Assembly (NCBI GenBank): GCA_003141525.1
Contig: PLML01000092.1
Location: forward strand, 37,380-92,433
Source: Bacteroidales bacterium
Lineage (GTDB): Bacteria > Bacteroidota > Bacteroidia > Bacteroidales > VadinHA17
Direction: 5' to 3'
Length of the DNA stretch: 55,054 bases
Shown here: in pieces, positions 1 through 55,054 of the stretch
How positions within the stretch are numbered: the stretch's first letter is position 1
How the letters are laid out: each line of letters begins with the position of its first letter
Notes under the pieces: model-generated
Told to the model about the DNA's origin: nothing
What the model saw: the letters and a program-made list of their open reading frames with translations, nothing else
Database searches by the model: none
Translations under genes and position numbers: made by a program

Positions 1-38
1 AAAAGTAAAAAGATAAAAGTAAAATCAAAAAGTACTAA

Positions 39-1007
39 TTATCTTCGATCATCTTCATATTCCATGGTAATTTTCGATCCATATTTCTTGTCCGCCAGTT
101 TAAAAGCTTCAGTGATAACGCTTTTCCTGCCGCCATTTTTAATAAAATTCAGGCATGCTTCAATCTTTGGTGCCATGCTCCCTTTTGCAAACTGACCTTC
201 GTTCAAATACTTCATAGTATCATTGTAGTTGAGAAATTCCTTTATCTCCTGATTTGGCTTTCTATAATTGATGTATATATATGGAACATCGGTAAGAATA
301 TAAAATTCGTCCGCACCAATCTGTGTGGCCAGAAGTGAGGAGGCCATATCTTTGTCAATAACCGCTTCTGCAGGTCTTACATCTTTTTTTTCATCAATAT
401 AGACAGGCACACCTCCACCGCCGGCTGCTATGACAATATTCCCTTCCCTTGCTAGATCACAAATAATTGATTCGTTAATCACGCCGATAGGAACAGGGGA
501 TGGAACAACCCTCCGGAAACCTCCCTGTGTTTTGACCTCTTCTTTGAATATCCATCCCTTTCTTGCTGAGAGGTCAACAGCCTGTTTTTTTGAATATATT
601 TTGCCGACTCTTTTTTGCGGGTCAGTGAATGCCGGGTCATTAATATCAACAAGAACCTGTGTTATTATGCAGATAACATTTTTAGTAATCCCATGTTTGT
701 TCAGGACATTTCTGAACATCCTTTCAATCATATACCCGATTCCACCCTGCGAATCAGCCACACAAATATCGACAGGCATCTGGGCAATGCCATATAACTG
801 TTCCCCAGCATCATTCCTCATAAGGATATTACCCACCTGGGGTCCGTTCCCATGAGTTATGACCAGGTCGTAACCATCATTTATCAGAAAAATAAGATTC
901 TCAAGAGTTTCAGTAGTGTTTTGTTCCTGTTCATCTATTGTTCCAACCTGATCACCTCTTAGCAAAGCATTACCACCAAGGGCAACCACTGCAAGTTTCT
1001 TTTCCAT
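39..1007 (-). CDS. arcC: Carbamate kinase
   Basis: The 322-residue product is a full-length carbamate kinase of the amino-acid-kinase fold. It reversibly transfers phosphate between carbamoyl phosphate and ADP, normally making ATP at the end of a fermentative degradation route such as arginine deiminase or ureide catabolism. The N-terminal ALGGNALL loop (residues about 9-16), HGNGPQVGN (about 52-60), the IAAGGGGVPV glycine-rich strand and the C-terminal KGSMAPKIEA motif are all present. The start ATG at 1007 is the first codon of the recognisable domain. No arginine deiminase or ornithine/ureide carbamoyltransferase is seen on the upstream side, and the downstream side is cut by the window edge, so the pathway is not known. 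The family call is firm; the pathway is open. Confidence 0.95.
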   Translation of the reverse strand: MEKKLAVVALGGNALLRGDQVGTIDEQEQNTTETLENLIFLINDGYDLVITHGNGPQVGNILMRNDAGEQLYGIAQMPVDICVADSQGGIGYMIERMFRNVLNKHGITKNVICIITQVLVDINDPAFTDPQKRVGKIYSKKQAVDLSARKGWIFKEEVKTQGGFRRVVPSPVPIGVINESIICDLAREGNIVIAAGGGGVPVYIDEKKDVRPAEAVIDKDMASSLLATQIGADEFYILTDVPYIYINYRKPNQEIKEFLNYNDTMKYLNEGQFAKGSMAPKIEACLNFIKNGGRKSVITEAFKLADKKYGSKITMEYEDDRR

Positions 1008-1191
1008 AGAATTTATTTCTGAAAGATCACAAAAGTACCAAAATTAGAAGAATTCCATTTAAGAATACTGAAAATAGAAATTTCAATGATTTTCGGCATA
1101 CCTCACCTATTTAATTTCATAAATATCAACTGTTAGAATTGAAGTTAAAAAAAAATGTTACATTTACGAAATTCCAAATACTACCAGATAA

Positions 1192-1878
1192 GTGAGATTT
1201 AGCTATGTATTGTTCATTGCGGTGATCTTCGCAATAACAGGATTCTCCTGTAAGGAAAAAGGGGGAAAATATATAAATCAGGGGGAAATACATTATACTA
1301 TAGATTATGTAGGCAAATTTGGCCCTATGCCAAAAGAAGTTCTGCCTAAAAACCTTATTGTATCTTTTAAAAATAATAAAATCCTCTTCGAGATGATTTC
1401 TTCCTTTGGAAATTCCGGAATATTTAATCTTGCCAATCCGGATAAAGGAATCCTGGACACATATTTTAGTCTTTTTACTTTAAAATATTTCTATGCGGTT
1501 CAACCTGGCGAACAATATCCGGGTTTTGAGTCAATGAAAGGAATTGAGATCAGAAAAACAACAAAGACATCAGTAATCTGTGGCTTCAACTGTAAAAACG
1601 CAGAGATTACATTCCCTGCTGACAGGAACAAAATTTATAATATATGGTATACGAATGAGATAAATATTAAGAATCCCAATATCGCCACTCCATACAGTCA
1701 AATCGACGGAGTACTTATGAATTTTTTCTTCTTCCTGGGGCCGGCAGAGCTTCATTTCGATGCAGAAACAGTTTATAAAAAAGCAATCCCTGATGAAGCC
1801 TTTGAAAGAAGAGAAAAATTTATGCGGGTATCGAGGGAGGAGATCGACAAGTTCATTAATAAAATGATCAGCCTTTAG
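1192..1878 (+). CDS. Putative lipoprotein of unknown function
   Basis: This is a 228-residue protein I do not recognise. It begins with a short hydrophobic signal and a lipobox-like ITGFSC, with the lipid-attachment cysteine near residue 20, so I infer an outer-membrane or periplasmic lipoprotein. The start must be GTG at 1192: a stop codon lies just upstream in frame and the signal peptide begins immediately. The mature part opens with GEIHYTIDY, a pattern seen in Bacteroidota GLPGLI-like or DUF4412-like secreted proteins, but the similarity is too weak for a call. It is divergent from the carbamate kinase gene and precedes ftsK on the same strand, with a separate ftsK promoter in between. 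Confidence 0.7.
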   Translation: MRFSYVLFIAVIFAITGFSCKEKGGKYINQGEIHYTIDYVGKFGPMPKEVLPKNLIVSFKNNKILFEMISSFGNSGIFNLANPDKGILDTYFSLFTLKYFYAVQPGEQYPGFESMKGIEIRKTTKTSVICGFNCKNAEITFPADRNKIYNIWYTNEINIKNPNIATPYSQIDGVLMNFFFFLGPAELHFDAETVYKKAIPDEAFERREKFMRVSREEIDKFINKMISL

Positions 1879-1967
1879 GGCTCAGGGCAAAAGGCAAAAG
1901 TTAAAGACAATTTCATCAATCCATTATTCTAAAATACCCAAAAGAAAACAAAATCATTTATCTGCTT

Positions 1968-1997
1968 TTTGAGTAAGGCTCAAAATTATTACCTTTG
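1968..1997 (+). promoter_or_regulatory. Predicted Bacteroidota-type promoter for ftsK
   Basis: TTTG ending at 1971 is followed after 18 nt by TACCTTTG (1990-1997). This matches the Bacteroidota primary-sigma pattern TTTG-N19-TAnnTTTG. The expected transcription start near 2004 gives ftsK a leader of about 40 nt. It is a pattern match only. Confidence 0.55.
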
Positions 1998-2044
1998 GGT
2001 TGCGTTTAAAAAACGATACTGTTTTGAAATAACTTTACCCAGAG

Positions 2045-4501
2045 ATGAATAAAGAGAAGGAAGATACCGGTAAAAAGAATACAAAAACCACGAAAAGTTC
2101 AGTAAAAAACAAATCTATCATTACAGATGAGAGGATCAAATTTGTTATCGGAATTCTAATTACTGGTTTTGCGTTATATCTTTTTCTGGCTTGTATTGCT
2201 TACCTCTTGTGGTGGAAAACTGACCTCAGTATTGCTGATTCAGATATAGTTTCAGGCCCTGATATTGCTGTCAAAAACTGGTCAGGAAAAAGTGGCCATT
2301 TCCTGGCTAAAATGATTATCACGAATGGATTTGGATTTGGTGCATTTTTTATTCCCCTGATTTTTGGATCTATTGGATTATACCTTCTCAAGTTCCCGAA
2401 TATAAAGCCATTTAAGCTGATTGCCAAGTTTTCCTTTGCAACTATCATTCTTTCACTTATTCTTGGTTTTATCTTCAGTAAATCGAATGTTTACCTGGGT
2501 AGTGGTCCGGGAGGTGCGCAGGGATACAATATTATAAGGTGGATGAATGCTTTCACGGGTATGATTGGGACAGGAGTTATTCTGACGTTTATAACAATAT
2601 CCTATTTGGTTTTTGCATTGAGAGTCAAACCTGAGGCATTCGGTTTAAGAGTGCCTTCATTCCTAAAGTTTAAGAAACATTCTGATAATAAAATTCTTGT
2701 TCCTGATGACGATATTCTGGCATATCCGGAGGCAGATGATTTAATTCCGGAAATGAAATCCTCTACTGATAAAGTTCGTGATAACGAAAAAGTTGAATTT
2801 GTGGTACGAACCACAAAACAATATGGTGAGAACGAGGACTTAGATGAAGATTCTCCGGAAATACTTTCAACTGGTTCCATAATCCGGGACTTTGACAATG
2901 ACGGATCCGCAATTCCGCAAAATGAAGATGTACCGATAAATATTACCCGACCTGAAGCAGCTGATACTCTTCCCGATCATGAGGTTGACAGAATAATGGG
3001 AGACTATGATCCTCGTCTTGATCTTTCAAGATATAAATTTCCTCCTGTTTCAATTCTTAAAGAACACAAATCAGAGAGTGCCTTTGATAATTCTGAAGTT
3101 TTTGAGAACAAGGAGAATATTATTAAAACTCTTGGAGATCATAAGATCAGTATTAAAAGTATATCAGCAACTATAGGTCCTACTGTAACATTGTATGAGA
3201 TTGTACCCGAGCGGGGGGTCAGACTTGCACGCATTAAATCGCTTGAGGATGATATCGCACTTAATCTTTCCGCACTGGGGATAAGAATTATTGCACCGAT
3301 TCCCGGAAGGGGAACTGTAGGTATTGAAGTTCCCAATAAAAAGCCGGAAATGGTCTCAATGCGATCGCTTATTACTTCAAAAGCCTTCCAGGAAACAAAA
3401 TTCGATATCGCTCTCGCACTTGGAAGAACTATTACAAATGAACCGTACATTGTCGATCTTACTAAAATGCCACACCTTCTGGTTGCCGGAGCAACCGGTC
3501 AGGGAAAGTCTGTAGGGATAAATGCTATAATAACTTCAATTCTATACAAGAAACATCCTGCCGAAGTTAAATTTGTTCTAATCGACCCCAAAAGAGTGGA
3601 ATTACCTCTCTATATGAAAATTGAAAGACATTTTCTTGCAAAACTTCCGGACGAAGAGGATGCGATAATTACTGATACACAGAAGGTTATTAAGACACTC
3701 AATTCATTATGCATCGAGATGGACAACAGGCTTGAGCTTCTTAAAGCCGCGCAGGCGCGTAATATCAAAGAGTATAACGAAAAATTTATTTCAAGGAAAC
3801 TGAGTCCTGAAAAAGGACATAAATACCTGCCCTATATAGTTTTAATTATTGATGAGTTTGCCGATCTGATAATGACTGCCGGCAGGGAAATAGAAGGACC
3901 TATAGGCAGGCTTGCTCAACTCGCCAGGGCAATAGGTATACATCTGATTATCTCCACTCAGAGACCATCAGCAAATATAATCACCGGATTTATCAAAGCA
4001 AATTTCCCGACAAGAATCGCATTCCGGGTATTTTCATCCATAGATTCACGTACTATTCTTGATGCTACCGGAGCAGACAGACTGGTTGGACGCGGTGATA
4101 TGCTGGTTTCTTCGGGAAATGAACCGGTAAGGGTTCAGTGTGCTTTTATTGATACACCGGAAATAGAAGAACTCACAGAGTTCATCGGTTCACAAAAAGG
4201 TTATGCCGATGCTATGCATCTCCCGGAATATGTCGACGATAGTGAGTCTGGCGTAATAGAGGTCGATCTTCGTAAAAGAGATCCTATGTTCGATGAAGCA
4301 GCACGCCTTGTTGTTCAGCATCAGCAGGGTTCTACTTCACTAATACAGAGAAAGCTTTCAATCGGATATAACAGGGCAGGAAGAATTATTGACCAGCTTG
4401 AGGCTGCAGGAGTTGTCGGGCCATTTGAAGGAAGTAAAGCAAGGGATGTTCTCTGTTCTGACTTTATTGCTTTGGAACAGATTTTGAAGCGTCTTGAATA
4501 A
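2045..4501 (+). CDS. ftsK: DNA translocase FtsK/SpoIIIE family
   Basis: The 818-residue protein is the septal DNA pump that clears chromosome ends during division and directs dimer resolution. A short basic, Lys/Thr-rich N-terminus precedes about four membrane segments (residues about 35-190). An acidic linker and the motor follow: Walker A GATGQGKS at about 481-488, Walker B LIIDEFADL at about 600-608, and the STQRPS sensor-like motif soon after. The C-terminal winged-helix gamma domain (about 745-810) contains the typical SLIQRKLSIGYNRAGRI stretch, so the protein is complete. The stop codon overlaps an alternative TTG start of the LolA-like gene, so ftsK and lolA probably form one transcript, an arrangement familiar in Bacteroidota. 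Confidence 0.97.
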   Translation: MNKEKEDTGKKNTKTTKSSVKNKSIITDERIKFVIGILITGFALYLFLACIAYLLWWKTDLSIADSDIVSGPDIAVKNWSGKSGHFLAKMIITNGFGFGAFFIPLIFGSIGLYLLKFPNIKPFKLIAKFSFATIILSLILGFIFSKSNVYLGSGPGGAQGYNIIRWMNAFTGMIGTGVILTFITISYLVFALRVKPEAFGLRVPSFLKFKKHSDNKILVPDDDILAYPEADDLIPEMKSSTDKVRDNEKVEFVVRTTKQYGENEDLDEDSPEILSTGSIIRDFDNDGSAIPQNEDVPINITRPEAADTLPDHEVDRIMGDYDPRLDLSRYKFPPVSILKEHKSESAFDNSEVFENKENIIKTLGDHKISIKSISATIGPTVTLYEIVPERGVRLARIKSLEDDIALNLSALGIRIIAPIPGRGTVGIEVPNKKPEMVSMRSLITSKAFQETKFDIALALGRTITNEPYIVDLTKMPHLLVAGATGQGKSVGINAIITSILYKKHPAEVKFVLIDPKRVELPLYMKIERHFLAKLPDEEDAIITDTQKVIKTLNSLCIEMDNRLELLKAAQARNIKEYNEKFISRKLSPEKGHKYLPYIVLIIDEFADLIMTAGREIEGPIGRLAQLARAIGIHLIISTQRPSANIITGFIKANFPTRIAFRVFSSIDSRTILDATGADRLVGRGDMLVSSGNEPVRVQCAFIDTPEIEELTEFIGSQKGYADAMHLPEYVDDSESGVIEVDLRKRDPMFDEAARLVVQHQQGSTSLIQRKLSIGYNRAGRIIDQLEAAGVVGPFEGSKARDVLCSDFIALEQILKRLE

Positions 4502-4511
4502 AACAATTAAG

Positions 4512-5147
4512 ATGAGATCCTTTGGAAATATTCTTATTTTTCTTCTGTTTACTCTGAATATAACCGGACAGACTGATCCGGAAGCAATTAAGATTCTTGA
4601 TAAGTTCTCCGAAAATGCACTTAAGGCTCCTTCGGTGTCAATGAAATTCAAAATGATAACTACTAACCTGACTGATAATACAACTGATTCATTAGAAGGA
4701 TCCGTAATTCTCAGTAAGGATAGATACAGACTCGACCTTCCGGATAATACCGTCTGGTTTAATGGAGAAACATCCTGGAGCTATCTTTCTGAAGAAAAAG
4801 AGGTAACAATAACAAAAGCCGATAAGAAAGACAATACTTTTCAGAGCCGCCCTTCATTAATTTTCTCATTATACAAAAAAGGATATAAGAGCCGGCTGAT
4901 AGAAGAGAGGACGGATTCATATATAATCGACCTTTATCCTGAAGATATCAAAAGTGAATTACTGCGGGTCAGACTTTCTATTGGGAAATCTCTTTTTAAT
5001 CTCATTAGCCTTGAGTATAAGAGAAAGGATGGCGTTATAAACACCCTGCATGTAAATGAATACAATCTGAAAGTAAAACCGGAAGCCGATACTTTTATCT
5101 TTCAGCCGGGAAAATACAAGGATACTGAGGTTATTGATATGCGTTAA
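4512..5147 (+). CDS. LolA-like outer-membrane lipoprotein carrier protein
   Basis: A periplasmic lipoprotein carrier of the LolA fold (about 211 residues) would ferry lipoproteins from the inner to the outer membrane. A signal peptide (MRSFGNILIFLLFTLNITGQ) is followed by the LolA-type pattern: an ALKAPSVSMKFKM strand, a GSVILSKDRYRLDLP strand, and WFNGETSWSYL where the family has its conserved tryptophan motif. I chose ATG 4512 over the track's TTG 4494 because it begins the signal peptide directly and avoids overlapping the ftsK stop. Position directly after ftsK supports the call, since this pair recurs in Bacteroidota. DUF4292-type relatives are the main alternative. Confidence 0.85.
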   Translation: MRSFGNILIFLLFTLNITGQTDPEAIKILDKFSENALKAPSVSMKFKMITTNLTDNTTDSLEGSVILSKDRYRLDLPDNTVWFNGETSWSYLSEEKEVTITKADKKDNTFQSRPSLIFSLYKKGYKSRLIEERTDSYIIDLYPEDIKSELLRVRLSIGKSLFNLISLEYKRKDGVINTLHVNEYNLKVKPEADTFIFQPGKYKDTEVIDMR

Positions 5148-5203
5148 ATGGTCGATAAGTCTCCTTCAGGATATTTATTAATTTTGAGACAAATAATTTG
5201 CAC

Positions 5204-5968
5204 ATGGAAAATTTTATATGTGAGAATGTCTTCGTACCGTTGAGATCGGGGCCATCACATAAAACAGAGATGCTGAGCCAGGTCTTGTTTGGCGAGAAAT
5301 ATTCTGTTATAGAGAAGGCAGGCAGCTGGATGAAAATAGAAACACTTTTTGACAAGTACCGGGGATGGATCGACATGGATCATCTTCAGCAATCTTCTGT
5401 TGAAGGCAGCTCCAGCAGTCACGTATTGAACAGATCCATACTATGTTACAAAAACGATAAGACAAAGCTTGTACTTGAGGCAGGTTGTGAAGTATTCAAT
5501 CCCGATTTCGAGAAGAAAGTTTTTTATATCGGTAAAAATCAGTACTGTACCGGTCATGAATTCAGTAACAGCTATGTATCAACAAATGAATCTTTTGCTG
5601 ACACAGCAATGAGATACATCAACAGTCCGTACATATGGGGAGGTCGTATACCTTCAGGAATAGATTGTTCAGGACTTACACAGCTTGTATATAAAGTACA
5701 AGGCATTCCTATTCCCCGGGACAGCTGGCAACAGGCTGAGGCAGGTAAAAGCATTGACTTCATTGATCAGTCTGATCCTGGTGATCTTGTCTTTTTCGAT
5801 AATGAAAGAGGTAAAATTTCACATGTGGGGATGATTTTATCAAGAGGACTGGTCATTCATGCATCCGGCAGGGTAAGAATTGATTCGATCGATCACCAGG
5901 GGATCTTTAAACCTGAAATAGGTGGCTACTCACACAAGTTGCGGACAATTAGAAGAATTCTGTCTTGA
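5204..5968 (+). CDS. NlpC/P60 family cell-wall hydrolase with SH3-like domains
   Basis: This endopeptidase probably cleaves peptidoglycan stem peptides. Residues 1-130 hold SH3b-like segments (VPLRSGPSHKTEM near the start, GWIDMDHL at about 55-62). The C-terminal NlpC/P60 domain has the catalytic triad: Cys in GIDCSGLTQ (about residue 155), His in SHVGMIL (about 207) and a second His in VIHASGRVR (about 219). I prefer ATG 5204 to the upstream TTG 5198. There is no obvious signal peptide, so it may act in the cytoplasm on recycled muropeptides, as in dipeptidyl-peptidase VI-like relatives. It converges on ftcD with a long palindrome between them. Confidence 0.92.
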   Translation: MENFICENVFVPLRSGPSHKTEMLSQVLFGEKYSVIEKAGSWMKIETLFDKYRGWIDMDHLQQSSVEGSSSSHVLNRSILCYKNDKTKLVLEAGCEVFNPDFEKKVFYIGKNQYCTGHEFSNSYVSTNESFADTAMRYINSPYIWGGRIPSGIDCSGLTQLVYKVQGIPIPRDSWQQAEAGKSIDFIDQSDPGDLVFFDNERGKISHVGMILSRGLVIHASGRVRIDSIDHQGIFKPEIGGYSHKLRTIRRILS

Positions 5969-5974
5969 TTTGAT

Positions 5975-6007
5975 CTGTAGAGACGCCCAAATTGGGCGTC
6001 TCTACAG
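5975..6007. repeat. Perfect long palindrome between convergent genes (terminator-like)
   Basis: The sequence CTGTAGAGACGCCCAA, one central base, then its exact reverse complement forms a 33-nt inverted repeat with 16-bp arms. It lies between the stop of the NlpC gene and the 3' end of ftcD, and the ftcD stop codon is inside the right arm. It has no T-tract, so it is more like a dispersed palindromic repeat that may serve as a bidirectional terminator or mRNA-end stabiliser. Confidence 0.85.
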
Positions 6008-7693
6008 GACTATTTTTGCATTAATACTTTTAAGGATTGCATCCTCTGCAGCTACAGCTTTTGATTCTAAATCTTCTCCCCTGGCTATTACATTGGTCAC
6101 AAAATCTTTATCATTTAGTCCTGAAGCATTGATCTTAACATTCAGGAATGCTCCTCTGATGCAAGATCGGAGTGCTAATGCCCCTACTCCCGCATCACTG
6201 ATAGAATTCGGATTCCCCTTTTCGACCATCTCGCTGATTAATTCAAATCCCGGGAAAGCAGTTTCCATCACTTGCAACGGGACAAGTATTGCGTTTTTCG
6301 TAGCATCCTGTATTGCAGACTCCCTTAACCGTTTTTCTTCTTCAGATTTTTTAGGAAGTGAAAATGCATCCATTAGCCTGTTGAATGCTCTGGTATCCTC
6401 ATCAACCATTTGTAAAAGACTATTCTGAATCGCTTTACCCTTTTCGGCCCAATCCGAAAATTCTTTCCACCTGTCATCCCAACCTCTTTTGTGACTTGAG
6501 AGATTAGCAACCATTGTACCAAGTGCAACACCAAGCGCTCCCACATAGGCCGAAACAGAACCTCCTCCGGGAGCAGGTGAATCAGAAGCAGTCTCATCCA
6601 TAAAAGCTTTCAGATTCATGTTAATCAGTTTATGTTCATTTTTATCAGCCATAACAAATTCAATTATTTTTTCTTCAGGTTTAAATTGATGAATGTCATT
6701 TAGTCCCATTGATCTGATCGCTATCCTTATCAGCTCATCATCAGGTACACCGGATGAGCGTTGCTGCCTGGTCAGGAAATAGCGCCCCGCGTCGAGTAAT
6801 GATTTTAAGGGGATCAACCCTACAAGTTCAGATCCGGTAACTCTTACACCCCTGACGTCTGCTTTGCGGCATACTTCATCAAATGCAATATGAACCGGTG
6901 TCACGGAGATATTTGTAAGGTTCATTGATATTTGTGCAAATCCATATTCTTTAATATACCAGCCTATTGCTTTTACAGATTTCAATGAACCCGGGATCAT
7001 GGCTTTTTCACCACTTTCATCTCGCATAATCTTTCCGGTTACTTCATTTCCCTCCCTTTTTGGTCGCCCCTTTTCTCTTACATCATAAGCAATCGCATTT
7101 GCGCACCTGGTTGATGTTGTATTCAGATTCACATTAAACGCAACAAGAAAGTCTCTTGCACCAACTGCTGTAGCTCCAGCACGTTCATTAAATTGAGAAG
7201 GCCCGAAATCTGGCTCCCATTCCGGATCAGAAAGTTTTTTTCTTAATCCTTCGTATTCTCCTGATCTGCAGTTTGCAAGGTTTCTTCTTTCCGGTCGTCT
7301 GGCAGCATTCTCATAACAATAAACAGGTATACCCAATTCATTTCCAATCCTTTCGGCAACCTTATGACCGACAGAAACAGTCTCTTCCATTGTGATTCCA
7401 GAAACTGGTACAAAAGGGCAGACGTCAGTTGCGCCCATCCGGGGATGCTCTCCGTGATGTTTTGACATATCAATAATCTCGGATGCTTTTTTAACGGAGC
7501 GAAATGCGGCTTCTGAAACCGCTTCCGGAGTTCCCACAAAAGTTACTACAGTTCTGTTCGTATCTTTACCAGGGTCCACATCAAGCAATATAACACCATC
7601 CACCTCTTCTATAACATCAGTTATTTGCCTAATTATTCCCATATCACGCCCTTCACTGAAATTCGGAACACATTCGATAATCTTCTTCTCCAT
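6002..7693 (-). CDS. ftcD: Bifunctional glutamate formimidoyltransferase / formimidoyl-THF cyclodeaminase
   Basis: This fused enzyme moves the formimino group of N-formimino-glutamate to tetrahydrofolate and then releases ammonia to give methenyl-THF, the last steps of one histidine-degradation route. The formiminotransferase half (residues about 1-300) shows MEKKIIECVPNFSEGRD at the start, KHHGEHPRMGATD and VAFNVNLNTT. A linker leads to the cyclodeaminase half (about 360-560) with its typical SPAPGGGSVSA motif. I use the inner ATG at 7693 rather than 7729 because the family begins with this methionine. hutI lies just upstream on the same strand, separated by a repeat element; HutH and HutU must be elsewhere. 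Confidence 0.96.
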   Translation of the reverse strand: MEKKIIECVPNFSEGRDMGIIRQITDVIEEVDGVILLDVDPGKDTNRTVVTFVGTPEAVSEAAFRSVKKASEIIDMSKHHGEHPRMGATDVCPFVPVSGITMEETVSVGHKVAERIGNELGIPVYCYENAARRPERRNLANCRSGEYEGLRKKLSDPEWEPDFGPSQFNERAGATAVGARDFLVAFNVNLNTTSTRCANAIAYDVREKGRPKREGNEVTGKIMRDESGEKAMIPGSLKSVKAIGWYIKEYGFAQISMNLTNISVTPVHIAFDEVCRKADVRGVRVTGSELVGLIPLKSLLDAGRYFLTRQQRSSGVPDDELIRIAIRSMGLNDIHQFKPEEKIIEFVMADKNEHKLINMNLKAFMDETASDSPAPGGGSVSAYVGALGVALGTMVANLSSHKRGWDDRWKEFSDWAEKGKAIQNSLLQMVDEDTRAFNRLMDAFSLPKKSEEEKRLRESAIQDATKNAILVPLQVMETAFPGFELISEMVEKGNPNSISDAGVGALALRSCIRGAFLNVKINASGLNDKDFVTNVIARGEDLESKAVAAEDAILKSINAKIVL

Positions 7694-7720
7694 GATTAAT
7701 AAGAATTTTTTTAAATATTT

Positions 7721-7824
7721 TTTTACCACAAAGGCTCACAAAGTCCATCACTAAGGCACACTAAGGATCAACGGATTTTACTTTGTGTTACTTTGAGCCA
7801 CCCTTTGCGTTACTTTGTGGTTAA
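7721..7824. repeat. Intergenic repeat with CACAAAG / CACTAAGG units and inverted ends
   Basis: The left end TTTTACCACAAAGGCTCACA and the right end, which reverse-complements to TTTAACCACAAAGTAACGCA, form imperfect inverted termini. The interior repeats short CACAAAG- and CACTAAGG-like words. It fills the gap between hutI and ftcD and codes for nothing. Similar elements are familiar to me as dispersed intergenic repeats in Bacteroidota, but copy number in this genome is unknown. Confidence 0.7.
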
Positions 7825-9092
7825 ATTATTTTACTTATAATCTTTCCCTTCAATATTATTGTCTCAATCAGGTTACTTCCAAATGCATATGGCATGAATT
7901 GATATGATGGTATCTTTTTGGTAATAAATACATTAGCAACCTTGCCTTTTGCAATCGATCCATGTGTCTCTGAAATACCCATAGCATAAGCTGAATTGAT
8001 TGTGACAGCATTTATCACCTCTTCAGGGAGCATTCTTAGTTTGATACATCCAAGAGACATAATGAATTTCATATTGCCTGAAGGGGATGAACCAGGATTA
8101 TAATCCGATGCAAGAGCTATTGGTAAACCTGCATTTATCATTTTCCTGACCGGAGGATCTGCCATGCTGAGGAAAAAGGCTGATCCGGGTAGTAGAGTAG
8201 GCATCGTTCCCGATCCCAAAAGTGCATTTATCTCTTCATCACCTGTAAATTCCAAATGATCAACAGAGAGAGCATTATAATTTACACCAGTCTGAATTCC
8301 GCCTGAATAACCCAGCTCATTTGCATGAAGTTTAGCAATAAGTCCATGTTTTATACCTGCCATTAATATTCTTTCGGTATCCTCAACGGTAAAGAATCCC
8401 TTATCACAAAAAACATCTATAAAATCGGCAAGTTCCTCTGAAGCAACGACAGGTATCATCTCATTGATAATAAGATCAACATACTTCTCCCTGCTGTTTT
8501 TATATTCTTCGGGAATTGCGTGAGCACCCAGAAAAGTAGCCCTGACTTCGATAGGACTGGTATACTTAATTCTCCTGATTACCCTCAGCATTTTCAACTC
8601 ATCCGCCAGATTCAGGCCATAGCCACTCTTTATTTCAACTGCGCCTGTACCTAATGAAATGATTTCATTTATCCTGTTTAAGGATTGAACGAACAACTCA
8701 TCTTCTGATGTTTCGTGAAGCTTCTTTGCTGAGTTAAGTATGCCTCCTCCCCGCCTTGCAATTTCTGTATAAGATAACCCGCGTATTTTGTCGGTATACT
8801 CTATTTCGCGGCTACCGGAATAAACAAGATGAGTATGAGAATCACAAAATGATGGAAAGACAAATCTACCGGTTGCATCGATTATTTCTGCCTCCGGATT
8901 CTGAATCAGTATATCCCTTTTTTGTAGCTCAATCATACGGCCAAATTCAGTAATCAGGCCATCCCTGATATAAAGATAAGCATCATTAATTGATGAAAGT
9001 TCAGCCATTTCTGAGCCACAAATTTTCAATTTTGGGAAATCTTCAGTCTGAACAAGGCATGCTATATTTTTGATCAGTAATCCTGTAAGCAT
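7821..9092 (-). CDS. hutI: Imidazolonepropionase
   Basis: The 423-residue amidohydrolase opens the ring of 4-imidazolone-5-propionate to N-formimino-L-glutamate, the substrate of the neighbouring FtcD. Metal and substrate motifs are visible in order: DSHTHLVYSGSREIEY (metal His pair, about residues 80-95), the FLGAHAIPEEYK segment, KLHANELGYSGG (His/Glu), and the ASDYNPGSSPSGNM motif (metal Asp). The length is normal. It is on the same strand as ftcD and the pair is a partial histidine-utilisation cluster, although the repeat between them may separate the transcripts. Confidence 0.97.
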   Translation of the reverse strand: MLTGLLIKNIACLVQTEDFPKLKICGSEMAELSSINDAYLYIRDGLITEFGRMIELQKRDILIQNPEAEIIDATGRFVFPSFCDSHTHLVYSGSREIEYTDKIRGLSYTEIARRGGGILNSAKKLHETSEDELFVQSLNRINEIISLGTGAVEIKSGYGLNLADELKMLRVIRRIKYTSPIEVRATFLGAHAIPEEYKNSREKYVDLIINEMIPVVASEELADFIDVFCDKGFFTVEDTERILMAGIKHGLIAKLHANELGYSGGIQTGVNYNALSVDHLEFTGDEEINALLGSGTMPTLLPGSAFFLSMADPPVRKMINAGLPIALASDYNPGSSPSGNMKFIMSLGCIKLRMLPEEVINAVTINSAYAMGISETHGSIAKGKVANVFITKKIPSYQFMPYAFGSNLIETIILKGKIISKII

Positions 9093-9193
9093 TTAATCGT
9101 ATAAATAAGGTCCTAAGGTAGCAAATATTAAAAAATGTGACCGTCATTTCCATTTTTCTTTATCTTTATCATTACGAACCAAACCTATAACCT

Positions 9194-10537
9194 ATGAAAA
9201 AGACCTTTTTAGTTTTTCTTATGTCGCTATTGATACTTTCGGTATCCGCACAGGAGAAAAAGGTAAAAACCGGATGGAATTTCGGTGGCGCTTTGCCAGC
9301 TGTTACTTTTGATTCTGATCTGGGATTTCAATACGGAGCTCTTGCAGAATTTTTTAATTATGGAAATCCGAGTGTATATCCTGATTTCCTTGATCATACT
9401 TATACAGAAATATCACGTTACACTAAGGGAAGCGGCATTTACAGGTTTATGTTCGAATCAAATCACCTTATTCCCGGAGTCCAATGGATTAGCGACCTCA
9501 GCTATCTGCCTGACCAGGCAGCTACTTTTTACGGATACAACGGATACGAATCAGTATATAATAAAGACTGGATGGATGATAAATCTTCAACTTACAGAAG
9601 CAGAATGTTTTATCGTTTTCAGAAAAACCAATTCAGATTCAAGAACGATTTCCAGGGAAATCTTTCAGGTGACCATTTGAAATGGAGCGCCGGTTTCGCT
9701 TTTCAGGATTTTACTACAAGCTCAGTTAACATTGATAAACTAAACAAAGGGAAAAAAGATAAACTTCCTTCAGTTGACTCGGTACCTGGTCTTTTTGAAC
9801 GATATCAGGCACTCGGTATAATCCCGGCCGACGAAGCCAAAGGTGGATGGATAAATACGGTCAAAGTTGGCATTACATGGGATAGCCGCGACAATAAGTC
9901 TAACCCCATGAAAGGTCTCTGGACAGAGATTGGAATCGAAGCAGCGCCAAAATTTATGGGAAATAATTGGGGATTTTCAAAATTGTATATTATACATCGT
10001 CAGTATTTTACATTAATAGAAAAAGATTTATCGCTTGTTTACAGGTTAGGATACCAGGCCACGATATCGGGACATGTACCTTTCTTTGATCAAACGGAGG
10101 TGATAACATCAAGGCTTACAGGAGCAACTTCTGATGGACTTGGAGGTTCAAAAACATTAAGAGGAATTCTTTTAGACAGGGTTGTGGGCGATGCTTTTTT
10201 TATGGGAAACGTTGAACTACGGTGGAAACCAGTATATTTCAAATTATTTAAACAAGACTGTTATCTGGGCCTTAATCTATTTTATGATTTTGGATTGGTA
10301 ACGAAGGATATTAAACTCCCTGATAATCTTGACGCTATTTTCGAAAGTCGGGTCTATCCATTTGAAAAATTTTCCGATTACTTTAAACCCGCACCTGATA
10401 AGCTCCATCAGAGTGCAGGTGTAAGTGTTATGGTTGTATACAATCAAAACTTTGTAGTTGCAATTGATACCGGTAAAGCCTTTAATGAGCAGGATGGAAA
10501 TATTGGATTCTCGATCGGGTTGAATTACCTGTTTTAG
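9194..10537 (+). CDS. Omp85/BamA-type outer-membrane barrel protein lacking POTRA domains
   Basis: This 447-residue outer-membrane protein has a signal peptide ending at about residue 20 (SVSAQ). Almost all of the mature part is amphipathic beta strands. GGSKTLRGI resembles the Omp85-superfamily VRG loop, and the last residues (IGFSIGLNYLF) end in a C-terminal aromatic barrel signature. The family's surface-antigen domain is present, but there are no N-terminal POTRA repeats, so it resembles single-barrel Omp85 relatives (patatin-barrel or DUF5982-like group) rather than BamA itself. Substrate unknown. It is divergent from hutI. Confidence 0.8.
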   Translation: MKKTFLVFLMSLLILSVSAQEKKVKTGWNFGGALPAVTFDSDLGFQYGALAEFFNYGNPSVYPDFLDHTYTEISRYTKGSGIYRFMFESNHLIPGVQWISDLSYLPDQAATFYGYNGYESVYNKDWMDDKSSTYRSRMFYRFQKNQFRFKNDFQGNLSGDHLKWSAGFAFQDFTTSSVNIDKLNKGKKDKLPSVDSVPGLFERYQALGIIPADEAKGGWINTVKVGITWDSRDNKSNPMKGLWTEIGIEAAPKFMGNNWGFSKLYIIHRQYFTLIEKDLSLVYRLGYQATISGHVPFFDQTEVITSRLTGATSDGLGGSKTLRGILLDRVVGDAFFMGNVELRWKPVYFKLFKQDCYLGLNLFYDFGLVTKDIKLPDNLDAIFESRVYPFEKFSDYFKPAPDKLHQSAGVSVMVVYNQNFVVAIDTGKAFNEQDGNIGFSIGLNYLF

Positions 10538-10664
10538 TCTACCTTATACAAGATAAATACAAGATAAATTCAGGTTGAATTCGAGGGGGTTCAGCTTTTT
10601 TTATTAGCCACTCTGTTAGCAATGTCGGCATCACCACAAAAGTTTATTCTGTTTTGTGAATTAT

Positions 10665-10780
10665 GGCCCCCTGTCCCGCCGAAGCGGGACTTCCCCCTAA
10701 AGGGGGATTAATTCTGTTCCGGCAAGAGTAATTATACTTATCCGCAAAGTATTAGCCCCCCTTTAGGGGGGTTGGGGGGC
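10665..10780. repeat. Inverted pair of C-rich/G-rich palindromic repeats
   Basis: The left copy starts at GGCCCCCTG, contains the hairpin GTCCCGC-CGAA-GCGGGAC (10673-10690) and then CCCCCTAAAGGGGG (10693-10706). The right copy, GCCCCCCTTTAGGGGGGTTGGGGGGC (10755-10780), is its inverted counterpart without the extra hairpin. Together they can fold into one large stem-loop between the convergent Omp85 and DUF819 genes. This word is a known-looking dispersed Bacteroidota repeat. Confidence 0.8.
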
Positions 10781-10792
10781 AAAAAAGACAGA

Positions 10793-12061
10793 TCAGAATC
10801 CCTTCAGGTAATACCCTAATCCAACTCCAAGGTAATTGCCTATCACATATCCAATAATTCCCACGGTAATTCCTGTTATAATCACATCTTTGTTTTTCAG
10901 GGCCCCTGCTACAACAGGAACAAATGGAGGAGAAAAGACAAAGGCTGTTGTTGTTATCAGAAAGTCATCGGCGTTTACATTGAAAATTTTAGAAAGCAAA
11001 ATGTGCAGAATCAGTGTACCAAAGTATGCATAGGAAATGTAAGCAAACAAGCCGAGAAATCCTATGCTGAAAACTACTCTAAGATCAGCCATCGAAGCTA
11101 CGGCAAATGAAAATACCAGAATAAAATACATGCCCAGCTGAAATGACTTTTCAATTTTGTTTATCCAATTTATTAAAGATCCCAAAATACCAAGTGTTGT
11201 TATAGAGAGAATTACTACAACCATCTGCGAAACCTTTGGAAGCAGCAGACTGATACCATACGAGGCTATAAATATGATAAGCGCAATTCCCAATGCCATC
11301 AGAAGAGGCAAAATCCGTCCTTTTCTGAACATACCAGAGAAATCTTCAAAGCTCTCTGCTTCTTCAATCATCTCATCAGTGACTTCAGTATTTCCGTGAT
11401 GTTTGAAAGGGGGCAATATTGCCCTGAATATTCGCGGGCCAATGGTTATAAAGAAAATAATGGTGATTGCACCAACAATCATATCATAGGTACTTGTCAT
11501 AACAAAAAGATTGGTATCTACTCCAAGAGCTACCTTAAGCGATACCAGGTTTGGTGTTCCACCGGTATACACCCCAACCAGCATACCTGCAACTTTCCAG
11601 CAGTCCGGAACAACATTCCTGAAAATAAAATAGCCTGATGCGACGATAGCGATAACAGAGATCAGTGCAAGGATCATTGAGATAAATCCTTCCTTGGCAA
11701 ATCGAAGCCATCTTTTTATATTAAGCGAAAAGAGAAGCAACGGAAAGGAAAGCGGAACAATTATTGAGACAAGCATATCCTGAGATGATGCAATTGAATT
11801 CACAAAGCTATCACCCTGCCTGAGCGTTCCTGAATCAAGAAGTGCCTGCATTTCGGTCTCAGGAAGTGCAGCTCTGCCTTGTAAAGCAAGGCGATAAGCT
11901 TCACTGCCGTGAGGCAGAATGCCAATACTTCCTAAAATTAGTCCAAATCCATATGCCAGTACAATTGATCCTAATTTCTTCAGGATTGACCATCTTTTGC
12001 ACAAGTAAATGATTCCCAAAGGAAAAGTGAAGTAAAACAGGATAAGTAGTATTATTTTCAT
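10793..12061 (-). CDS. DUF819 family membrane protein
   Basis: A 422-residue polytopic inner-membrane protein with roughly ten to twelve hydrophobic segments belongs to the DUF819 (YjcL-like) family. Family-typical features are LILGSIGILP near residue 45, the VGVYTGGTPNLVSLKVAL stretch in the middle with its GGTPN turn, and the mirrored ASMADLRVVF and PPFVPVVAGAL segments near the end, which suggest an inverted-repeat transporter fold. Substrate is not established for the family as far as I know. It is alone on its strand between an inverted repeat and the fabI terminator. Confidence 0.88.
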   Translation of the reverse strand: MKIILLILFYFTFPLGIIYLCKRWSILKKLGSIVLAYGFGLILGSIGILPHGSEAYRLALQGRAALPETEMQALLDSGTLRQGDSFVNSIASSQDMLVSIIVPLSFPLLLFSLNIKRWLRFAKEGFISMILALISVIAIVASGYFIFRNVVPDCWKVAGMLVGVYTGGTPNLVSLKVALGVDTNLFVMTSTYDMIVGAITIIFFITIGPRIFRAILPPFKHHGNTEVTDEMIEEAESFEDFSGMFRKGRILPLLMALGIALIIFIASYGISLLLPKVSQMVVVILSITTLGILGSLINWINKIEKSFQLGMYFILVFSFAVASMADLRVVFSIGFLGLFAYISYAYFGTLILHILLSKIFNVNADDFLITTTAFVFSPPFVPVVAGALKNKDVIITGITVGIIGYVIGNYLGVGLGYYLKGF

Positions 12062-12093
12062 AATGATCTCGGGGGTTTGTTCAGATCAAATAT

Positions 12094-12124
12094 AAAAAAT
12101 GCGACTCACTGTGTAGCAAGTCGC
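12094..12124 (-). terminator. Predicted rho-independent terminator of fabI
   Basis: On the minus strand GCGACT, a 12-nt loop, AGTCGC and then a run of T form a hairpin-plus-U-tract about 25 nt after the fabI stop codon. Confidence 0.65.
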
Positions 12125-12149
12125 TTGAAAAATAGGTGTTTATACTTAT

Positions 12150-12992
12150 TTACTTATCGTCACAATCACACTCATCAAAACTTTTTTGATACTGCTCAAT
12201 AGCTTTCAGGCTCATACCCATACTTGAGAACCCGCCATCATGGAACAGGTTTTGCATAGTTACTTTGCGTGTAAGATCAGAGAAAAGCGCAACGCAATAT
12301 TCAGCGCATTCCTCAGCGGAGGCATTACCCAGGGGTGACATCCTTTCAGAGAAATCGATCAGAGAATCAAAACCATGAATACCGCTTCCTGCAGTTGTAT
12401 CTGTGGGCGATTGTGAAACGGTATTCACCCTTACCTTTCTGTCCCGACCATAAATATATCCGAAACTGCGAGCTATTGACTCCAGAAGTGCTTTTGCATC
12501 ACCCATATCGTTATAACCCGATAGTGTCCTTTGAGCAGCTACGTATGATAAAGCAATAACAGATCCCCATTCCTTCAGTGCGTCAAGCTTATATGCTGTC
12601 TGCAAAACCCTGTGGAAACTCAACGCTGATATATCGAATGTCTTCAACATATTTTCATAACTGGTCTGCTCATAAGGTATATCTTTTCTCACATTCGGCG
12701 ACATTCCAATTGAATGAAGAATAAAATCGAACTTACCCCCAAAGATCTTCATGCCTTCAGAAAGAAGGTTCTCGATTTCATCCATCCTCGTTGCATCGGC
12801 TGAAATTACTTTACTTCCGGTGATTTTTGCTAGTTCATTTATTGTACCCATTCTGATTGCAACAGGGGCATTGGTAAGAACCAGTTCGGCCCCTTCCTTC
12901 CTGGCTTTCAAAGCTACCTGCCAGGCTATAGATTTTTCATTAAGAGCACCAAATATAATTCCTTTCTTCCCTTGTAATAATCCTTCTCTCAT
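12150..12992 (-). CDS. fabI: Enoyl-[acyl-carrier-protein] reductase (NADH)
   Basis: This 280-residue short-chain-dehydrogenase-type enzyme performs the last reduction of each fatty-acid elongation cycle. It has the FabI-specific N-terminal loop GIIFGALNEKSIAW, the substrate-loop HSIGMSP, the catalytic pair spaced Y-x6-K in GYNDMGDAKA (about residues 158 and 165), and the SQSPTDTTAGSGI segment. The C-terminus (FDECDCDDK) is acidic and slightly longer than in enterobacterial FabI. Its start is 16 nt downstream of the recN stop, which suggests one transcript running recN to fabI, ended by the hairpin at 12094-12124. Confidence 0.96.
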   Translation of the reverse strand: MREGLLQGKKGIIFGALNEKSIAWQVALKARKEGAELVLTNAPVAIRMGTINELAKITGSKVISADATRMDEIENLLSEGMKIFGGKFDFILHSIGMSPNVRKDIPYEQTSYENMLKTFDISALSFHRVLQTAYKLDALKEWGSVIALSYVAAQRTLSGYNDMGDAKALLESIARSFGYIYGRDRKVRVNTVSQSPTDTTAGSGIHGFDSLIDFSERMSPLGNASAEECAEYCVALFSDLTRKVTMQNLFHDGGFSSMGMSLKAIEQYQKSFDECDCDDK

Positions 12993-13008
12993 CGTAATGT
13001 TTAATAGT

Positions 13009-14673
13009 TTAAATAATTCCGGCCCTCAGAAGCTCCCGTGCATTTTTCATAGCTGTTTCCGTAACTTCGCTGCCGCTTAACAATCGGGCTACTTCAACTA
13101 TTCTTTCTTCAGGTGATAACAATTTAACACGGGTAAATGTTGAGCTATCAGTATCATCTTTAAAAACATGATAGTGTCTCGTGCCTCTTGAAGCAACCTG
13201 TGGGAGATGGGTAATATTAATAACCTGCATATATTTTCCCATACCTGATAAGATCTGTCCTACCTTATCAGCTACTTCACCTGAAACTCCCGCGTCTATC
13301 TCATCGAATATTATGGTAGGCAGATTATTATTTCTTGTAAGTAAAGATTTCAGGCTAAGCATTACTCTTGATAATTCCCCGCCTGAAGCGATTTTAGCAA
13401 GATTCTCGGGCGCTATTTGTTTGTTTGCGGAGAAAAGAAAGTCGGCCTGGTCAATTCCGGTTGAAGTGAAATCCTTTAAGCGTGTAAGGGATATTCTGAA
13501 TTTTGCATTTGGAATACCCAGCTGCTTTAGCAATTCTGTAATCCTCGATTCAATTTCCGTCAACACATACTTTCTTTTGTCAGATATCTCTTCAGAAATA
13601 ATCTTCAGAGAGTTGACCTCTTTTTCAAGAAGTGTTTCCAGTTCAATAAGCCGCTCATCACTGGTGACAATAGAACTTATTATATCTTTTATCTCATCCT
13701 TTTTCCTGATGAGTTCGTTGAGATTGGTTACCCTGTGTTTTTGAATGAGTGAGTAAATACTATCAAGCCTGTTATTAACCTGAGCAAGCCGCTGGGGATC
13801 AGCTTCAATGGATCCAGCCAGTTTTTCAATCTCTGCTGAAAGGTCATCAAGTTCTATCAATGTTGACTCAGTTCTTGACAAAAGGTTTTCGCTTTCAGGC
13901 AAAAATGTTCTGATTCTTCCAAGGTTAGTTTTAACCTCCCTGAGCATTGAAAGAACAGATATACTTTCAGCAAAAAAGAGATTTGAAGATGTGCTGAGTG
14001 CCAGTTTAATCTCCTCTGTATGCCCAAGTAATTCCTGCTCTGCTTCCAGCTCTACCTGTTCTCCTTCTTCCAGTTTAGCATCGTCAAGCTGGTTATACTG
14101 AAACTGGTAATATTCCAGATCTGCCCTGTTTTTATCGGCTCTTTCTTTAGTTCCAGAGTACTCCTTTTTTAGGTTTTGGTAGCTCGAGTAAGTTTCACTG
14201 TATTTGTTCTTTAGCTTGGCTGTACCTGAAAATGAGTCAATTAAATTTAGCTGGAATGAGTTGCTATTCAGCATTAGCGTCTGATGCTGCGAATGAATAT
14301 CTATAAGCCTGTCACTTAACTCTTTCAGGATATTGACTGTAACAGGAGTATCGTTAATAAAAGCCCGGGATTTACCGGCAGAATTAACTTCTCTTCTCAG
14401 AGTAGTAACAGTCTCATAATCAAGATTATTTGATACAAAAAAATCATTAAGGTCATACTCTTCAATCCGGAATGTGCCTTCAACAATACATTTTTCATTT
14501 TTATCAAGAAGGACTGAAGAATCTGCTCTTGTTCCAAGTATAAGTGAAAGAGCACCTAAAAGAATTGTTTTGCCAGCGCCTGTTTCACCGGTAATAATTG
14601 TCAGTCCGTTTTCAAATTCAACGTCCAGTTCTTTAATAAGTGCATAATTCTGAACGAACAGTTTTATGAGCAT
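13009..14673 (-). CDS. recN: DNA repair protein RecN
   Basis: A 554-residue SMC-like ATPase acts at double-strand breaks. Walker A GETGAGKTILLGAL sits at about residues 30-43. A long coiled-coil-rich middle follows, then the ABC signature SGGELSRVML and Walker B TIIFDEIDAGVSG near residues 425-470, with a D-loop/His switch region NITHLPQVASRG. Length and domain order are normal. It lies in the conserved Bacteroidota run bamD - rpoZ-like - coaBC - DUF4835 - recN, with a 9-nt gap from the DUF4835 stop. Confidence 0.97.
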   Translation of the reverse strand: MLIKLFVQNYALIKELDVEFENGLTIITGETGAGKTILLGALSLILGTRADSSVLLDKNEKCIVEGTFRIEEYDLNDFFVSNNLDYETVTTLRREVNSAGKSRAFINDTPVTVNILKELSDRLIDIHSQHQTLMLNSNSFQLNLIDSFSGTAKLKNKYSETYSSYQNLKKEYSGTKERADKNRADLEYYQFQYNQLDDAKLEEGEQVELEAEQELLGHTEEIKLALSTSSNLFFAESISVLSMLREVKTNLGRIRTFLPESENLLSRTESTLIELDDLSAEIEKLAGSIEADPQRLAQVNNRLDSIYSLIQKHRVTNLNELIRKKDEIKDIISSIVTSDERLIELETLLEKEVNSLKIISEEISDKRKYVLTEIESRITELLKQLGIPNAKFRISLTRLKDFTSTGIDQADFLFSANKQIAPENLAKIASGGELSRVMLSLKSLLTRNNNLPTIIFDEIDAGVSGEVADKVGQILSGMGKYMQVINITHLPQVASRGTRHYHVFKDDTDSSTFTRVKLLSPEERIVEVARLLSGSEVTETAMKNARELLRAGII

Positions 14674-14682
14674 AACGGGTTA

Positions 14683-15603
14683 TTATGGATTGGCTGAATT
14701 GATCTTTTCATATTTAGCCTTGTTTGCAGGGTCAATTTCCGTAAGTATCTCTACAACGCGACTTTTCTCTTCAGGAAATGCCGAAGAATAAACATTAATG
14801 AGTTCGTCTGACTTTGCGTCCATTATTACCTGCACAAGATACATAAAAGGATCGGGTTTTTTCCTGTAGACATCCTGGATAAGTTTAAGGCTCTCCACCA
14901 TACTTGTCCTTGCTTCAGGGGTTTTCGATTCCATTTTATCGAAACCATTAATATAATAGTCATACATAAACTGTCTTACTCCTTCATACTCATTGTCCAG
15001 GACATTTTTTACAAGCCAGTACCTGTTACGGTTCCGGGATCCATCATAAGGTTTCCATCCGGGTTCAGGAGCATTCTGGGCATTTGTAACAATTTTCTCA
15101 GCCAACTGAAAAAACTCTGTACCTCCCATTGGGGCAAAGGTATCGTAATCAAATCCGAGGATCATATAAGTATAGTAGGATAAAACTGAAACCAGGCTTG
15201 AATAGGTATTCGGATCAAAGACCAGCGGTTGAAATTCCACGTACTGGAATTGAAAATTGTTGTCTATAAAATTCAGGATCGTAGAATTATAGGTTGTATT
15301 GAAAACTGGCCTGCTTAGTTGAATCTGGATCGTTCCTTTGAATTCATCTGCTGATAACTGATCAGTAAGGTTAATTAAGATATTACAATCGATTCGTTCA
15401 GCGTAGTTTAATACATGATTCGTCCAGACTGTGTTATTCATGAACTCAAAAAGGTCCTTCTGCATACTTTCAAATATCTGGCGGTTGGATCCCTGAATTC
15501 TCTGGGCAGATATCTGGATATTGCAGTTCAGCTCCTGTGCATGAATGATCCCATGCATCAGCGTCAGAAAAAGAATGAGATAATATTTAATACGATACAC
15601 CAT
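14683..15603 (-). CDS. DUF4835 family secreted protein
   Basis: This 306-residue protein with a signal peptide (ends near HAQELNC) belongs to the Bacteroidota-specific DUF4835 group. It starts the mature part with LNCNIQISAQRIQGSNRQIF, the typical opening of this family, and contains FDYDTFAPMGGTEFFQLAE near residue 150. Its function is not known to me. It always travels with coaBC and recN in this phylum, and here it is 14 nt after the coaB stop, so an operon is likely. It has no lipobox and is probably periplasmic. Confidence 0.88.
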   Translation of the reverse strand: MVYRIKYYLILFLTLMHGIIHAQELNCNIQISAQRIQGSNRQIFESMQKDLFEFMNNTVWTNHVLNYAERIDCNILINLTDQLSADEFKGTIQIQLSRPVFNTTYNSTILNFIDNNFQFQYVEFQPLVFDPNTYSSLVSVLSYYTYMILGFDYDTFAPMGGTEFFQLAEKIVTNAQNAPEPGWKPYDGSRNRNRYWLVKNVLDNEYEGVRQFMYDYYINGFDKMESKTPEARTSMVESLKLIQDVYRKKPDPFMYLVQVIMDAKSDELINVYSSAFPEEKSRVVEILTEIDPANKAKYEKINSANP

Positions 15604-15616
15604 TATTAAATCTCAA

Positions 15617-16270
15617 TTATTGAATCAATGAAACAATTTTGTCAAGAATATCTTTTGCAGCTTCCTCTTTAGATTTCAACTCAAATTTATCAATATTATT
15701 GTTTCGGTCAATAATTGTGATCTTGTTTGTATCATACCCAAAACCGGCTCCTTTTTCTTTTAGTGAATTTAAGATAATTATATCCAAATTTTTTCGGTAC
15801 AATTTTGCTATCGCATTATTTAGTTCATTATCAGTTTCCATTGCAAACCCCACAAGGACCTGCGATGAGGATTTAGTTTTACCCAGCGTTTCTGCAATAT
15901 CCGTTGTGGGTTTAAGTCTCAGGAGTAATTCCGTCTCATTTTTCTTTATTTTTTCCCCATGAACCTCTACCGGAGTAAAATCTGCGACTGCAGCAGCAAG
16001 GATTGCAATATCGCAAGCCTGGAACCTCGATATGCATTCAGCGGCCATTGCTTCCGCTGTTATGATATTAATAATTTTAACGGAATTATTCTGTGGCCTT
16101 ACATTTACTGGGCCAAGTACAAGATCCACATCAGCTCCGTACCCTGCAGCGGCATCTGCCAATTCAACTCCCATTTTGCCTGAAGAATAATTGCTTAGAA
16201 AACGAACAGGATCAAGTGGTTCGCGGGTAGGGCCTGCTGTGATCAGAAGATGTTTGCCTTTCAGAGGCTT
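15617..16270 (-). CDS. coaB: CoaB half of split coaBC: phosphopantothenate-cysteine ligase
   Basis: The C-terminal half of Dfp/CoaBC condenses 4'-phosphopantothenate with cysteine. The ORF track starts it at an internal ATG (16174). Reading further upstream in the same frame gives KPLKGKHLLITAGPTREPLD, then a FLSNYSSGKMG motif, which is the true CoaB N-terminus, so the coding region reaches at least 16270. Later motifs include VAAAVADFTPVEV, KIKKNE and VGFAMETDNEL. It is out of frame with the upstream CoaC half because of an A13 tract. Without slippage or a local start, the track ORF alone would lack the nucleotide-binding motif ITAGPTREP. Confidence 0.88.
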   Translation of the reverse strand, partial: KPLKGKHLLITAGPTREPLDPVRFLSNYSSGKMGVELADAAAGYGADVDLVLGPVNVRPQNNSVKIINIITAEAMAAECISRFQACDIAILAAAVADFTPVEVHGEKIKKNETELLLRLKPTTDIAETLGKTKSSSQVLVGFAMETDNELNNAIAKLYRKNLDIIILNSLKEKGAGFGYDTNKITIIDRNNNIDKFELKSKEEAAKDILDKIVSLIQ

Positions 16271-16823
16271 ATTTTTTTTTTTTTGAAAAGAAGTTCCCGA
16301 TATCTTTTACAATTTCTTCCGGTTCGGCCATCCTGCCCTTTCCAGAAAGTCCGCTCGCAAGTTCCCCGCTTGCAGGTTCAAGAATATAATTACCAAAAGC
16401 CTTAAGTGTCTCAATATTAATTATTGTTGCCGGATGATTCAGCATGTCCATATCCATTGAAGGAGCAACAAATACCGGGCAACGTACTGATAAATAAGTC
16501 GTTAGAAGTAAGTTATCAGCTATCCCGTTAGCCATTTTAGCTAAAGTATTTGCGGTAGCAGGAGCAATAAGGAAAAGGTGAGCCCACAAACCAAGATCCA
16601 CATGACTGTTCCAGTCACCGTTTTCCGGGTTAAAGAACTCTGTGAATACCGGATTTTTTGATAAAGTGGACAGAGTAAGAGGAGTAATAAATTCTTTCGC
16701 ATGATCGGTCATAATGACCTTTACACTGGCACCATCCTTAACAAGCAACCGGATGATAGTTGCAGTTTTATAAGCTGCAATACCCCCGGTTACACCGATA
16801 AGTATGTTTTTGCCTTTCAGCAT
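16269..16823 (-). CDS. coaC: CoaC half of split coaBC: phosphopantothenoylcysteine decarboxylase
   Basis: The flavoprotein half (184 residues) decarboxylates phosphopantothenoylcysteine in coenzyme A synthesis. It begins with LKGKNILIGVTGGIAAYK, has the catalytic histidine region NSHVDLGLWAH, the APATANTLAKMANGIADNLL motif, and APSMDMDML, the HFCD-family substrate motif. It ends prematurely in KKKK-stop where an A13 run (16272-16284) meets TAA. One base less in the run would join it to CoaB as a normal protein of about 400 residues. It is either a sequencing or assembly indel, a real frameshift, or a slippage site. Confidence 0.92.
   Translation of the reverse strand: MLKGKNILIGVTGGIAAYKTATIIRLLVKDGASVKVIMTDHAKEFITPLTLSTLSKNPVFTEFFNPENGDWNSHVDLGLWAHLFLIAPATANTLAKMANGIADNLLLTTYLSVRCPVFVAPSMDMDMLNHPATIINIETLKAFGNYILEPASGELASGLSGKGRMAEPEEIVKDIGNFFSKKKK
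16272..16284 (-). other. A13 homopolymer (T13 on + strand) at coaC/coaB frame break
   Basis: Thirteen identical bases separate the CoaC frame from the CoaB frame. With 13 A the reading ends in TAA at once; with 12 or 15 A the frames join without a stop. Homopolymers of this length are classic sites for sequencing indels and also for transcriptional slippage. Confidence 0.9.
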
Positions 16824-16837
16824 CCTGATGCTAAGTA

Positions 16838-17170
16838 TTACTTCTGTTTAACAGGATTTTCAGGATTTCTGTAAAAAATTTTTCCTTCCTCAAGTTCCTG
16901 TAATGCTATAAGTGTTGGTTTTGGCAGCCGTTCGTAGAATTTCGAAATTTCAATCTGTTCACGGTTTTCAAATACTTCCTCCAGATTATCGCTATAAGAT
17001 GCAAACTCTTCAAGTTTTTTGTTCAGCTCCTGTTTCATCTCAACAGAAATCTGGTTCGCTCTTCTGGAAACAACAATTACTGTTTCATAGATATTTCCGG
17101 TACCCTGCGTCATCAGGTCAAGATTGCGTGTAACAGTTGTTACGGGTGCTACTGATTTTCTGTAATCCAT
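16838..17170 (-). CDS. rpoZ: RNA polymerase omega/Rpb6-like subunit
   Basis: This 110-residue protein matches the Bacteroidota version of the RNA polymerase omega (Rpb6-like) subunit, which helps assemble and stabilise the core enzyme. The core segment TGNIYETVIVVSRRANQIS corresponds to the omega helix that binds beta-prime. A Glu-rich middle (EEFASYSDNLEEVFENREQ) and a C-terminal PTLIALQELEEGKIFYR follow. It lies 11 nt after bamD and 14 nt before coaC, the standard order in the phylum, which supports the call strongly. Confidence 0.88.
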   Translation of the reverse strand: MDYRKSVAPVTTVTRNLDLMTQGTGNIYETVIVVSRRANQISVEMKQELNKKLEEFASYSDNLEEVFENREQIEISKFYERLPKPTLIALQELEEGKIFYRNPENPVKQK

Positions 17171-17181
17171 AAATATATTGA

Positions 17182-17994
17182 TTATTTTACTCCGGTGTCA
17201 GGAATTCCTTTTTTTAGAAACCTATTTGTTTCCTGGAAGATATCGCTTACATCTTTCGCATATGTGCTCTTTGGAAACTCTTCCATAAATGAATAGTAGT
17301 CATCAAGCGTTGACTGATATCGTTCTTTTTGTTTATTAGGAAAACTCTTTTCTGCATAAAGGAAAAGGGAATTTAATTTAAGATACATCATCTTTTCCCT
17401 GTATTTTGTATTAGCGTATTCTTTAAGACTATTGGTGAGAGCCACAATTGCCGCCTTATATTGGTTCATATCGTAATAAAGTTTTGCATTCAGATATGAT
17501 TTTTCAACCAGCTTGTCTTCAAGGTCACTTATCCGTTTTTTACAATCTGCAACTTTTGAACTATTAGGAAATCTGTTCATGAAAATATTAAATCCTTCAA
17601 TTGCATTCTTTGTGTTCTCCTGATCAAGTTCAGGACGGGCAGAGATATTATAGTCGCATAACGCCGCCATATAATTAGCATCCTCTGCATGTTTGCCAAA
17701 AGGAAACTGCTCAATAAATGTTTTAAAGTAACTTCCTGCCATTATGTAATCTTTCATGCCGAAATATGCCTGGGCGTTCATCCAGTTCAGATCTTCAGCC
17801 TCGTCGGTGGCCTTGAAGCGTGGGAGAATCTGTGTCAGAAGTTCAGTGGTTTTGACATACTCACCTTTATCAAAATATTCTTTCGCTTTTGACTTTTTAA
17901 GATCAAAATCAGTGCTCTTCAGGAGTTTTTCATACTCGCCGCAGGAGCTTAATAAAACCAGAATAATCAGAATAATATTTAATCTGAATCTCAT
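17182..17994 (-). CDS. bamD: Outer-membrane assembly lipoprotein BamD
   Basis: This TPR lipoprotein of the beta-barrel assembly machine (270 residues) has the signal peptide MRFRLNIILIILVLLSSC with lipobox LSSC, then GEYEKLLKSTDFDLKKSKAK. Several TPR-like helices follow (EYFDKGEYVKTTELLTQI, QAYFGMKDYIMAGSYFKTFI), typical of the outer membrane lipoprotein/YfiO family. It is first in the leftward core operon bamD - rpoZ - coaC/B - DUF4835 - recN - fabI and is divergent from the serine-palmitoyltransferase-like gene. Confidence 0.93.
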   Translation of the reverse strand: MRFRLNIILIILVLLSSCGEYEKLLKSTDFDLKKSKAKEYFDKGEYVKTTELLTQILPRFKATDEAEDLNWMNAQAYFGMKDYIMAGSYFKTFIEQFPFGKHAEDANYMAALCDYNISARPELDQENTKNAIEGFNIFMNRFPNSSKVADCKKRISDLEDKLVEKSYLNAKLYYDMNQYKAAIVALTNSLKEYANTKYREKMMYLKLNSLFLYAEKSFPNKQKERYQSTLDDYYSFMEEFPKSTYAKDVSDIFQETNRFLKKGIPDTGVK

Positions 17995-18170
17995 AAAAAA
18001 AATTGTTGCGCAAAATTAGGGAAAAAAAATCATTTCAGGCATAAAAACGAAATAATTATGCTTTTATTATGCTTTAAGATGCACCAGATAGAAATTAGGT
18101 ATAAATAGGTATCAGGATAAACCTGTTTAATTGTAATTTTGAGAAATTTTTTTTAGAAAGGGTAATTATA

Positions 18171-19415
18171 ATGGATATATTTGAAAAGATTAAGAAAAAC
18201 AGAGGGGAAATAGGGGCATATCAGGAATTTGGACATGGGTATTTTGTCTTTCCAAAACTGGAGGGTGAAATTGCACCCCGTATGAAATTCAGAGGTAAAG
18301 AGGTTCTTACCTGGAGCCTGAATAATTATCTCGGACTGGCCAATCAGCCAGAGATCAGGAAAGTTGATGCCGAAGCAGCAGCACAATATGGTCTGGCTTA
18401 TCCTATGGGTGCCAGAATGATGTCGGGACATACCTCAACTCATGAAAAATTTGAAGAAATGGCTGCCCGTTTTGTTCACAAGGAAGATGCCTATCTTCTC
18501 AACTTCGGTTATCAGGGAATGGTCTCAATTATTGATGCACTTGTTGACAGACATGATGTAATTGTTTATGATTCCGAATCTCATGCCTGCATTATGGATG
18601 GTCTGCGACTTCACATGGGAAAAAGATTCGTTTTTCCCCATAACGATATCGAAAGTTGTGATAAGCAGTTACAGAGAGCACAGAAACTTACTGAAGAATC
18701 AGGTGGAGGCATTCTGGTTATTACTGAAGGAGTTTTTGGTATGGCAGGTGACCTGGGGAAGCTAGATAAAATAACCGCTTTGAAAAAGAAGCATCATTTT
18801 CGTTTTCTCGTTGATGATGCTCATGGGTTTGGAACCATGGGCGCTACTGGCAGTGGTACAGGGGAACATTTTGGGGTTCAGGACCAGGTTGATATCTACT
18901 TCGCAACATTCGCAAAATCTATGGCAGGAATAGGAGGTTTCGTTGCAAGTACAAAAGATGTGATTAACTATCTGCGCTATAATCTTCGTTCACAGATATA
19001 TGCCAAATCGCTACCTATGGCTATGACATTGGGGGCAATTAAAAGACTTGAATTTATCCAGGCTCATCCTGAGCAGAAGGAGAAACTCTGGAATATTGTT
19101 CATGCCTTACAGAAAGGATTAAGAGATGCCGGCCTGGACCTTGGAAAGACGGAATCACCTGTAACCCCGGTATTTATGAAAAGCGGTGTTCCACAGGCAA
19201 CACAGATGATTTACGATCTCCGGGAAAACTACGGTATCTTCTGTTCTGTTGTCATTTACCCGGTTGTTCCGAGGGACGTGGTAATGTTGCGTCTCATACC
19301 CACTGCCGCTCACACCCTTGAAGATGTTGAGTACACAGTGAAGGCTTTCAGGGAAATTAAGGCAAAAGTCGATAACAATGAATACTCCGATAAACTTGTT
19401 AATTTCAACTTCTAA
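18171..19415 (+). CDS. Alpha-oxoamine synthase family enzyme (serine palmitoyltransferase-like)
   Basis: This 414-residue PLP enzyme of the alpha-oxoamine synthase group condenses an amino acid with an acyl thioester. The Schiff-base lysine is in FATFAKSMAGIGG (about residue 249). DDAHGFGTMG provides the cofactor Asp and His, and SLNNYLGLANQPE the substrate loop. In Bacteroidota the closest groups are serine palmitoyltransferase for sphingolipids and cysteate acyltransferase for sulfonolipids. KBL or BioF are possible but less fitting, because no tdh or bio genes are near and the sequence GARMMSGHTSTHEKFEE is unlike them. TAATTTTG at 18134-18141 may be its -7 element. A terminator follows. 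Confidence 0.82.
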   Translation: MDIFEKIKKNRGEIGAYQEFGHGYFVFPKLEGEIAPRMKFRGKEVLTWSLNNYLGLANQPEIRKVDAEAAAQYGLAYPMGARMMSGHTSTHEKFEEMAARFVHKEDAYLLNFGYQGMVSIIDALVDRHDVIVYDSESHACIMDGLRLHMGKRFVFPHNDIESCDKQLQRAQKLTEESGGGILVITEGVFGMAGDLGKLDKITALKKKHHFRFLVDDAHGFGTMGATGSGTGEHFGVQDQVDIYFATFAKSMAGIGGFVASTKDVINYLRYNLRSQIYAKSLPMAMTLGAIKRLEFIQAHPEQKEKLWNIVHALQKGLRDAGLDLGKTESPVTPVFMKSGVPQATQMIYDLRENYGIFCSVVIYPVVPRDVVMLRLIPTAAHTLEDVEYTVKAFREIKAKVDNNEYSDKLVNFNF

Positions 19416-19437
19416 AGGAAATAAATAGTCAATGGTG

Positions 19438-19469
19438 AAAAGCTGTTTCTCATTGATTCAGCTTTTTTT
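19438..19469 (+). terminator. Predicted rho-independent terminator
   Basis: AAAAGCTG, a 13-nt loop and CAGCTTTTTTT form an 8-bp stem with a T-tract 23 nt after the stop of the oxoamine synthase gene. Confidence 0.8.
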
Positions 19470-19582
19470 GTTTCATTTCGAACAAAATCATCTCTTTTAC
19501 GGTTATATAATCCAAATCATAAGTCGAATCTGAATTTTCCTTAACAAATGAACTTTTTATTATAAAAGTCATTTTTTACCTT

Positions 19583-20266
19583 ATGGACAATATAAGCCAT
19601 AATAACAATATTTTAAAAGGGTACAATATGCTTTTCTATTTTGCAGGAAGCATGATTATGCATGAACCTTCAGAAGAATGCATTGTCGATTTCTGGGAGA
19701 GAGGTATTCTTAAAAATCTTCCTGTTTCAAGTTCAAATCCTAATTTTGTCATAGCAGCCTCCCAGCTCAGAGAATCATTCTCTGACAAGACAATGTTTGG
19801 AAAATTGTTACACGAAGATTTCCTTAGACTCTTTACCAGCCAACCGCCGGCTCTCGCTCCTGCTTATGAATCCCGATATAATAAGGAGATACCTGGCATT
19901 TCAGGTCACCATTCATCCAATGTCACTGATTTTTATAATTCGTATGGATGGCACTCGAAATTCAAAGGACAAATTGGTGATGATCATCTTGGTATCGAAT
20001 TGCTTTTCCTGACTATACTTATCGATAAATACATTAAACTTGATGACGAAGCCTGCCGTGGTGAAATGAAAAAAGAAATCCGCAGGTTTATTAATCATCA
20101 TATTTTGTCGTGGGTACCAAAATGGAATAAAGAAGTCCAGCTCCATGCAAATACATTGTCTTTTAAAGGCATAGGTAATCTGATTCTCGCCTGCTCAGAA
20201 GATATTTTTACATTTTTTGGGCAGAAATCCACGACTTCTATTTCGACTGATTTTCTTAAAAATTAG
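19583..20266 (+). CDS. TorD/DmsD-family molybdoenzyme chaperone-like protein
   Basis: The 227-residue protein resembles cytoplasmic chaperones that hold DMSO-reductase-family molybdoenzymes before Tat export. The visible family pattern is LLHEDFLRLFTSQPPALAPAYESRY (a P-x-ESxY-like turn), then DDHLGIELLFLTILID, then the helix FINHHILSWVPKWNKEVQ that carries the typical H-x-W-P-W element. No molybdoenzyme is next to it. The PsrA-like enzyme at 49717 has a Tat signal and no adjacent chaperone, so this could be its partner at a distance; that link is inference. It overlaps the convergent SRPBCC gene by 11 nt. Confidence 0.72.
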   Translation: MDNISHNNNILKGYNMLFYFAGSMIMHEPSEECIVDFWERGILKNLPVSSSNPNFVIAASQLRESFSDKTMFGKLLHEDFLRLFTSQPPALAPAYESRYNKEIPGISGHHSSNVTDFYNSYGWHSKFKGQIGDDHLGIELLFLTILIDKYIKLDDEACRGEMKKEIRRFINHHILSWVPKWNKEVQLHANTLSFKGIGNLILACSEDIFTFFGQKSTTSISTDFLKN

Positions 20267-20642
20267 GATTGAAGAAGTTTGAAATTGCATCAAAATAGTA
20301 CTCCCTCCATCCTTCGGCAATACCATTAAATTCCTCATCTGGAATATTTGAATGTTCGACTGTTACAAGCGAGTTTTCCCTGTCAGGTGAAATCGTAATC
20401 GTGACAATTGATTTTTCAGGTTGATCTCCAAAATACCATTCCTGTACAACTTTTTTATCCTGAATAAATTCCAGGTTCTTTCCTGTAATATCTCCTTTCC
20501 ACAGAGAAAATTCACTGCCCTGCTCTGTGCTCATCTGTGCAGGATAACCTGACCATAATTCAATAGTGTACGGATTCGTCAGTGCTGCATAAACATCGGA
20601 AGGCTCAGCCTTTATTTTGAATGATTTTTTAAAAGTTTTCAT
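20256..20642 (-). CDS. SRPBCC (AHSA1/START-like) domain protein
   Basis: A 128-residue single-domain protein of the SRPBCC ligand-binding fold, AHSA1 type. The pattern KSFKIKAEPSDVYAALTNPYTIELW at the N-terminus, a central strand FSLWKGDITGKNLEF, and the closing helix GIAEGWREYYFDAISNFF are typical. The ligand is unknown. It is 7 nt downstream of the trxB stop and is probably co-transcribed with it. Its 3' end overlaps the convergent TorD-like gene. Confidence 0.85.
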   Translation of the reverse strand: MKTFKKSFKIKAEPSDVYAALTNPYTIELWSGYPAQMSTEQGSEFSLWKGDITGKNLEFIQDKKVVQEWYFGDQPEKSIVTITISPDRENSLVTVEHSNIPDEEFNGIAEGWREYYFDAISNFFNPNF

Positions 20643-20649
20643 GATGAAA

Positions 20650-21648
20650 CTATTTTAAGTCTGATAAGTATCGCTCAGCATCTATAGCAGCTATACAACC
20701 AGATCCTGCAGCAGTGACGGCCTGCCGGTAATAAGGATCCTGAACATCCCCTGCCGCAAATACTCCGGCAATGTTGGTTTTTGATGTGCCCGGAACAGTT
20801 TTTATGTATCCGACCTGATCTGTTTCAATATATTGCCTGAAAACAACTGAATTAGGAGTATGCCCGATGGCAAGGAAAAAGCCATCGATTTTTATTTTTA
20901 CATTTTCTTCTTCAGAAGTACCTTTTTTCTTTACCAGGGTTACTCCTTCCACGCCATTTTCACCAAAGAGATCTAAAGTCTGATGCTCCCAAAGTATCTC
21001 AATATTTGTTGTTTTAAAGACTTTATCCTGCATTGCTTTCGATGCTCTGAGAGCATCCCTCCTTACAATAAGGTAAACCTTCCGGCATAATCCTGCCAGG
21101 TATGTTGCCTCCTCTGCTGCCGTATCGCCGCCACCGACAACTGCAACATCTTTTCCCCTGTAAAAGAATCCATCGCAGGTAGCACAGGCAGAAACACCCA
21201 TTCCGGTATATTTAGTTTCCGACGCCAATCCCAGATATTTTGCGGTGGCGCCCGTGGCAATTATTACAGCATCTGCTTCAATTATTTTATTATCGTCAAA
21301 AGTTACTTTATGTTTCTTCCCTGAAAAATCTACATCTGTTGCAATTCCAAATCTTATATCCGCGCCAAAGCGTTCTGCCTGTTTCTTAAAATCTTCCATC
21401 ATTTTTGGCCCCGTAATACCATCGGGATAACCGGGATAATTATCAACTTCAGTTGTGGTTGTTAACTGGCCACCCGTTTCCAGACCTGTGTAAAGAACAG
21501 GATGAAGATTAGCTCGTGAGGCATAAATCGCTGCCGTGTATCCAGCAGGCCCAGAGCCGATTATAAGACATCTGACCTTTTCACTTTTTTCTGTTTTTGC
21601 TATACCCGGAGAATCTTTCTGAAGATTAAGCGGTTTAAAAATATCCAT
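20650..21648 (-). CDS. trxB: Thioredoxin-disulfide reductase
   Basis: This flavoenzyme (332 residues) passes NADPH electrons to thioredoxin. It contains FAD-binding GSGPAGYTAAIYASRA, the redox-active ACATCDGFF (Cys about 155 and 158), the NADPH motif GGGDTAAEEA, and the C-terminal FAD motif GVFAAGDVQDPYYRQA. The N-terminus is about 20 residues longer than usual (MDIFKPLNLQKDSPGIAKTE). Two thioredoxin-fold genes that could be clients lie at 26291 and 26680. Confidence 0.96.
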   Translation of the reverse strand: MDIFKPLNLQKDSPGIAKTEKSEKVRCLIIGSGPAGYTAAIYASRANLHPVLYTGLETGGQLTTTTEVDNYPGYPDGITGPKMMEDFKKQAERFGADIRFGIATDVDFSGKKHKVTFDDNKIIEADAVIIATGATAKYLGLASETKYTGMGVSACATCDGFFYRGKDVAVVGGGDTAAEEATYLAGLCRKVYLIVRRDALRASKAMQDKVFKTTNIEILWEHQTLDLFGENGVEGVTLVKKKGTSEEENVKIKIDGFFLAIGHTPNSVVFRQYIETDQVGYIKTVPGTSKTNIAGVFAAGDVQDPYYRQAVTAAGSGCIAAIDAERYLSDLK

Positions 21649-21704
21649 AACAGTTTATCTTATTTTAGATTGCAAATATACTCAACTTTGACCTTTTTGT
21701 CTTC

Positions 21705-21734
21705 TTGTATAATCCGAATAGTTGATTATTTTTG
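21705..21734 (+). promoter_or_regulatory. Predicted promoter of the tRNA-Pro / GIY-YIG locus
   Basis: TTG (21705-21707), 19 nt, then TATTTTTG (21727-21734) fits the Bacteroidota promoter pattern very well. Transcription would begin near 21741, about 65 nt before the tRNA 5' fragment. It was probably the original tRNA-Pro promoter. Confidence 0.6.
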
Positions 21735-21807
21735 CAGTAGTTTTAACCGCCTGTGTTTAGGTTAAGGAAGTTATTTTACGCCTTCGTCAGGGCGACGGTG
21801 TACAAAG

Positions 21808-21907
21808 CGGGGTGTGGCGCAGTTGGTCCCGTCATGCAATGCGTGACGAGGATCCTCGAAAAATCGGAAAATCATAGATTTTCGATTTTTCGGGACTAGC
21901 GCACTTG
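21808..21907 (+). other. tRNA-Pro 5'-half duplicate, interrupted in the D-loop
   Basis: CGGGGTGTGGCGCAGTTGG (21808-21826) and CTAGCGCACTTG (21896-21907) together equal the first 31 nt of the intact tRNA-Pro at 22168. They are interrupted by a 69-nt palindromic insertion. Homology stops in the anticodon stem. It cannot make a tRNA and is a direct-repeat remnant. Confidence 0.9.
21827..21895. mobile_element. 69-nt multi-hairpin palindromic element inserted in the tRNA remnant
   Basis: The ends TCCCG and CGGGA are complementary. Inside are three hairpins: CGTCATGC-AAT-GCGTGACG, the palindrome GAGGATCCTC, and a 16-17-bp stem built from CGAAAAATCGGAAAATC and its near-complement. It has no coding capacity and looks like a REP- or MITE-like unit that can fold into a three-branched structure. 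Confidence 0.75.
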
Positions 21908-21917
21908 ATAACAGATT

Positions 21918-22190
21918 ATGTTTTTTGTTTATATATTAGAAGCTACAGAAAGTAAAAGATATTATATTGGACAGACTGAAGACCTGGAAGCAAGAGTAAA
22001 ACAGCATAACGAAGGTAGAAATCTGTCCACAAAAGCATATATTCCCTGGCAACTGAAATGGTGGAAGGAATTGGAATCAAGATCTAAAGCTATCAATGTA
22101 GAACGAAAACTCAAAGGAATAAAAAAGAGAGTAAGGTTAGAGAAGTTTGTCAGTGAAAATGGTTTTTCGGGGTGTGGCGCAGTTGGCTAG
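21918..22190 (+). CDS. Standalone GIY-YIG endonuclease-like protein (URI/UvrC-N type)
   Basis: This 90-residue protein consists of a single GIY-YIG nuclease domain. It starts FFVYILEATESKRYYIGQTE (the VYIL...YYIGQT form of the GIY-YIG motif), followed by LEARVKQHNEGRNLSTKAY with the family Arg and His, and ends with SRSKAINVERKLKGIKKRVR, which carries the metal-binding Glu. The last residues (SGCGAVG) and the TAG stop are encoded by the first 23 nt of the intact tRNA-Pro gene, so gene and tRNA overlap. The gene sits between two copies of the tRNA 5' half and is probably a mobile or homing-like passenger. Confidence 0.88.
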   Translation: MFFVYILEATESKRYYIGQTEDLEARVKQHNEGRNLSTKAYIPWQLKWWKELESRSKAINVERKLKGIKKRVRLEKFVSENGFSGCGAVG

Positions 22191-22241
22191 CGCACTTGCA
22201 TGGGGTGCAAGGGGTCGTCTGTTCGAGTCAGATCACCCCGA
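22168..22241 (+). tRNA. tRNA-Pro (anticodon GGG)
   Basis: The 74-nt sequence folds cleanly. The acceptor stem CGGGGTG pairs with CACCCCG and A is the discriminator. The D stem is GCGC/GCGC with loop AGTTGGCTA. The anticodon stem CTTGC/GCAAG has loop ATGGGGT, giving anticodon GGG with U33 and G37, as in tRNA-Pro. The T stem is GTCTG/CAGAT with loop TTCGAGT. CCA is not encoded (ACA follows). The upstream GIY-YIG ORF ends inside it. Confidence 0.95.
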
Positions 22242-22356
22242 CAAGTATTTGCTGTTTTACAATAAGTTATGTTATTTTATGAACTTTTTATGAACCAGCA
22301 AGATGAGAAAAAGTAAAATTTCAATGATTTTACTTACTCTCTTAACAACCATTTTG

Positions 22357-22393
22357 CACCTTCATCAATCAATTTGATGGAGGTGTTTTTTTT
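22357..22393 (+). terminator. Strong predicted rho-independent terminator
   Basis: CACCTTCATCAA, a 5-nt loop, TTGATGGAGGTG and eight T form a 12-bp stem with one non-Watson-Crick pair. It closes the tRNA-Pro transcript. The rest of the 326-nt gap to the next gene holds the promoter at 22450 and nothing else I recognise. Confidence 0.85.
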
Positions 22394-22449
22394 GTTAAAT
22401 TGTTGAATTAAGTTCTGCATTTAACCTACAGTATCTATTTCATCACGGA

Positions 22450-22478
22450 TTGTACCAGATTTTAATTTTATAACTTTG
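22450..22478 (+). promoter_or_regulatory. Predicted promoter of the DUF302 gene
   Basis: TTG (22450-22452), 18 nt, then TAACTTTG (22471-22478). It implies a leader of about 80 nt before the ATG at 22568. Confidence 0.5.
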
Positions 22479-22567
22479 ATCCGACATGAGTTAATTGAGT
22501 TTTTAAGTCCGAGAGATCGCAGAATTGTAATAAAGGATGATACCTATTTAAAATTAATTTTACTATC

Positions 22568-22954
22568 ATGGAATACTATTTCAGTAAGACAATCAGCCTC
22601 TCATTTGATGAAGCTATAAATCGAGTCACAGAGGTCCTTAAATCTGAAGGTTTTGGAGTAATTTCAGAAATCCGGATGCATGAAAAACTCAAAGAAAAGC
22701 TAGGCGTTGATTATAAGAAATACACTATACTCGGAGCTTGTAATCCTGCTTATGCATATAAAGCACTACAGGTCGAGGATAAAATAGGTACCATGTTGCC
22801 CTGTAATATAGTTGTACAGGAACTTTCAGAAAACCACATTGAAGTAGCTGCTGTTAATCCCATTGCCTCCATGATGGCCGTACAAAACCCGGCATTGATT
22901 GGAATTGCAAAAGAGGTATCTGATAAATTGCAGGTGGTAATAAGTCGTTTATAG
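22568..22954 (+). CDS. DUF302 domain protein
   Basis: This 128-residue protein belongs to the DUF302 family of small soluble proteins. It shows the usual order: SFDEAINRVTEVLKSEGFGVISEI, the GVDYKKYTILGACNPAYAYKAL core and the MLPCNIVVQEL strand. Many family members sit near sulfur, redox or metal-stress genes, but no reaction is established as far as I know. A GDCCVxC zinc-ribbon gene and a DsrE-like gene follow on the same strand. The N-terminus has no signal peptide, so it is probably cytoplasmic. Confidence 0.88.
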   Translation: MEYYFSKTISLSFDEAINRVTEVLKSEGFGVISEIRMHEKLKEKLGVDYKKYTILGACNPAYAYKALQVEDKIGTMLPCNIVVQELSENHIEVAAVNPIASMMAVQNPALIGIAKEVSDKLQVVISRL

Positions 22955-23015
22955 TTGATGCCATGCTATCTTCGGACCCATCTTATGTTATCGAAACAGA
23001 TGTTATTTAGCTATT

Positions 23016-23231
23016 ATGATCAAAATGATTGAATTAAACTCAATAATAAAGTGTCCTGAATGCGGATTTGAGAAAAAAGAGATCATGCCGACTGATTCGT
23101 GTCAATTTTTCTATGAATGTTCAAATTGCGGAAAGATCCTAAAACCAAAACCGGGAGATTGTTGCGTTTATTGTTCGTATGGAAGTATGAAATGTCCACC
23201 AATTCAAGCGACTGGGAAATGCTCCTGCTGA
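23016..23231 (+). CDS. GDCCVxC-type small Cys-rich protein
   Basis: A 71-residue protein contains twelve cysteines. A zinc-ribbon-like CPECGFEK ... CSNCGK is followed by KPGDCCVYCSYGSMKCPPIQ, the diagnostic motif of the GDCCVxC group (some members are selenoproteins; this one has Cys codons only). It probably binds a metal or cluster; its role is unknown. A later in-frame ATG at 23025 (MIELNS) could be the true start. It sits between the DUF302 gene and a YdeI pseudogene. Confidence 0.85.
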   Translation: MIKMIELNSIIKCPECGFEKKEIMPTDSCQFFYECSNCGKILKPKPGDCCVYCSYGSMKCPPIQATGKCSC

Positions 23232-23300
23232 AAACCTAAAAAATTGATAAAACAACTAAAATAACCGTACACTGAAACTTGTTTGAGAAAAAAATATTCT

Positions 23301-23521
23301 ATGATAGAAAAAGGTGAACATATAAAAGGGATTCCCATTGAACTCAGGTTCTTCTGAATAATGACATTCAGGTAAAAACTTTATTTGAGACATTAGCCGA
23401 TTCTTATAAAAAAGGTTATTGTGATCGGGTGGGTTCTGCGAAACAAGAAGCAACCAGGCAACTAAGAGCGGAAAAAGCTCTGACAATGTTAAAAAAGGGA
23501 CAGAAGACTTTAAAAACCTAG
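23301..23521 (+). pseudogene. YdeI/OmpD-associated family protein, frameshifted remnant
   Basis: The frame starting MIEKGEHIKGIPIEL runs into a stop. One base lost around 23344 would join it to LLNNDIQVKTLFETLADSYK and then AKQEATRQLRAEKALTMLKK. That second part is the typical C-terminal domain of YdeI/OmdA (bacteriocin-protection-like) proteins, with the K-Q-E-A-T-R element. The N-terminal half of the family domain is missing as well. The ORF track does not show it because of the break. Confidence 0.7.
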
Positions 23522-23566
23522 GGTATATAAACTGTTAACACTTGAGAGTGAAAGAAAATTAATTAA

Positions 23567-23932
23567 ATGACCTCCATGCAAAAAATACTGATTCTTATAA
23601 ATGATGCTCCTTACGGTACAGGAAAAGCATATAATGGTTTACGCCTGGCAATGCAGATTCAAAAAGACTATGAAAATACAGAATTATGCGTATTCCTTAT
23701 GGCTGACGCAGTAACATGTGCAATACCAAATCAGAATACTCCAAATGGGTATTATGATATTGAAAGAATGTTGAAAGCAGTAATATTGAAGAAAGGTAAA
23801 GTAAAACTTTGCGGGTCATGTGCAGATGCTCGTTGGATTAAAGAAATGAAACTTATTGTAGAAGCAGAGATGAGTACAATGAAAGAACTAACTCAGTGGA
23901 CAATTGAAAGCGACAAAGTATTAACCTTTTGA
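23567..23932 (+). CDS. DsrE/DsrF-like sulfurtransferase-family protein
   Basis: This 121-residue DsrE-fold protein starts with KILILINDAPYGTGKAYNGL, typical of the YchN/DsrE group. FLMADAVTCAIPNQ and the conserved cysteine in KVKLCGSCADAR mark the active-site side. These proteins bind or carry sulfane sulfur or act in redox sensing. It is separate from the larger sulfur island at 38-55 kb and distinct from the DsrE encoded there. ATG 23576 is an alternative start. The methyltransferase gene follows after one base. Confidence 0.85.
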   Translation: MTSMQKILILINDAPYGTGKAYNGLRLAMQIQKDYENTELCVFLMADAVTCAIPNQNTPNGYYDIERMLKAVILKKGKVKLCGSCADARWIKEMKLIVEAEMSTMKELTQWTIESDKVLTF

Positions 23933-23933
23933 A

Positions 23934-24554
23934 ATGAATCAGAACCCTTTCAACATTTACACTGAAGAATATGAAAAGTGGTTTAAAGAAAATGAAAACA
24001 CCTTTCAATCAGAACTTCTTGCTATCAGACAAGTAGTTCCAATTGGAAAGAAAGGAATTGAAATTGGCATTGATAGCGGAATTTTTGCTGAACAATTAGA
24101 TATAAAATTTGGCATTGACCCTTCAGAGAAAATGCTGGATTTAGCAAGAAAGCGTAACTTGAATGTTGTCAATGGATTTGCTGAAAACCTTCCTTTTCCT
24201 GATGAAAGTTTTGATTTTGCAGCATTCATTACTTCAATTTGTTTCATTAAAAATCCAGACAAAGTAATAAAGGAAGCCTACAGAATTTTAAGAAAAGAAG
24301 GAGAAATAATTATCGCATTTATTGACAAGCATAGCAAATTAGGACAAATTCTTGATAAAGAAAAAGATAGCAGCAAATTTTATAGTGTTGCATCATTTTG
24401 TTCAGTTTCTGAGATAATCAAAATTATTGAAAATAATGAATTTAAAGTTTCCGAAATTATCCAAACATTGATAGATATTGACGTACGTTTGGTTGAGCAG
24501 CCATTAGAAGGATTTGGTAAAGGGAGTTTCGTTGTGATAAAAGCAAAAAAGTAA
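23934..24554 (+). CDS. Class I SAM-dependent methyltransferase
   Basis: A 206-residue Rossmann-fold methyltransferase. Motif I is GIEIGIDSGIFAEQL, the acidic ribose-binding position is in KFGIDPSEKMLDLA, motif II/III FDFAAFITSICFIKNP is followed by AYRILRKEGEIIIAFID. The family is methyltransf_11-like; the substrate cannot be told. It is adjacent to a DsrE-like gene (1-nt gap), so the two are likely co-transcribed. Confidence 0.88.
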   Translation: MNQNPFNIYTEEYEKWFKENENTFQSELLAIRQVVPIGKKGIEIGIDSGIFAEQLDIKFGIDPSEKMLDLARKRNLNVVNGFAENLPFPDESFDFAAFITSICFIKNPDKVIKEAYRILRKEGEIIIAFIDKHSKLGQILDKEKDSSKFYSVASFCSVSEIIKIIENNEFKVSEIIQTLIDIDVRLVEQPLEGFGKGSFVVIKAKK

Positions 24555-24678
24555 ATAGCTGCCCTGTTTGCAGGCTATAATACTATTCTGAATTAAGACC
24601 ACTGGTTAAGTCTAAATTTGATAACTTTAAACCAGTTAATTATGAAACCGAAAGATAAAATTTAAAAGGAGAACAAAA

Positions 24679-25437
24679 ATGCGACAGAAAAATGTAATAT
24701 TATTCGCTGTAACCTTGTTTTGCATTGGGTTAACTGGACTACACGCACAGACAGTTAAAGATATTGACTCCAATATTTACAAAACTGTAACCATTGGCAC
24801 ACAGGTTTGGATGGCGGAAAATCTGAAAGCTACAAAGTATAATGATGGCACAGCCATACCATTGGTTACAGATGATAAGGCATGCGAAGCATCAGGCACT
24901 CCTACATTCTGTTGGTATAATAATGACGAACCAGCCAATAAAAACAGATACGGTGCTTTGTACAATTGGTATGCAGTTAGTACAAATAAATTATGCCCTA
25001 AAGGTTGGCATGTATCTACCGATGCAGAATGGACAACACTGACAACCTATTCTAAGACGAGAGACCATACTATTGGCGAAAGTTACGGCGGCGGTATTGT
25101 GTTTTACCTTACCGCAGACGGTACACACGGTTTAGTTACTGCTACTCAAGACCAATCATCAACAACTACTTGGTACGAAGCACAAAATAATATCAGTAAT
25201 CCTGCGAACCATAATATAGAAGGCAAAAAGTATACCGATTGGCGATTACCAACAAAATATGAACTAAATTTATTGTATTTTCAAAAAACAGTAGTTGGCA
25301 ATTTTGCTAATATAGGCTATTGGAGTTCCAGCGAAAACTATTATAACAGTGCGTGGGGTCAGAACCTCTCTAATGGCTCCCAGTTCAACAGCAGTAAGTT
25401 AGCCACACTCTCTGTGCGTGCTGTTCGGGTTTTTTAA
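24679..25437 (+). CDS. Secreted FISUMP / DUF1566 hybrid protein with DGR-like variable C-terminus
   Basis: This 252-residue secreted protein has a signal peptide ending LHAQ at about residue 24. The first part is a FISUMP domain (IGTQVWMAENLKATKYNDG, WYNNDEPANKNRYGALYNWY, CPKGWHVSTDAEW). Near residue 130 it switches to a DUF1566/Lcl domain (YGGGIVFYLTADGTHGLVTA, DWRLPTKYELNLLY). The end, YWSSSENYYNSAWGQNLSNG and onward to VRAVRVF, looks like the variable region of a DGR target: the variable codons nearly all end in C or T. A good Shine-Dalgarno (AAAAGGAG) precedes the ATG. It converges on a Crp/Fnr gene with a 3-nt gap. It is probably a surface C-type-lectin-like binding protein; no reverse transcriptase lies in the window. 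Confidence 0.85.
   Translation: MRQKNVILFAVTLFCIGLTGLHAQTVKDIDSNIYKTVTIGTQVWMAENLKATKYNDGTAIPLVTDDKACEASGTPTFCWYNNDEPANKNRYGALYNWYAVSTNKLCPKGWHVSTDAEWTTLTTYSKTRDHTIGESYGGGIVFYLTADGTHGLVTATQDQSSTTTWYEAQNNISNPANHNIEGKKYTDWRLPTKYELNLLYFQKTVVGNFANIGYWSSSENYYNSAWGQNLSNGSQFNSSKLATLSVRAVRVF
25318..25437 (+). other. Candidate DGR variable region
   Basis: From the YWSSSE codons to the stop, the positions expected to vary read TAT, TAT, AGT, GGT, CTC, TCT, TCC, TTC, AGC, AGT, GCC, CTC, TCT. Each could arise from AAC or AAT by changing only the first two bases, as adenine-directed DGR mutagenesis does. Constant codons between them (W, Q, NG, K, VRAVR) match common DGR targets. Confidence 0.6.
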
Positions 25438-25440
25438 CTA

Positions 25441-26136
25441 TTATCCTCTTCGACTTATTTCAAGAAGTGCAGCATGTTTTATTATTTTTATATCCTTTTC
25501 ATTCAGCTCAATCAGTCCCTCCTTTTCAAACATTTTAAGGAGTTTCACGGTACTTTCAGTTGAAATTCCCGCAAAACCTGCGAGATCCTTACGTGAAAGA
25601 AGCTGAAATATTTCTGCTTTTTCTTTTTTTAAGCTATCAATGTATAATAAGGTGTCTGCCATCCGGCCATTCATCTGTTTATACATAAGGTTGCGTACAG
25701 TGTTAAGAAGATTAGTATTTTGCTCACAGTATCTTTTAATAATATTGAATGCGAACATTCCGTTTTGTTTAACCACTTTGGCAATAGCTTCTTTTTCAAC
25801 CAGGAATACATGGCAATCAGTCAGGGCGACGGAGGAATAATTGAAAGTATTTTCAGAAAACACAGCTGAAAGTCCGACAAATTCACCTGGTTTGATAATC
25901 CGCAAATTGTAGTTCTTTATGCCATCACCCTCAAGATATTGTTTCGCAAAACCGTCGATAATAAACAATACATAAGAGGCAAATGCTCCTTGTTTGGTGA
26001 GATTATCGTCTTTACGGAAAAGCACCTGAGTTTTGCTTGCCCTGACAACTTCTGCCTCTTCCGGTAAAAGCATCTGAAAGCATGGTGCCTGGATATCACA
26101 AATAAAATCGCTATCAGTTTCGAGTATGGTTTTCAT
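25441..26136 (-). CDS. Crp/Fnr family transcription regulator
   Basis: A 231-residue regulator has an N-terminal cyclic-nucleotide-binding-like barrel (TQVLFRKDDNLTKQGAFASYVLFI, GEFVGLSAVF). Its C-terminal helix-turn-helix is LSRKDLAGFAGISTESTVKLL, with the E-S-T-V recognition helix. An N-terminal CDIQAPC pair could sense redox. It is divergent from the thioredoxin/ferredoxin operon starting at 26291, which it probably controls. The intergenic region contains TTATTGAT (26140) and its exact complement ATCAATAA (26175), spaced by 27 nt, possible half-sites. Confidence 0.92.
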   Translation of the reverse strand: MKTILETDSDFICDIQAPCFQMLLPEEAEVVRASKTQVLFRKDDNLTKQGAFASYVLFIIDGFAKQYLEGDGIKNYNLRIIKPGEFVGLSAVFSENTFNYSSVALTDCHVFLVEKEAIAKVVKQNGMFAFNIIKRYCEQNTNLLNTVRNLMYKQMNGRMADTLLYIDSLKKEKAEIFQLLSRKDLAGFAGISTESTVKLLKMFEKEGLIELNEKDIKIIKHAALLEISRRG

Positions 26137-26256
26137 GTCTTATTGATCCATTAAAAGGTACAAAGTTAACTTAAATCAATAAAAAAGTTGTCCTGAATCA
26201 ACCGTTAACTTGTCGCACTGCAGCCTCAATTCCTAAATTTATGAGACATTGCACAG

Positions 26257-26264
26257 TATTTTTG
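26257..26264 (+). promoter_or_regulatory. Predicted -7 element of the thioredoxin operon
   Basis: TATTTTTG matches TAnnTTTG 27 nt before the ATG at 26291. I see no good -33 element, which would fit a promoter that needs an activator such as the divergent Crp/Fnr protein. Confidence 0.4.
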
Positions 26265-26290
26265 TACTATAAATTAAAATATAAAAAATC

Positions 26291-26647
26291 ATGTTGTACA
26301 CTAATTTAAAACACCTCGAATCAATTGCTGATCATAATAAGGCAATAAGTGAAAATGAAAATGTAATGGTAATTTGTGGACGCATGGGCCCCATGTGTAT
26401 TCCTGTTTATGGAATTGCTGAAGAACTTGAAGCTGAATATAAGCATGTAAAGTTTTATGATATGGAGTTTGACAATCCTATATCAGATGTCATCCGAATC
26501 TTACCTGAAGTACGCGGTTTTATGGGAATCCCATTTACAATTTACTATAAAAATGGTAAAGTGGTAAAAGCAACTTCCAGTATCCAGACAAAGGACCAGG
26601 TTAGAACAATTCTGAACAATGAATTTTCTGTAGCAATAACAGCCTAA
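26291..26647 (+). CDS. Thioredoxin-like protein with MGPM in place of the active-site CGPC
   Basis: A 118-residue thioredoxin-fold protein. The usual CGPC is replaced by MGPM, flanked by Cys29 and Cys36 in VICGRMGPMCIPVY, while the cis-proline loop GIPFTIYYKNGK is kept. Such proteins in Bacteroidota may use the flanking cysteines or bind a partner. It heads the operon with trxA-like, ferredoxin and DUF2892 genes, ended by the hairpin at 27623, and is divergent from a Crp/Fnr regulator. Confidence 0.85.
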   Translation: MLYTNLKHLESIADHNKAISENENVMVICGRMGPMCIPVYGIAEELEAEYKHVKFYDMEFDNPISDVIRILPEVRGFMGIPFTIYYKNGKVVKATSSIQTKDQVRTILNNEFSVAITA

Positions 26648-26679
26648 ATAAAAACAAAAACAATTAATAACAATATAAC

Positions 26680-27099
26680 ATGCAGACTACAATTATCATT
26701 ACAGGTATTCTAATTACAGTTTTTGGTGGATTATATCTGATGGCCCGTGCCAGAATGAAAAATATCCCGGTTGTTGCCGATAACGATAACATTCTGACAT
26801 TAACTGATAAAAATTTTCACTATCAGACAAAAGACAAATTGGTACTGGTCGATTTCTGGGCAAGCTGGTGTGCACCATGCAGAATGATGGCTCCTGTATT
26901 GAATGAAGTTGCTGATGAATTGACCGGTAATTCACATGTGGGAAAGGTTAATATTGAACAATACCAATCACTTGCACAAAAATTCCAGGTAAGAAATATT
27001 CCTACATTAATTCTTCTGAAAAATGGTATGGAAATAAACCGTTTTGTGGGGATAAAAAATAAAGAATTCCTTTTACAACAAATTAACAAGATAAAATAA
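26680..27099 (+). CDS. Membrane-anchored thioredoxin
   Basis: A 139-residue protein with an N-terminal membrane anchor (IIITGILITVFGGLYLMARA, residues about 4-23) and a complete thioredoxin domain. It has the active site WASWCAPCRMMAP, cis-Pro loop NIPTLILLKNG and the final helix KEFLLQQINKIK. The catalytic domain orientation is not certain; the short charged segment after the anchor (RARMKN) favours a cytoplasmic domain by the positive-inside rule. It is second in the redox operon and a likely client of TrxB. Confidence 0.92.
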   Translation: MQTTIIITGILITVFGGLYLMARARMKNIPVVADNDNILTLTDKNFHYQTKDKLVLVDFWASWCAPCRMMAPVLNEVADELTGNSHVGKVNIEQYQSLAQKFQVRNIPTLILLKNGMEINRFVGIKNKEFLLQQINKIK

Positions 27100-27115
27100 A
27101 ATTTAAATTCAGAGA

Positions 27116-27301
27116 ATGGCACTTACAATTAATCCTTTAGCGTGTCCACAAAACCATCGTTGTCCTATAATGCAGGTTTGTCCTGTTGGAGCAATTTCTC
27201 AGGATGGATATGGTTTACCGGTGATAGACGAAACTGTTTGTATTGAATGTGGGAAATGCTCAAAGTATTGCCCGATGAGGGCTGTTACAATCAAAAACTA
27301 A
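27116..27301 (+). CDS. Small 2[4Fe-4S] ferredoxin-like protein
   Basis: The 61-residue protein carries eight cluster-type cysteines. The second motif is classic (CIECGKCSKYCP). The first is irregular: CPQNHRCPIMQVCPVGAIS lacks the compact CxxCxxC spacing of its first cysteines, so one cluster may have altered ligands. It is third in the thioredoxin operon, 16 nt after trxA, and would supply low-potential electrons to or from the thioredoxin proteins or a Crp-controlled pathway. Confidence 0.85.
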   Translation: MALTINPLACPQNHRCPIMQVCPVGAISQDGYGLPVIDETVCIECGKCSKYCPMRAVTIKN

Positions 27302-27343
27302 TGTAACGTAACAACTGGAAAGTTGAGAAAATAATTATTAAAA

Positions 27344-27562
27344 ATGAAAAGTAAGCAAATGAAAAAAAACATGGGAACAATTGACAAAGTGATCAGAATA
27401 CTGGTTGCAGTCGTAGTAGTTATACTCTATTTTACGAACGTAATATCGGGCACGCTGGGTATAATTCTTTTAGCCTTGTCAGCAATATTTGTTTTGACAA
27501 GTATTTTTAGTATTTGCCCGCTATACATGCCACTTGGTCTCAGTACAAGGAAGAAGGAATAA
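27344..27562 (+). CDS. DUF2892 (YgaP membrane-domain-like) protein
   Basis: A 72-residue membrane protein matches DUF2892. NMGTIDKVIRILVAVVVVIL opens the first helix, and SIFSICPLYMPLGLST contains the family cysteine-proline turn after the second helix. In other bacteria the domain is fused to rhodanese (YgaP) and linked to sulfur or thiol handling. An in-frame ATG at 27359 is an alternative start. It is last in the thioredoxin operon, 61 nt before a strong terminator. Confidence 0.88.
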   Translation: MKSKQMKKNMGTIDKVIRILVAVVVVILYFTNVISGTLGIILLALSAIFVLTSIFSICPLYMPLGLSTRKKE

Positions 27563-27622
27563 TGAATTGAGATACTAACTGAATTTGGAGCAGTAGGTCA
27601 GTTTCATTGATTTAAACAAATG

Positions 27623-27654
27623 CCCTTGTAATCTTTTAGATTACAAGGGTTTTT
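27623..27654 (+). terminator. Strong rho-independent terminator
   Basis: CCCTTGTAATC, a 5-nt loop, GATTACAAGGG and TTTTT: an 11-bp perfect stem with a T-tract, ending the thioredoxin-ferredoxin-DUF2892 operon. Confidence 0.92.
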
Positions 27655-27702
27655 AATTTCTAAAAAGATAATTGACTTCGCATAACAGCAAAGCTATTTT
27701 TA

Positions 27703-28866
27703 TTATAGCCACTGAATCAGTATAGAAACTATTATACCACCTAAAACAATCCAAATTATATCAACTTTGCTCACCAATAATACAAAAGCTACAAGTGCCA
27801 ACAATATATTAAAGAGATTCCAGTGAATACAAATTGTAAATCGATAGGTAACGATTACTAATAATCCTACGAAGGAACATAGAATTCCATTTATTACTTT
27901 ATTGAATTGAGGGTAAGTTCTCAGTTTATCAAAAAAGGGAATGGTACCCATTAGGATAAGGAATGATGGGGTAAAAACATATATGGTGGCAAGCAGACTT
28001 CCAAAAATACCAAAATGCATGTAGCCAAAGAAAGTTGCTGCAATGATAATAGAACCTGGTGTTACCTGACCAAGGATCGCGCCATCCATAAATGTGTGTG
28101 CATCAAACCAGCCATATAAATCAACCAACTCGTGGTACATAATTGGCATTGAAGCCAATCCACCTCCGAAGGAAAAGAGATCGATCCTTAACATTATGGT
28201 AGCTAATATGAAATACCCTCTGTCAAAAATAAAAAGAATCAATATGCTGATTCCTGTTAAAAACAATACCATGAGAAAAAACCAGAAAGTTCTTGATTTA
28301 ACTGATTTCTCAGATAGACTCAATTCTTTCCTTGATAAGAGAAGTCCTGACAGTCCGGCAATTAATAAGACCAAGGCAGGATGCAATCTGGTCAGGAACA
28401 AACCTGCGGCAACAGCTGAAATAATCCAGTCATTCACATTCCGGAAATTCTTTTTACCAAAAATGTATGCGGCGTTTGCTACAATAGCGACTATTATTAC
28501 TCTTAAGCCGGTTAATACTAATTCAACCCCCGATATGTTTTTAGTATGCTTATATAAGACTGATAAAATAAACATGATAAGAAAAGCAGGAAGTCCAAAT
28601 CCTATAAAACATACCACTGCACCTCTGATACCCTTTAGCTTCAATCCGATATATGCCACCAGCTGCATTATAATAGCTCCGGGAATTACCTGACAAAGTG
28701 CAAGTCCAGAATCAAAAGTATTAGAATCAAGCCATTTCTTTTTATCAACAACATTCTTTCTGACCTGAGCAAACATAGCTAAACCACCAAAGGCCGTCAG
28801 TCCCATCCAAAAGAATGATCGGAATAAATCAAGATAGGAAGGATTTTCTTTCTGGTTAATTAGCAT
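27703..28866 (-). CDS. chrA: Chromate transporter (CHR) family protein, long form
   Basis: A 387-residue polytopic protein of the CHR family with two homologous halves. The first half has SFFWMGLTAFGGLAMFAQVR and CQVIPGAIIMQLVAYIG; the second has DLFSFGGGLASMPIMYHELV and GAILGQVTPGSIIIAATFFG. The FGG and PG motifs are hallmarks. Members export chromate or sulfate-like oxyanions; the natural substrate in an anaerobe with a sulfur island could differ. It stands alone, with its start 326 nt from the divergent DUF134 gene. Confidence 0.92.
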   Translation of the reverse strand: MLINQKENPSYLDLFRSFFWMGLTAFGGLAMFAQVRKNVVDKKKWLDSNTFDSGLALCQVIPGAIIMQLVAYIGLKLKGIRGAVVCFIGFGLPAFLIMFILSVLYKHTKNISGVELVLTGLRVIIVAIVANAAYIFGKKNFRNVNDWIISAVAAGLFLTRLHPALVLLIAGLSGLLLSRKELSLSEKSVKSRTFWFFLMVLFLTGISILILFIFDRGYFILATIMLRIDLFSFGGGLASMPIMYHELVDLYGWFDAHTFMDGAILGQVTPGSIIIAATFFGYMHFGIFGSLLATIYVFTPSFLILMGTIPFFDKLRTYPQFNKVINGILCSFVGLLVIVTYRFTICIHWNLFNILLALVAFVLLVSKVDIIWIVLGGIIVSILIQWL

Positions 28867-29122
28867 TGCAGCAGAAATATAATTCTACTCAAAATTATCA
28901 CTTTAAAATTTGTAAATAATTTATGTCTTTAGGAAGACAAAACAAAATAAATTATTGAACCAACAATTGAAGCTCTTCGCAGCAAGCAACGGAGAATGCG
29001 CTCGCGGGGATTCAATGAAAAACAAGTGTTAATAGATACATTTAACAATCGTATTAAACTTATTTACAAGCATTTAAATTATAATTCCCTTTCTATAGTC
29101 AACTTCATAATTTAAATTTCTT

Positions 29123-29138
29123 ATGAACATTTGTTCAT
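29123..29138. promoter_or_regulatory. Predicted DUF134 operator, upstream copy
   Basis: The perfect palindrome ATGAACATTTGTTCAT stands 54 nt before the DUF134 start. An identical core recurs 30 bp downstream, centre to centre, which puts both on one helix face. The remaining 256 nt back to chrA contain nothing I recognise. Confidence 0.75.
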
Positions 29139-29153
29139 ATAATATTTGCTTTT

Positions 29154-29167
29154 TGAACATTTGTTCA
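29154..29167. promoter_or_regulatory. Predicted DUF134 operator, downstream copy
   Basis: TGAACATTTGTTCA lies 5 nt after TATTTG (29143-29148), the likely -7 element, so it would cover the transcription start. The same TATTTG-N4/5-TGAAC-N4-GTTCA layout precedes the second DUF134 gene, which suggests autorepression. Confidence 0.75.
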
Positions 29168-29192
29168 TTAATTTTATACCAAATTATATTAT

Positions 29193-29588
29193 ATGGCACG
29201 TAATAAAAAAGAAAGGCTTATTCAAATGGCACCAAATTATTGCGGATTTAAGCCACAGGGGATTCAATCCAAGCCTGGTTCAGAAGTATCAATAAATTTT
29301 GAAGAATATGAAGCGTTGAATTTATGCGATTATGAATTATTGAATCAGTCTGAAGCTGCAAAATTGATGAATATTTCACGACCTACATTTACCAGAATAT
29401 ACGAAAGTGTGCGCCGGAAAATTGCCAGAGCATTTATAGAAGGAAGTTGCATAAAGTTTGAAGATGGCAATTCAACTGTTTCTGACTGGCTAAAATGCAA
29501 TAACTGTCAGATAAATTTTACTGTTTCAGACAAGTCAGATAATTTCTGCCCGATATGTAAAACACAAGTTCTAACCGAAAACAAATGA
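29193..29588 (+). CDS. DUF134 family DNA-binding protein (first copy)
   Basis: A 131-residue predicted helix-turn-helix regulator of the DUF134 family. YCGFKPQGIQSKPGSEVSIN and FEEYEALNLCDYELLNQSEA open the protein, and the HTH is AAKLMNISRPTFTRIYESVR. The C-terminus carries a zinc-ribbon (CNNCQ...CPICKT). Two palindromes upstream are shared in motif with the second DUF134 gene at 36674, so both likely repress themselves. Its stop overlaps the start of the NifX-like gene (ATGA), indicating a translationally coupled pair. Confidence 0.92.
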   Translation: MARNKKERLIQMAPNYCGFKPQGIQSKPGSEVSINFEEYEALNLCDYELLNQSEAAKLMNISRPTFTRIYESVRRKIARAFIEGSCIKFEDGNSTVSDWLKCNNCQINFTVSDKSDNFCPICKTQVLTENK

Positions 29589-29905
29589 TAATGATCATAG
29601 CCATAGCCACAAGTGAAAACCATTTAAAAGCAATTGTTGATCCGCATTTTGGCAGATGCGACTGGTATTGCCTTTACGATACTGAAACCAAAAAAAGTTC
29701 ATTTATTGAAAACCCAGTGCGTTACCATCAGCAACAAGCCGGTTGCGATGCTGCACTATTCTTAATTGAAAAAGGAGTTAAAATGGTCGTTGCTGGTCGA
29801 TTTGGATCTAAAGTTATTGATGTTTTCAAAACCAATAATGTGCAGATGATTATCCCTCAGGCACAACAGACCATTGCAAAAATTATTAATTCTTTTATTT
29901 CGTGA
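29585..29905 (+). CDS. NifX/NifB-like (dinitrogenase Fe-Mo cofactor biosynthesis family) protein, first copy
   Basis: A 106-residue protein of the NifX/NafY/ORP fold. The pattern IAIATSENHLKAIVDPHFGRCDWY at the start and ALFLIEKGVKMVVAGRFGSKVI in the middle are typical. In nitrogen fixers such domains hold Fe-Mo clusters; in sulfate reducers the related orange protein (ORP) holds a Mo-Cu sulfide cluster. No nitrogenase genes occur here, so an ORP-like Mo or Cu role is more plausible. It is coupled to the DUF134 gene. Confidence 0.9.
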   Translation: MIMIIAIATSENHLKAIVDPHFGRCDWYCLYDTETKKSSFIENPVRYHQQQAGCDAALFLIEKGVKMVVAGRFGSKVIDVFKTNNVQMIIPQAQQTIAKIINSFIS

Positions 29906-29939
29906 TAATCTGACATATATATTTTCAAGTGATATAGTT

Positions 29940-30323
29940 TCAGCTAGTCAGAATCTTTTGGATTGACAACTTTTCATTCTCACTTAATGAATTCATCTTA
30001 TCTAAAGCATGCTGTATTTTGGTCTTAAAATTTCAGCACGTCATCTGCCTTAGAGATAAACGTCGAGCGAACAGATATGTCGAGAGATTCTCTTTCCTTG
30101 TGCAAACATTATAAGCAATATAAAAAGCCTTGCTTACCGAGAATTTGCAATTATGAAAGATGGTACCAGCTGCGGCGGACTCTTCTGTCTTACATTTTGT
30201 ACATCATCGGGAGTGTGGTGTTTTACCAGAGCAAAAATTAGTATATCCACATTTCCGGCATTCAAATCCCTTACGCCATTTCAAATTGATATCATAAAGG
30301 CTGAAATCTGTACGGTTGCTCAT
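29940..30323 (-). pseudogene. IS1595-family transposase remnant (zinc-ribbon and HTH part)
   Basis: Reading the minus strand gives LKWRKGFECRKCGYTNF, then a premature TGA, CTKCKTEESAAAGTIFHNC, KFSVSKAFYIAYNVCTRKE, LSLRQMTC, a second TGA where the family has Trp, and NFKTKIQHALDKM. This is the zinc-ribbon plus helix-turn-helix N-terminal region of IS1595-type transposases. The DDE catalytic domain is absent and I see no terminal repeats. It accounts for half of the 777-nt gap 29906-30682; I recognise nothing in 30324-30682. Confidence 0.75.
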
Positions 30324-30682
30324 TTCCTGTAATCGGCTTTTTATAGGATTAATAATTCCTATTATTTCGGGTGGTATCTATAAATCCAAGAGAATTGGTG
30401 CAATGATCTTCAGAATAACCGTTATACATGACATTAATAACTAGTCAACATGTATTAAAATGCATCTTATGGTGATAAGTTTGATAAGGCTATTTATGGT
30501 CAAGACAATCATTTTCCGCAACAGAAGCAGACAACTGAATAGAAATCACCTTTTACATGAAATGTTTCAGAATTTTCAAAGTAAAAATGTATGGTTGCAC
30601 GTAAAAAACAATAGTTATAAATGATGGTGCAAATTGTTAAATCAGAGTGTTAACTTTATAAATAAAAATTCAATAAATAAAA

Positions 30683-31030
30683 ATGAATACACAGTACCAC
30701 CTAAAAGGCCGCATTTGGTTAGAAATTGAGAATAAAACTTTTATTGGTGAAGGCAAAGCAAACTTGCTTAGAAAGACAGCCGAACTAGGATCCCTTCGTA
30801 AAGCTGCAGGCGCATTGGAGATGTCATACCGGCAAGCCTGGTACAGCATCAATCAAATGAATAAATCAGTCGATAAACCTGTTATTTTGCTCCATCGTGG
30901 TGGGAAAAAAGGAGGCATAGCTCACATAACTGAATTTGGAGAAGAAATTCTTAATACTTTTGAAAAATCCCGAAAAGAATTCGAACAGTTCCTAATGATT
31001 CAAACCATTATCCTGAACAAGCATTCCTGA
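30683..31030 (+). CDS. ModE-like winged helix regulator without molybdate-binding domain
   Basis: The 115-residue protein matches the N-terminal DNA-binding part of ModE: KGRIWLEIENKTFIGEGKANLLRKTAE, then LGSLRKAAGALEMSYRQAWYSI (the SxxxAAxxLxMSYRxAW signature) and the wing GGKKGGIAHITEFGEEIL. Full ModE has two C-terminal TOBE/Mop domains that bind molybdate; these are missing, as in several single-domain relatives. The next gene is a TonB receptor whose upstream region has a ModE-like palindrome. I infer regulation by Mo or W status, perhaps with the sensing part elsewhere. Confidence 0.9.
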   Translation: MNTQYHLKGRIWLEIENKTFIGEGKANLLRKTAELGSLRKAAGALEMSYRQAWYSINQMNKSVDKPVILLHRGGKKGGIAHITEFGEEILNTFEKSRKEFEQFLMIQTIILNKHS

Positions 31031-31083
31031 AGTTCTCCCCTGAAAAATTTTGTTTACATAATTTAGTTTTCTATTTTTATTGC

Positions 31084-31106
31084 CGTTATTCCTAAAACGA
31101 ATAACG
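31084..31106. promoter_or_regulatory. Predicted ModE-type operator
   Basis: CGTTATTC-N7-GAATAACG is a perfect 8-bp inverted repeat 38 nt before the TonB receptor start. Its outer half-sites (CGTTAT and ATAACG) match the E. coli ModE operator half-sites as I remember them, with almost the same spacing. Confidence 0.65.
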
Positions 31107-31143
31107 ATAAACCTGAATTCATAATTATTTTTATATAATCATC

Positions 31144-33117
31144 ATGAACAAAATTTTTACGGTGGCATTTTTCACGATGATTGGATTAAAAGGCTTCACA
31201 CAAACAGTTACTGATACCTCTTCTATTTTACATAAAGTTTACACATTAGGTGAAGTGAATATAAGCGCCACTGTCGACAAGTCGACTATCGATGCTGCCG
31301 AAATGCAGAAATACAATGCAAAGGATGTAAGCAGTGCCTTAAGGACTCTTCCTTCCCTTGTAATCAGTGAAAACGGTTCACGAAATGAAAGTACGATCTA
31401 TCTGCGCGGATTTGATATCAGGAGTGTGCCGGTATTCATGGATGGCATTCCTGTCTACGTTCCATATGATGGCTATGTTGATCTCGCACGTTTCACCACT
31501 TACGACATATCCAAAATCGATGTAGCCAAAGGTTTTTCCTCAATGACCTTCGGGGCCAATACGATTGGTGGTGCAATTAACCTTGTTGGAATGAAGCCCA
31601 TTCAAAAGATGGAGTTGAACGCGAAGCTCGGAGCCACGAGCGGAAAGGGATACGAGACTAAGATCAACCTGGGCAGCAACCTTGGCAAAGTGTACATCCA
31701 AACAGGATTTTCTCTGCTTCAGAGACAGTATATACCACTATCGGCAAATTTTGATGCAACAACCCTGGAGACAGATCACCATCGTGACAATTCATACCAG
31801 AAGGATATAAAAGGCAGTGTCAAATTAGGTTACACCCCCAATGCTACCGATGAATACAGCATCAATTATCAGTACTCACACGGAACCAAGGGAAATCCTG
31901 TGTACCTGGGAACGGATAAAAATACCAGAGTACGCTACTGGCAATGGCCCTACTGGGATAAGCAGAGCATTTATTATATATCAAGAACAAAGATCGGTGA
32001 AAGATCTGATCTGAAAGTCCGTGCATACTATGACCAGTTCAAGAATGAGCTCAGCAGCTTTGACAACAATACCTATTCCACCCAGAACAAAGCTTCTTCA
32101 TTCAATAGTTTATATGATGATTATACTTTAGGCGGTAATCTTGAGTTTGCCACCGACTGGAAAGACAAAAACCGTCTGAAAGTATCTCTGCACGCAAAAA
32201 ATGATAACCACAGCGAACATAATGAAGGTGAGCCGGTCCGTCATTTTGCTGACAATACTTTTTCTCTGGGAATTGAAGATGTTTATAAGCCGGGCAGCAA
32301 GCTTAGCTTTATTCCCGGCATAAGTTATAATCTCAGAAAAAGCCTGCGGGCTGAAGACTATAACTCAACCGACTCTACTATCAGTAATTATCCCAAAAAC
32401 CAGAATGATGCACTCAATGCACAATTGGCTACTTATTACAAGATTTCAAATGCAATAAACCTCAGCTTCAATATTGCCTTCAAAAGCCGGTTTGCCACAA
32501 TGAAGGACCGCTATTCATACAGCATGGGCACCGCAATCCCCAATCCTGACCTTCAATCCGAAACTGCTCTCAATCTGGAACTGGCATCAACCATTGAAAT
32601 TGCTGACAAGCTGAATTTCCGTCCCGAACTTTTCTATAGCTACCTGTACAATACCATACAAATGGTAAGCAATGTGCAGGGGGATCTTTCTCAGATGCAA
32701 AATACTGGCGAATCTGTATTTAAAGGAATTGATTTAAGCTTTGTCTATAAGCCAGTTTCAATTTTAAATATCTATGCTGCTTATTCGTATATTCAGCGCA
32801 AAAACATAAGTAATCCCGAAATTCTCTTTACTGATGTTCCCAATAATAAACTTTTTGCCTCCGTTGAATACACCGTTGTCAGAAAATTGATGATCAACCT
32901 TTTCGGGGAATATGATTCCGAACGAAACAATGCCAGCGATGGCACAAGGGTTTCTCCGGGATACTTTGTAATGAATGGTCAGGTGTCATATCTTTTTGCA
33001 CACTATTTCACAGTTGAAATCGGGGTGAACAATATTTTTGATAAAAATTATACAATTCAGGAAGGTTATCCTGAAGCAGGACGAAACTTCTATGCCGCAA
33101 TATATTTCAATCTGTAA
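31144..33117 (+). CDS. TonB-dependent outer-membrane receptor
   Basis: A 657-residue outer-membrane receptor with a signal peptide ending about GFTQ (residue 20). The plug domain (about 30-150) shows the TonB-box-like TLGEVNISATV, SSALRTLPSLVISENGSRNE, IYLRGFDIRSVPVFMDGIPV and FGANTIGGAINL. The barrel ends with NNIFDKNYTIQEGYPEAGRN and the terminal aromatic FYAAIYFNL. It lacks the SusC-type N-terminal extension. Next to ModE-like and DUF364 genes, it probably imports a Mo/W or other metal chelate; the substrate is inferred from context only. The DUF364 gene follows after 11 nt. Confidence 0.93.
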   Translation: MNKIFTVAFFTMIGLKGFTQTVTDTSSILHKVYTLGEVNISATVDKSTIDAAEMQKYNAKDVSSALRTLPSLVISENGSRNESTIYLRGFDIRSVPVFMDGIPVYVPYDGYVDLARFTTYDISKIDVAKGFSSMTFGANTIGGAINLVGMKPIQKMELNAKLGATSGKGYETKINLGSNLGKVYIQTGFSLLQRQYIPLSANFDATTLETDHHRDNSYQKDIKGSVKLGYTPNATDEYSINYQYSHGTKGNPVYLGTDKNTRVRYWQWPYWDKQSIYYISRTKIGERSDLKVRAYYDQFKNELSSFDNNTYSTQNKASSFNSLYDDYTLGGNLEFATDWKDKNRLKVSLHAKNDNHSEHNEGEPVRHFADNTFSLGIEDVYKPGSKLSFIPGISYNLRKSLRAEDYNSTDSTISNYPKNQNDALNAQLATYYKISNAINLSFNIAFKSRFATMKDRYSYSMGTAIPNPDLQSETALNLELASTIEIADKLNFRPELFYSYLYNTIQMVSNVQGDLSQMQNTGESVFKGIDLSFVYKPVSILNIYAAYSYIQRKNISNPEILFTDVPNNKLFASVEYTVVRKLMINLFGEYDSERNNASDGTRVSPGYFVMNGQVSYLFAHYFTVEIGVNNIFDKNYTIQEGYPEAGRNFYAAIYFNL

Positions 33118-33128
33118 AGGAGATCCGA

Positions 33129-33941
33129 ATGATTATTGAGCAGACATACAATCTTGTAAAAACCAGGTATAAAAACCAGATTGAAAAACTGACAATATCT
33201 GATGTAAGGATTGGCATATATCTGACAGCTGTCCGCTTATCCGATAACAGTTTTGGTACTTCTGCTACCATACCCGATGACCAGCCATTTTGCTCAAAAA
33301 GCAACAGGGATTTTGGTGATTTCACACCTCTTAAAATCAGAGGACAAAAGGTACTCGATATTCTTGAAACTAAAAAAGAGACAGGTATACTATCATCCTT
33401 AAGAATAGCTGTTTTAAATGCAATTTCTTCAAAGATAATTTCATCCGGTAACTATCGGATCATTGAAGATTTAGATCCCATACAACTGGTTGATCTTGCT
33501 TCCCGTAAAACAATAACAATTGTCGGGGCATTTCATTCATACATCCGCAAAATTTCAGATACGGCGAATAAATTATTTGTACTGGAGAGGAATGAAGAGG
33601 CCCTTACATTGGAATATAAAAAATTCTTTGTCCCGGCCGAGGAGTATAAGACTATACTTCCTGTCTCGGATATTATTATTATAACAGGTCAGACACTTGT
33701 CAACAAGACAATTGATGACCTGTTGCTGGCAATTTCACCCGGTACTCAGGTAATAGTAACTGGTCCGTCAGCCAGCATCATTCCGGATATTTTATTTGAG
33801 AATAAAGTAAGCATTATCGGGGCTTCCAGAATAACAAAACCTGAAATTCTGTTTGATATCGTCAGTGATGGTGGTACAGGTTTTCATCTGTTTGAATATT
33901 GTGCCTGCAAAATTTGTATTTTAAAAGATGATCAGGCATAG
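33129..33941 (+). CDS. DUF4213/DUF364 putative metal-chelation protein
   Basis: A 270-residue cytoplasmic protein. The N-terminal part (about 1-95) is DUF4213-like (DVRIGIYLTAVRLSDNSFGTSATIP). The C-terminal DUF364 Rossmann-like domain has ITIVGAFHSYIRKI, IIITGQTLVNKTIDDLL, VIVTGPSASIIPDILFENKV and a conserved GG near the end. The family is annotated as possible heavy-metal chelation, from structure rather than biochemistry. In other genomes I recall it beside metal or molybdate-type uptake genes. Here it lies between a TonB receptor and a membrane-ATPase fusion, and may release or process the imported chelate. Confidence 0.88.
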   Translation: MIIEQTYNLVKTRYKNQIEKLTISDVRIGIYLTAVRLSDNSFGTSATIPDDQPFCSKSNRDFGDFTPLKIRGQKVLDILETKKETGILSSLRIAVLNAISSKIISSGNYRIIEDLDPIQLVDLASRKTITIVGAFHSYIRKISDTANKLFVLERNEEALTLEYKKFFVPAEEYKTILPVSDIIIITGQTLVNKTIDDLLLAISPGTQVIVTGPSASIIPDILFENKVSIIGASRITKPEILFDIVSDGGTGFHLFEYCACKICILKDDQA

Positions 33942-35655
33942 ATTAAGTGAAAAATGGATTAAGGCATCCATTATCGGAACTATCTGGGCCGCATCAGAGA
34001 TTGTTCTCGGCAGTTTTCTCCATAACCTGAAGGTGCCATTCAGTGGTAATATACTTACTGCGATTGGAATTATTATTCTCGTATCAATAAGTTATACATG
34101 GACTGAAAAAGGCCTTTTCTGGCGCTCCGGATTAATATGTGCATTAATGAAAACGATGTCGCCAAGCGCTGTGATTTTTGGTCCAATGATAGCCATTTTC
34201 ACAGAATCGTTTCTGCTTGAGTTATCAGTGAGGCTTTTTGGCAGAACCGTTGCCGGATATGCAATAGGTTCAATGCTGGCTATGTCGTGGAACCTGGTGC
34301 AAAAAATTCTGAATTTTATTATATTTTACGGGTCAAATATTATAGAAGTCTATAGCAGCCTTTTAAAACTTGCACAGAAACAACTTAATATCCAGACTGA
34401 CATAGTCTGGTTGCCTATAATTATATTGTTGATTGTCTATGCTTTATTCGGACTTTTGGCTGCAGTTACAGGAATAAGAGTCGGCAACAAAATGGTAAAA
34501 CAGCCGGTTTCTGATTCTCCTTCTATTCTTGATCAGCCATTGCAGGATGTCGAACATAAGACAGAAAATGAATTTAAATATTCTATTACCTGGCTTTTAA
34601 TAAATATTAGTCTGATTATCAGTTCATTTATCTTATTGATCTTAACAACTTGGGTTATATGGAGCCTTGCGATAACAGGAATTGTAATTATCTGGTCTGT
34701 AAGGTATAAACGTGCTTTGCATCAGCTTTTAAAACCTAAGTTCTGGATACTTTTTGTATTTATTACACTGGTTACTGCATTTGTATTTACGAAGGCCCAA
34801 GCAGGTGAGAATTCATTGTTGAAAGGACTGCTAACAGGAGTACAAATGAATTTCAGGGCTGTTGTCATCATTGTAGGTTTTTCTGTACTGGGAACGGAAT
34901 TGTACAATCCGGATGTGAGGAATGTCTTTCTGAAGACCTCTTTTAAAAATCTTCCTCTTGCTCTCGAACTTTCAGCTGAAAGTTTGCCTTTGTTTATAGC
35001 TAATATCCCAGATTTTAAAACTCTCCTCAGAAATCCTGTCTTAGTATTTTATCGGGTAATTTCACATGCTGAAGGGCGATTGTCTGAAATAAAGGGAAAT
35101 ACTGCTTCGGCTAAGAAAATATTCATAATAACGGGATCAATTGGCGAAGGAAAAACAACTTACGTTAAAAAGCTAATCGAAATTTTCAGAAAATATAATA
35201 TTAAATGCGGAGGAATCTTATCAGAACGAGTGTTGACCAATTCCCAAACAACCGGTTATGATCTGGTAAATATAGAAACTGGAGAAAAAGAGACTTTTCT
35301 CAGACAATATGAAGAATGTGGATCTGAAAGAATCGGAAGATTCACAATCTGTCCAAAAGGTCTAGCGTTGGGAAACGCTATCTTAAACTCATTGATTTTA
35401 TCTGAAAACACATTTGTCATTATAGATGAAATTGGTTTACTTGAGATCAGGAATAAGGGTTGGTTTGATTGCCTTAATGACCTGGTAGAAAACTCCGGAA
35501 ATCATATTTTACTAATTGTCCGGGATACATATATTCATGAGGTGAAGAACAAATGGAATCTTAAAGAGGCAATTATCTTTAATATCAATGAGATTGATTA
35601 CCAGAATGCTGGCTTGCATATCATTGAAAATATTAATTCCAAATCAGGCAATTGA
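33928..35655 (+). CDS. Fusion of ECF-transporter-like membrane domains with THEP1-type NTPase
   Basis: The 575-residue protein has three parts. Residues about 1-190 form six or so helices resembling an ECF S component (KASIIGTIWAASEIVLGSF, GPMIAIFTESFLLELSV). Residues about 215-390 have further helices and an amphipathic tail (SLLKGLLTGVQMNFRAVVII) that recall the EcfT/CbiQ coupling subunit. Residues about 395-570 are a THEP1-like P-loop NTPase: GSIGEGKTTYVKKL (Walker A), FTICPKGLALGNAIL and FVIIDEIGLLEI (Walker B). It overlaps the DUF364 gene by 14 nt. I infer an energised inner-membrane importer in one polypeptide for the substrate of the TonB receptor. The ECF parallels are weak and need structure prediction. 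Confidence 0.78.
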   Translation: MIRHRLSEKWIKASIIGTIWAASEIVLGSFLHNLKVPFSGNILTAIGIIILVSISYTWTEKGLFWRSGLICALMKTMSPSAVIFGPMIAIFTESFLLELSVRLFGRTVAGYAIGSMLAMSWNLVQKILNFIIFYGSNIIEVYSSLLKLAQKQLNIQTDIVWLPIIILLIVYALFGLLAAVTGIRVGNKMVKQPVSDSPSILDQPLQDVEHKTENEFKYSITWLLINISLIISSFILLILTTWVIWSLAITGIVIIWSVRYKRALHQLLKPKFWILFVFITLVTAFVFTKAQAGENSLLKGLLTGVQMNFRAVVIIVGFSVLGTELYNPDVRNVFLKTSFKNLPLALELSAESLPLFIANIPDFKTLLRNPVLVFYRVISHAEGRLSEIKGNTASAKKIFIITGSIGEGKTTYVKKLIEIFRKYNIKCGGILSERVLTNSQTTGYDLVNIETGEKETFLRQYEECGSERIGRFTICPKGLALGNAILNSLILSENTFVIIDEIGLLEIRNKGWFDCLNDLVENSGNHILLIVRDTYIHEVKNKWNLKEAIIFNINEIDYQNAGLHIIENINSKSGN

Positions 35656-35728
35656 CTGTTAAGGTCAACAATCGTATTATTTTGAATTTGGGAAAACCTC
35701 CTCCAGCAAAAGATTGAATTCAAAAAAA

Positions 35729-35748
35729 CCGGTTGTTCCGGCCTTTTT
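35729..35748 (+). terminator. Possible weak terminator
   Basis: CCGG-TTGTT-CCGG followed by CCTTTTT, with a preceding A-run, lies about 75 nt after the fusion gene. The stem is short, so this is tentative. Confidence 0.35.
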
Positions 35749-35821
35749 ATGGATTTTAATTTTTAACTGTTTTTGAAATATTATGTCATTTGGTTTGTTT
35801 CCAACTACAGTGTACTAATTG

Positions 35822-36205
35822 TTAATTATGACTGCAGGAATGGCCATGCTCCTGATGAGCCTCATGTTGATGGCAGCTGCTGCCACTATCCTCTACTAAC
35901 CCCGAAAGATAGAGTTTTACAACTTCTGCGGCATCTCCGGAGCAACCGCGAATTACTTCTATTCCGCTATTATTAAGTACGTTAATGGCACCTCCGCCAA
36001 TACCGCCTGCAAGCATTACTGTAACGCCATCTGAGGCAAGTACTGATGCAATATCTGACTTACATCCGCACCCTTCCGGTGACCCTACACTCTTCATTTC
36101 AACTATTTCATTTTTATCTGATATAGTAAATACACCATACGATTCACAATGGCCAAAATGGCTGTCTATCTGATTATCCGACGTTACTGGTACTGCAATT
36201 TTCAT
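35822..36205 (-). CDS. NifX/NifB-like protein with His-rich C-terminal tail (second copy)
   Basis: A 127-residue protein of the same NifX/ORP family as that at 29585. The core MKIAVPVTSDNQIDSHFGHCE and DGVTVMLAGGIGGGAINVLN is typical of the ORP-like branch. The last 20 or so residues (SSCHQHEAHQEHGHSCSHN) are rich in His and Cys and likely bind a soft metal. It is third in a leftward operon after DUF134 and OsmC genes, with a 15-nt gap from osmC. Confidence 0.92.
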   Translation of the reverse strand: MKIAVPVTSDNQIDSHFGHCESYGVFTISDKNEIVEMKSVGSPEGCGCKSDIASVLASDGVTVMLAGGIGGGAINVLNNSGIEVIRGCSGDAAEVVKLYLSGLVEDSGSSCHQHEAHQEHGHSCSHN

Positions 36206-36220
36206 CTTTATAGTTTTTAG

Positions 36221-36619
36221 TTATTTTTGAGTTGTAATTACTTGAAATTCAGGTTGATTATTAATTGTTTTCTTCACCAGGCATAATTCTGCCGCATTTA
36301 TAACTGCTTCCTTATATTTTTCAGGGAATCCTAACGGTAACTGGATATCAAGTTTGAACAGAGAGGGTGTTTTTTTCTCATTATCAAATTCCATCGTTTG
36401 AATGATTTTAATCCCCTCAGTTGATATCTGGCGTCTGTCACAAAATGATTTTACGTAAATCCCTGCACATGTTCCGATTGATGCAAGGAATAATTCAAAT
36501 GGAGCAGGCGCACTATTACCACCTCCGTTATCAAGTGGCTGATCGGTCCTGATTGAATGTCCGTTAATATGTGCTGTTATCACTTTGCCGCCGTCAAAAG
36601 TTACTTCCATATTATTCAT
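36221..36619 (-). CDS. OsmC family protein
   Basis: A 132-residue OsmC/YhfA-like protein. The family pattern SAPAPFELFLASIGTCAGIYVKSFC provides the two conserved cysteines (GTC and SFC) used for peroxide or thiol chemistry in the OsmC/Ohr group, with the central helix ending at CDRRQ. The C-terminal second half (ELCLVKKTINNQPEF) has the usual third conserved position. The place between a DUF134 regulator and a NifX-like protein suggests a role tied to sulfide or thiol-bound metal rather than general peroxide stress; that is inference. Confidence 0.9.
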   Translation of the reverse strand: MNNMEVTFDGGKVITAHINGHSIRTDQPLDNGGGNSAPAPFELFLASIGTCAGIYVKSFCDRRQISTEGIKIIQTMEFDNEKKTPSLFKLDIQLPLGFPEKYKEAVINAAELCLVKKTINNQPEFQVITTQK

Positions 36620-36673
36620 TATTATTTGGCTAATTTTAATTGATACTATTTAAGTGAGAAATCAACAACAATC

Positions 36674-37099
36674 TCAAAGCTCATTTTTAATGGGTTGATT
36701 CATTCTTATTAATTCTTTCATACCATATACTTTGCAGTCTTTGCATCTGGAATGATTTTCAATGCCCTGAATTAATTTATAACATTTTTTACATCGGTAC
36801 CAATCATGTTCAAATTGAAAATTTCCACCTTCAATCTCAATTGACTTACCTTCTACGAATGCTTTTGCAATTGTCTTTAATGCTCTGTTATAAATCCGCG
36901 TAAATGTAGGTCTCGATATATTCATCTGCTTAGCAGCAAGATCCTGTGATAGCAGATCATAATCGACTAATCTGATACTTTCAAATTCTTCATACTTGAG
37001 AATAAGTGGCCCTATATCACACTTTTGCATCCCATAAGGTTTGAAACCTTCCATTTTTGGTGGATTACATATTTTCCTGCATTTCTCTGGACGTGCCAT
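36674..37099 (-). CDS. DUF134 family DNA-binding protein (second copy)
   Basis: A 141-residue paralogue of the 29193 product. ARPEKCRKICNPPKMEGFKP opens it, YEEFESIRLVDYDLLSQDLAAKQMNISRPTFTRIY is the HTH region, and CKKCYKLIQ...CKDCKVYG forms the C-terminal zinc ribbon. The recognition helix NISRPTFTRIY is identical in both copies, in agreement with the shared TGAAC-N4-GTTCA palindrome upstream of each gene. It is first in the leftward DUF134 - OsmC - NifX operon. Confidence 0.92.
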   Translation of the reverse strand: MARPEKCRKICNPPKMEGFKPYGMQKCDIGPLILKYEEFESIRLVDYDLLSQDLAAKQMNISRPTFTRIYNRALKTIAKAFVEGKSIEIEGGNFQFEHDWYRCKKCYKLIQGIENHSRCKDCKVYGMKELIRMNQPIKNEL

Positions 37100-37128
37100 C
37101 CTTTTAGATAAAACTCAGTGCGAAGATA

Positions 37129-37144
37129 ATGAACCTACGTTCAT
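37129..37144. promoter_or_regulatory. Predicted DUF134 operator at the second locus
   Basis: ATGAAC-CTAC-GTTCAT has perfect 6-bp arms and lies 29 nt upstream of the DUF134 start. On the minus strand it is preceded by TATTTG at 4 nt, the same layout as at 29143-29167. Confidence 0.7.
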
Positions 37145-37211
37145 AATCAAATAAGAACAATACTTTTTTTAGCAGATTTAAAATGAATCCTGATGTCACT
37201 GGAACTAATTA

Positions 37212-37838
37212 CTAATTAATTGTATCTCGCTTGGCAATCAACAGGAATACATCAAATTCTTTTGTTTCAGTGTCCGAGATTTTCTTATTAATAACAAAGC
37301 ATTTCCGATGGCTTACATTTGTGAAGCCTTGATTTCTGATCTTGTTTGATAATATCTCGATATCGAAACCTTTATGCCCGGTAAATCCATCACCATGAAA
37401 AGAACCATCTTCAGTATATAGATCGGCAATTGCCAGAAAACCTCCAGGATTGAGGAGACTATAAAATTTTGTTATAATATCATCAATATCTGATATATGA
37501 TGAAGAACCATCTGGTTAAAGATAAAATCGAACTTTGCATCTTTCAATTCGGCCTTTTCAAGATTAAAGTTTAATGTTTTGAGATTTTTGACCTTAGATG
37601 TCTTTATCTTATTATTCATCACCTTTACCATTTCCGATGAGTTATCCATTAAGGTGATCTCTTTTAAAGAATCTTTCAGTACAAAACTTGTTACCCCTGT
37701 GCCTGCGCCGAATTCGAGAGCAGTCATCTGCTTTTTTAACGGGATAAGTCTTATAATCTCATTTGCAATAGCTTTAGCACGTTCCCAAATTATTGGGTTC
37801 TGGTCCCATTCGGCTGCCTTTATGTCAAATTCGTTCAT
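37212..37838 (-). CDS. Class I SAM-dependent methyltransferase
   Basis: This 208-residue enzyme has motif I ALEFGAGTGVTSFVL (about residues 41-55), the acidic position in ITLMDNSSEMVKVM, KFDFIFNQMVLHHISDID and LLNPGGFLAIADLYTEDGSF. It resembles ubiquinone/menaquinone or small-molecule methyltransferases of the methyltransf_11/25 type; the substrate is unknown. It has its own position between the Mo/W-type island and the Hdr operon, with gaps of 112 and 131 nt, and no clear partner. Confidence 0.88.
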   Translation of the reverse strand: MNEFDIKAAEWDQNPIIWERAKAIANEIIRLIPLKKQMTALEFGAGTGVTSFVLKDSLKEITLMDNSSEMVKVMNNKIKTSKVKNLKTLNFNLEKAELKDAKFDFIFNQMVLHHISDIDDIITKFYSLLNPGGFLAIADLYTEDGSFHGDGFTGHKGFDIEILSNKIRNQGFTNVSHRKCFVINKKISDTETKEFDVFLLIAKRDTIN

Positions 37839-37969
37839 TAAGTTTTAATGATTAAGTAAAATTTATATTATCTATTCAGGAGGTTGTTCGGGGGTCTAAA
37901 CATCACTCTTTAGCTGAACTATTTCTTTTTATTTATTCCAGTTATGAGCTTTTCAAATCGAAATACTTT

Positions 37970-38899
37970 CTAATCCTGAACACACCTGACCGATGCACCC
38001 CACTCAATGTAGTATGCCCCTCTTGTGATATCAGGACCGTTTATTGTAAAGACCCGAAAGATGGCTTTATCTGAAGAACTCCGGGTTGAGGTCCAGAACA
38101 CACTCTCTTCTCCATTATTTAAAAATGTGGCTGAATCTCCGCGATAGCCACCCGGAAGAAATGTTAATACATTCTCAATATCTCTACCTCCCAGGTAAGT
38201 GTCGAGAATTGTCCATTCATCATCACCAGGTACGTGCCAGCCGGAAGGACAAAGCTTCATAGTATTTACTGTATACCAATTATATAACGCTCCATAAGTA
38301 TTCTTATTGAATTCATCATTATCGTACCAACAATAGCCGGGTGCAGAAAGGAAATTCCATATTCTGTAACATTTTGCAATTGGAATATCGGTACCATCAT
38401 TAAGGATAGTAGTTCTCATATTTTCCGTTGTCCAGATCTGAGATCCGATGCCAATAGTTTGATACACATTCTTTTCTATATCCGTCACTGTTCCTTTTTC
38501 TCCGGAATGATCCTCAGGTGTCGTAAAGGACAATTCATTGCCATAACCTGTTCCTGCTTTGTTTGTTGCATAAGCCCTCACAAAATAGGTAATATTTGCT
38601 AATAACCCCGTAAGGTTACTTGTAAAACCAGAAGAGTTGAGTAAGATTATCTCGGTGGTTTTGTTATCTGAAATTAAAGGCAGTTGAATTTTGCTCCAAC
38701 ACATACCTTTTTCTAATATTTCTGAGCTGCCCTTAAATGTAACAGTTCCACTACAAGAAGCAGATACGGGTGTAATTATTGCTACTTCGATTGTACTAAC
38801 TTCAGGAATTGAGTTGACATTATCTTTTTTACAACTGGTCACAATTATTATAAATGCTCCCATTGTAACAATCAGATAAAAACAAAGTCTTTTTTCCAT
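37970..38899 (-). CDS. FISUMP-domain lipoprotein
   Basis: A 309-residue lipoprotein with signal and lipobox IIVTSC (Cys about 23). Residues about 33-130 look like a fibronectin-III-like fold (PEVSTIEVAIITPVSASCSG ... TYFVRAYATNKAGTGYGNEL). The rest is a complete FISUMP domain: GSQIWTTENMRTTILNDGTD, YGALYNWYTVNTMKLCPSGWHVP and the closing SVRCVQD. Unlike the product at 24679 it keeps the normal FISUMP C-terminus. It sits 39 nt after hdrB on the same strand, so it may be an accidental last gene of the Hdr transcript. Confidence 0.9.
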   Translation of the reverse strand: MEKRLCFYLIVTMGAFIIIVTSCKKDNVNSIPEVSTIEVAIITPVSASCSGTVTFKGSSEILEKGMCWSKIQLPLISDNKTTEIILLNSSGFTSNLTGLLANITYFVRAYATNKAGTGYGNELSFTTPEDHSGEKGTVTDIEKNVYQTIGIGSQIWTTENMRTTILNDGTDIPIAKCYRIWNFLSAPGYCWYDNDEFNKNTYGALYNWYTVNTMKLCPSGWHVPGDDEWTILDTYLGGRDIENVLTFLPGGYRGDSATFLNNGEESVFWTSTRSSSDKAIFRVFTINGPDITRGAYYIEWGASVRCVQD

Positions 38900-38938
38900 A
38901 CGTATTTATAATTTTCTTTAAAGACCGGAATACCTTTA

Positions 38939-40012
38939 TCAACAGCATCTTAGTACTAGAGGATTCTCCGGTATTCCAATATCTTCTCCATTCCGTCCTT
39001 TGTATTTTTTCCCAGAGTCGTAGATTATTCCCAATTTGTCAAGTAAAGGTTCAACTGCCACCTGATGAGTCTGCAAACCTATATCCCATGGATTATAACC
39101 TAAAAGTAGTCCTGCCAATTCTTCATAGGTCAATACCGGAATTCCATAACCATTTTCACCATAAGTTTTGCTTTTCATTTCGGCAATTACATATTGCCAC
39201 CGGTCGAGAAAAAAGGTGCAGCCTGGGCAGTTGGCAATTATAAGATCGGGTTTAAAAGGCTGCATCGAATCGAATTTCTTTTTTGAATTAGTGACAGAGT
39301 AAGATCTGTTCGATTTCAGCAGGTATTGCCTGAACCCGAATCCACAGCAATGGCGTCGTTCGGGATAGTCCACTTGCTTTCCTCCCCATTCGTCAATTAA
39401 GCCAGCCAGCACATAAGGATATTCAGCGCCTCCGATACCTTCTTGTGGAAAAATCTTAGCATAATGACAGCCAATATGATCAACAACTTTAATAGGTTCT
39501 TCGCTATTTTGATTAATCAACCTGAATTTTGCTTTTGCTGCAATCTCTTTACGGAATTTGTAAATAATATCGCTTGCATGAACAAGGTTTTTTGGTATTT
39601 CAAATGTTTTGCCGGTGGCCCGTTTTAATGCAACACGTGTTTTTTGTTCTGTTTCCGGGAAATGATTCCAGGTATCCATTACCTCAACATAAATACCAAA
39701 TGAGGTAACGCACGATGCAATAAAATTTTCATACCCGGCTTCGTTCATCAGGGAAAATTGGCGAGCTACCACGGTCATAATTGTTTCGAAAGGAATAATA
39801 CCCGAATGGTAGGCAATACCCGTACAGGTTGTCTGTCTTGCATCGTCATAAATATCTTTCTCCAGTTCATTTCTAAGGATATTCAAATACAGATTTTCCG
39901 CTGCCGGGAAGAAATTCTGCCTGATGCAACTGCGTGCAAAATAATAATGATCATCAGCTATCTCTTTCTGGTATGCTGCCCAGATTTCATTTTTCCTTGT
40001 CTTCATGAACAA
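38939..40012 (-). CDS. hdrB: HdrB-like subunit (CCG domain protein)
   Basis: The 357-residue protein is a heterodisulfide-reductase B-like subunit, the part that binds noncubane [4Fe-4S] clusters and handles disulfide or sulfur substrates. The C-terminal CCG motif is complete: a cysteine in VDHIGCHYAK, RHCCGFGFRQ, and ANCPGCTFFLDRWQ. The N-terminal one is degenerate: TTCTG stands where CCG is expected and only single cysteines (SCIRQ, ASCVTS) surround it, so one cluster may be lost or altered. It ends with a Cys-Cys pair. It is eighth in the dsrE-tusA-hdr operon. Confidence 0.88.
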   Translation of the reverse strand: MFMKTRKNEIWAAYQKEIADDHYYFARSCIRQNFFPAAENLYLNILRNELEKDIYDDARQTTCTGIAYHSGIIPFETIMTVVARQFSLMNEAGYENFIASCVTSFGIYVEVMDTWNHFPETEQKTRVALKRATGKTFEIPKNLVHASDIIYKFRKEIAAKAKFRLINQNSEEPIKVVDHIGCHYAKIFPQEGIGGAEYPYVLAGLIDEWGGKQVDYPERRHCCGFGFRQYLLKSNRSYSVTNSKKKFDSMQPFKPDLIIANCPGCTFFLDRWQYVIAEMKSKTYGENGYGIPVLTYEELAGLLLGYNPWDIGLQTHQVAVEPLLDKLGIIYDSGKKYKGRNGEDIGIPENPLVLRCC

Positions 40013-40041
40013 ATTTATTTATTAAGCAGCAAATGTGGTAG

Positions 40042-40728
40042 TTATTTGTTATACAGATATTTAAAATAATCATCATTCCCATCATTAAATTCAATGTTTA
40101 GTTCTTTTGCCTTGCCAGAAGAATATTTTTCGATCTTTTCAAACCGTTGGGTTGCACCGGTTTCATCAAATATCTTTTTAAGATCATTAAGCGATTCCTG
40201 AGATATATTGCGAAGTGTCCCGGATTGTTCTTTATTATAGCTTGTTCCAAGACGTTCCAGTATTGACTCCTTGTTTTGTCTTAACCAATCCCATATAGGC
40301 CCCTGTTCCGGATACATTTCAGTATCAATTTCATCAATAAATACACAATAACCATATTTCAAAATATGTTCTCCCACAATCCGTTTAACAGCCAATTGTT
40401 TTCTTCCCTGTTGACTCTCAATAAAAAAGCCTGTTTCAATAGATAATGCCCGTAATGCCTGAATAATATAACAGGGTGTATTTCCACGAGGACATCGTGT
40501 TTTACATGAAAGGCATTCACCACACATCCATATTGTATCGCTCTTAAGCAACTTTTCCAGCTCAGCTTCATCTTTTTGTTGTACAATATTGACAACTATA
40601 CGCGGGTCGTAATCGCTCACTTCAGCAGCAGGGCATATTGCAGTGCAAACTCCGCAGTTGAAACAAGATTTCAACCCTTCAAGGTAGCGGACATCTTTCT
40701 CAAGTTCTTTGTACAAATCTTTCATCAT
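40042..40728 (-). CDS. hdrC: HdrC-like iron-sulfur subunit
   Basis: A 228-residue protein has two classical [4Fe-4S] motifs, CFNCGVCTAICPA (about residues 21-33) and CGECLSCKTRCPRG (about 69-82), with the helical HdrC body after them. It wires HdrA flavin electrons to HdrB. The C-terminal 90 residues (after YCVFIDEID) are longer than in methanogen HdrC. Its start overlaps the qmoC-like stop by 4 nt, so translation is coupled. Confidence 0.92.
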   Translation of the reverse strand: MMKDLYKELEKDVRYLEGLKSCFNCGVCTAICPAAEVSDYDPRIVVNIVQQKDEAELEKLLKSDTIWMCGECLSCKTRCPRGNTPCYIIQALRALSIETGFFIESQQGRKQLAVKRIVGEHILKYGYCVFIDEIDTEMYPEQGPIWDWLRQNKESILERLGTSYNKEQSGTLRNISQESLNDLKKIFDETGATQRFEKIEKYSSGKAKELNIEFNDGNDDYFKYLYNK

Positions 40729-41873
40729 TTCTTATACGCTGCATTCTGTAAATTTGATAAATACACTGCAAAAGGTCGGTAGGCAAGGTGTGCCCATTTA
40801 GAGAATGGCACTTCAATCATCAGCATTGGAACCAGGATCATAAAATGAATTACATAGACATAATAAGTCGCATATGGAAGTCCTGATATCCTGAAAATAT
40901 GTACAAGTATGCCTGTAATAACGGTTCCTGAAAGAAGAAAAAGGAAGGTCCAGTCAGTGAAATGTGTGTGTTTGTTGTTCTCCTGGTCTCTTTTTATTCT
41001 TCCATAAACGAAAAATATCAGTCCAAAAGAAAGTCCAAAAGTGGCATAATATCCAAAAATCCTTTGAGGATGCCACCAGGGATGAATAAAATCTGTCTGA
41101 AACCATTCAAGAAATACCACGATCATTGTAAATAATAACACATAACCTGACATTAGCAACCAGTGAGATATCCAATAGGGACTTGCTTTTATATTAAGCC
41201 TCCCAAGTCTTGTTTTCCGATTGCTTTTAGTGAACCGCCATTGTGTTACGAAATGAAAAATAAGCTTCCAGAACTGTGTAAAGTAAAGCTTTAAGGGCAC
41301 TCTAATTTTCTTTTCACCATGAAAAACCATTAAATACATCCTTAAAATATTGGATATCAGGAAAAAAGACAGAATGCCTGCCATAATCCAGTCTCCTATT
41401 TCTATTTGTTTCCATGGAGCAAAGGTATTGAGCTTAACACCTCCCTGAGCAGTAAGTTCTGTGGTCATTGGTCCATGGAATAATATGAAAAGCACAAGCA
41501 CCATGGCTGCCAAAAATCCGATGGCTGCAAGTTCCCATGCCTTTGAAGTATAGAATTTCCGGGAAAGTCCAGTCCAGTCATATTTTGAGGTCTGCCATCG
41601 GCGCAGTGACATCATCAGTTCTCCGGGTTGTGCATCTCTGGGGCATGAACTGCTGCATTCACCGCAATAGTAACATAACCAGGGATCCAATGAAATTTGA
41701 ATCTCATTATCAAGACCAAGTACACTGTATCTCACCATTTTCCTGGGGAATGAATTTTCTTCATCCGACATTGCACAAACCGCGGTGCATGTACCACAGT
41801 TATAGCATGCGTTCATGTCAAATGCACCATATTTTTTTAATATCTCAGAAAATCCAGGATTTAATTCAGGCAT
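40725..41873 (-). CDS. qmoC: QmoC-like membrane subunit (HdrC/HdrE-type fusion)
   Basis: A 382-residue protein has an N-terminal HdrC-like region with two clusters (CYNCGTCTAVCAM and CYYCGECSSSCPRD, the first lacking the last proline) and then about six transmembrane helices (from LAAIGFLAAMVLVLFILF onward) of the HdrE/NarI-gamma cytochrome b type. The order is that of QmoC from sulfate reducers, which links a soluble Hdr-like complex to the menaquinone pool. Histidines in the helices (SHWLLMSGYVLLF, HFMILVPMLM) could bind heme b. It lies between hdrA and hdrC. Confidence 0.9.
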   Translation of the reverse strand: MPELNPGFSEILKKYGAFDMNACYNCGTCTAVCAMSDEENSFPRKMVRYSVLGLDNEIQISLDPWLCYYCGECSSSCPRDAQPGELMMSLRRWQTSKYDWTGLSRKFYTSKAWELAAIGFLAAMVLVLFILFHGPMTTELTAQGGVKLNTFAPWKQIEIGDWIMAGILSFFLISNILRMYLMVFHGEKKIRVPLKLYFTQFWKLIFHFVTQWRFTKSNRKTRLGRLNIKASPYWISHWLLMSGYVLLFTMIVVFLEWFQTDFIHPWWHPQRIFGYYATFGLSFGLIFFVYGRIKRDQENNKHTHFTDWTFLFLLSGTVITGILVHIFRISGLPYATYYVYVIHFMILVPMLMIEVPFSKWAHLAYRPFAVYLSNLQNAAYKK

Positions 41874-41884
41874 CTCAATTTTTA

Positions 41885-44161
41885 TTAATCGTTCTTTGCA
41901 TAAAGCAACTCTTGATGGACAACTGAATGATTCAACGCATAAGTATAATATTCGTCTTCATTAATAAAGTTTGTGTCCGATACATAACCATATTTTCGCA
42001 ACGACATCAGAAGATAAGTGACCTCTTTGGAAGGGAGGCTTATTTCCGCGGCAATTTCAGGAATTGATTTCGGTTCGGTCTCCAGTGCCTTTAAAATCTT
42101 TTTACTATTATCATCAAGTTTTTCCACTTTTAAATCCCACTCAGCATCTTGCTTTTTGATTCCTGATTTCTGCTCATCCGCAACATTTTGTTCTTTAAAT
42201 ACCACTTCTTCAGAAATGGCATCAATCATTGATTCGATCTCGCTGTTCGTATAACCAAGCAACTCAATTGCATCTTCATGGCAAGAAGGAAGGCAGGCAC
42301 CACAACCTTTGCATGCTGCGTTAACAATTCCTGCAATAGTTTTTCCTTCAGACAATGCTTTTACTACTGCCCCAAACGTGCAAATCTCTTCGCATTTGCC
42401 ACACCAGGTGCATTTTTCTTTATCTATTATTGCCAGGTTTGGTTCAAGCGTTATTGTTCCCTTGCTTATAAGTGAACTTGCCTTTGCTGCAGCAGCAAGA
42501 GAGGAAGTCATGGTCTCCGTGATATTCCTGGGACTCTGGCATGCTCCTCCGATAAATATCCCATCCATCACTGTTTCAACCGGCCTTAGTTTCGGATGAA
42601 TTTCATTAAAGAATTTGTCGGATCCTTGCGGAATCTTCAACACCTGTTTTAAGCTATCATTATTCCTGGCAACCATTCCCGTTACGAGTACTACCAGATC
42701 AGAATTGATAACTATTTCCATATTCTCCGTCAGGATGTCATTTAATCTGACTTCCAATTTCTCGTTAGACATTTGAACTACAGGATTTTTGCCTTCTTCA
42801 AACTGGAGGAAAATATTACCTTTTCTTGAAGCTTCATCATATAAAACTTCCTGCTTCCCATAAGTCCTGATACCTTTATGCAAATGGAAAGTTTTAATAT
42901 CGCTGTATTTATCACACAGTTTGAGTGATGCATGAATTGCCGCAGTACAGCAATAGCGTGAGCAATATGTCCTTTCTCCTGAAGGTTGTCTGCTACCTAC
43001 ACAATAGATGAAGGCAATATTTCTTATTTTTCTATTCTTCCAAACCAAGTCATCAGGATTTAATTCAATAAGCCTTTCCAGTTGCTGAAGTGTGATCACT
43101 TCTTTAATTTCCCCATAGCCAAATTCGCTTTTCATGGGTTCATATGCGTCATATCCTGTATTGACAAGAATTGCTCCTGCATTGACAGATATCTTTTCAG
43201 GTTTTTGATCAAGGTCTATACTGCCTATGCAAATATCGGCGCATTTTCCGCACCTGTTGCAAACCGACATATCAACAGCAGGTCTGCCTGGCAAGGAATT
43301 TTGATTATGTTTATACAAAGCTTTCCGCTCTGTAAGTCCGAAATTAAATTCATCAGGAAGAGAAACCGGACAAACATTGATTGAGTCCATAAATTCTTTT
43401 TCTGAAACATCTCCCTTTACATACCGTGGTTCGACATTTATGACGATTTCAAAATTTCCCACATTCCCCTTCATTCCAGCTATCTGAGTTCCTGTAAAAA
43501 GGGTTATGTTTGATCTTTTCTTGATCTCACGGAATAACTTTCCAACTATTTCATTACCGGTGGAGTTGCCTTGAAAAACCTTTCCCAATTGGGCAACGTG
43601 TCCGCCTATAAAATGATCCCTTTCAATAAGATAAACCTGAGTACCCATGTCAGCAAGTTCAATTGAAGCTCTCATCCCTGAAATGCCTGCTCCAACTACA
43701 ACAGAGGTATTTACAGTCTCCATTTCAATAGATTTAAGGTCCCTGAACCTGCGTGCTTTTTCAATCCCGGCAATAACTAATTTAATTGCTTTGCGGGTAG
43801 CCTCTGCAGGTTTATCGGAATGTGCCCAAGAGCTTTGTTCTCTTATATTAACCTGGATATAATTGTACGGATTCAATCCAGCACGACGGGCGACATCCCT
43901 GAAAGTCATCAGGTGAAGTTTTGGAGAACATGAGGCAACCACTATGGCATCAAGGTTTTTTTCTTTAATATCTTCCACCATACTTATTTGTGAAGCATCG
44001 GAGCATGTAAACATTGTTGTTTTAACCAGGCTTACTCCTGGATGGTCATTGATGACATTTTTTACTGCTTCGACATTTACATAGTCGGAGATGTTCCCTC
44101 CGCAATGACAGATATAAACTCCCACTCTGTGCTTTCTTATATCTTCTTTTGTCCCGTTCAT
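41885..44161 (-). CDS. hdrA: HdrA-like flavoprotein with C-terminal winged-helix extension
   Basis: This 758-residue HdrA homologue begins with VGVYICHCGGNISDYV, followed by the FAD-binding GAGISGMRASIELADMG (about residue 157). Ferredoxin-type motifs CNRCGKCADIC (about 305), CTWCGKCEEIC and CKGCGACLPSC (about 590-625) follow, along with the thiol-rich CSRYCCTAAIH segment. Residues about 680-735 (DDNSKKILKALETEPKSIPE ... LMSLRKYGYVSD) look like a winged helix not usual in HdrA. Its start overlaps the previous hdrA stop (ATGA). Confidence 0.92.
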   Translation of the reverse strand: MNGTKEDIRKHRVGVYICHCGGNISDYVNVEAVKNVINDHPGVSLVKTTMFTCSDASQISMVEDIKEKNLDAIVVASCSPKLHLMTFRDVARRAGLNPYNYIQVNIREQSSWAHSDKPAEATRKAIKLVIAGIEKARRFRDLKSIEMETVNTSVVVGAGISGMRASIELADMGTQVYLIERDHFIGGHVAQLGKVFQGNSTGNEIVGKLFREIKKRSNITLFTGTQIAGMKGNVGNFEIVINVEPRYVKGDVSEKEFMDSINVCPVSLPDEFNFGLTERKALYKHNQNSLPGRPAVDMSVCNRCGKCADICIGSIDLDQKPEKISVNAGAILVNTGYDAYEPMKSEFGYGEIKEVITLQQLERLIELNPDDLVWKNRKIRNIAFIYCVGSRQPSGERTYCSRYCCTAAIHASLKLCDKYSDIKTFHLHKGIRTYGKQEVLYDEASRKGNIFLQFEEGKNPVVQMSNEKLEVRLNDILTENMEIVINSDLVVLVTGMVARNNDSLKQVLKIPQGSDKFFNEIHPKLRPVETVMDGIFIGGACQSPRNITETMTSSLAAAAKASSLISKGTITLEPNLAIIDKEKCTWCGKCEEICTFGAVVKALSEGKTIAGIVNAACKGCGACLPSCHEDAIELLGYTNSEIESMIDAISEEVVFKEQNVADEQKSGIKKQDAEWDLKVEKLDDNSKKILKALETEPKSIPEIAAEISLPSKEVTYLLMSLRKYGYVSDTNFINEDEYYTYALNHSVVHQELLYAKND

Positions 44162-46872
44162 GACAGACTTTTTAGATAGCTGGCAACTTCAGCAGATGTA
44201 CATCCTGCAGAAAGAATTGTATCAGGAATATCTTTTGGTCCGGATGCACTGCCAGAAACAAAAACCCCTTCCATGCTTGTCTTTGAAGGACTTATAAATT
44301 CATCAGTTTGTTTTATAAAATTGAACTGGTCGAGTCCTAAAGGAATTCCATTGAACATTGTTGTTACGTCCATATTGGGCTGCACGCCAATAGCCAGGAC
44401 AACCAGGTCATGCTTAGCTTCTCTGATCTTACCTGATTTCAGATCCTCATATTTAAGCTTTAGATTGCAATCTTCTGTCTCTTCAATAGTTGCAATTTTC
44501 CCTTTTACAAATGCAACTCCCATTCCCTTTGCACGCTGGTAGAATTCTTCAAACCCTTTTCCGAAGGAGCGGATATCAATATAATAGATTGTGATATCTG
44601 CCAGGGGCAAAGCTCCCATAAGTAATTGACCTTGTTTAATAGAGTACATGCAACAAATCTGGGAACATACAAGATTATTTACTGTTCGGTCCCTGGAACC
44701 GGCGCAGAGAACATAGGCAACATTATCCGGTATTCTACCATCCGATGGCCGTAAGACAGTATTATAGGGTCGTGTAGGAGCCAGTTGCTTTTCCATACTA
44801 AGGGCAGAAATAACATTGGTAAATTGGCCACCCCCGTAACGTTTCAGTCTTTCCATGGGGAAAAGGTTAAATCCTGTTGCCATTACAACTGCTTTAGCAT
44901 GGACTTCAATTTTCTGATCCCTTTGTGAAAAATCTATTGAACCTGCCTGGCATATATTCTGACAAATATGACATTCCCTGCATGTTGCACAATCAAGGCA
45001 GAGTAACGCGCTTTCCCTGGCTTCTTCCTCTGAAAAGGTAAGTTCAATTTCAGCAGTGTCTTTTATACGTGCAATGGGATCACGTTCTTTTTTCCCGTTT
45101 CGCGGAACAGCATTTATGTAGGCTCTACTCAGGACATTTTTATGCGAAACGGCAGGAAGCCTTACATCATAATCTGCATCCATACTTTCCCCTTCAAGAT
45201 ATCTGTCGATATAAAAAGCGGCACGTTTACCCTGGCCAATTGCTTCTATGATTGAGGATGGACCTTTAACAACGTCGCCTCCGGCAAATACTCCTGGTCT
45301 TGAAGTCCGCAATGTCTTTGAATCAACTTTAATGGTTCCGTCTTCATTTAAATCCAACTCTTCATTAAAACCCTGAGTATCGGGATTTAATCCGATTGAT
45401 TGTATCACATAATCCACATTAATCTCATGCTCTGATCCTTCAATAAATTCAGGAGTTCTTCTACCGCTTTCATCAGGTTTGCCAAGTTTCAGGTTTTTAC
45501 ATCTCACCTTTTTCACCTGACCTTCTTCTCCGATAAATTGGACAGGAGATGTTAAATAGTTGATTCTGATGCCTTCACTTTCAGCTTCTTCAACTTCAAA
45601 GTCATAAGCTGGTATTTCGGCACGGCTTCTCCGGTAAGAAATAATAACTCTGGCAGCGCCCATTCTGACAGCTGCTCTTGCTGTATCCATGGCAACATTA
45701 CCTCCACCGCAAACAACAACTGTTTTGCCTGCAAAATCAAATTTCTCACCCTCATTGAAGGCTTTCAAAAAATTCAGGCAATTAAATACACCTTTAAGAT
45801 TATCTCCAGGGATATTCATACTTCTGGCTTTATGCGTCCCAATAGATAAATAAACCGAATCAAACCCAGAAGTTAATAATTCACCTGTACATAATATTTT
45901 CCGATTTACTTCATACTCCACACCTAGTGCAAGTATATTTTTTATATCCCTGTCAACAACGTCATTTGGAAGCCTGAAAGTTGGAATGGCTGACTTCAGC
46001 ATTCCTCCAAGTTCTTTTTCAGTTTCAAATATTTTTACGTCATATCCTTTTTTTGCAAGGAAATATGCTGCTGTCAATCCTGAAGGTCCGGAACCAATGA
46101 CTGCGATTTTTTTACCTTTCGTTTTTTGTGTTGGTTCGTACTGAGGTACTGGATATTTATTATAATAGTAATCTGTAAAAAAACGTTTTATCTTTCTGAT
46201 GTCTACAGAACTCTCTTTCTCTCCGCGTGTACATTCCTTTTCACATGGAGCATAACAGGCTCTTCCAAGAGAACCTGGTAGCGGGACATCCTCCATATGC
46301 AGGTTAAAAGCATCTTCAAACCTGCCATCCTTCACTAGTGAAATATATCCATGTGCTTTTACGCCCCCCGGACAGGTAGCAATACATGGTGAAGAGACTC
46401 CACCACGATCAATTACTGCAATTTTAGGGCTTGCTGTCGCAAAAGGAATATATGCTGTTTTTCTTGAAACCATGCCATAAGCAAACTGGTCGGGGATGAA
46501 AACAGGACATTTATCCTCACATTCCTTACAACCGGTACAGGTTGACTCGTTAACATATCTAGGATGTTTGATAACGCTGGCAATATATCCTTTCTCATTT
46601 TTATGAATATTTTCCGCTTCCGAATATGTAAGTACTTTAATATTTGGATGGCGACCTACTTCTGACATTTTTGGTGTAGTAATGCAGGCAGCACAATCGA
46701 GGGTCGGGAAGACCTTGCTCAACTGGATCATCTTTCCACCAATGGACAAATCTTTCTCAACAAGAATCACCCTATACCCCATATTTGCCAGGTTAAGGGA
46801 AGTCTCCTGTCCGGCAATCCCACCGCCAACAACCATAACGTCGCATTCTTTCTGTATTGGAATATTATCCAT
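44158..46872 (-). CDS. HdrA / GltD (NADPH oxidoreductase-like) fusion flavoprotein
   Basis: The 904-residue protein carries an HdrA-like frame. The N-terminus has GGGIAGQETSLNLANMG and SKVFPTLDCAACITTPKMSEV, an HdrA signature; the C-terminal part has CSQICCMYSIKQGQLL and the final GPKDIPDTILSAGC. Inserted from about residue 150 to 620 is a GltD-like unit: CIATCPGGVKAHGYI, CYAPCEKECTRGE, FAD motif GSGPSGLTAAYFLAKKG and NAD(P)H motif GGGNVAMDTARAAVRMG. It therefore could feed NAD(P)H electrons into the Hdr/Qmo complex or take them out. Similar HdrA-GltD fusions exist in anaerobes; this exact pairing with dsrE-tusA is unusual. Confidence 0.92.
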   Translation of the reverse strand: MDNIPIQKECDVMVVGGGIAGQETSLNLANMGYRVILVEKDLSIGGKMIQLSKVFPTLDCAACITTPKMSEVGRHPNIKVLTYSEAENIHKNEKGYIASVIKHPRYVNESTCTGCKECEDKCPVFIPDQFAYGMVSRKTAYIPFATASPKIAVIDRGGVSSPCIATCPGGVKAHGYISLVKDGRFEDAFNLHMEDVPLPGSLGRACYAPCEKECTRGEKESSVDIRKIKRFFTDYYYNKYPVPQYEPTQKTKGKKIAVIGSGPSGLTAAYFLAKKGYDVKIFETEKELGGMLKSAIPTFRLPNDVVDRDIKNILALGVEYEVNRKILCTGELLTSGFDSVYLSIGTHKARSMNIPGDNLKGVFNCLNFLKAFNEGEKFDFAGKTVVVCGGGNVAMDTARAAVRMGAARVIISYRRSRAEIPAYDFEVEEAESEGIRINYLTSPVQFIGEEGQVKKVRCKNLKLGKPDESGRRTPEFIEGSEHEINVDYVIQSIGLNPDTQGFNEELDLNEDGTIKVDSKTLRTSRPGVFAGGDVVKGPSSIIEAIGQGKRAAFYIDRYLEGESMDADYDVRLPAVSHKNVLSRAYINAVPRNGKKERDPIARIKDTAEIELTFSEEEARESALLCLDCATCRECHICQNICQAGSIDFSQRDQKIEVHAKAVVMATGFNLFPMERLKRYGGGQFTNVISALSMEKQLAPTRPYNTVLRPSDGRIPDNVAYVLCAGSRDRTVNNLVCSQICCMYSIKQGQLLMGALPLADITIYYIDIRSFGKGFEEFYQRAKGMGVAFVKGKIATIEETEDCNLKLKYEDLKSGKIREAKHDLVVLAIGVQPNMDVTTMFNGIPLGLDQFNFIKQTDEFISPSKTSMEGVFVSGSASGPKDIPDTILSAGCTSAEVASYLKSLS

Positions 46873-46899
46873 ATCAAAATTTAAAGTAAATTAACACAC

Positions 46900-47325
46900 T
46901 TATTCAGTTCTCAGTTCATTTTGTATGCTTCCCATTTCCGTTAGTGAATTCATAAAAGCTTTCATGTGACTTACAAAAGGGTCAGCACATACTGAACAGA
47001 TTGCTGCCATTTTAATTCTTGCAACATTAATTCCTTCAATTTTCATCGCTTCCTGTGCAGATTTAATTGTTACAGATGTAATATCGGAACAATCAGAGCG
47101 ATATGCGCAATCCGTGCCATCGCTGGCAATAAATACACCATCAATACCTCTTTTTAGTGCATGTAAAATCCACCTGGGTTTTATACTGCTGGTACAGGGG
47201 ACCGTAATGTTGTAAACTGAAGGAGGATAATGTTTCTTCAACAATCCGGCAAGATCAATTGCCGGATCTGAAATTCTCTCCGAAGAAAACACCAGTATCT
47301 TTGGTACAAATTGTACATCAGCCAT
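46900..47325 (-). CDS. MvhD-like (hydrogenase delta / HdrA-partner) iron-sulfur protein, degenerate
   Basis: A 141-residue MvhD-family protein. The core is recognisable (NITVPCTSSIKPRWILHALK, GIDGVFIASDGTDCAYRSDC, and CSVCADPFVSHMK). The N-terminal cysteine pair normally found in the family's CxxC (CNWC) position is absent, replaced by VFSSERI, so it may hold a [2Fe-2S] cluster with other ligands or none. In methanogens MvhD links hydrogenase to HdrA. Here no hydrogenase is near, so it likely mediates contact between HdrA and the sulfur-carrier proteins. It follows tusA by 11 nt. Confidence 0.82.
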   Translation of the reverse strand: MADVQFVPKILVFSSERISDPAIDLAGLLKKHYPPSVYNITVPCTSSIKPRWILHALKRGIDGVFIASDGTDCAYRSDCSDITSVTIKSAQEAMKIEGINVARIKMAAICSVCADPFVSHMKAFMNSLTEMGSIQNELRTE

Positions 47326-47336
47326 TTTTTGCTTGT

Positions 47337-47588
47337 CTATTTCTTCAGATAAATAGTAAAATAGCCTGATTCTTCAAAATCACCAAGATATTGATAACCC
47401 CTTTTTTCCGCCCACCTGGGGACGTCCTTCTTTGTTCCTTCATCTGATGAAAGAATTTCCATAATTCCTCCGTCAGGAACATCAGCTATGGCCTGTTTTA
47501 CCGCCAGAAGAGGTCCGGGACAAGCAGTTCCGCGGGCATCTACTACTTTATCTGCTTTCAGTTTTTTAAGTTCTTCAGTTGTCATCAT
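47337..47588 (-). CDS. tusA: TusA-like sulfur carrier protein
   Basis: An 83-residue SirA/TusA-fold protein. The active-site cysteine is in DARGTACPGPLLAVKQAI (CPGP). The C-terminal half (EILSSDEGTKKDVPRWAEKRGY) is the typical second helix and strand. TusA passes persulfide sulfur between proteins; in sulfur oxidisers and disproportionators it gives sulfane sulfur to DsrE and Hdr-like complexes. It stands between dsrE and the mvhD-like gene, first in line to hand sulfur to the HdrA/HdrB complex. Confidence 0.93.
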   Translation of the reverse strand: MMTTEELKKLKADKVVDARGTACPGPLLAVKQAIADVPDGGIMEILSSDEGTKKDVPRWAEKRGYQYLGDFEESGYFTIYLKK

Positions 47589-47631
47589 TTTCTTGTTTAT
47601 AAATCATTTCTGAGTCTTGTAGTGACTAATT

Positions 47632-48051
47632 TTAGATAAAGAGATTCAAATCAGCTACTTCAGCAGTTTGGATATATTGGGCGATCCCACAAATGTCATC
47701 GGCCAGGTCAATAAAATCGTCAAGTTTTTCTCCATGCCAGACTTTACCTGCAAAACCGCAGATGTGGATTTTTACACTTGTCAGCTCTTTTGCTTTGCGG
47801 AAAGCTTCAGTCCAGTGAGGAGTCCCAAGACGTTTCAATGAAGCCAGAAAATCATCTTTTTTGTCAGTAATTTCTGCCACTCTATCATTGACCATTGCAT
47901 TTTCTTTTTTAAATGCAAAAGCAGCCTGAAGAAGTATAAAGATCTCAACATCCATATCTTCAGCAGCAGCACCGCCAAGGATAACCCCGGCAGCAGTCAG
48001 TTTGTCCACGCTACCTGTATAGAGCGCAAGGCATAATTTTTTCTTTTCCAT
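47632..48051 (-). CDS. DsrE-family sulfurtransferase-like protein
   Basis: A 139-residue DsrE/DsrF-like protein opening the leftward operon. KLCLALYTGSVDKLTAAGVILG starts the fold; DMDVEIFILLQAAFAFKKE and VKIHICGFAGKVW hold the core, and Cys in HICGFAG is the candidate sulfur-carrying residue. DsrE partners TusA in dissimilatory sulfur pathways. A Crp-type site lies 92 nt upstream. It is longer than and not obviously close to the DsrE-like protein at 23567. Confidence 0.88.
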   Translation of the reverse strand: MEKKKLCLALYTGSVDKLTAAGVILGGAAAEDMDVEIFILLQAAFAFKKENAMVNDRVAEITDKKDDFLASLKRLGTPHWTEAFRKAKELTSVKIHICGFAGKVWHGEKLDDFIDLADDICGIAQYIQTAEVADLNLFI

Positions 48052-48142
48052 ATAAATAAGTTTTACTGTTAATTAATTAACAAAGTAACTTAAACCATTA
48101 ACCAATTAGTCCATCTCTGCTGTGAAGCTCATTAATTTATTT

Positions 48143-48158
48143 TGTGATATATCTCACA
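48143..48158. promoter_or_regulatory. Perfect Crp-type site between hdr operon and crp gene
   Basis: TGTGATATATCTCACA fits TGTGA-N6-TCACA. It is 18 nt before the crp start at 48177 and overlaps the region in front of TAACTTTA (48165-48172), its likely -7, which would suit autorepression. It is also 92 nt from the dsrE start on the other strand. Confidence 0.75.
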
Positions 48159-48176
48159 TTTTATTAACTTTACATC

Positions 48177-48854
48177 ATGAATATTGAATGTAAACTGTGT
48201 GATATAAAATCGAAAGCTGCCTCAAAATTAAGCGATGAAGAAATAGAAAAGCTTTCCTTTAACTGTGCACTGGTAAAATTCCGTAAAGGGGATTCTTTAA
48301 TCAGGCAGGGTACCTTTTCTACTAATGTTGCTTATTTACGTAGTGGTTTGGCAAAAATTCACATTGAAGGCCCTTATCATGAGCAAATTGTTCGAATTGT
48401 TAAAGCACCCAGTTACCTTGGATTACCAACAACTTTTGGTGATAAAATAAATCAATATTCAGTTACAGTCATTGAAGTAGCCGAAGTCTGTTTTATTGAT
48501 ATTGAGACCTTCCGGTATCTATTGAAAACAAATCATGATTTCTCGTATGAAATCATGCTGGAATTATGCAGAAATGAACTGGAAGTGTTTTGCAGATGTG
48601 CTAACAGAACTCAGAAACAGATCAGAGGTAAAATTGCTGATTTTCTATTAGAGTTTTCTGATAAAATTTACAACTCAAGTGTATTTACTCTACCTCTCAC
48701 ACAAGAAGATTTAGGAAATCTTGTTGACTCAAGTAGAGAAAGCATCAGCCGAGTATTAGCTGAGTTTGATAGAGACGGAATAATTAAGATTGTTGGAAAG
48801 AAAATTGAAATCCTAAATAAGAAATCCTTATTGCTCATTAGCGCTAATGGCTGA
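48177..48854 (+). CDS. Crp/Fnr family regulator (first of two)
   Basis: A 225-residue regulator with a cNMP-barrel (LVKFRKGDSLIRQGTFSTNVAY, GLPTTFGDKINQYSV) and a helix-turn-helix LTQEDLGNLVDSSRESISRVL. The recognition helix S-R-E-S-I-S-R matches the Crp/Fnr type that reads TGTGA or TTGAT, consistent with the sites beside it. N-terminal cysteines ECKLC could sense redox or sulfide. It is divergent from the dsrE-tusA-hdr operon and precedes a second regulator; together they likely coordinate both sulfur operons. Confidence 0.93.
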   Translation: MNIECKLCDIKSKAASKLSDEEIEKLSFNCALVKFRKGDSLIRQGTFSTNVAYLRSGLAKIHIEGPYHEQIVRIVKAPSYLGLPTTFGDKINQYSVTVIEVAEVCFIDIETFRYLLKTNHDFSYEIMLELCRNELEVFCRCANRTQKQIRGKIADFLLEFSDKIYNSSVFTLPLTQEDLGNLVDSSRESISRVLAEFDRDGIIKIVGKKIEILNKKSLLLISANG

Positions 48855-48936
48855 TTTTAACATGACCTGAATTTGGCAGTCAATGTAATTCTGCGACCAT
48901 TGACTCACATCCGCGTGATAAATCGCAAGTATTTAT

Positions 48937-48952
48937 GTGATGCGCATCACAT
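48937..48952. promoter_or_regulatory. Perfect Crp-type site upstream of the second crp and psr operon
   Basis: TGTGATGCGCATCACA is a perfect palindrome fitting TGTGA-N6-TCACA and also contains TGAT-N4-ATCA, the Fnr-like core. Its centre is about 43 nt before the start expected from TAAATTTG at 48973-48980, the classic class II activator position. Confidence 0.8.
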
Positions 48953-48972
48953 AACTCCATCAACTCATATCC

Positions 48973-48980
48973 TAAATTTG
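48973..48980 (+). promoter_or_regulatory. Predicted -7 element of the crp2-psr operon
   Basis: TAAATTTG matches TAnnTTTG. The transcription start would be about 48987, giving a leader of about 10 nt before ATG 48998. No -33 TTTG is evident where the Crp site lies, in keeping with an activator-dependent promoter. Confidence 0.5.
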
Positions 48981-48997
48981 CCGTCAAACTGGTTAGG

Positions 48998-49699
48998 ATG
49001 AGATTACCAAAGGATCATTCGAGTCTTCACTGTCATGATTGTCCAGATAAATCGTGTGCTGCTGCATTACTCAATGATCGTGAAATTGACCTTATTTTCA
49101 AGAACAGGAATATAAGTGAAGTCAGAAAGAGAACAAACATTCTTAATGAAGGATCGCCTGTATCCCATGTTATATACCTGAGATCAGGTCTGGTTAAAGA
49201 ATACAGAATAAGATCAGATAATCAGGAACAGATACTTCAGATAGTTAAACCGCATTCTTATCTGGGTATGACTTCACTTTTCGGAGATAAATTTAACCAC
49301 TACTCCTACGAGTCGCTTACCGATCTTAAACTTTGTTATATAGATAGTGATATCTTTATAAGTCTGGTCAGAAACAATGGAAACTTTGCCTTCGAGATTC
49401 TGACATCGGTTGAAAGAGACAGCACTAATAATTTTCATCGGTTTATTAATCAGGGCAATAAAAAGATTTATTCGCGAGTTGCCGATATCTTAATTTACTT
49501 TTCCAGGATTGTTTTTTCAAGTAAAAAACTTCAGATCCCGCTAACCAGGAGTGAATTGGCGGAAATGGCAGGGACTTCCAGAGAAAGTATTGGAAGGGTA
49601 ATCACAAAATTCAAATCGGAAGGGATAATTAAAACCTCAGGGAAGAATATAACTATTAATGATATAAAAAAGCTTGAAAACATAAGTAAGTTCGGCTGA
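48998..49699 (+). CDS. Crp/Fnr family regulator (second)
   Basis: A 233-residue paralogue of the preceding gene. The N-terminus has CHDCPDKSC, three cysteines spaced 2 and 4, which may hold an Fe-S cluster or form redox thiols. The barrel (ILNEGSPVSHVIYLRSGLV, YLGMTSLFGDKFNHYS) and HTH LTRSELAEMAGTSRESIGRVI follow. A perfect TGTGA-N6-TCACA site lies 45 nt before the start. It is 17 nt upstream of psrA and likely shares its transcript, so it is the local regulator for the polysulfide-reductase-type operon. Confidence 0.93.
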   Translation: MRLPKDHSSLHCHDCPDKSCAAALLNDREIDLIFKNRNISEVRKRTNILNEGSPVSHVIYLRSGLVKEYRIRSDNQEQILQIVKPHSYLGMTSLFGDKFNHYSYESLTDLKLCYIDSDIFISLVRNNGNFAFEILTSVERDSTNNFHRFINQGNKKIYSRVADILIYFSRIVFSSKKLQIPLTRSELAEMAGTSRESIGRVITKFKSEGIIKTSGKNITINDIKKLENISKFG

Positions 49700-49716
49700 A
49701 AAGTATTTAAAAAGAT

Positions 49717-51954
49717 ATGACAAATAGAAGGCAATTCATCAAAATTTCAATCGCTGGTGCCGGTGCCATGACATTAGGGGCAGGAGCCTTAAAAGCCATG
49801 GAATGGATATCTAAACCTGAAAACAGTGGAAAAATAACAGTGGACCTGAAACGTACTCCAACTTATTGTGAAGTATGTTTCTGGAAATGCGCAGGATGGG
49901 TTTACAAAACTTCTGAGGGTAAAATTTGGAAAATCATAGGCAATGATGAAGACCAGCATTGTAATGGACGCTTTTGCCCTCGTGGCACAGGTGGTGTTGG
50001 AATGTATTATGATGAAGACAGGTTGAAAACACCTCTGATAAGAGTAAAAGAACGCGGCAAGCAGGTCTTTCGTGAGGTATCATGGGATGAAGCTCTTGAT
50101 TATATTTCAGTTAAAATGAAGGAGATTTCTTCAAAATATGGTCCAGAAAGTATGGCACTCTTCACTCATGGTTCAGGCAGTGCCTATTTTACAAATTTAT
50201 TAAAAGCATATGGTTCATCAAATATAGCTGAACCCTCATATGCACAATGCCGCGGACCGCGGGATGAAGCTTTTCTTGCAACATTCGGAGAAGAAGTTTA
50301 TTCACCGGAAATAACAGACATTCGCGACACAAAATGCCTTGTATTGATCGGAGCACATATTGGTGAGAATATGCATAATGGCCAGATACAGGAAATGTCG
50401 GATGCGATTGATAAAGGAGTCACAATAATTACTGTAGACCCAAGGTTTTCAACTGCTGCCGGAAAATCAAAATATTGGCTTCCTATTAAACCTTCTACCG
50501 ATATTGCATTGCTTCTGTCATGGATACATGAAATTATCTATAACGGTTATTACGATAAAAATTATGTCGAAAAATATTGCAGTGGGTTTGATAAACTGAA
50601 AGAACATGTCAGGGATTTTACTCCCGAATGGGCTTACGGGATTACAACCATTAAACCAGATCTGATCAGAAAAACTGCAAAGGAAATGGCGAATGCATCT
50701 CCTGCTGTCTTAATTCATCCCGGAAGACATGTTACGTGGTACGGGGATGATACCCAGAGGGTTCGGGCAATTGCAATTCTAAATGCTCTTCTTGGTTCCT
50801 GGGGCAGACGTGGAGGTTTTTACAGACCTGCAAAATTCAATGTTCCATCAGCTAAAATTCCAAAATACCCTGAAGCCAAGAAGAGTTGGACAGACGCATT
50901 CCCTGGCAAATTTCCGATAGCAAGTTCTCCGGTTTCAAATGCTCTTATTGATGCTTCAATTCCTGAAAATAAACCTGGCTTTTTAATAAAAGGGTGGATC
51001 GTTAACGCAACAAACCTGGTCTCATCAATTCCAGGTCAGGCAAATACACTAAAAGCAATCCAGAACCTTGATCTGTTAGTGTCTGTGGACACCATGCCAA
51101 TGGAGATCACCGGATGGGCCGATGTTGTCTTACCTGAGTGTACCTATCTTGAAAGATACGATATGCTCAGAATAAGTCCCCATCGTAAACCTGCAATAGC
51201 ATTGAGAATGCCAGCCGCTGAGCCAATGAACAGTACCAGATCAGGATACAATATTGCCCGGGGACTCGCTTTAAAACTTGGACTCGAAAGCTATTTCCCT
51301 TTTGAAAAACAGGAAGAATTACTTGACTGGCAACTTAAACAGTCGGGTTCTTCACTTGAAGAAATGCAGCGAATCGGGGTAAAAACGAATGCAAGGGAAG
51401 CAGATGATCTTTATTTTGCTGAAAATGAAAATGTATCTTTCCCAACAGATTCAGGCAAGATAGAATTGTATTCCAAAGCTTTTGAAGACGCCGGATTTGA
51501 TCCTCTTCCTAAGTATGTAGCACATGAAGAACCCCCGGAAGGTTTCTACCGTTTGATCTATGGCCGTGCTCCAATGCATACTTTCGGAAGAACTTCAAAT
51601 AACCCGAATCTGACTGACCTTATGCATGAAAATTCAGTTTGGATAAATCCAAAAGTATCAAAAGAGTGGGGTCTGGTTAACGGTCAGTATATCCGGCTCA
51701 AAAACCAGGATGGAATTCTTTCCGATTTTAAAATTAAAATTAGAGTAACTGAACGTATCAGGTGGGATTCAATTTATATGGTACATGGTTTTGGTCATGG
51801 TCAGAAGCAGCTTAAGCGTTGCTTTGGCAAAGGTGCCAGCGATACTCAGTTGATAACAAAAGTGCTTGTTGACCCTCTGATGGGAGGAACAGGGATGAGA
51901 TCGAATTTTGTAACATTTGTCACTGAAAAGTCAGAGAAGGAGGTTGCATCATGA
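49717..51954 (+). CDS. Molybdopterin oxidoreductase, PsrA/PhsA (polysulfide/thiosulfate reductase) type
   Basis: A 745-residue DMSO-reductase-family catalytic subunit. A twin-arginine signal (TNRRQFIKISIAGAGAMTLG) directs it to the periplasm. The N-terminal [4Fe-4S] cluster uses Cys51, 54, 58 and 86 (CEVCFWKC ... RFCPRG), and Cys178 in PSYAQCRGP is the likely metal ligand. Cofactor motifs IGAHIGENMHNGQIQEM, LLGSWGRRGGF and GRAPMHTFGRTSNN follow. Family relatives reduce polysulfide, thiosulfate or tetrathionate, or work in reverse. The psrB start overlaps its stop (ATGA). It may contain Mo or W; the 29-37 kb island and the TorD-like gene at 19583 are possible helpers. Confidence 0.9.
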   Translation: MTNRRQFIKISIAGAGAMTLGAGALKAMEWISKPENSGKITVDLKRTPTYCEVCFWKCAGWVYKTSEGKIWKIIGNDEDQHCNGRFCPRGTGGVGMYYDEDRLKTPLIRVKERGKQVFREVSWDEALDYISVKMKEISSKYGPESMALFTHGSGSAYFTNLLKAYGSSNIAEPSYAQCRGPRDEAFLATFGEEVYSPEITDIRDTKCLVLIGAHIGENMHNGQIQEMSDAIDKGVTIITVDPRFSTAAGKSKYWLPIKPSTDIALLLSWIHEIIYNGYYDKNYVEKYCSGFDKLKEHVRDFTPEWAYGITTIKPDLIRKTAKEMANASPAVLIHPGRHVTWYGDDTQRVRAIAILNALLGSWGRRGGFYRPAKFNVPSAKIPKYPEAKKSWTDAFPGKFPIASSPVSNALIDASIPENKPGFLIKGWIVNATNLVSSIPGQANTLKAIQNLDLLVSVDTMPMEITGWADVVLPECTYLERYDMLRISPHRKPAIALRMPAAEPMNSTRSGYNIARGLALKLGLESYFPFEKQEELLDWQLKQSGSSLEEMQRIGVKTNAREADDLYFAENENVSFPTDSGKIELYSKAFEDAGFDPLPKYVAHEEPPEGFYRLIYGRAPMHTFGRTSNNPNLTDLMHENSVWINPKVSKEWGLVNGQYIRLKNQDGILSDFKIKIRVTERIRWDSIYMVHGFGHGQKQLKRCFGKGASDTQLITKVLVDPLMGGTGMRSNFVTFVTEKSEKEVAS

Positions 51955-52484
51955 GATACGCAATGGCAGTAGATACAAAAAAATGTGTCGGATGCAGCGA
52001 TTGTGTTGTTGCCTGTCAGACAGAAAATAATGTTCCTCATGGTTTTTGCCGCGAATGGGTAGTTGAAACTATGAATGGCACTTATCCTCAGCTCGAAATT
52101 GAGATCAGGTCAGAAAGGTGCAATCATTGTATTAATGCACCTTGTGTTCGTTGTTGTCCTACCGGAGCCAGTCATTTTGCTGAAGGAGGAATTGTCCTTG
52201 TCGAACATAATAAATGTATTGGCTGTGGCGCATGTATGGCTTCATGTCCTTATGATGCCAGATATCCCCATCCCGATGGTTATGTCGATAAGTGCACTTT
52301 TTGTTTTCACAGGATAAAGATTGGTCTGGCCCCTGCCTGTGCTGCAGTTTGTCCAACAAAATGCATCTATTTTGGAGATCTGGATGATCCGAATAGTGAT
52401 GTCTCAGTTGTTTTGAAAAAGCGTAAATCAAAAACGCTAATTCCTGAAGCAGGTACGAAACCACAACTGTATTTTTTGATTTAA
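51951..52484 (+). CDS. PsrB-like 4Fe-4S electron-transfer subunit
   Basis: A 177-residue ferredoxin-type subunit with four cluster motifs in order: KKCVGCSDCVVACQTENN, ERCNHCINAPCVRCCPTGA, NKCIGCGACMASCPYDARY and KCTFCFHRIKIGLAPACAAVCP. This is the usual DmsB/PsrB/NrfC arrangement that wires the molybdopterin subunit to the membrane anchor. It has no signal of its own, so it would be exported with PsrA. It starts within the psrA stop and is 19 nt upstream of the NrfD-like gene. Confidence 0.94.
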   Translation: MRYAMAVDTKKCVGCSDCVVACQTENNVPHGFCREWVVETMNGTYPQLEIEIRSERCNHCINAPCVRCCPTGASHFAEGGIVLVEHNKCIGCGACMASCPYDARYPHPDGYVDKCTFCFHRIKIGLAPACAAVCPTKCIYFGDLDDPNSDVSVVLKKRKSKTLIPEAGTKPQLYFLI

Positions 52485-52503
52485 TCAAATAATGATCATT
52501 TAA

Positions 52504-53445
52504 ATGGAAGAAGAATTATTAGTAAGTGGCAGAATGAATCAACTCATTGATCCACAACTTAATATCTGGCATTGGCAGATTCCGCTTTATCTCTTTCTCG
52601 GAGGGATGGCAGCCGGAATTCTTTGTATTGCTGCGCTCTATTTTATCCGGGGTAGGGAAAATGACTACAGAACTGCAGTCCGCATTACTCCATTTCTGGC
52701 TCCTTTTCTGCTGGTTATAGGATTAATAACTCTCTTTATTGACCTCAGACATAAACTGTTTTTCTGGCAGCTTTATACAAACATACGTTTGCAATCACCT
52801 ATGTCCTGGGGAGCATGGACCCTGATGGTTATAACACCAGTTTCCTTTATCTGGTGTGCCCTTCATATTAAGGACATTTTCCCAAATTGGGATTGGAAAT
52901 TCAAATGGATATATGACATTGAGTCTTTCTTTAACAAGTATAAGAAAGTCCTTGCATGGATTATGCTCATTTATGGGATAATTCTTGGAATATATACAGG
53001 TATTTTATTATCAGCTTTTAATGCACGGCCTCTATGGAATACATCAATACTGGGACCGTTATTCCTTTCATCCGGACTTTCCGCGGGTGCAGCAGCAACA
53101 TTGATTTTATCAAAGAATAAATCAGAACGCAGGCAATTTGCCAGAATAGACCTGGTATTAATAGGGATTGAACTGTTTTTTATTATACATATGTTCATGG
53201 GTTTTCTGGCCAGCACCCAAGTTCAGATTGAAGCTGCAAAACTGTTTCTTGGAGGACCATATACTATGTCATTCTGGATATTTGTTGTAATACTGGGTAT
53301 GCTTATTCCTGCTCTCCTAGAATTTATGGAGTTGAGTAAGTTCCATATTCCAGCAATTGTCCCAGCAGTACTGGTGATTTTTGGTAGTTTGATGTTGCGT
53401 TTTATAATTGTCTATGCCGGACAGGTAAGTCGGTGGCTTTATTGA
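52504..53445 (+). CDS. PsrC/NrfD-like quinone-interacting membrane subunit
   Basis: A 313-residue NrfD/PsrC-family protein with about eight hydrophobic helices. HWQIPLYLFLGGMAAGILCI at the start, MSWGAWTLMVITPVSFIWC, and GILLSAFNARPLWNTSILGPLFLSSGLS contain the conserved helix ends and the Gly-x-Leu/Asn-x-Arg-P elements around the quinone site. It anchors the PsrAB unit and exchanges electrons with menaquinone. The set PsrA-B-C is complete. Confidence 0.93.
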   Translation: MEEELLVSGRMNQLIDPQLNIWHWQIPLYLFLGGMAAGILCIAALYFIRGRENDYRTAVRITPFLAPFLLVIGLITLFIDLRHKLFFWQLYTNIRLQSPMSWGAWTLMVITPVSFIWCALHIKDIFPNWDWKFKWIYDIESFFNKYKKVLAWIMLIYGIILGIYTGILLSAFNARPLWNTSILGPLFLSSGLSAGAAATLILSKNKSERRQFARIDLVLIGIELFFIIHMFMGFLASTQVQIEAAKLFLGGPYTMSFWIFVVILGMLIPALLEFMELSKFHIPAIVPAVLVIFGSLMLRFIIVYAGQVSRWLY

Positions 53446-53488
53446 GAAAAAAGAATAAAAATCGAAAATTAGTATAACAATTTATAAT

Positions 53489-54022
53489 ATGAATAAATCA
53501 GAAAAATCAGGACCAACAAAGTATCTTAATCCTTATGTTGGTGGGGTATTGTTAGGAATCGTTCTGCTGGCTGCAAATTTTATTTCCGGTCGTGGACTAG
53601 GTGCAAGTGGAGCTATGAAAAGTGTTGTTATTACCTCAATTACAACAATTGCACCTGCCTCATCAGGAAATCTGGGATTTGTTAAAGAATTCCGGGCAGA
53701 TCATCCCGGAAATCCTATGAAGACCTGGCTGGTTTTTGAAATGACAGGTGTTTTGGTCGGTGGATTTCTTTCAGGTGCATTTGCAGGACGTTTGAAATTC
53801 AAAGTAGAACATTCGCCGAAAATAACATCAAAGAAGCGACTTTTTCTTGCTTTGACAGGAGGAGTGCTTTTTGGATTTGGAGCGGAATTGGGAAGAGGCT
53901 GTACAAGCGGAGCTGCACTGAGTGGAATGGCAGTCTTGTCACTGGGAGGATTCATTACAATGATGGCCATCTTTGGAACTGCATATGCTCTTGCTTATTT
54001 TTTCAGAAAGAACTGGATTTAA
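53489..54022 (+). CDS. YeeE/YedE family sulfur-transport protein, first half
   Basis: A 177-residue membrane protein with about four or five helices, homologous to half of the YeeE/YedE (TsuA) thiosulfate or sulfur-compound channel. The motif RGCTSGAALSGMAVLSLGGF carries the conserved cysteine. Together with the next gene (196 residues) the total approaches a full-length YeeE of about 350. An ISGRGLGASGAM segment follows the first helix. It lies 43 nt after psrC and likely shares the psr transcript. Confidence 0.92.
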   Translation: MNKSEKSGPTKYLNPYVGGVLLGIVLLAANFISGRGLGASGAMKSVVITSITTIAPASSGNLGFVKEFRADHPGNPMKTWLVFEMTGVLVGGFLSGAFAGRLKFKVEHSPKITSKKRLFLALTGGVLFGFGAELGRGCTSGAALSGMAVLSLGGFITMMAIFGTAYALAYFFRKNWI

Positions 54023-54107
54023 AACGGCGTAGGACACAGGGCAAAAATGACTGCAGGACCGCAAGACAATAAGATATTCAGACAAATAGACAAATAGACA
54101 AAAAATC

Positions 54108-54698
54108 ATGGGACCATTATCAGTAAATGAATTAATATCAGCGAACACAAACCTCTTCCTGGCATTTATAATTGGAATAGGCTTTGGCTTTGTACTTGAA
54201 CAGAGTGGATTTTCATCAAGTAGAAAACTCGCAGGAGTTTTTTACGGTTATGATACTGTAGTACTGAAGGTGTTTTTTACTGCAGCTATTATAGCAATGT
54301 TAGGATTGCTTTTCTTCAGTCTTTTCGGATGGATAGACCTTAACCTTATTTATATTAATCCTACCTATCTTACATCGGCCATTGTCGGCGGCATAATTAT
54401 GGGTGCCGGATTTATTATCGGTGGGTACTGCCCAGGAACAAGTTTCTGTGGCGCTTCGATTGGTAAAATAGATGCCTTTGTCTTTATCGGTGGATTATTT
54501 ATAGGAATACTGATTTTCACACTGGGTTATAAAATATGGGATGGTATGTATCTTGCCAAATTTTTGGGTTTCCCGAAAATCAGTCAGACACTTGGACTTT
54601 CTGATGGAGTATTTGGGTTTCTGCTTATACTGGTTGCTCTTGCAATGTTCTGGGTTGCTGAATGGGCAGAAAAGAGATTCCCCAGAGAAGAGTATTAA
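54108..54698 (+). CDS. YeeE/YedE family sulfur-transport protein, second half
   Basis: A 196-residue relative of the preceding protein. It contains LEQSGFSSSRKLAGVFYGYD, a typical YeeE opening, and GGYCPGTSFCGASIGKIDAF, the second conserved cysteine motif. About five helices are visible. Pairs of half-size YeeE/YedE genes beside tusA, dsrE or rhodanese genes are common in sulfur metabolism. Here the pair is on the psr side of the island and the rhodanese gene follows. The intergenic stretch has A-rich direct repeats (AGACAAAT) of no clear meaning. Confidence 0.92.
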   Translation: MGPLSVNELISANTNLFLAFIIGIGFGFVLEQSGFSSSRKLAGVFYGYDTVVLKVFFTAAIIAMLGLLFFSLFGWIDLNLIYINPTYLTSAIVGGIIMGAGFIIGGYCPGTSFCGASIGKIDAFVFIGGLFIGILIFTLGYKIWDGMYLAKFLGFPKISQTLGLSDGVFGFLLILVALAMFWVAEWAEKRFPREEY

Positions 54699-54821
54699 AT
54701 AAAAGACAAAAGTAAAAAGACAAAAATAAAGAATTTTGCTGGTTACTGGTTTGCACGTTCTGATCAGAAATCATCAAGAAACAAGCAACAAACAACATGA
54801 CATTACTTAAATCAAAATATT

Positions 54822-55054
54822 ATGAAACCACTCAGACTTTTAGCACTGTTCATAATTCCGATGGGACTTATCATTGCAGCTGTCCCGCAGAATAAAACAA
54901 AACCATACAAACTGACCGCAGATCAGTTGCTTGGAGAGGCTAACACACGCACTCAGTATATTGCTCCTGAGACGGTAGCTGACATGATTGTTAAAAAAGA
55001 TCCTTCATTTAGGCTAATCGACGTAAGAAGTCAGGATGATTTTGAAAAATTCAG
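54822..55054 (+). CDS. Rhodanese-like protein, N-terminal part (cut by window end)
   Basis: An ORF opens at ATG 54822 and runs off the window after about 77 codons. A signal peptide (LLALFIIPMGLIIAAVPQ) is followed by LTADQLLGEANTRTQYIAPE and then VKKDPSFRLIDVRSQDDFEKF, the entry motif of a rhodanese domain (DVRS). The catalytic cysteine is beyond the window. A periplasmic rhodanese fits the sulfur theme of the psr - yeeE operon. Confidence 0.8.
   Translation, partial: MKPLRLLALFIIPMGLIIAAVPQNKTKPYKLTADQLLGEANTRTQYIAPETVADMIVKKDPSFRLIDVRSQDDFEKF

Follow-up and report, generated by a model that had tools for sequence, protein, structure and literature searches.

ECF transporters contain two ABC-type ATPase (A) subunits. 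What is the function of a protein in which an S-like and a T-like membrane block share one chain with an NTPase of the THEP1 group? Such a protein is encoded in the 55,054-nucleotide stretch of Bacteroidales DNA analyzed here, denoted the window. Its gene is the last of an apparent operon that begins with a ModE-type regulator and continues with a TonB-dependent receptor and a DUF364 protein (Table 1). The gaps between the four genes are 113, 11, and -14 bp, the last of these being an overlap of the DUF364 and fusion genes.

Table 1. Features of the window and of the split module operons, with positions counted from the first nucleotide of the window or of the locus named.
Feature	Location	Positions	Strand	Remarks
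ModE-type N-terminal HTH regulator	Window	30683..31030	+	Without molybdate-binding domain; TIGR00637 (NCBIfam) 4.7e-18, below cut-off
TonB-dependent receptor	Window	31144..33117	+	Pfam plug 8e-21, barrel 7e-21
DUF4213 + DUF364 protein	Window	33129..33941	+	PF04016 3e-34, PF13938 8e-11
Three-part fusion (S-like, T-like, THEP1 NTPase)	Window	33928..35655	+	Intact ORF, 575 aa
S-like membrane block	Window	33928..34512	+	Residues 1-195 of fusion
T-like membrane block	Window	34567..35103	+	Residues 214-392 of fusion; without Ala-Arg-Gly coupling motifs
THEP1/NTPase_1 domain	Window	35113..35643	+	Residues 396-572 of fusion
P-loop GSIGEGKTT	Window	35134..35160	+	Starts at residue 403; sequence pattern
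Walker-B-like IIDEIG	Window	35419..35436	+	DEIG at residue 500; sequence pattern
PhsA-type molybdopterin oxidoreductase	Window	49717..51954	+	PF00384 1.3e-35, PF01568 1e-10
FeS subunit of PhsA-type enzyme	Window	51951-52484	+	Pfam PF13247
NrfD subunit of PhsA-type enzyme	Window	52504-53445	+	Pfam PF03916
RF01055 riboswitch	L052	7211-7339
RF01055 riboswitch	L053	6853-6992
RF01055 riboswitch	L054	7822-7965
RF01055 riboswitch	L055	7481-7620
RF01055 riboswitch	L056	3438-3573
RF01055 riboswitch	L060	7342-7478

The fusion gene was initially annotated as a three-part chain carrying an NTPase of the THEP1 group, and this description is borne out by the intact reading frame, the Pfam match of the NTPase, and the full-length homologues. 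A scan of genome contigs yielded 18 homologues in independent Bacteroidota MAGs or contigs. The order of S, T, and NTPase is kept over the whole length in 17 of them, and the eighteenth (L016) ends at a contig edge. Conservation of the order in 17 of 18 independent homologues indicates that the fusion is real, and neither an assembly artefact nor a chance joining. Identity to the homologues is 54-72% in the membrane part compared with 47-70% over the whole protein. The two helical membrane blocks make up the first 395 residues, with hydrophobic helical stretches at residues 1-190 and 220-325 and a linker at approximately 193-214. Within the S-like block, W10, K12, E24, G28, H32, N33, P37, F38, W65, R66, K75, and SPSA 78-81 are invariant in the Bacteroidales, and E24, G28, L31, P37, K75, and G135 are invariant across all 39 aligned members. 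A search of plasmids found no relative.

The Pfam family NTPase_1 (PF03266) covers residues 399-554 of the fusion (3.8e-20, 72.8 bits against a gathering score of 23.9) and is matched in 18 of 19 homologues, the remaining one being truncated. The domain has the fold of THEP1, with Foldseek matches to 1ye8 (8e-5) and 2i3b (9e-7) and a profile match to 1ye8 of 8.5e-12. The domain shares its fold, its P-loop, and its DE[I/V]G motif with the THEP1/NTPCR/NTPase_1 family; the P-loop is retained in all 13 NTPases checked, and the DE motif in 11. Known THEP1 members of solved structure are soluble NTPases that stand alone, whereas here the NTPase is fused to the S and T blocks or encoded in an operon with them.

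The fusion is one arrangement among several. Searched with a profile of the membrane part, 32 of 396 sampled Bacteroidota genomes, referred to as carriers, contain the S-like block, and its partners are combined in four architectures. The first (i) is the S-T-NTPase fusion of the window. In the second (ii), S, T, a TonB receptor, and the NTPase are four separate genes (L052, L053, L054, and L056); in the variants L055 and L060 the NTPase gene is not adjacent, and each of these two genomes has another S-T locus, which in G124 has an adjacent NTPase. The third (iii) begins with the NTPase and continues with S and then a short T-like tail (L058, L059, L061, L062, and L034). The fourth (iv) has S with a T-like tail and the NTPase as a separate neighboring gene (L063, L069, L106, and others), and at some loci of this class no NTPase gene is adjacent. 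Alignment of the T-like tails in (iii) and (iv) with the T family is weak (HHalign E 2e-4 and 3e-4, probability 40-47%). These rearrangements come directly from the computation, and the repeated re-fusion in differing orders strongly indicates that the three parts act together. At many loci of class (iv) (L035, L037, L043, L044, L045, L048, and L106), the S-T gene is directly preceded by a gene of 103-114 aa resembling AhpD/carboxymuconolactone decarboxylase.

The receptors connect the fused and split forms. By BLASTP, the window receptor matches those of all six split operons at 28-30% over the full length (3e-76 to 2e-59), and the next-best receptor in the set reaches 2e-7. Since this receptor family is common to the window and the six split operons, the fused and split forms appear to be versions of one type of system.

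Whether the membrane blocks are related to ECF transporters is best judged through the split forms. Here the S and T labels of the initial annotation receive weak support. On the window protein itself they find no match, the membrane part matching no Pfam family and no NCBIfam family being matched outside the NTPase region. The unfused relatives give matches at twilight level, all below the curated cut-offs. Split T proteins match TIGR02454 (ECF_T_CbiQ) at 3e-5 and 8e-5, and split S proteins match the ECF-S families PF09605 (Trep_Strep) at 2e-4, 8e-3, and 2e-2 and PF09819 (ABC_cobalt) at 5e-4. Split T also aligns with genuine EcfT of the same phylum (HHalign E 3e-4, probability 39-44%, all control pairs below 4%), and window T aligns with split T at 4e-6; window-type T alone reached no match to EcfT. 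Structure prediction had been put forward as a check on the membrane labels and did not bear them out. The model of the membrane part is confident (pLDDT 86, pTM 0.81), Foldseek returned no ECF structure for it, and the full model retrieved THEP1 only, such that structure lends the ECF label no support. Profile searches of the PDB, with either S or T as the query, returned nothing.

The coupling features of ECF transporters were also sought. The Ala-Arg-Gly motifs of T dock the ABC ATPases. These motifs are found in none of the T-like parts (0/19 fused and 0/6 split) and are present in the EcfT controls L078-L080. No ABC ATPase gene lies in the module operons examined, a remote, shared A subunit being conceivable. 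Since these defining features fail, the module is not filed as ECF. As in CbiMNQO and EcfAA'T-S, there are S-like (~200 aa) and T-like (~185 aa) membrane proteins, separate or fused; unlike those systems, the module has a THEP1 NTPase where they have ABC ATPases, a T without the docking motifs, and a TonB receptor in the operon. The S and T blocks are probably ECF-derived and likely ECF-like in their working. In four genomes (loci L078-L081), an ADP-ribosylglycohydrolase-like gene comes immediately after a fused EcfAA' and EcfT.

The position of the ECF matches below the cut-offs, together with the putative nature of the uptake function, would be in keeping with a sensor, an exporter, or another membrane NTPase that has no role in uptake. 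Such a role is quite improbable, as the TonB receptors encoded in the same operons imply uptake and the similarity of S and T points to importers.

If the module is an importer, what powers it? A different type of engine, as suggested in the initial annotation, is plausible given the lack of operon ABC ATPases and of docking motifs, the repeated fusion of the NTPase to S-T or its placement beside them, and the scarcity of canonical EcfT/CbiQ among the 32 carriers (present in 6, absent from 26). The NTPase could instead be a MobB-like enzyme that processes or traps a cofactor at the exit, with transport driven otherwise or by facilitated diffusion. MobB is a weaker relative of the NTPase, and the split operons L055 and L060 lack an adjacent NTPase gene, both in keeping with such a role; against it, the operons examined contain no ABC ATPase, and most architectures have the NTPase joined to S-T or next to it. 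This alternative is a credible if tentative possibility, an estimate that covers the engine question alone, and it is compatible with a cofactor as cargo.

The DUF364 protein gives a first indication of the cargo. Its proposed status as operon partner is confirmed by the overlap of 14 bp and by a related gene at 13 of 18 homologous loci, at 12 of which it is directly upstream of the fusion. The paper describing a DUF364 crystal structure proposed a pterin- or flavin-like ligand and a context of Mo/W transport (PMC2954201). At L018 the DUF364 gene appears to be in two ORFs (7106-8008).

The neighboring genes are summarized as follows. NapA-NapG-NapH adjoins L054-L056 and L060, DMSO-reductase and TorD-like genes adjoin L053, and PhsA-FeS-NrfD adjoins L063, L069, and L106. 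MobA adjoins L066 and is also found in G014; MocA, XdhC, and ModE adjoin L006 and L012. In the window contig, a MobA-type gene lies just beyond the window end. Among transport genes, modA over the cut-off is present in 0 of 32 carriers compared with 139 of 364 other genomes, and a WtpABC-like cluster occurs in three carriers, one being the window genome. In the latter it lies at L105 3939-9795 (G000:C122), followed by MoeA, MoaA, MoaC, and a MogA-like gene, with a binding protein whose score falls well short of the ModA cut-off.

MoeA is absent in 19 of the 32 carriers, and the same 19 have neither MoaC nor MoaE. These 19 also have no strong MoaA match, G014 being intermediate (8e-50). MoaC, MoaE, and MoeA were fully scored, and for MoaA five radical-SAM candidates were scored per genome, which makes the MoaA search partly unreliable; the argument therefore rests on the other three. 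Strong scores for G074, G148, G188, and G295 show that detection works within these families. Clear molybdoenzymes and MobA are nonetheless retained in ten of the 19 (G014, G031, G082, G116, G124, G132, G216, G224, G362, and G390), with G124 and G132 being single-contig genomes. Among 48 MoeA-less non-carriers from similar families, the same combination is found in one or two (G358 and G237, the latter with MoaA). The difference is significant when phylogeny is ignored (Fisher 4e-6 to 2e-5). PF01568 matches in frames of ~1000-1050 aa were excluded as molybdoenzymes and are probably ActB-type subunits, judging by length and weak score. With MobA and the enzymes kept and the early steps all missing, it is the pterin, not the metal, that such cells need from outside. 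About eight carriers, mostly of (iii) and (iv), have no clear enzyme of the DMSO-reductase family and no clear MobA (xanthine-oxidase family excluded), which counts against import of the cofactor.

Regulatory RNA provides a further line of evidence. In an unbiased Rfam scan of the module loci, each of the six split operons, which come from three genome families, had a Moco/Tuco riboswitch (RF01055) immediately upstream of its S gene, at 53-70 bits (gathering score 36 bits). None was found at the 31 other module loci or in the module-bearing half of the window (26000-55054). All six riboswitches are missing the P3 helix, though they adjoin NapA or DMSO-reductase genes, and Regulski et al. linked the P3-less form to the tungsten cofactor (PMC2408646).

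These results bear on a different large cofactor, such as cobalamin or heme, as the cargo. In favor of it, the receptors score best, among named families, against BtuB-like and heme-type ones, all below cut-off. No cobalamin riboswitch occurs at any locus, and the neighbors are molybdoenzymes and Moco genes, which makes import of this kind very improbable. Cobalamin was rejected as cargo because every riboswitch found is of the Moco type. The parallel to BtuB-BtuFCD is in layout, with an outer-membrane TonB receptor and inner-membrane uptake under a riboswitch; unlike that system, the module has another inner-membrane machine and a Moco-type rather than a cobalamin riboswitch.

The metal itself is a closer competitor. 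A TonB receptor is unexpected for a small oxyanion, which counts against import of molybdate or tungstate. Import of these ions or a chelate instead of pterin, with DUF364 serving metal chelation, would account for the ModE-like gene at the head of the operon and the missing canonical modA in carriers. It would also suit the association of DUF364 with Mo/W transporters (PMC2954201) and the control of modABC, too, by Moco riboswitches (PMC2408646). On the other hand, metal alone gives no cofactor to the ten carriers that have molybdoenzymes and MobA but no MoeA, MoaC, or MoaE, and the window genome already has its WtpABC-like system. Metal import is thus rather unlikely. Canonical molybdate import was the first candidate and was demoted after the carriers without MoeA and MoaC and the riboswitch came to light. 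The ABC importers ModABC, WtpABC, and TupABC share with the module a link to Mo metabolism and control by ModE or Moco riboswitches. They differ in that a ModA/WtpA-type binding protein and ABC permease are absent from the window operon, and in that carriers of the module include cells unable to build the pterin.

From these patterns we infer a cargo, a direction, and an energetic scheme. The module is probably a widespread, so far undescribed bacterial uptake system. The fusion is, on balance, likely to be the inner-membrane part of an uptake and salvage system for the Mo (or W) cofactor, the cargo being a molybdopterin-type pterin that already carries Mo/W or is to receive it. The TonB-dependent receptor would bring pterin from outside to the periplasm, where the S-like block would capture it and, as ECF transporters do, carry it through the inner membrane with the T-like block as scaffold. 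In place of ABC ATPases, the THEP1 NTPase would either drive the S/T cycle or modify and trap the arriving pterin by nucleotide chemistry. MobA or MocA and the local molybdoenzyme would then use the imported pterin, with DUF364 as a likely cytosolic partner in the window. Regulation would be through the ModE-like protein in the window, likely, and through the Moco-type riboswitch in the split operons.

Several observations count against import of the cofactor. The window operon has no riboswitch, the six riboswitches found are P3-less, and the similarity to ECF families stays below curated cut-offs and was not recovered by structure searches. Free Moco is highly unstable (PMC9370521, PMC9793310), such that what is imported may be a modified pterin or one derived from protein. 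The window genome has a complete Moco pathway (MoaA/C/E and MoeA) besides its WtpABC-like importer, which also counts against the reading and suggests that the module there is an accessory salvage route.

Cells are generally thought to be unable to import the Mo cofactor. The prevailing view is that Moco is made only de novo, C. elegans being the known exception (PMC9793310), and genomes with orphan molybdoproteins are a recognized open problem (PMC6147048). The module may be the first dedicated importer of finished Mo/W cofactor, combining a TonB receptor, ECF-derived S/T, and THEP1 and allowing respiration on scavenged cofactor without MoaA, MoaC, MoaE, or MoeA; this stronger claim, drawn from genomic patterns, is held at somewhat less than even confidence. 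If true, scavenged cofactor would support nitrate, sulfur, and DMSO-type respiration in such bacteria, and part of the orphan molybdoprotein genomes would be explained. Riboswitch-controlled, TonB-coupled salvage would make Moco a shared vitamin of microbial communities, and an ECF-type membrane pair would be able to work with a non-ABC NTPase.

The surroundings of the module in the window contain further genes. Flanking it on both sides are a pair of DUF134 (HTH) proteins and a pair of small NifX/FeMo-co-type proteins (29193-29905, 35822-36205, 36674-37099), with OsmC among the flanking genes (36221-36619). On the strand opposite to the module is a chromate transporter (27703-28866, PF02417, two halves on one chain). 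Between the module and the molybdoenzyme operon, a large heterodisulfide-reductase/Qmo-like FeS-flavoprotein cluster occupies 38939-47325 of the minus strand. Two consecutive CRP/FNR-type regulators (48177-49699) precede the molybdoenzyme and two YeeE/YedE-like membrane proteins (53489-54698) come after it, and the order PhsA-FeS-NrfD-YeeE-YeeE recurs adjoining the module at L063, L069, and L106.

Follow-up and report, generated by a model that had tools for sequence, protein, structure and literature searches.

A QmoC-linked operon of Bacteroidales encoding an HdrA with an inserted GltD/NfnB-type module

The operon and its genomic surroundings

The window, the whole 55,054-nucleotide stretch of DNA that was analyzed, from an anaerobic Bacteroidales bacterium, carries on its minus strand a compact run of genes related to the heterodisulfide reductase (Hdr) and Qmo systems. 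In the order of their transcription, these are as follows.

47632..48051, minus strand: DsrE-like sulfurtransferase, 139 aa, with C98 conserved in 18 of 18 and the gene upstream of mvhD in most loci; its match to Pfam DrsE_2 falls barely below the cut-off
46900..47325, minus strand: mvhD/FlpD-like [2Fe-2S] protein, 141 aa (PF02662, 1.9e-26), with five cysteines invariant across 23 orthologues
44158..46872, minus strand: hdrA with the inserted GltD/NfnB module, 904 aa (P0001), from the open reading frame and domain searches; 14 full-length proteins including P0001
41885..44161, minus strand: hdrA2, 758 aa, with an N-terminal cluster domain, a C-terminal ferredoxin and a winged-helix-like tail (domain searches and alignment); H410 occupies the position of K409
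40725..41873, minus strand: qmoC-like membrane cytochrome b with an HdrC-like 2[4Fe-4S] head, 382 aa (NF038018, 191 bits against a cut-off of 300)
40042..40728, minus strand: hdrC-like, 228 aa (NF041779, 1.2e-29)
38939..40012, minus strand: hdrB-like, 357 aa, with one complete CCG motif (C182, CC222-223, C262xxC265) from domain searches

The genes are closely packed: 27 bp separate mvhD from hdrA, hdrA overlaps hdrA2 by 4 bp, 11 bp lie between hdrA2 and qmoC, qmoC overlaps hdrC by 4 bp, and 29 bp lie between hdrC and hdrB, with dsrE 306 bp upstream of mvhD. In homologous loci with enough flanking sequence, the core mvhD-hdrA-hdrA2-qmoC is constant and is usually adjoined by dsrE and a Crp-type regulator. 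The hdrCB pair falls outside this conserved core, directly following qmoC in this window only and lying at a distance of 1-2 kb in one further locus. In the QmoC-like protein, eight cysteines and H237, H343 and H362 are invariant in 28 of 28 sequences and hydrophobic segments are present; the three histidines are candidate haem ligands. The other half of HdrB retains only C29, C63 and C101 in place of a second complete CCG motif, a state that is also seen in two relatives.

Several further loci were observed around this operon and elsewhere in the genome. Divergent from it, with two Crp-type regulators between, is an operon for a PhsA/PsrA-FeS-NrfD thiosulfate/polysulfide reductase-like system, followed by genes for two YeeE/YedE-type membrane proteins (49717-54698, plus strand). 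At 29193-37099 of the window, two sets of DUF134-like and NifX-type dinitrogenase-cofactor-like genes flank a TonB-receptor region, and homologues of one or both sets also occur near Hdr operons at L046, L047, L051, L058 and L072. A second sulfur-type locus in the host genome (L064, C38:6000-24000) encodes HdrC, HdrB, a 341-aa HdrA, an HdrC-like protein and a 662-aa FeS/CCG protein in succession, and continues with further genes for a sulfide-quinone-reductase-like flavoprotein, a DsrE and a class-V aminotransferase.

Architecture of the fused HdrA and its HdrA2 partner

The hdrA gene is one stop-free open reading frame of 904 codons on the minus strand, read from 46872 down to 44158; the plus strand there is rich in stops. 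Pfam, NCBIfam and PDB searches match HdrA in two stretches, about residues 11-156 and 624-900, and between these they recover a Fer4_20 domain (161-238) and an NAD(P)H:flavin module (about 254-560). Among solved structures, the NfnABC and StnC large subunits and NfnL come closest in sequence to the middle of the protein, and methanogen HdrA to its two ends. In the AlphaFold model, whose mean pLDDT is 81, both flavin cores are predicted with confidence. In Foldseek comparisons, the insert of the model resembles solved NfnL structures (TM 0.77-0.80 on the target) and also matches the NfnABC and StnC folds, while the part outside the insert resembles the whole 428-residue M. marburgensis HdrA (TM 0.85 on the target), spanning the gap. 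The main features of the protein are listed below; M. thermolithotrophicus E356 and K409 correspond to E694 and K746 of P0001.

46408..46872, minus strand: first half of HdrA, residues 1-155, with the FAD Rossmann motif GGGIAG, FPTLDC60AAC63 and ferredoxin motif 1 (alignment with plain HdrA homologues and PDB HdrA)
46684..46695, minus strand: C60/C63 (FPTLDCAAC), holding the "Cys197" ligand that would be offered to the N-terminal cluster of a partner HdrA, a role described in PMC9012536
46507..46539, minus strand: ferredoxin motif 1, C112, C115, C118 and C122, invariant in the alignment
45004..46407, minus strand: inserted GltD/NfnB-type module, residues 156-623, missing at the same site in 14 plain homologues (NCBIfam NF009410 at 160-654; PDB NfnABC/StnC/NfnL)
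46078..46095, minus strand: GltD FAD site GSGPSG, residues 260-265, GxGPxG in 17 of 17 (14 inserted and three long homologues)
45685..45708, minus strand: GltD NAD(P)H site GGGNVAMD, residues 389-396, GGGN[VT]A[MI]D in 17 of 17
45622..45636, minus strand: YRRSR, residues 413-417, past the second Rossmann strand on the side of the cofactor 2'-phosphate, YRR[ST] in 17 of 17
44989..45000, minus strand: C625xxC628, equivalent to the N-terminal CxxC half of NfnL, at the C-terminal end of the insert (HMMER, P0001 594-630 against 4ylf 8-44)
44158..45003, minus strand: second half of HdrA, residues 624-904, with E694, C723/C736/C740/C741 and K746 (alignment with PDB HdrA 8rvv and homologues)
44950..44982, minus strand: ferredoxin motif 2, C631, C634, C637 and C641, invariant in the alignment

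The position of the insert was defined with homologues from the same order, namely 14 complete inserted proteins (904-921 aa) and 14 plain ones (about 420-450 aa). The plain proteins read ...PRIAxI-DIENCxLCGxCExxCPxxxIDF..., and the inserted proteins carry residues 156-623 between those two stretches. The insert, of about 470 residues, thus sits exactly between the two four-cysteine motifs of HdrA's own ferredoxin domain. In ferredoxins of this kind, each cluster draws ligands from both motifs; hence, the module must bud out from a loop, leaving the ferredoxin halves free to meet. Relative to free NfnL, the order of the module is permuted as in StnC, the N-terminal segment of NfnL that ends in RCLxC (4ylf 8-44) being found at P0001 594-630. 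By virtue of this permutation, C625 and C628 supply the CxxC that is absent from the start of the module and join its two ends, which would make for good insertion geometry. As C625/C628 stand only two residues from ferredoxin C631, the GltD and ferredoxin cluster chains abut, pointing to a probable electron contact between the two. The case for this contact is made from ligand spacing, the model being at its least reliable in the ferredoxin halves, where pLDDT falls below 50.

The cofactor motifs of both units are retained. On the HdrA side, the thioredoxin-reductase-like fold with its FAD motif is present together with the four-cysteine cluster, C723, C736, C740 and C741 being invariant. On the GltD side, GSGPxG (at 260), YRRSR (at 413), the GGDxVxG...EAxGQG segment (at 531) and C163, C167, C206, C210 and C214 are found in 14 of 14 inserted proteins, and the FAD, NAD(P) and Fe-S motifs are intact even where insert identity falls to about 52%. 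The initial annotation had predicted a 904-residue chain in which HdrA and GltD each contribute a flavin unit, without giving the strand. The domain searches and the structural model agree with this layout, and the boundaries that it placed at residues 150 and 620 lie within about six residues of the 156-623 obtained by alignment to uninserted homologues. Its proposal of an NAD(P)H port also withstands alignment: the FAD and NAD(P)H sites are both intact in P0001 and its homologues, with the key NAD(P)H-binding motifs kept in 14 of 14. Taken together, these features make it very probable that the fused HdrA has a working NAD(P)H port. The GGGN[VT]A and YRR motifs of the insert resemble those of the NADPH enzymes NfnL and StnC, although a Moorella-type protein in the same order (L052) shares them and its class is reported to be NADH-active.

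In methanogen HdrA, one ligand of the N-terminal cluster, Cys197, is donated by the other HdrA, and tandem ANME HdrAs show complementary losses (PMC9012536). In the operons studied here, FPTLDCxxC is present and the N-terminal domain absent in 28 of 28 HdrAs of the fused or plain type, and reciprocally, the N-terminal cysteines (C[HRA]CG...SCSPKLH) are present and the equivalent of Cys197 absent in 26 of 26 HdrA2 proteins. By the logic set out in PMC9012536, such complementary losses are read as a heterodimer, and they strongly suggest that the fused HdrA and HdrA2 form an obligate pair. The marker pair for bifurcation, E356/K409, is present in P0001 as E694/K746. All inserted, long and plain HdrAs keep the lysine, and HdrA2 has histidine in its place; the glutamate is an aspartate in most orthologues.

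Distribution and evolution of the inserted form

Complete, stop-free inserted copies, 56-59% identical to P0001, occur in 11 other genomes among 393 of the same order, which also hold one longer relative at 38% identity, and named Bacteroidales MAGs carry the inserted form at 55-77% identity. Complete copies thus recur in other genomes, different assemblies yielding 14 full-length proteins at 54-77% identity, so that an assembly chimera or artefact can be rejected. Plain HdrAs of about 420-450 aa fill the same slot, mvhD-hdrA-hdrA2-qmoC, usually beside dsrE, in many genomes; among the matches listed for the 393 genomes, the plain form is found in roughly 55. With a plain sister group in the same slot, the module behaves as a clean presence/absence trait. 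One genome (G311, L051) has the inserted and plain versions about 12 kb apart and another (G348) has them on two contigs, so that the two forms are not mere replacements of each other.

The two operon types also differ in hdrA2. In the window, a winged-helix-like domain of about 70-90 residues is fused to the HdrA2 C-terminus (41885-42241, minus strand), as is usual for the inserted operons, whereas in most plain operons hdrA2 encodes about 640 aa and the same domain forms a separate open reading frame of about 90 aa in the interval before qmoC (e.g., L054:6794-7066 and L068:11514-11786). The fusion places a DNA-binding-like fold on a redox subunit.

Longer relatives are rare. A single genome of the 393 has a 1510-aa form of the Moorella type; its gene lies in a Moorella-type cluster reading hdrC-hdrB-hdrA-mvhD-metV-metF-like (L052:4726-13040; 36% identical to P0001). 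Outside the order, longer GltD-HdrAs were found in two of 396 genomes of the phylum, one (L062) accompanied by hdrC, hdrB and mvhDGA-like genes. The other (L063:7682-16414), from a different order of Bacteroidota, has in a row a qmoC-like gene (176 bits), a gene for a 1490-aa GltD-HdrA double unit, mvhD and mvhG/mvhA-like hydrogenase genes, an arrangement in which H2, NAD(P)H and quinone ports may possibly be combined. Separately, the order commonly has StnC-like proteins of 1200 aa in which the GltD module lies close to the N-terminus (L077, L078, L082, L084), and their genes mostly lie beside a gene of about 595 aa that could encode StnB.

The trees are provisional because of long branches, and a few of the inserts used were cut too wide by a secondary match. 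In the tree of the HdrA core, the plain set forms one clade (99/95), which the inserted set adjoins in a manner compatible with a single clade (p 0.46); grouping the Bacteroidales inserted set with the long Moorella/Mvh-type GltD-HdrAs is rejected (p 9e-5). In the tree of the module, the Bacteroidales inserts form one clade (100/100), and joining them with the inserts of the long GltD-HdrAs gives p 0.126. On this phylogenetic evidence, the inserts of this operon type have a single shared origin. Two gains at one site, or a loss in the plain set, would account for the Moorella-type and Bacteroidales inserts; the plain set either lost the module or descends from an ancestor that never had it. 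As the Moorella-type proteins fall outside the Bacteroidales HdrA clade, any activity assigned by homology to them rests on a distant relative.

Known relatives and the proposed electron transfer

The insertion of a GltD/NfnB module into HdrA has already been described. HdrL of Desulfobacterium autotrophicum was reported in 2009 as an HdrA/glutamate synthase fusion, with an NADH port suggested (PMC2702500). By that description, it resembles P0001 in being an HdrA/GltD-type fusion beside mvhD and differs in being partly selenocysteine-containing and in that HdrL1 adjoins dsrABC rather than qmoC. HdrA9/10/11 of ANME-1 were described in 2022 as having an NfnB insertion (PMC9012536), and the "type III" HdrA of ANME-1 and Bathyarchaeota, described in 2025 (PMC12054007), corresponds to them. 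P0001 likewise has the GltD/NfnB domain inside the ferredoxin domain with FAD and NAD(P) sites intact and is, by its architecture as read from sequence, an NfnB/GltD-inserted ("type III") HdrA; like class A9 of ANME-1 (PMC9012536), it derives from an HdrA without N-terminal and C-terminal Fe-S domains. In contrast, those proteins are archaeal and belong to methane metabolism, with no QmoC described in the available sections, whereas P0001 is bacterial and accompanied by HdrA2, MvhD and QmoC. As applied to archaeal type III proteins, the GXGXXG rule may pick out the Rossmann motif for FAD instead of that for NAD(P).

The Moorella thermoacetica MetVF-HdrCBA-MvhD system (Mock et al. 2014, cited in PMC9430772) shares with P0001 an HdrA unit interrupted by GltD and an MvhD partner. 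It differs in having two HdrA units in one chain of about 1490 aa, coupling to MetVF and an operon with no quinone subunit; the operon in the window has no metVF and one HdrA unit per chain. The Moorella HdrA is reported to oxidize NADH, with an activity of 190 U/mg when assayed with benzyl viologen (PMC9430772). Ferredoxin is not its second acceptor, and a quinone has been suggested for that role (PMC13040438). Other systems share only parts of the arrangement. FlxABCD-HdrABC also links NADH to Hdr, but through a separate Flx subunit; flxABC is absent from the fused-hdrA operon, and the host genome seems to have a FlxABCD-HdrABC-like operon elsewhere (C75, L059). HdrB of the heterodisulfide reductase HdrABC has two complete CCG motifs, in contrast to the one in the HdrB described here. 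The NfnL/NfnB, StnC and NfnABC large subunits (5jca, 4ylf, 8oh5, 9n5u, 9bov) have the fold and motifs of the P0001 insert, and StnC also its permuted CxxC end, but in these the module is a free-standing subunit or a NuoG fusion and is not inserted into HdrA. In the literature searched, we found no report of a QmoC-linked GltD-inserted HdrA in Bacteroidota or Bacteroidales, and this quinone-linked version seems to be undescribed.

The NADH activity of the Moorella protein, the position of the module at the ferredoxin exit, the QmoC residues and the lack of dsrA and aprA lead us to propose that the NfnB/GltD-inserted HdrA, HdrA2, MvhD and QmoC form a complex for NAD(P)H-menaquinone-(sulfur) electron transfer, a reading that we regard as likely. 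In canonical HdrA, the inserted ferredoxin domain passes low-potential electrons to ferredoxin (PMC9012536, PMC12054007). In the proposed complex, the fused HdrA would pair with HdrA2 as a heterodimer and join MvhD and the membrane cytochrome QmoC, with the module taking over the exit used for ferredoxin. NAD(P)H or NAD(P)+ would react at the FAD of the module, and electrons would pass through its [4Fe-4S] clusters to HdrA's split two-cluster ferredoxin and thence to the HdrA flavin. From there, one branch would lead through HdrA2 and QmoC to menaquinone, and another through MvhD, joined by HdrCB in the loci that have it, to a third partner, probably sulfur in the form of a persulfide or disulfide. 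As a working guess, NAD(P)(H) would be the low-potential partner and menaquinone the high-potential one. The architecture, the intact sites, the conserved operon and the complementary HdrA pair on which this proposal builds are evident in the sequences themselves. Complex formation, the direction of flow and any bifurcation at the HdrA flavin are what we infer from them.

The initial annotation had envisaged an Hdr complex with an NAD(P)H port beside a quinone port and sulfur thiols as a further partner. The complete module in HdrA and the conserved downstream QmoC-like gene indicate that the first two ports are genetically wired together. The sulfur-thiol port fares less well, since hdrCB is seldom linked to the operon; the conserved neighbor is an upstream gene for a DsrE sulfurtransferase.

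Menaquinone can be reduced by NAD(P)H in a downhill reaction that needs no coupling, which lends some plausibility to an oxidoreductase of a simple, non-bifurcating type. In it, a plain NAD(P)H dehydrogenase would feed electrons to menaquinone (or to sulfur) over a Qmo-like wire, with the HdrA flavin serving only as a relay. The GltD-type module of StnC is such a non-bifurcating relay despite keeping the key arginine (PMC10482914), and the aspartate in place of the marker glutamate in most orthologues and the missing lysine of HdrA2 point the same way. However, the invariance of K746 across inserted, long and plain HdrAs, the retention of E694 in P0001 and the lack of an obvious need for two HdrAs and MvhD weigh against a mere relay, which we hold to be a tentative possibility. 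True bifurcation or confurcation is itself somewhat doubtful, though we would put it slightly ahead of that relay. Its fullest form is unlikely, namely a membrane-anchored Bacteroidales HdrA heterodimer that would bifurcate or confurcate electrons among NAD(P)(H), menaquinone and DsrE-type protein-bound sulfane sulfur, with NAD(P) replacing ferredoxin.

A directional form of the proposed NAD(P)H-menaquinone-(sulfur) complex would be reverse electron transport, in which electrons from sulfide or persulfide, delivered by DsrE, MvhD and HdrCB, are split, with one pair going to menaquinone and the other uphill to NAD(P)+ to provide reductant for biosynthesis. The adjoining dsrE with its conserved C98 is in keeping with this, as are the genes for sulfide:quinone-reductase-like, DsrE and class-V aminotransferase proteins found beside homologues or in other parts of the genome, and the placement of the NAD(P) module on the HdrA branch that delivers low-potential electrons (PMC9012536). 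Yet the sequence carries no direction of flow, the genome has no dsrA or aprA and HdrCB is linked in few loci, and we likewise consider this direction unlikely. Far less probable is a degenerate passenger module, retained as a structural insertion and binding neither flavin nor NAD(P)H: redox complexes do carry inactive inherited domains, as in the FdhF part of StnC (PMC10482914), but here the FAD, NAD(P) and Fe-S motifs are kept in 14 of 14 inserted proteins down to about 52% insert identity. Least credible of all is a classical QmoABC serving APS reductase, with an extra domain on QmoA. The operon does share with QmoABC two HdrA-like subunits and an HdrC-cytochrome b membrane subunit. However, MvhD is separate, an NAD(P)H module is present and the QmoC score of 191 bits lies below the family cut-off of 300. 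Moreover, neither dsrA nor aprA finds a match in the host genome, which is about 94% complete; hence, the operon is not a classical Qmo, and such a complex with APS reductase is rejected for this host unless aprA lies in the missing part.

For about a dozen genomes, the preferred reading, that of an NAD(P)H-menaquinone-(sulfur) complex, places an NAD(P)H-reading HdrA in the same operon as a membrane subunit that reacts with quinone. This link to QmoC bears on the second electron partner of the Moorella-type NADH-HdrA, for which a quinone has been proposed (PMC13040438). Losses of cluster ligands that complement each other, as has been proposed for HdrA heterodimers, are now also seen in Bacteroidota. 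Sister genomes with the same operon minus the module offer a natural with/without comparison, which makes it possible to test directly both what the module does and whether the quinone hypothesis holds. If true, the bifurcating reading would represent an NAD(P)H bifurcating complex coupled to both quinone and sulfur, of a kind new to description.
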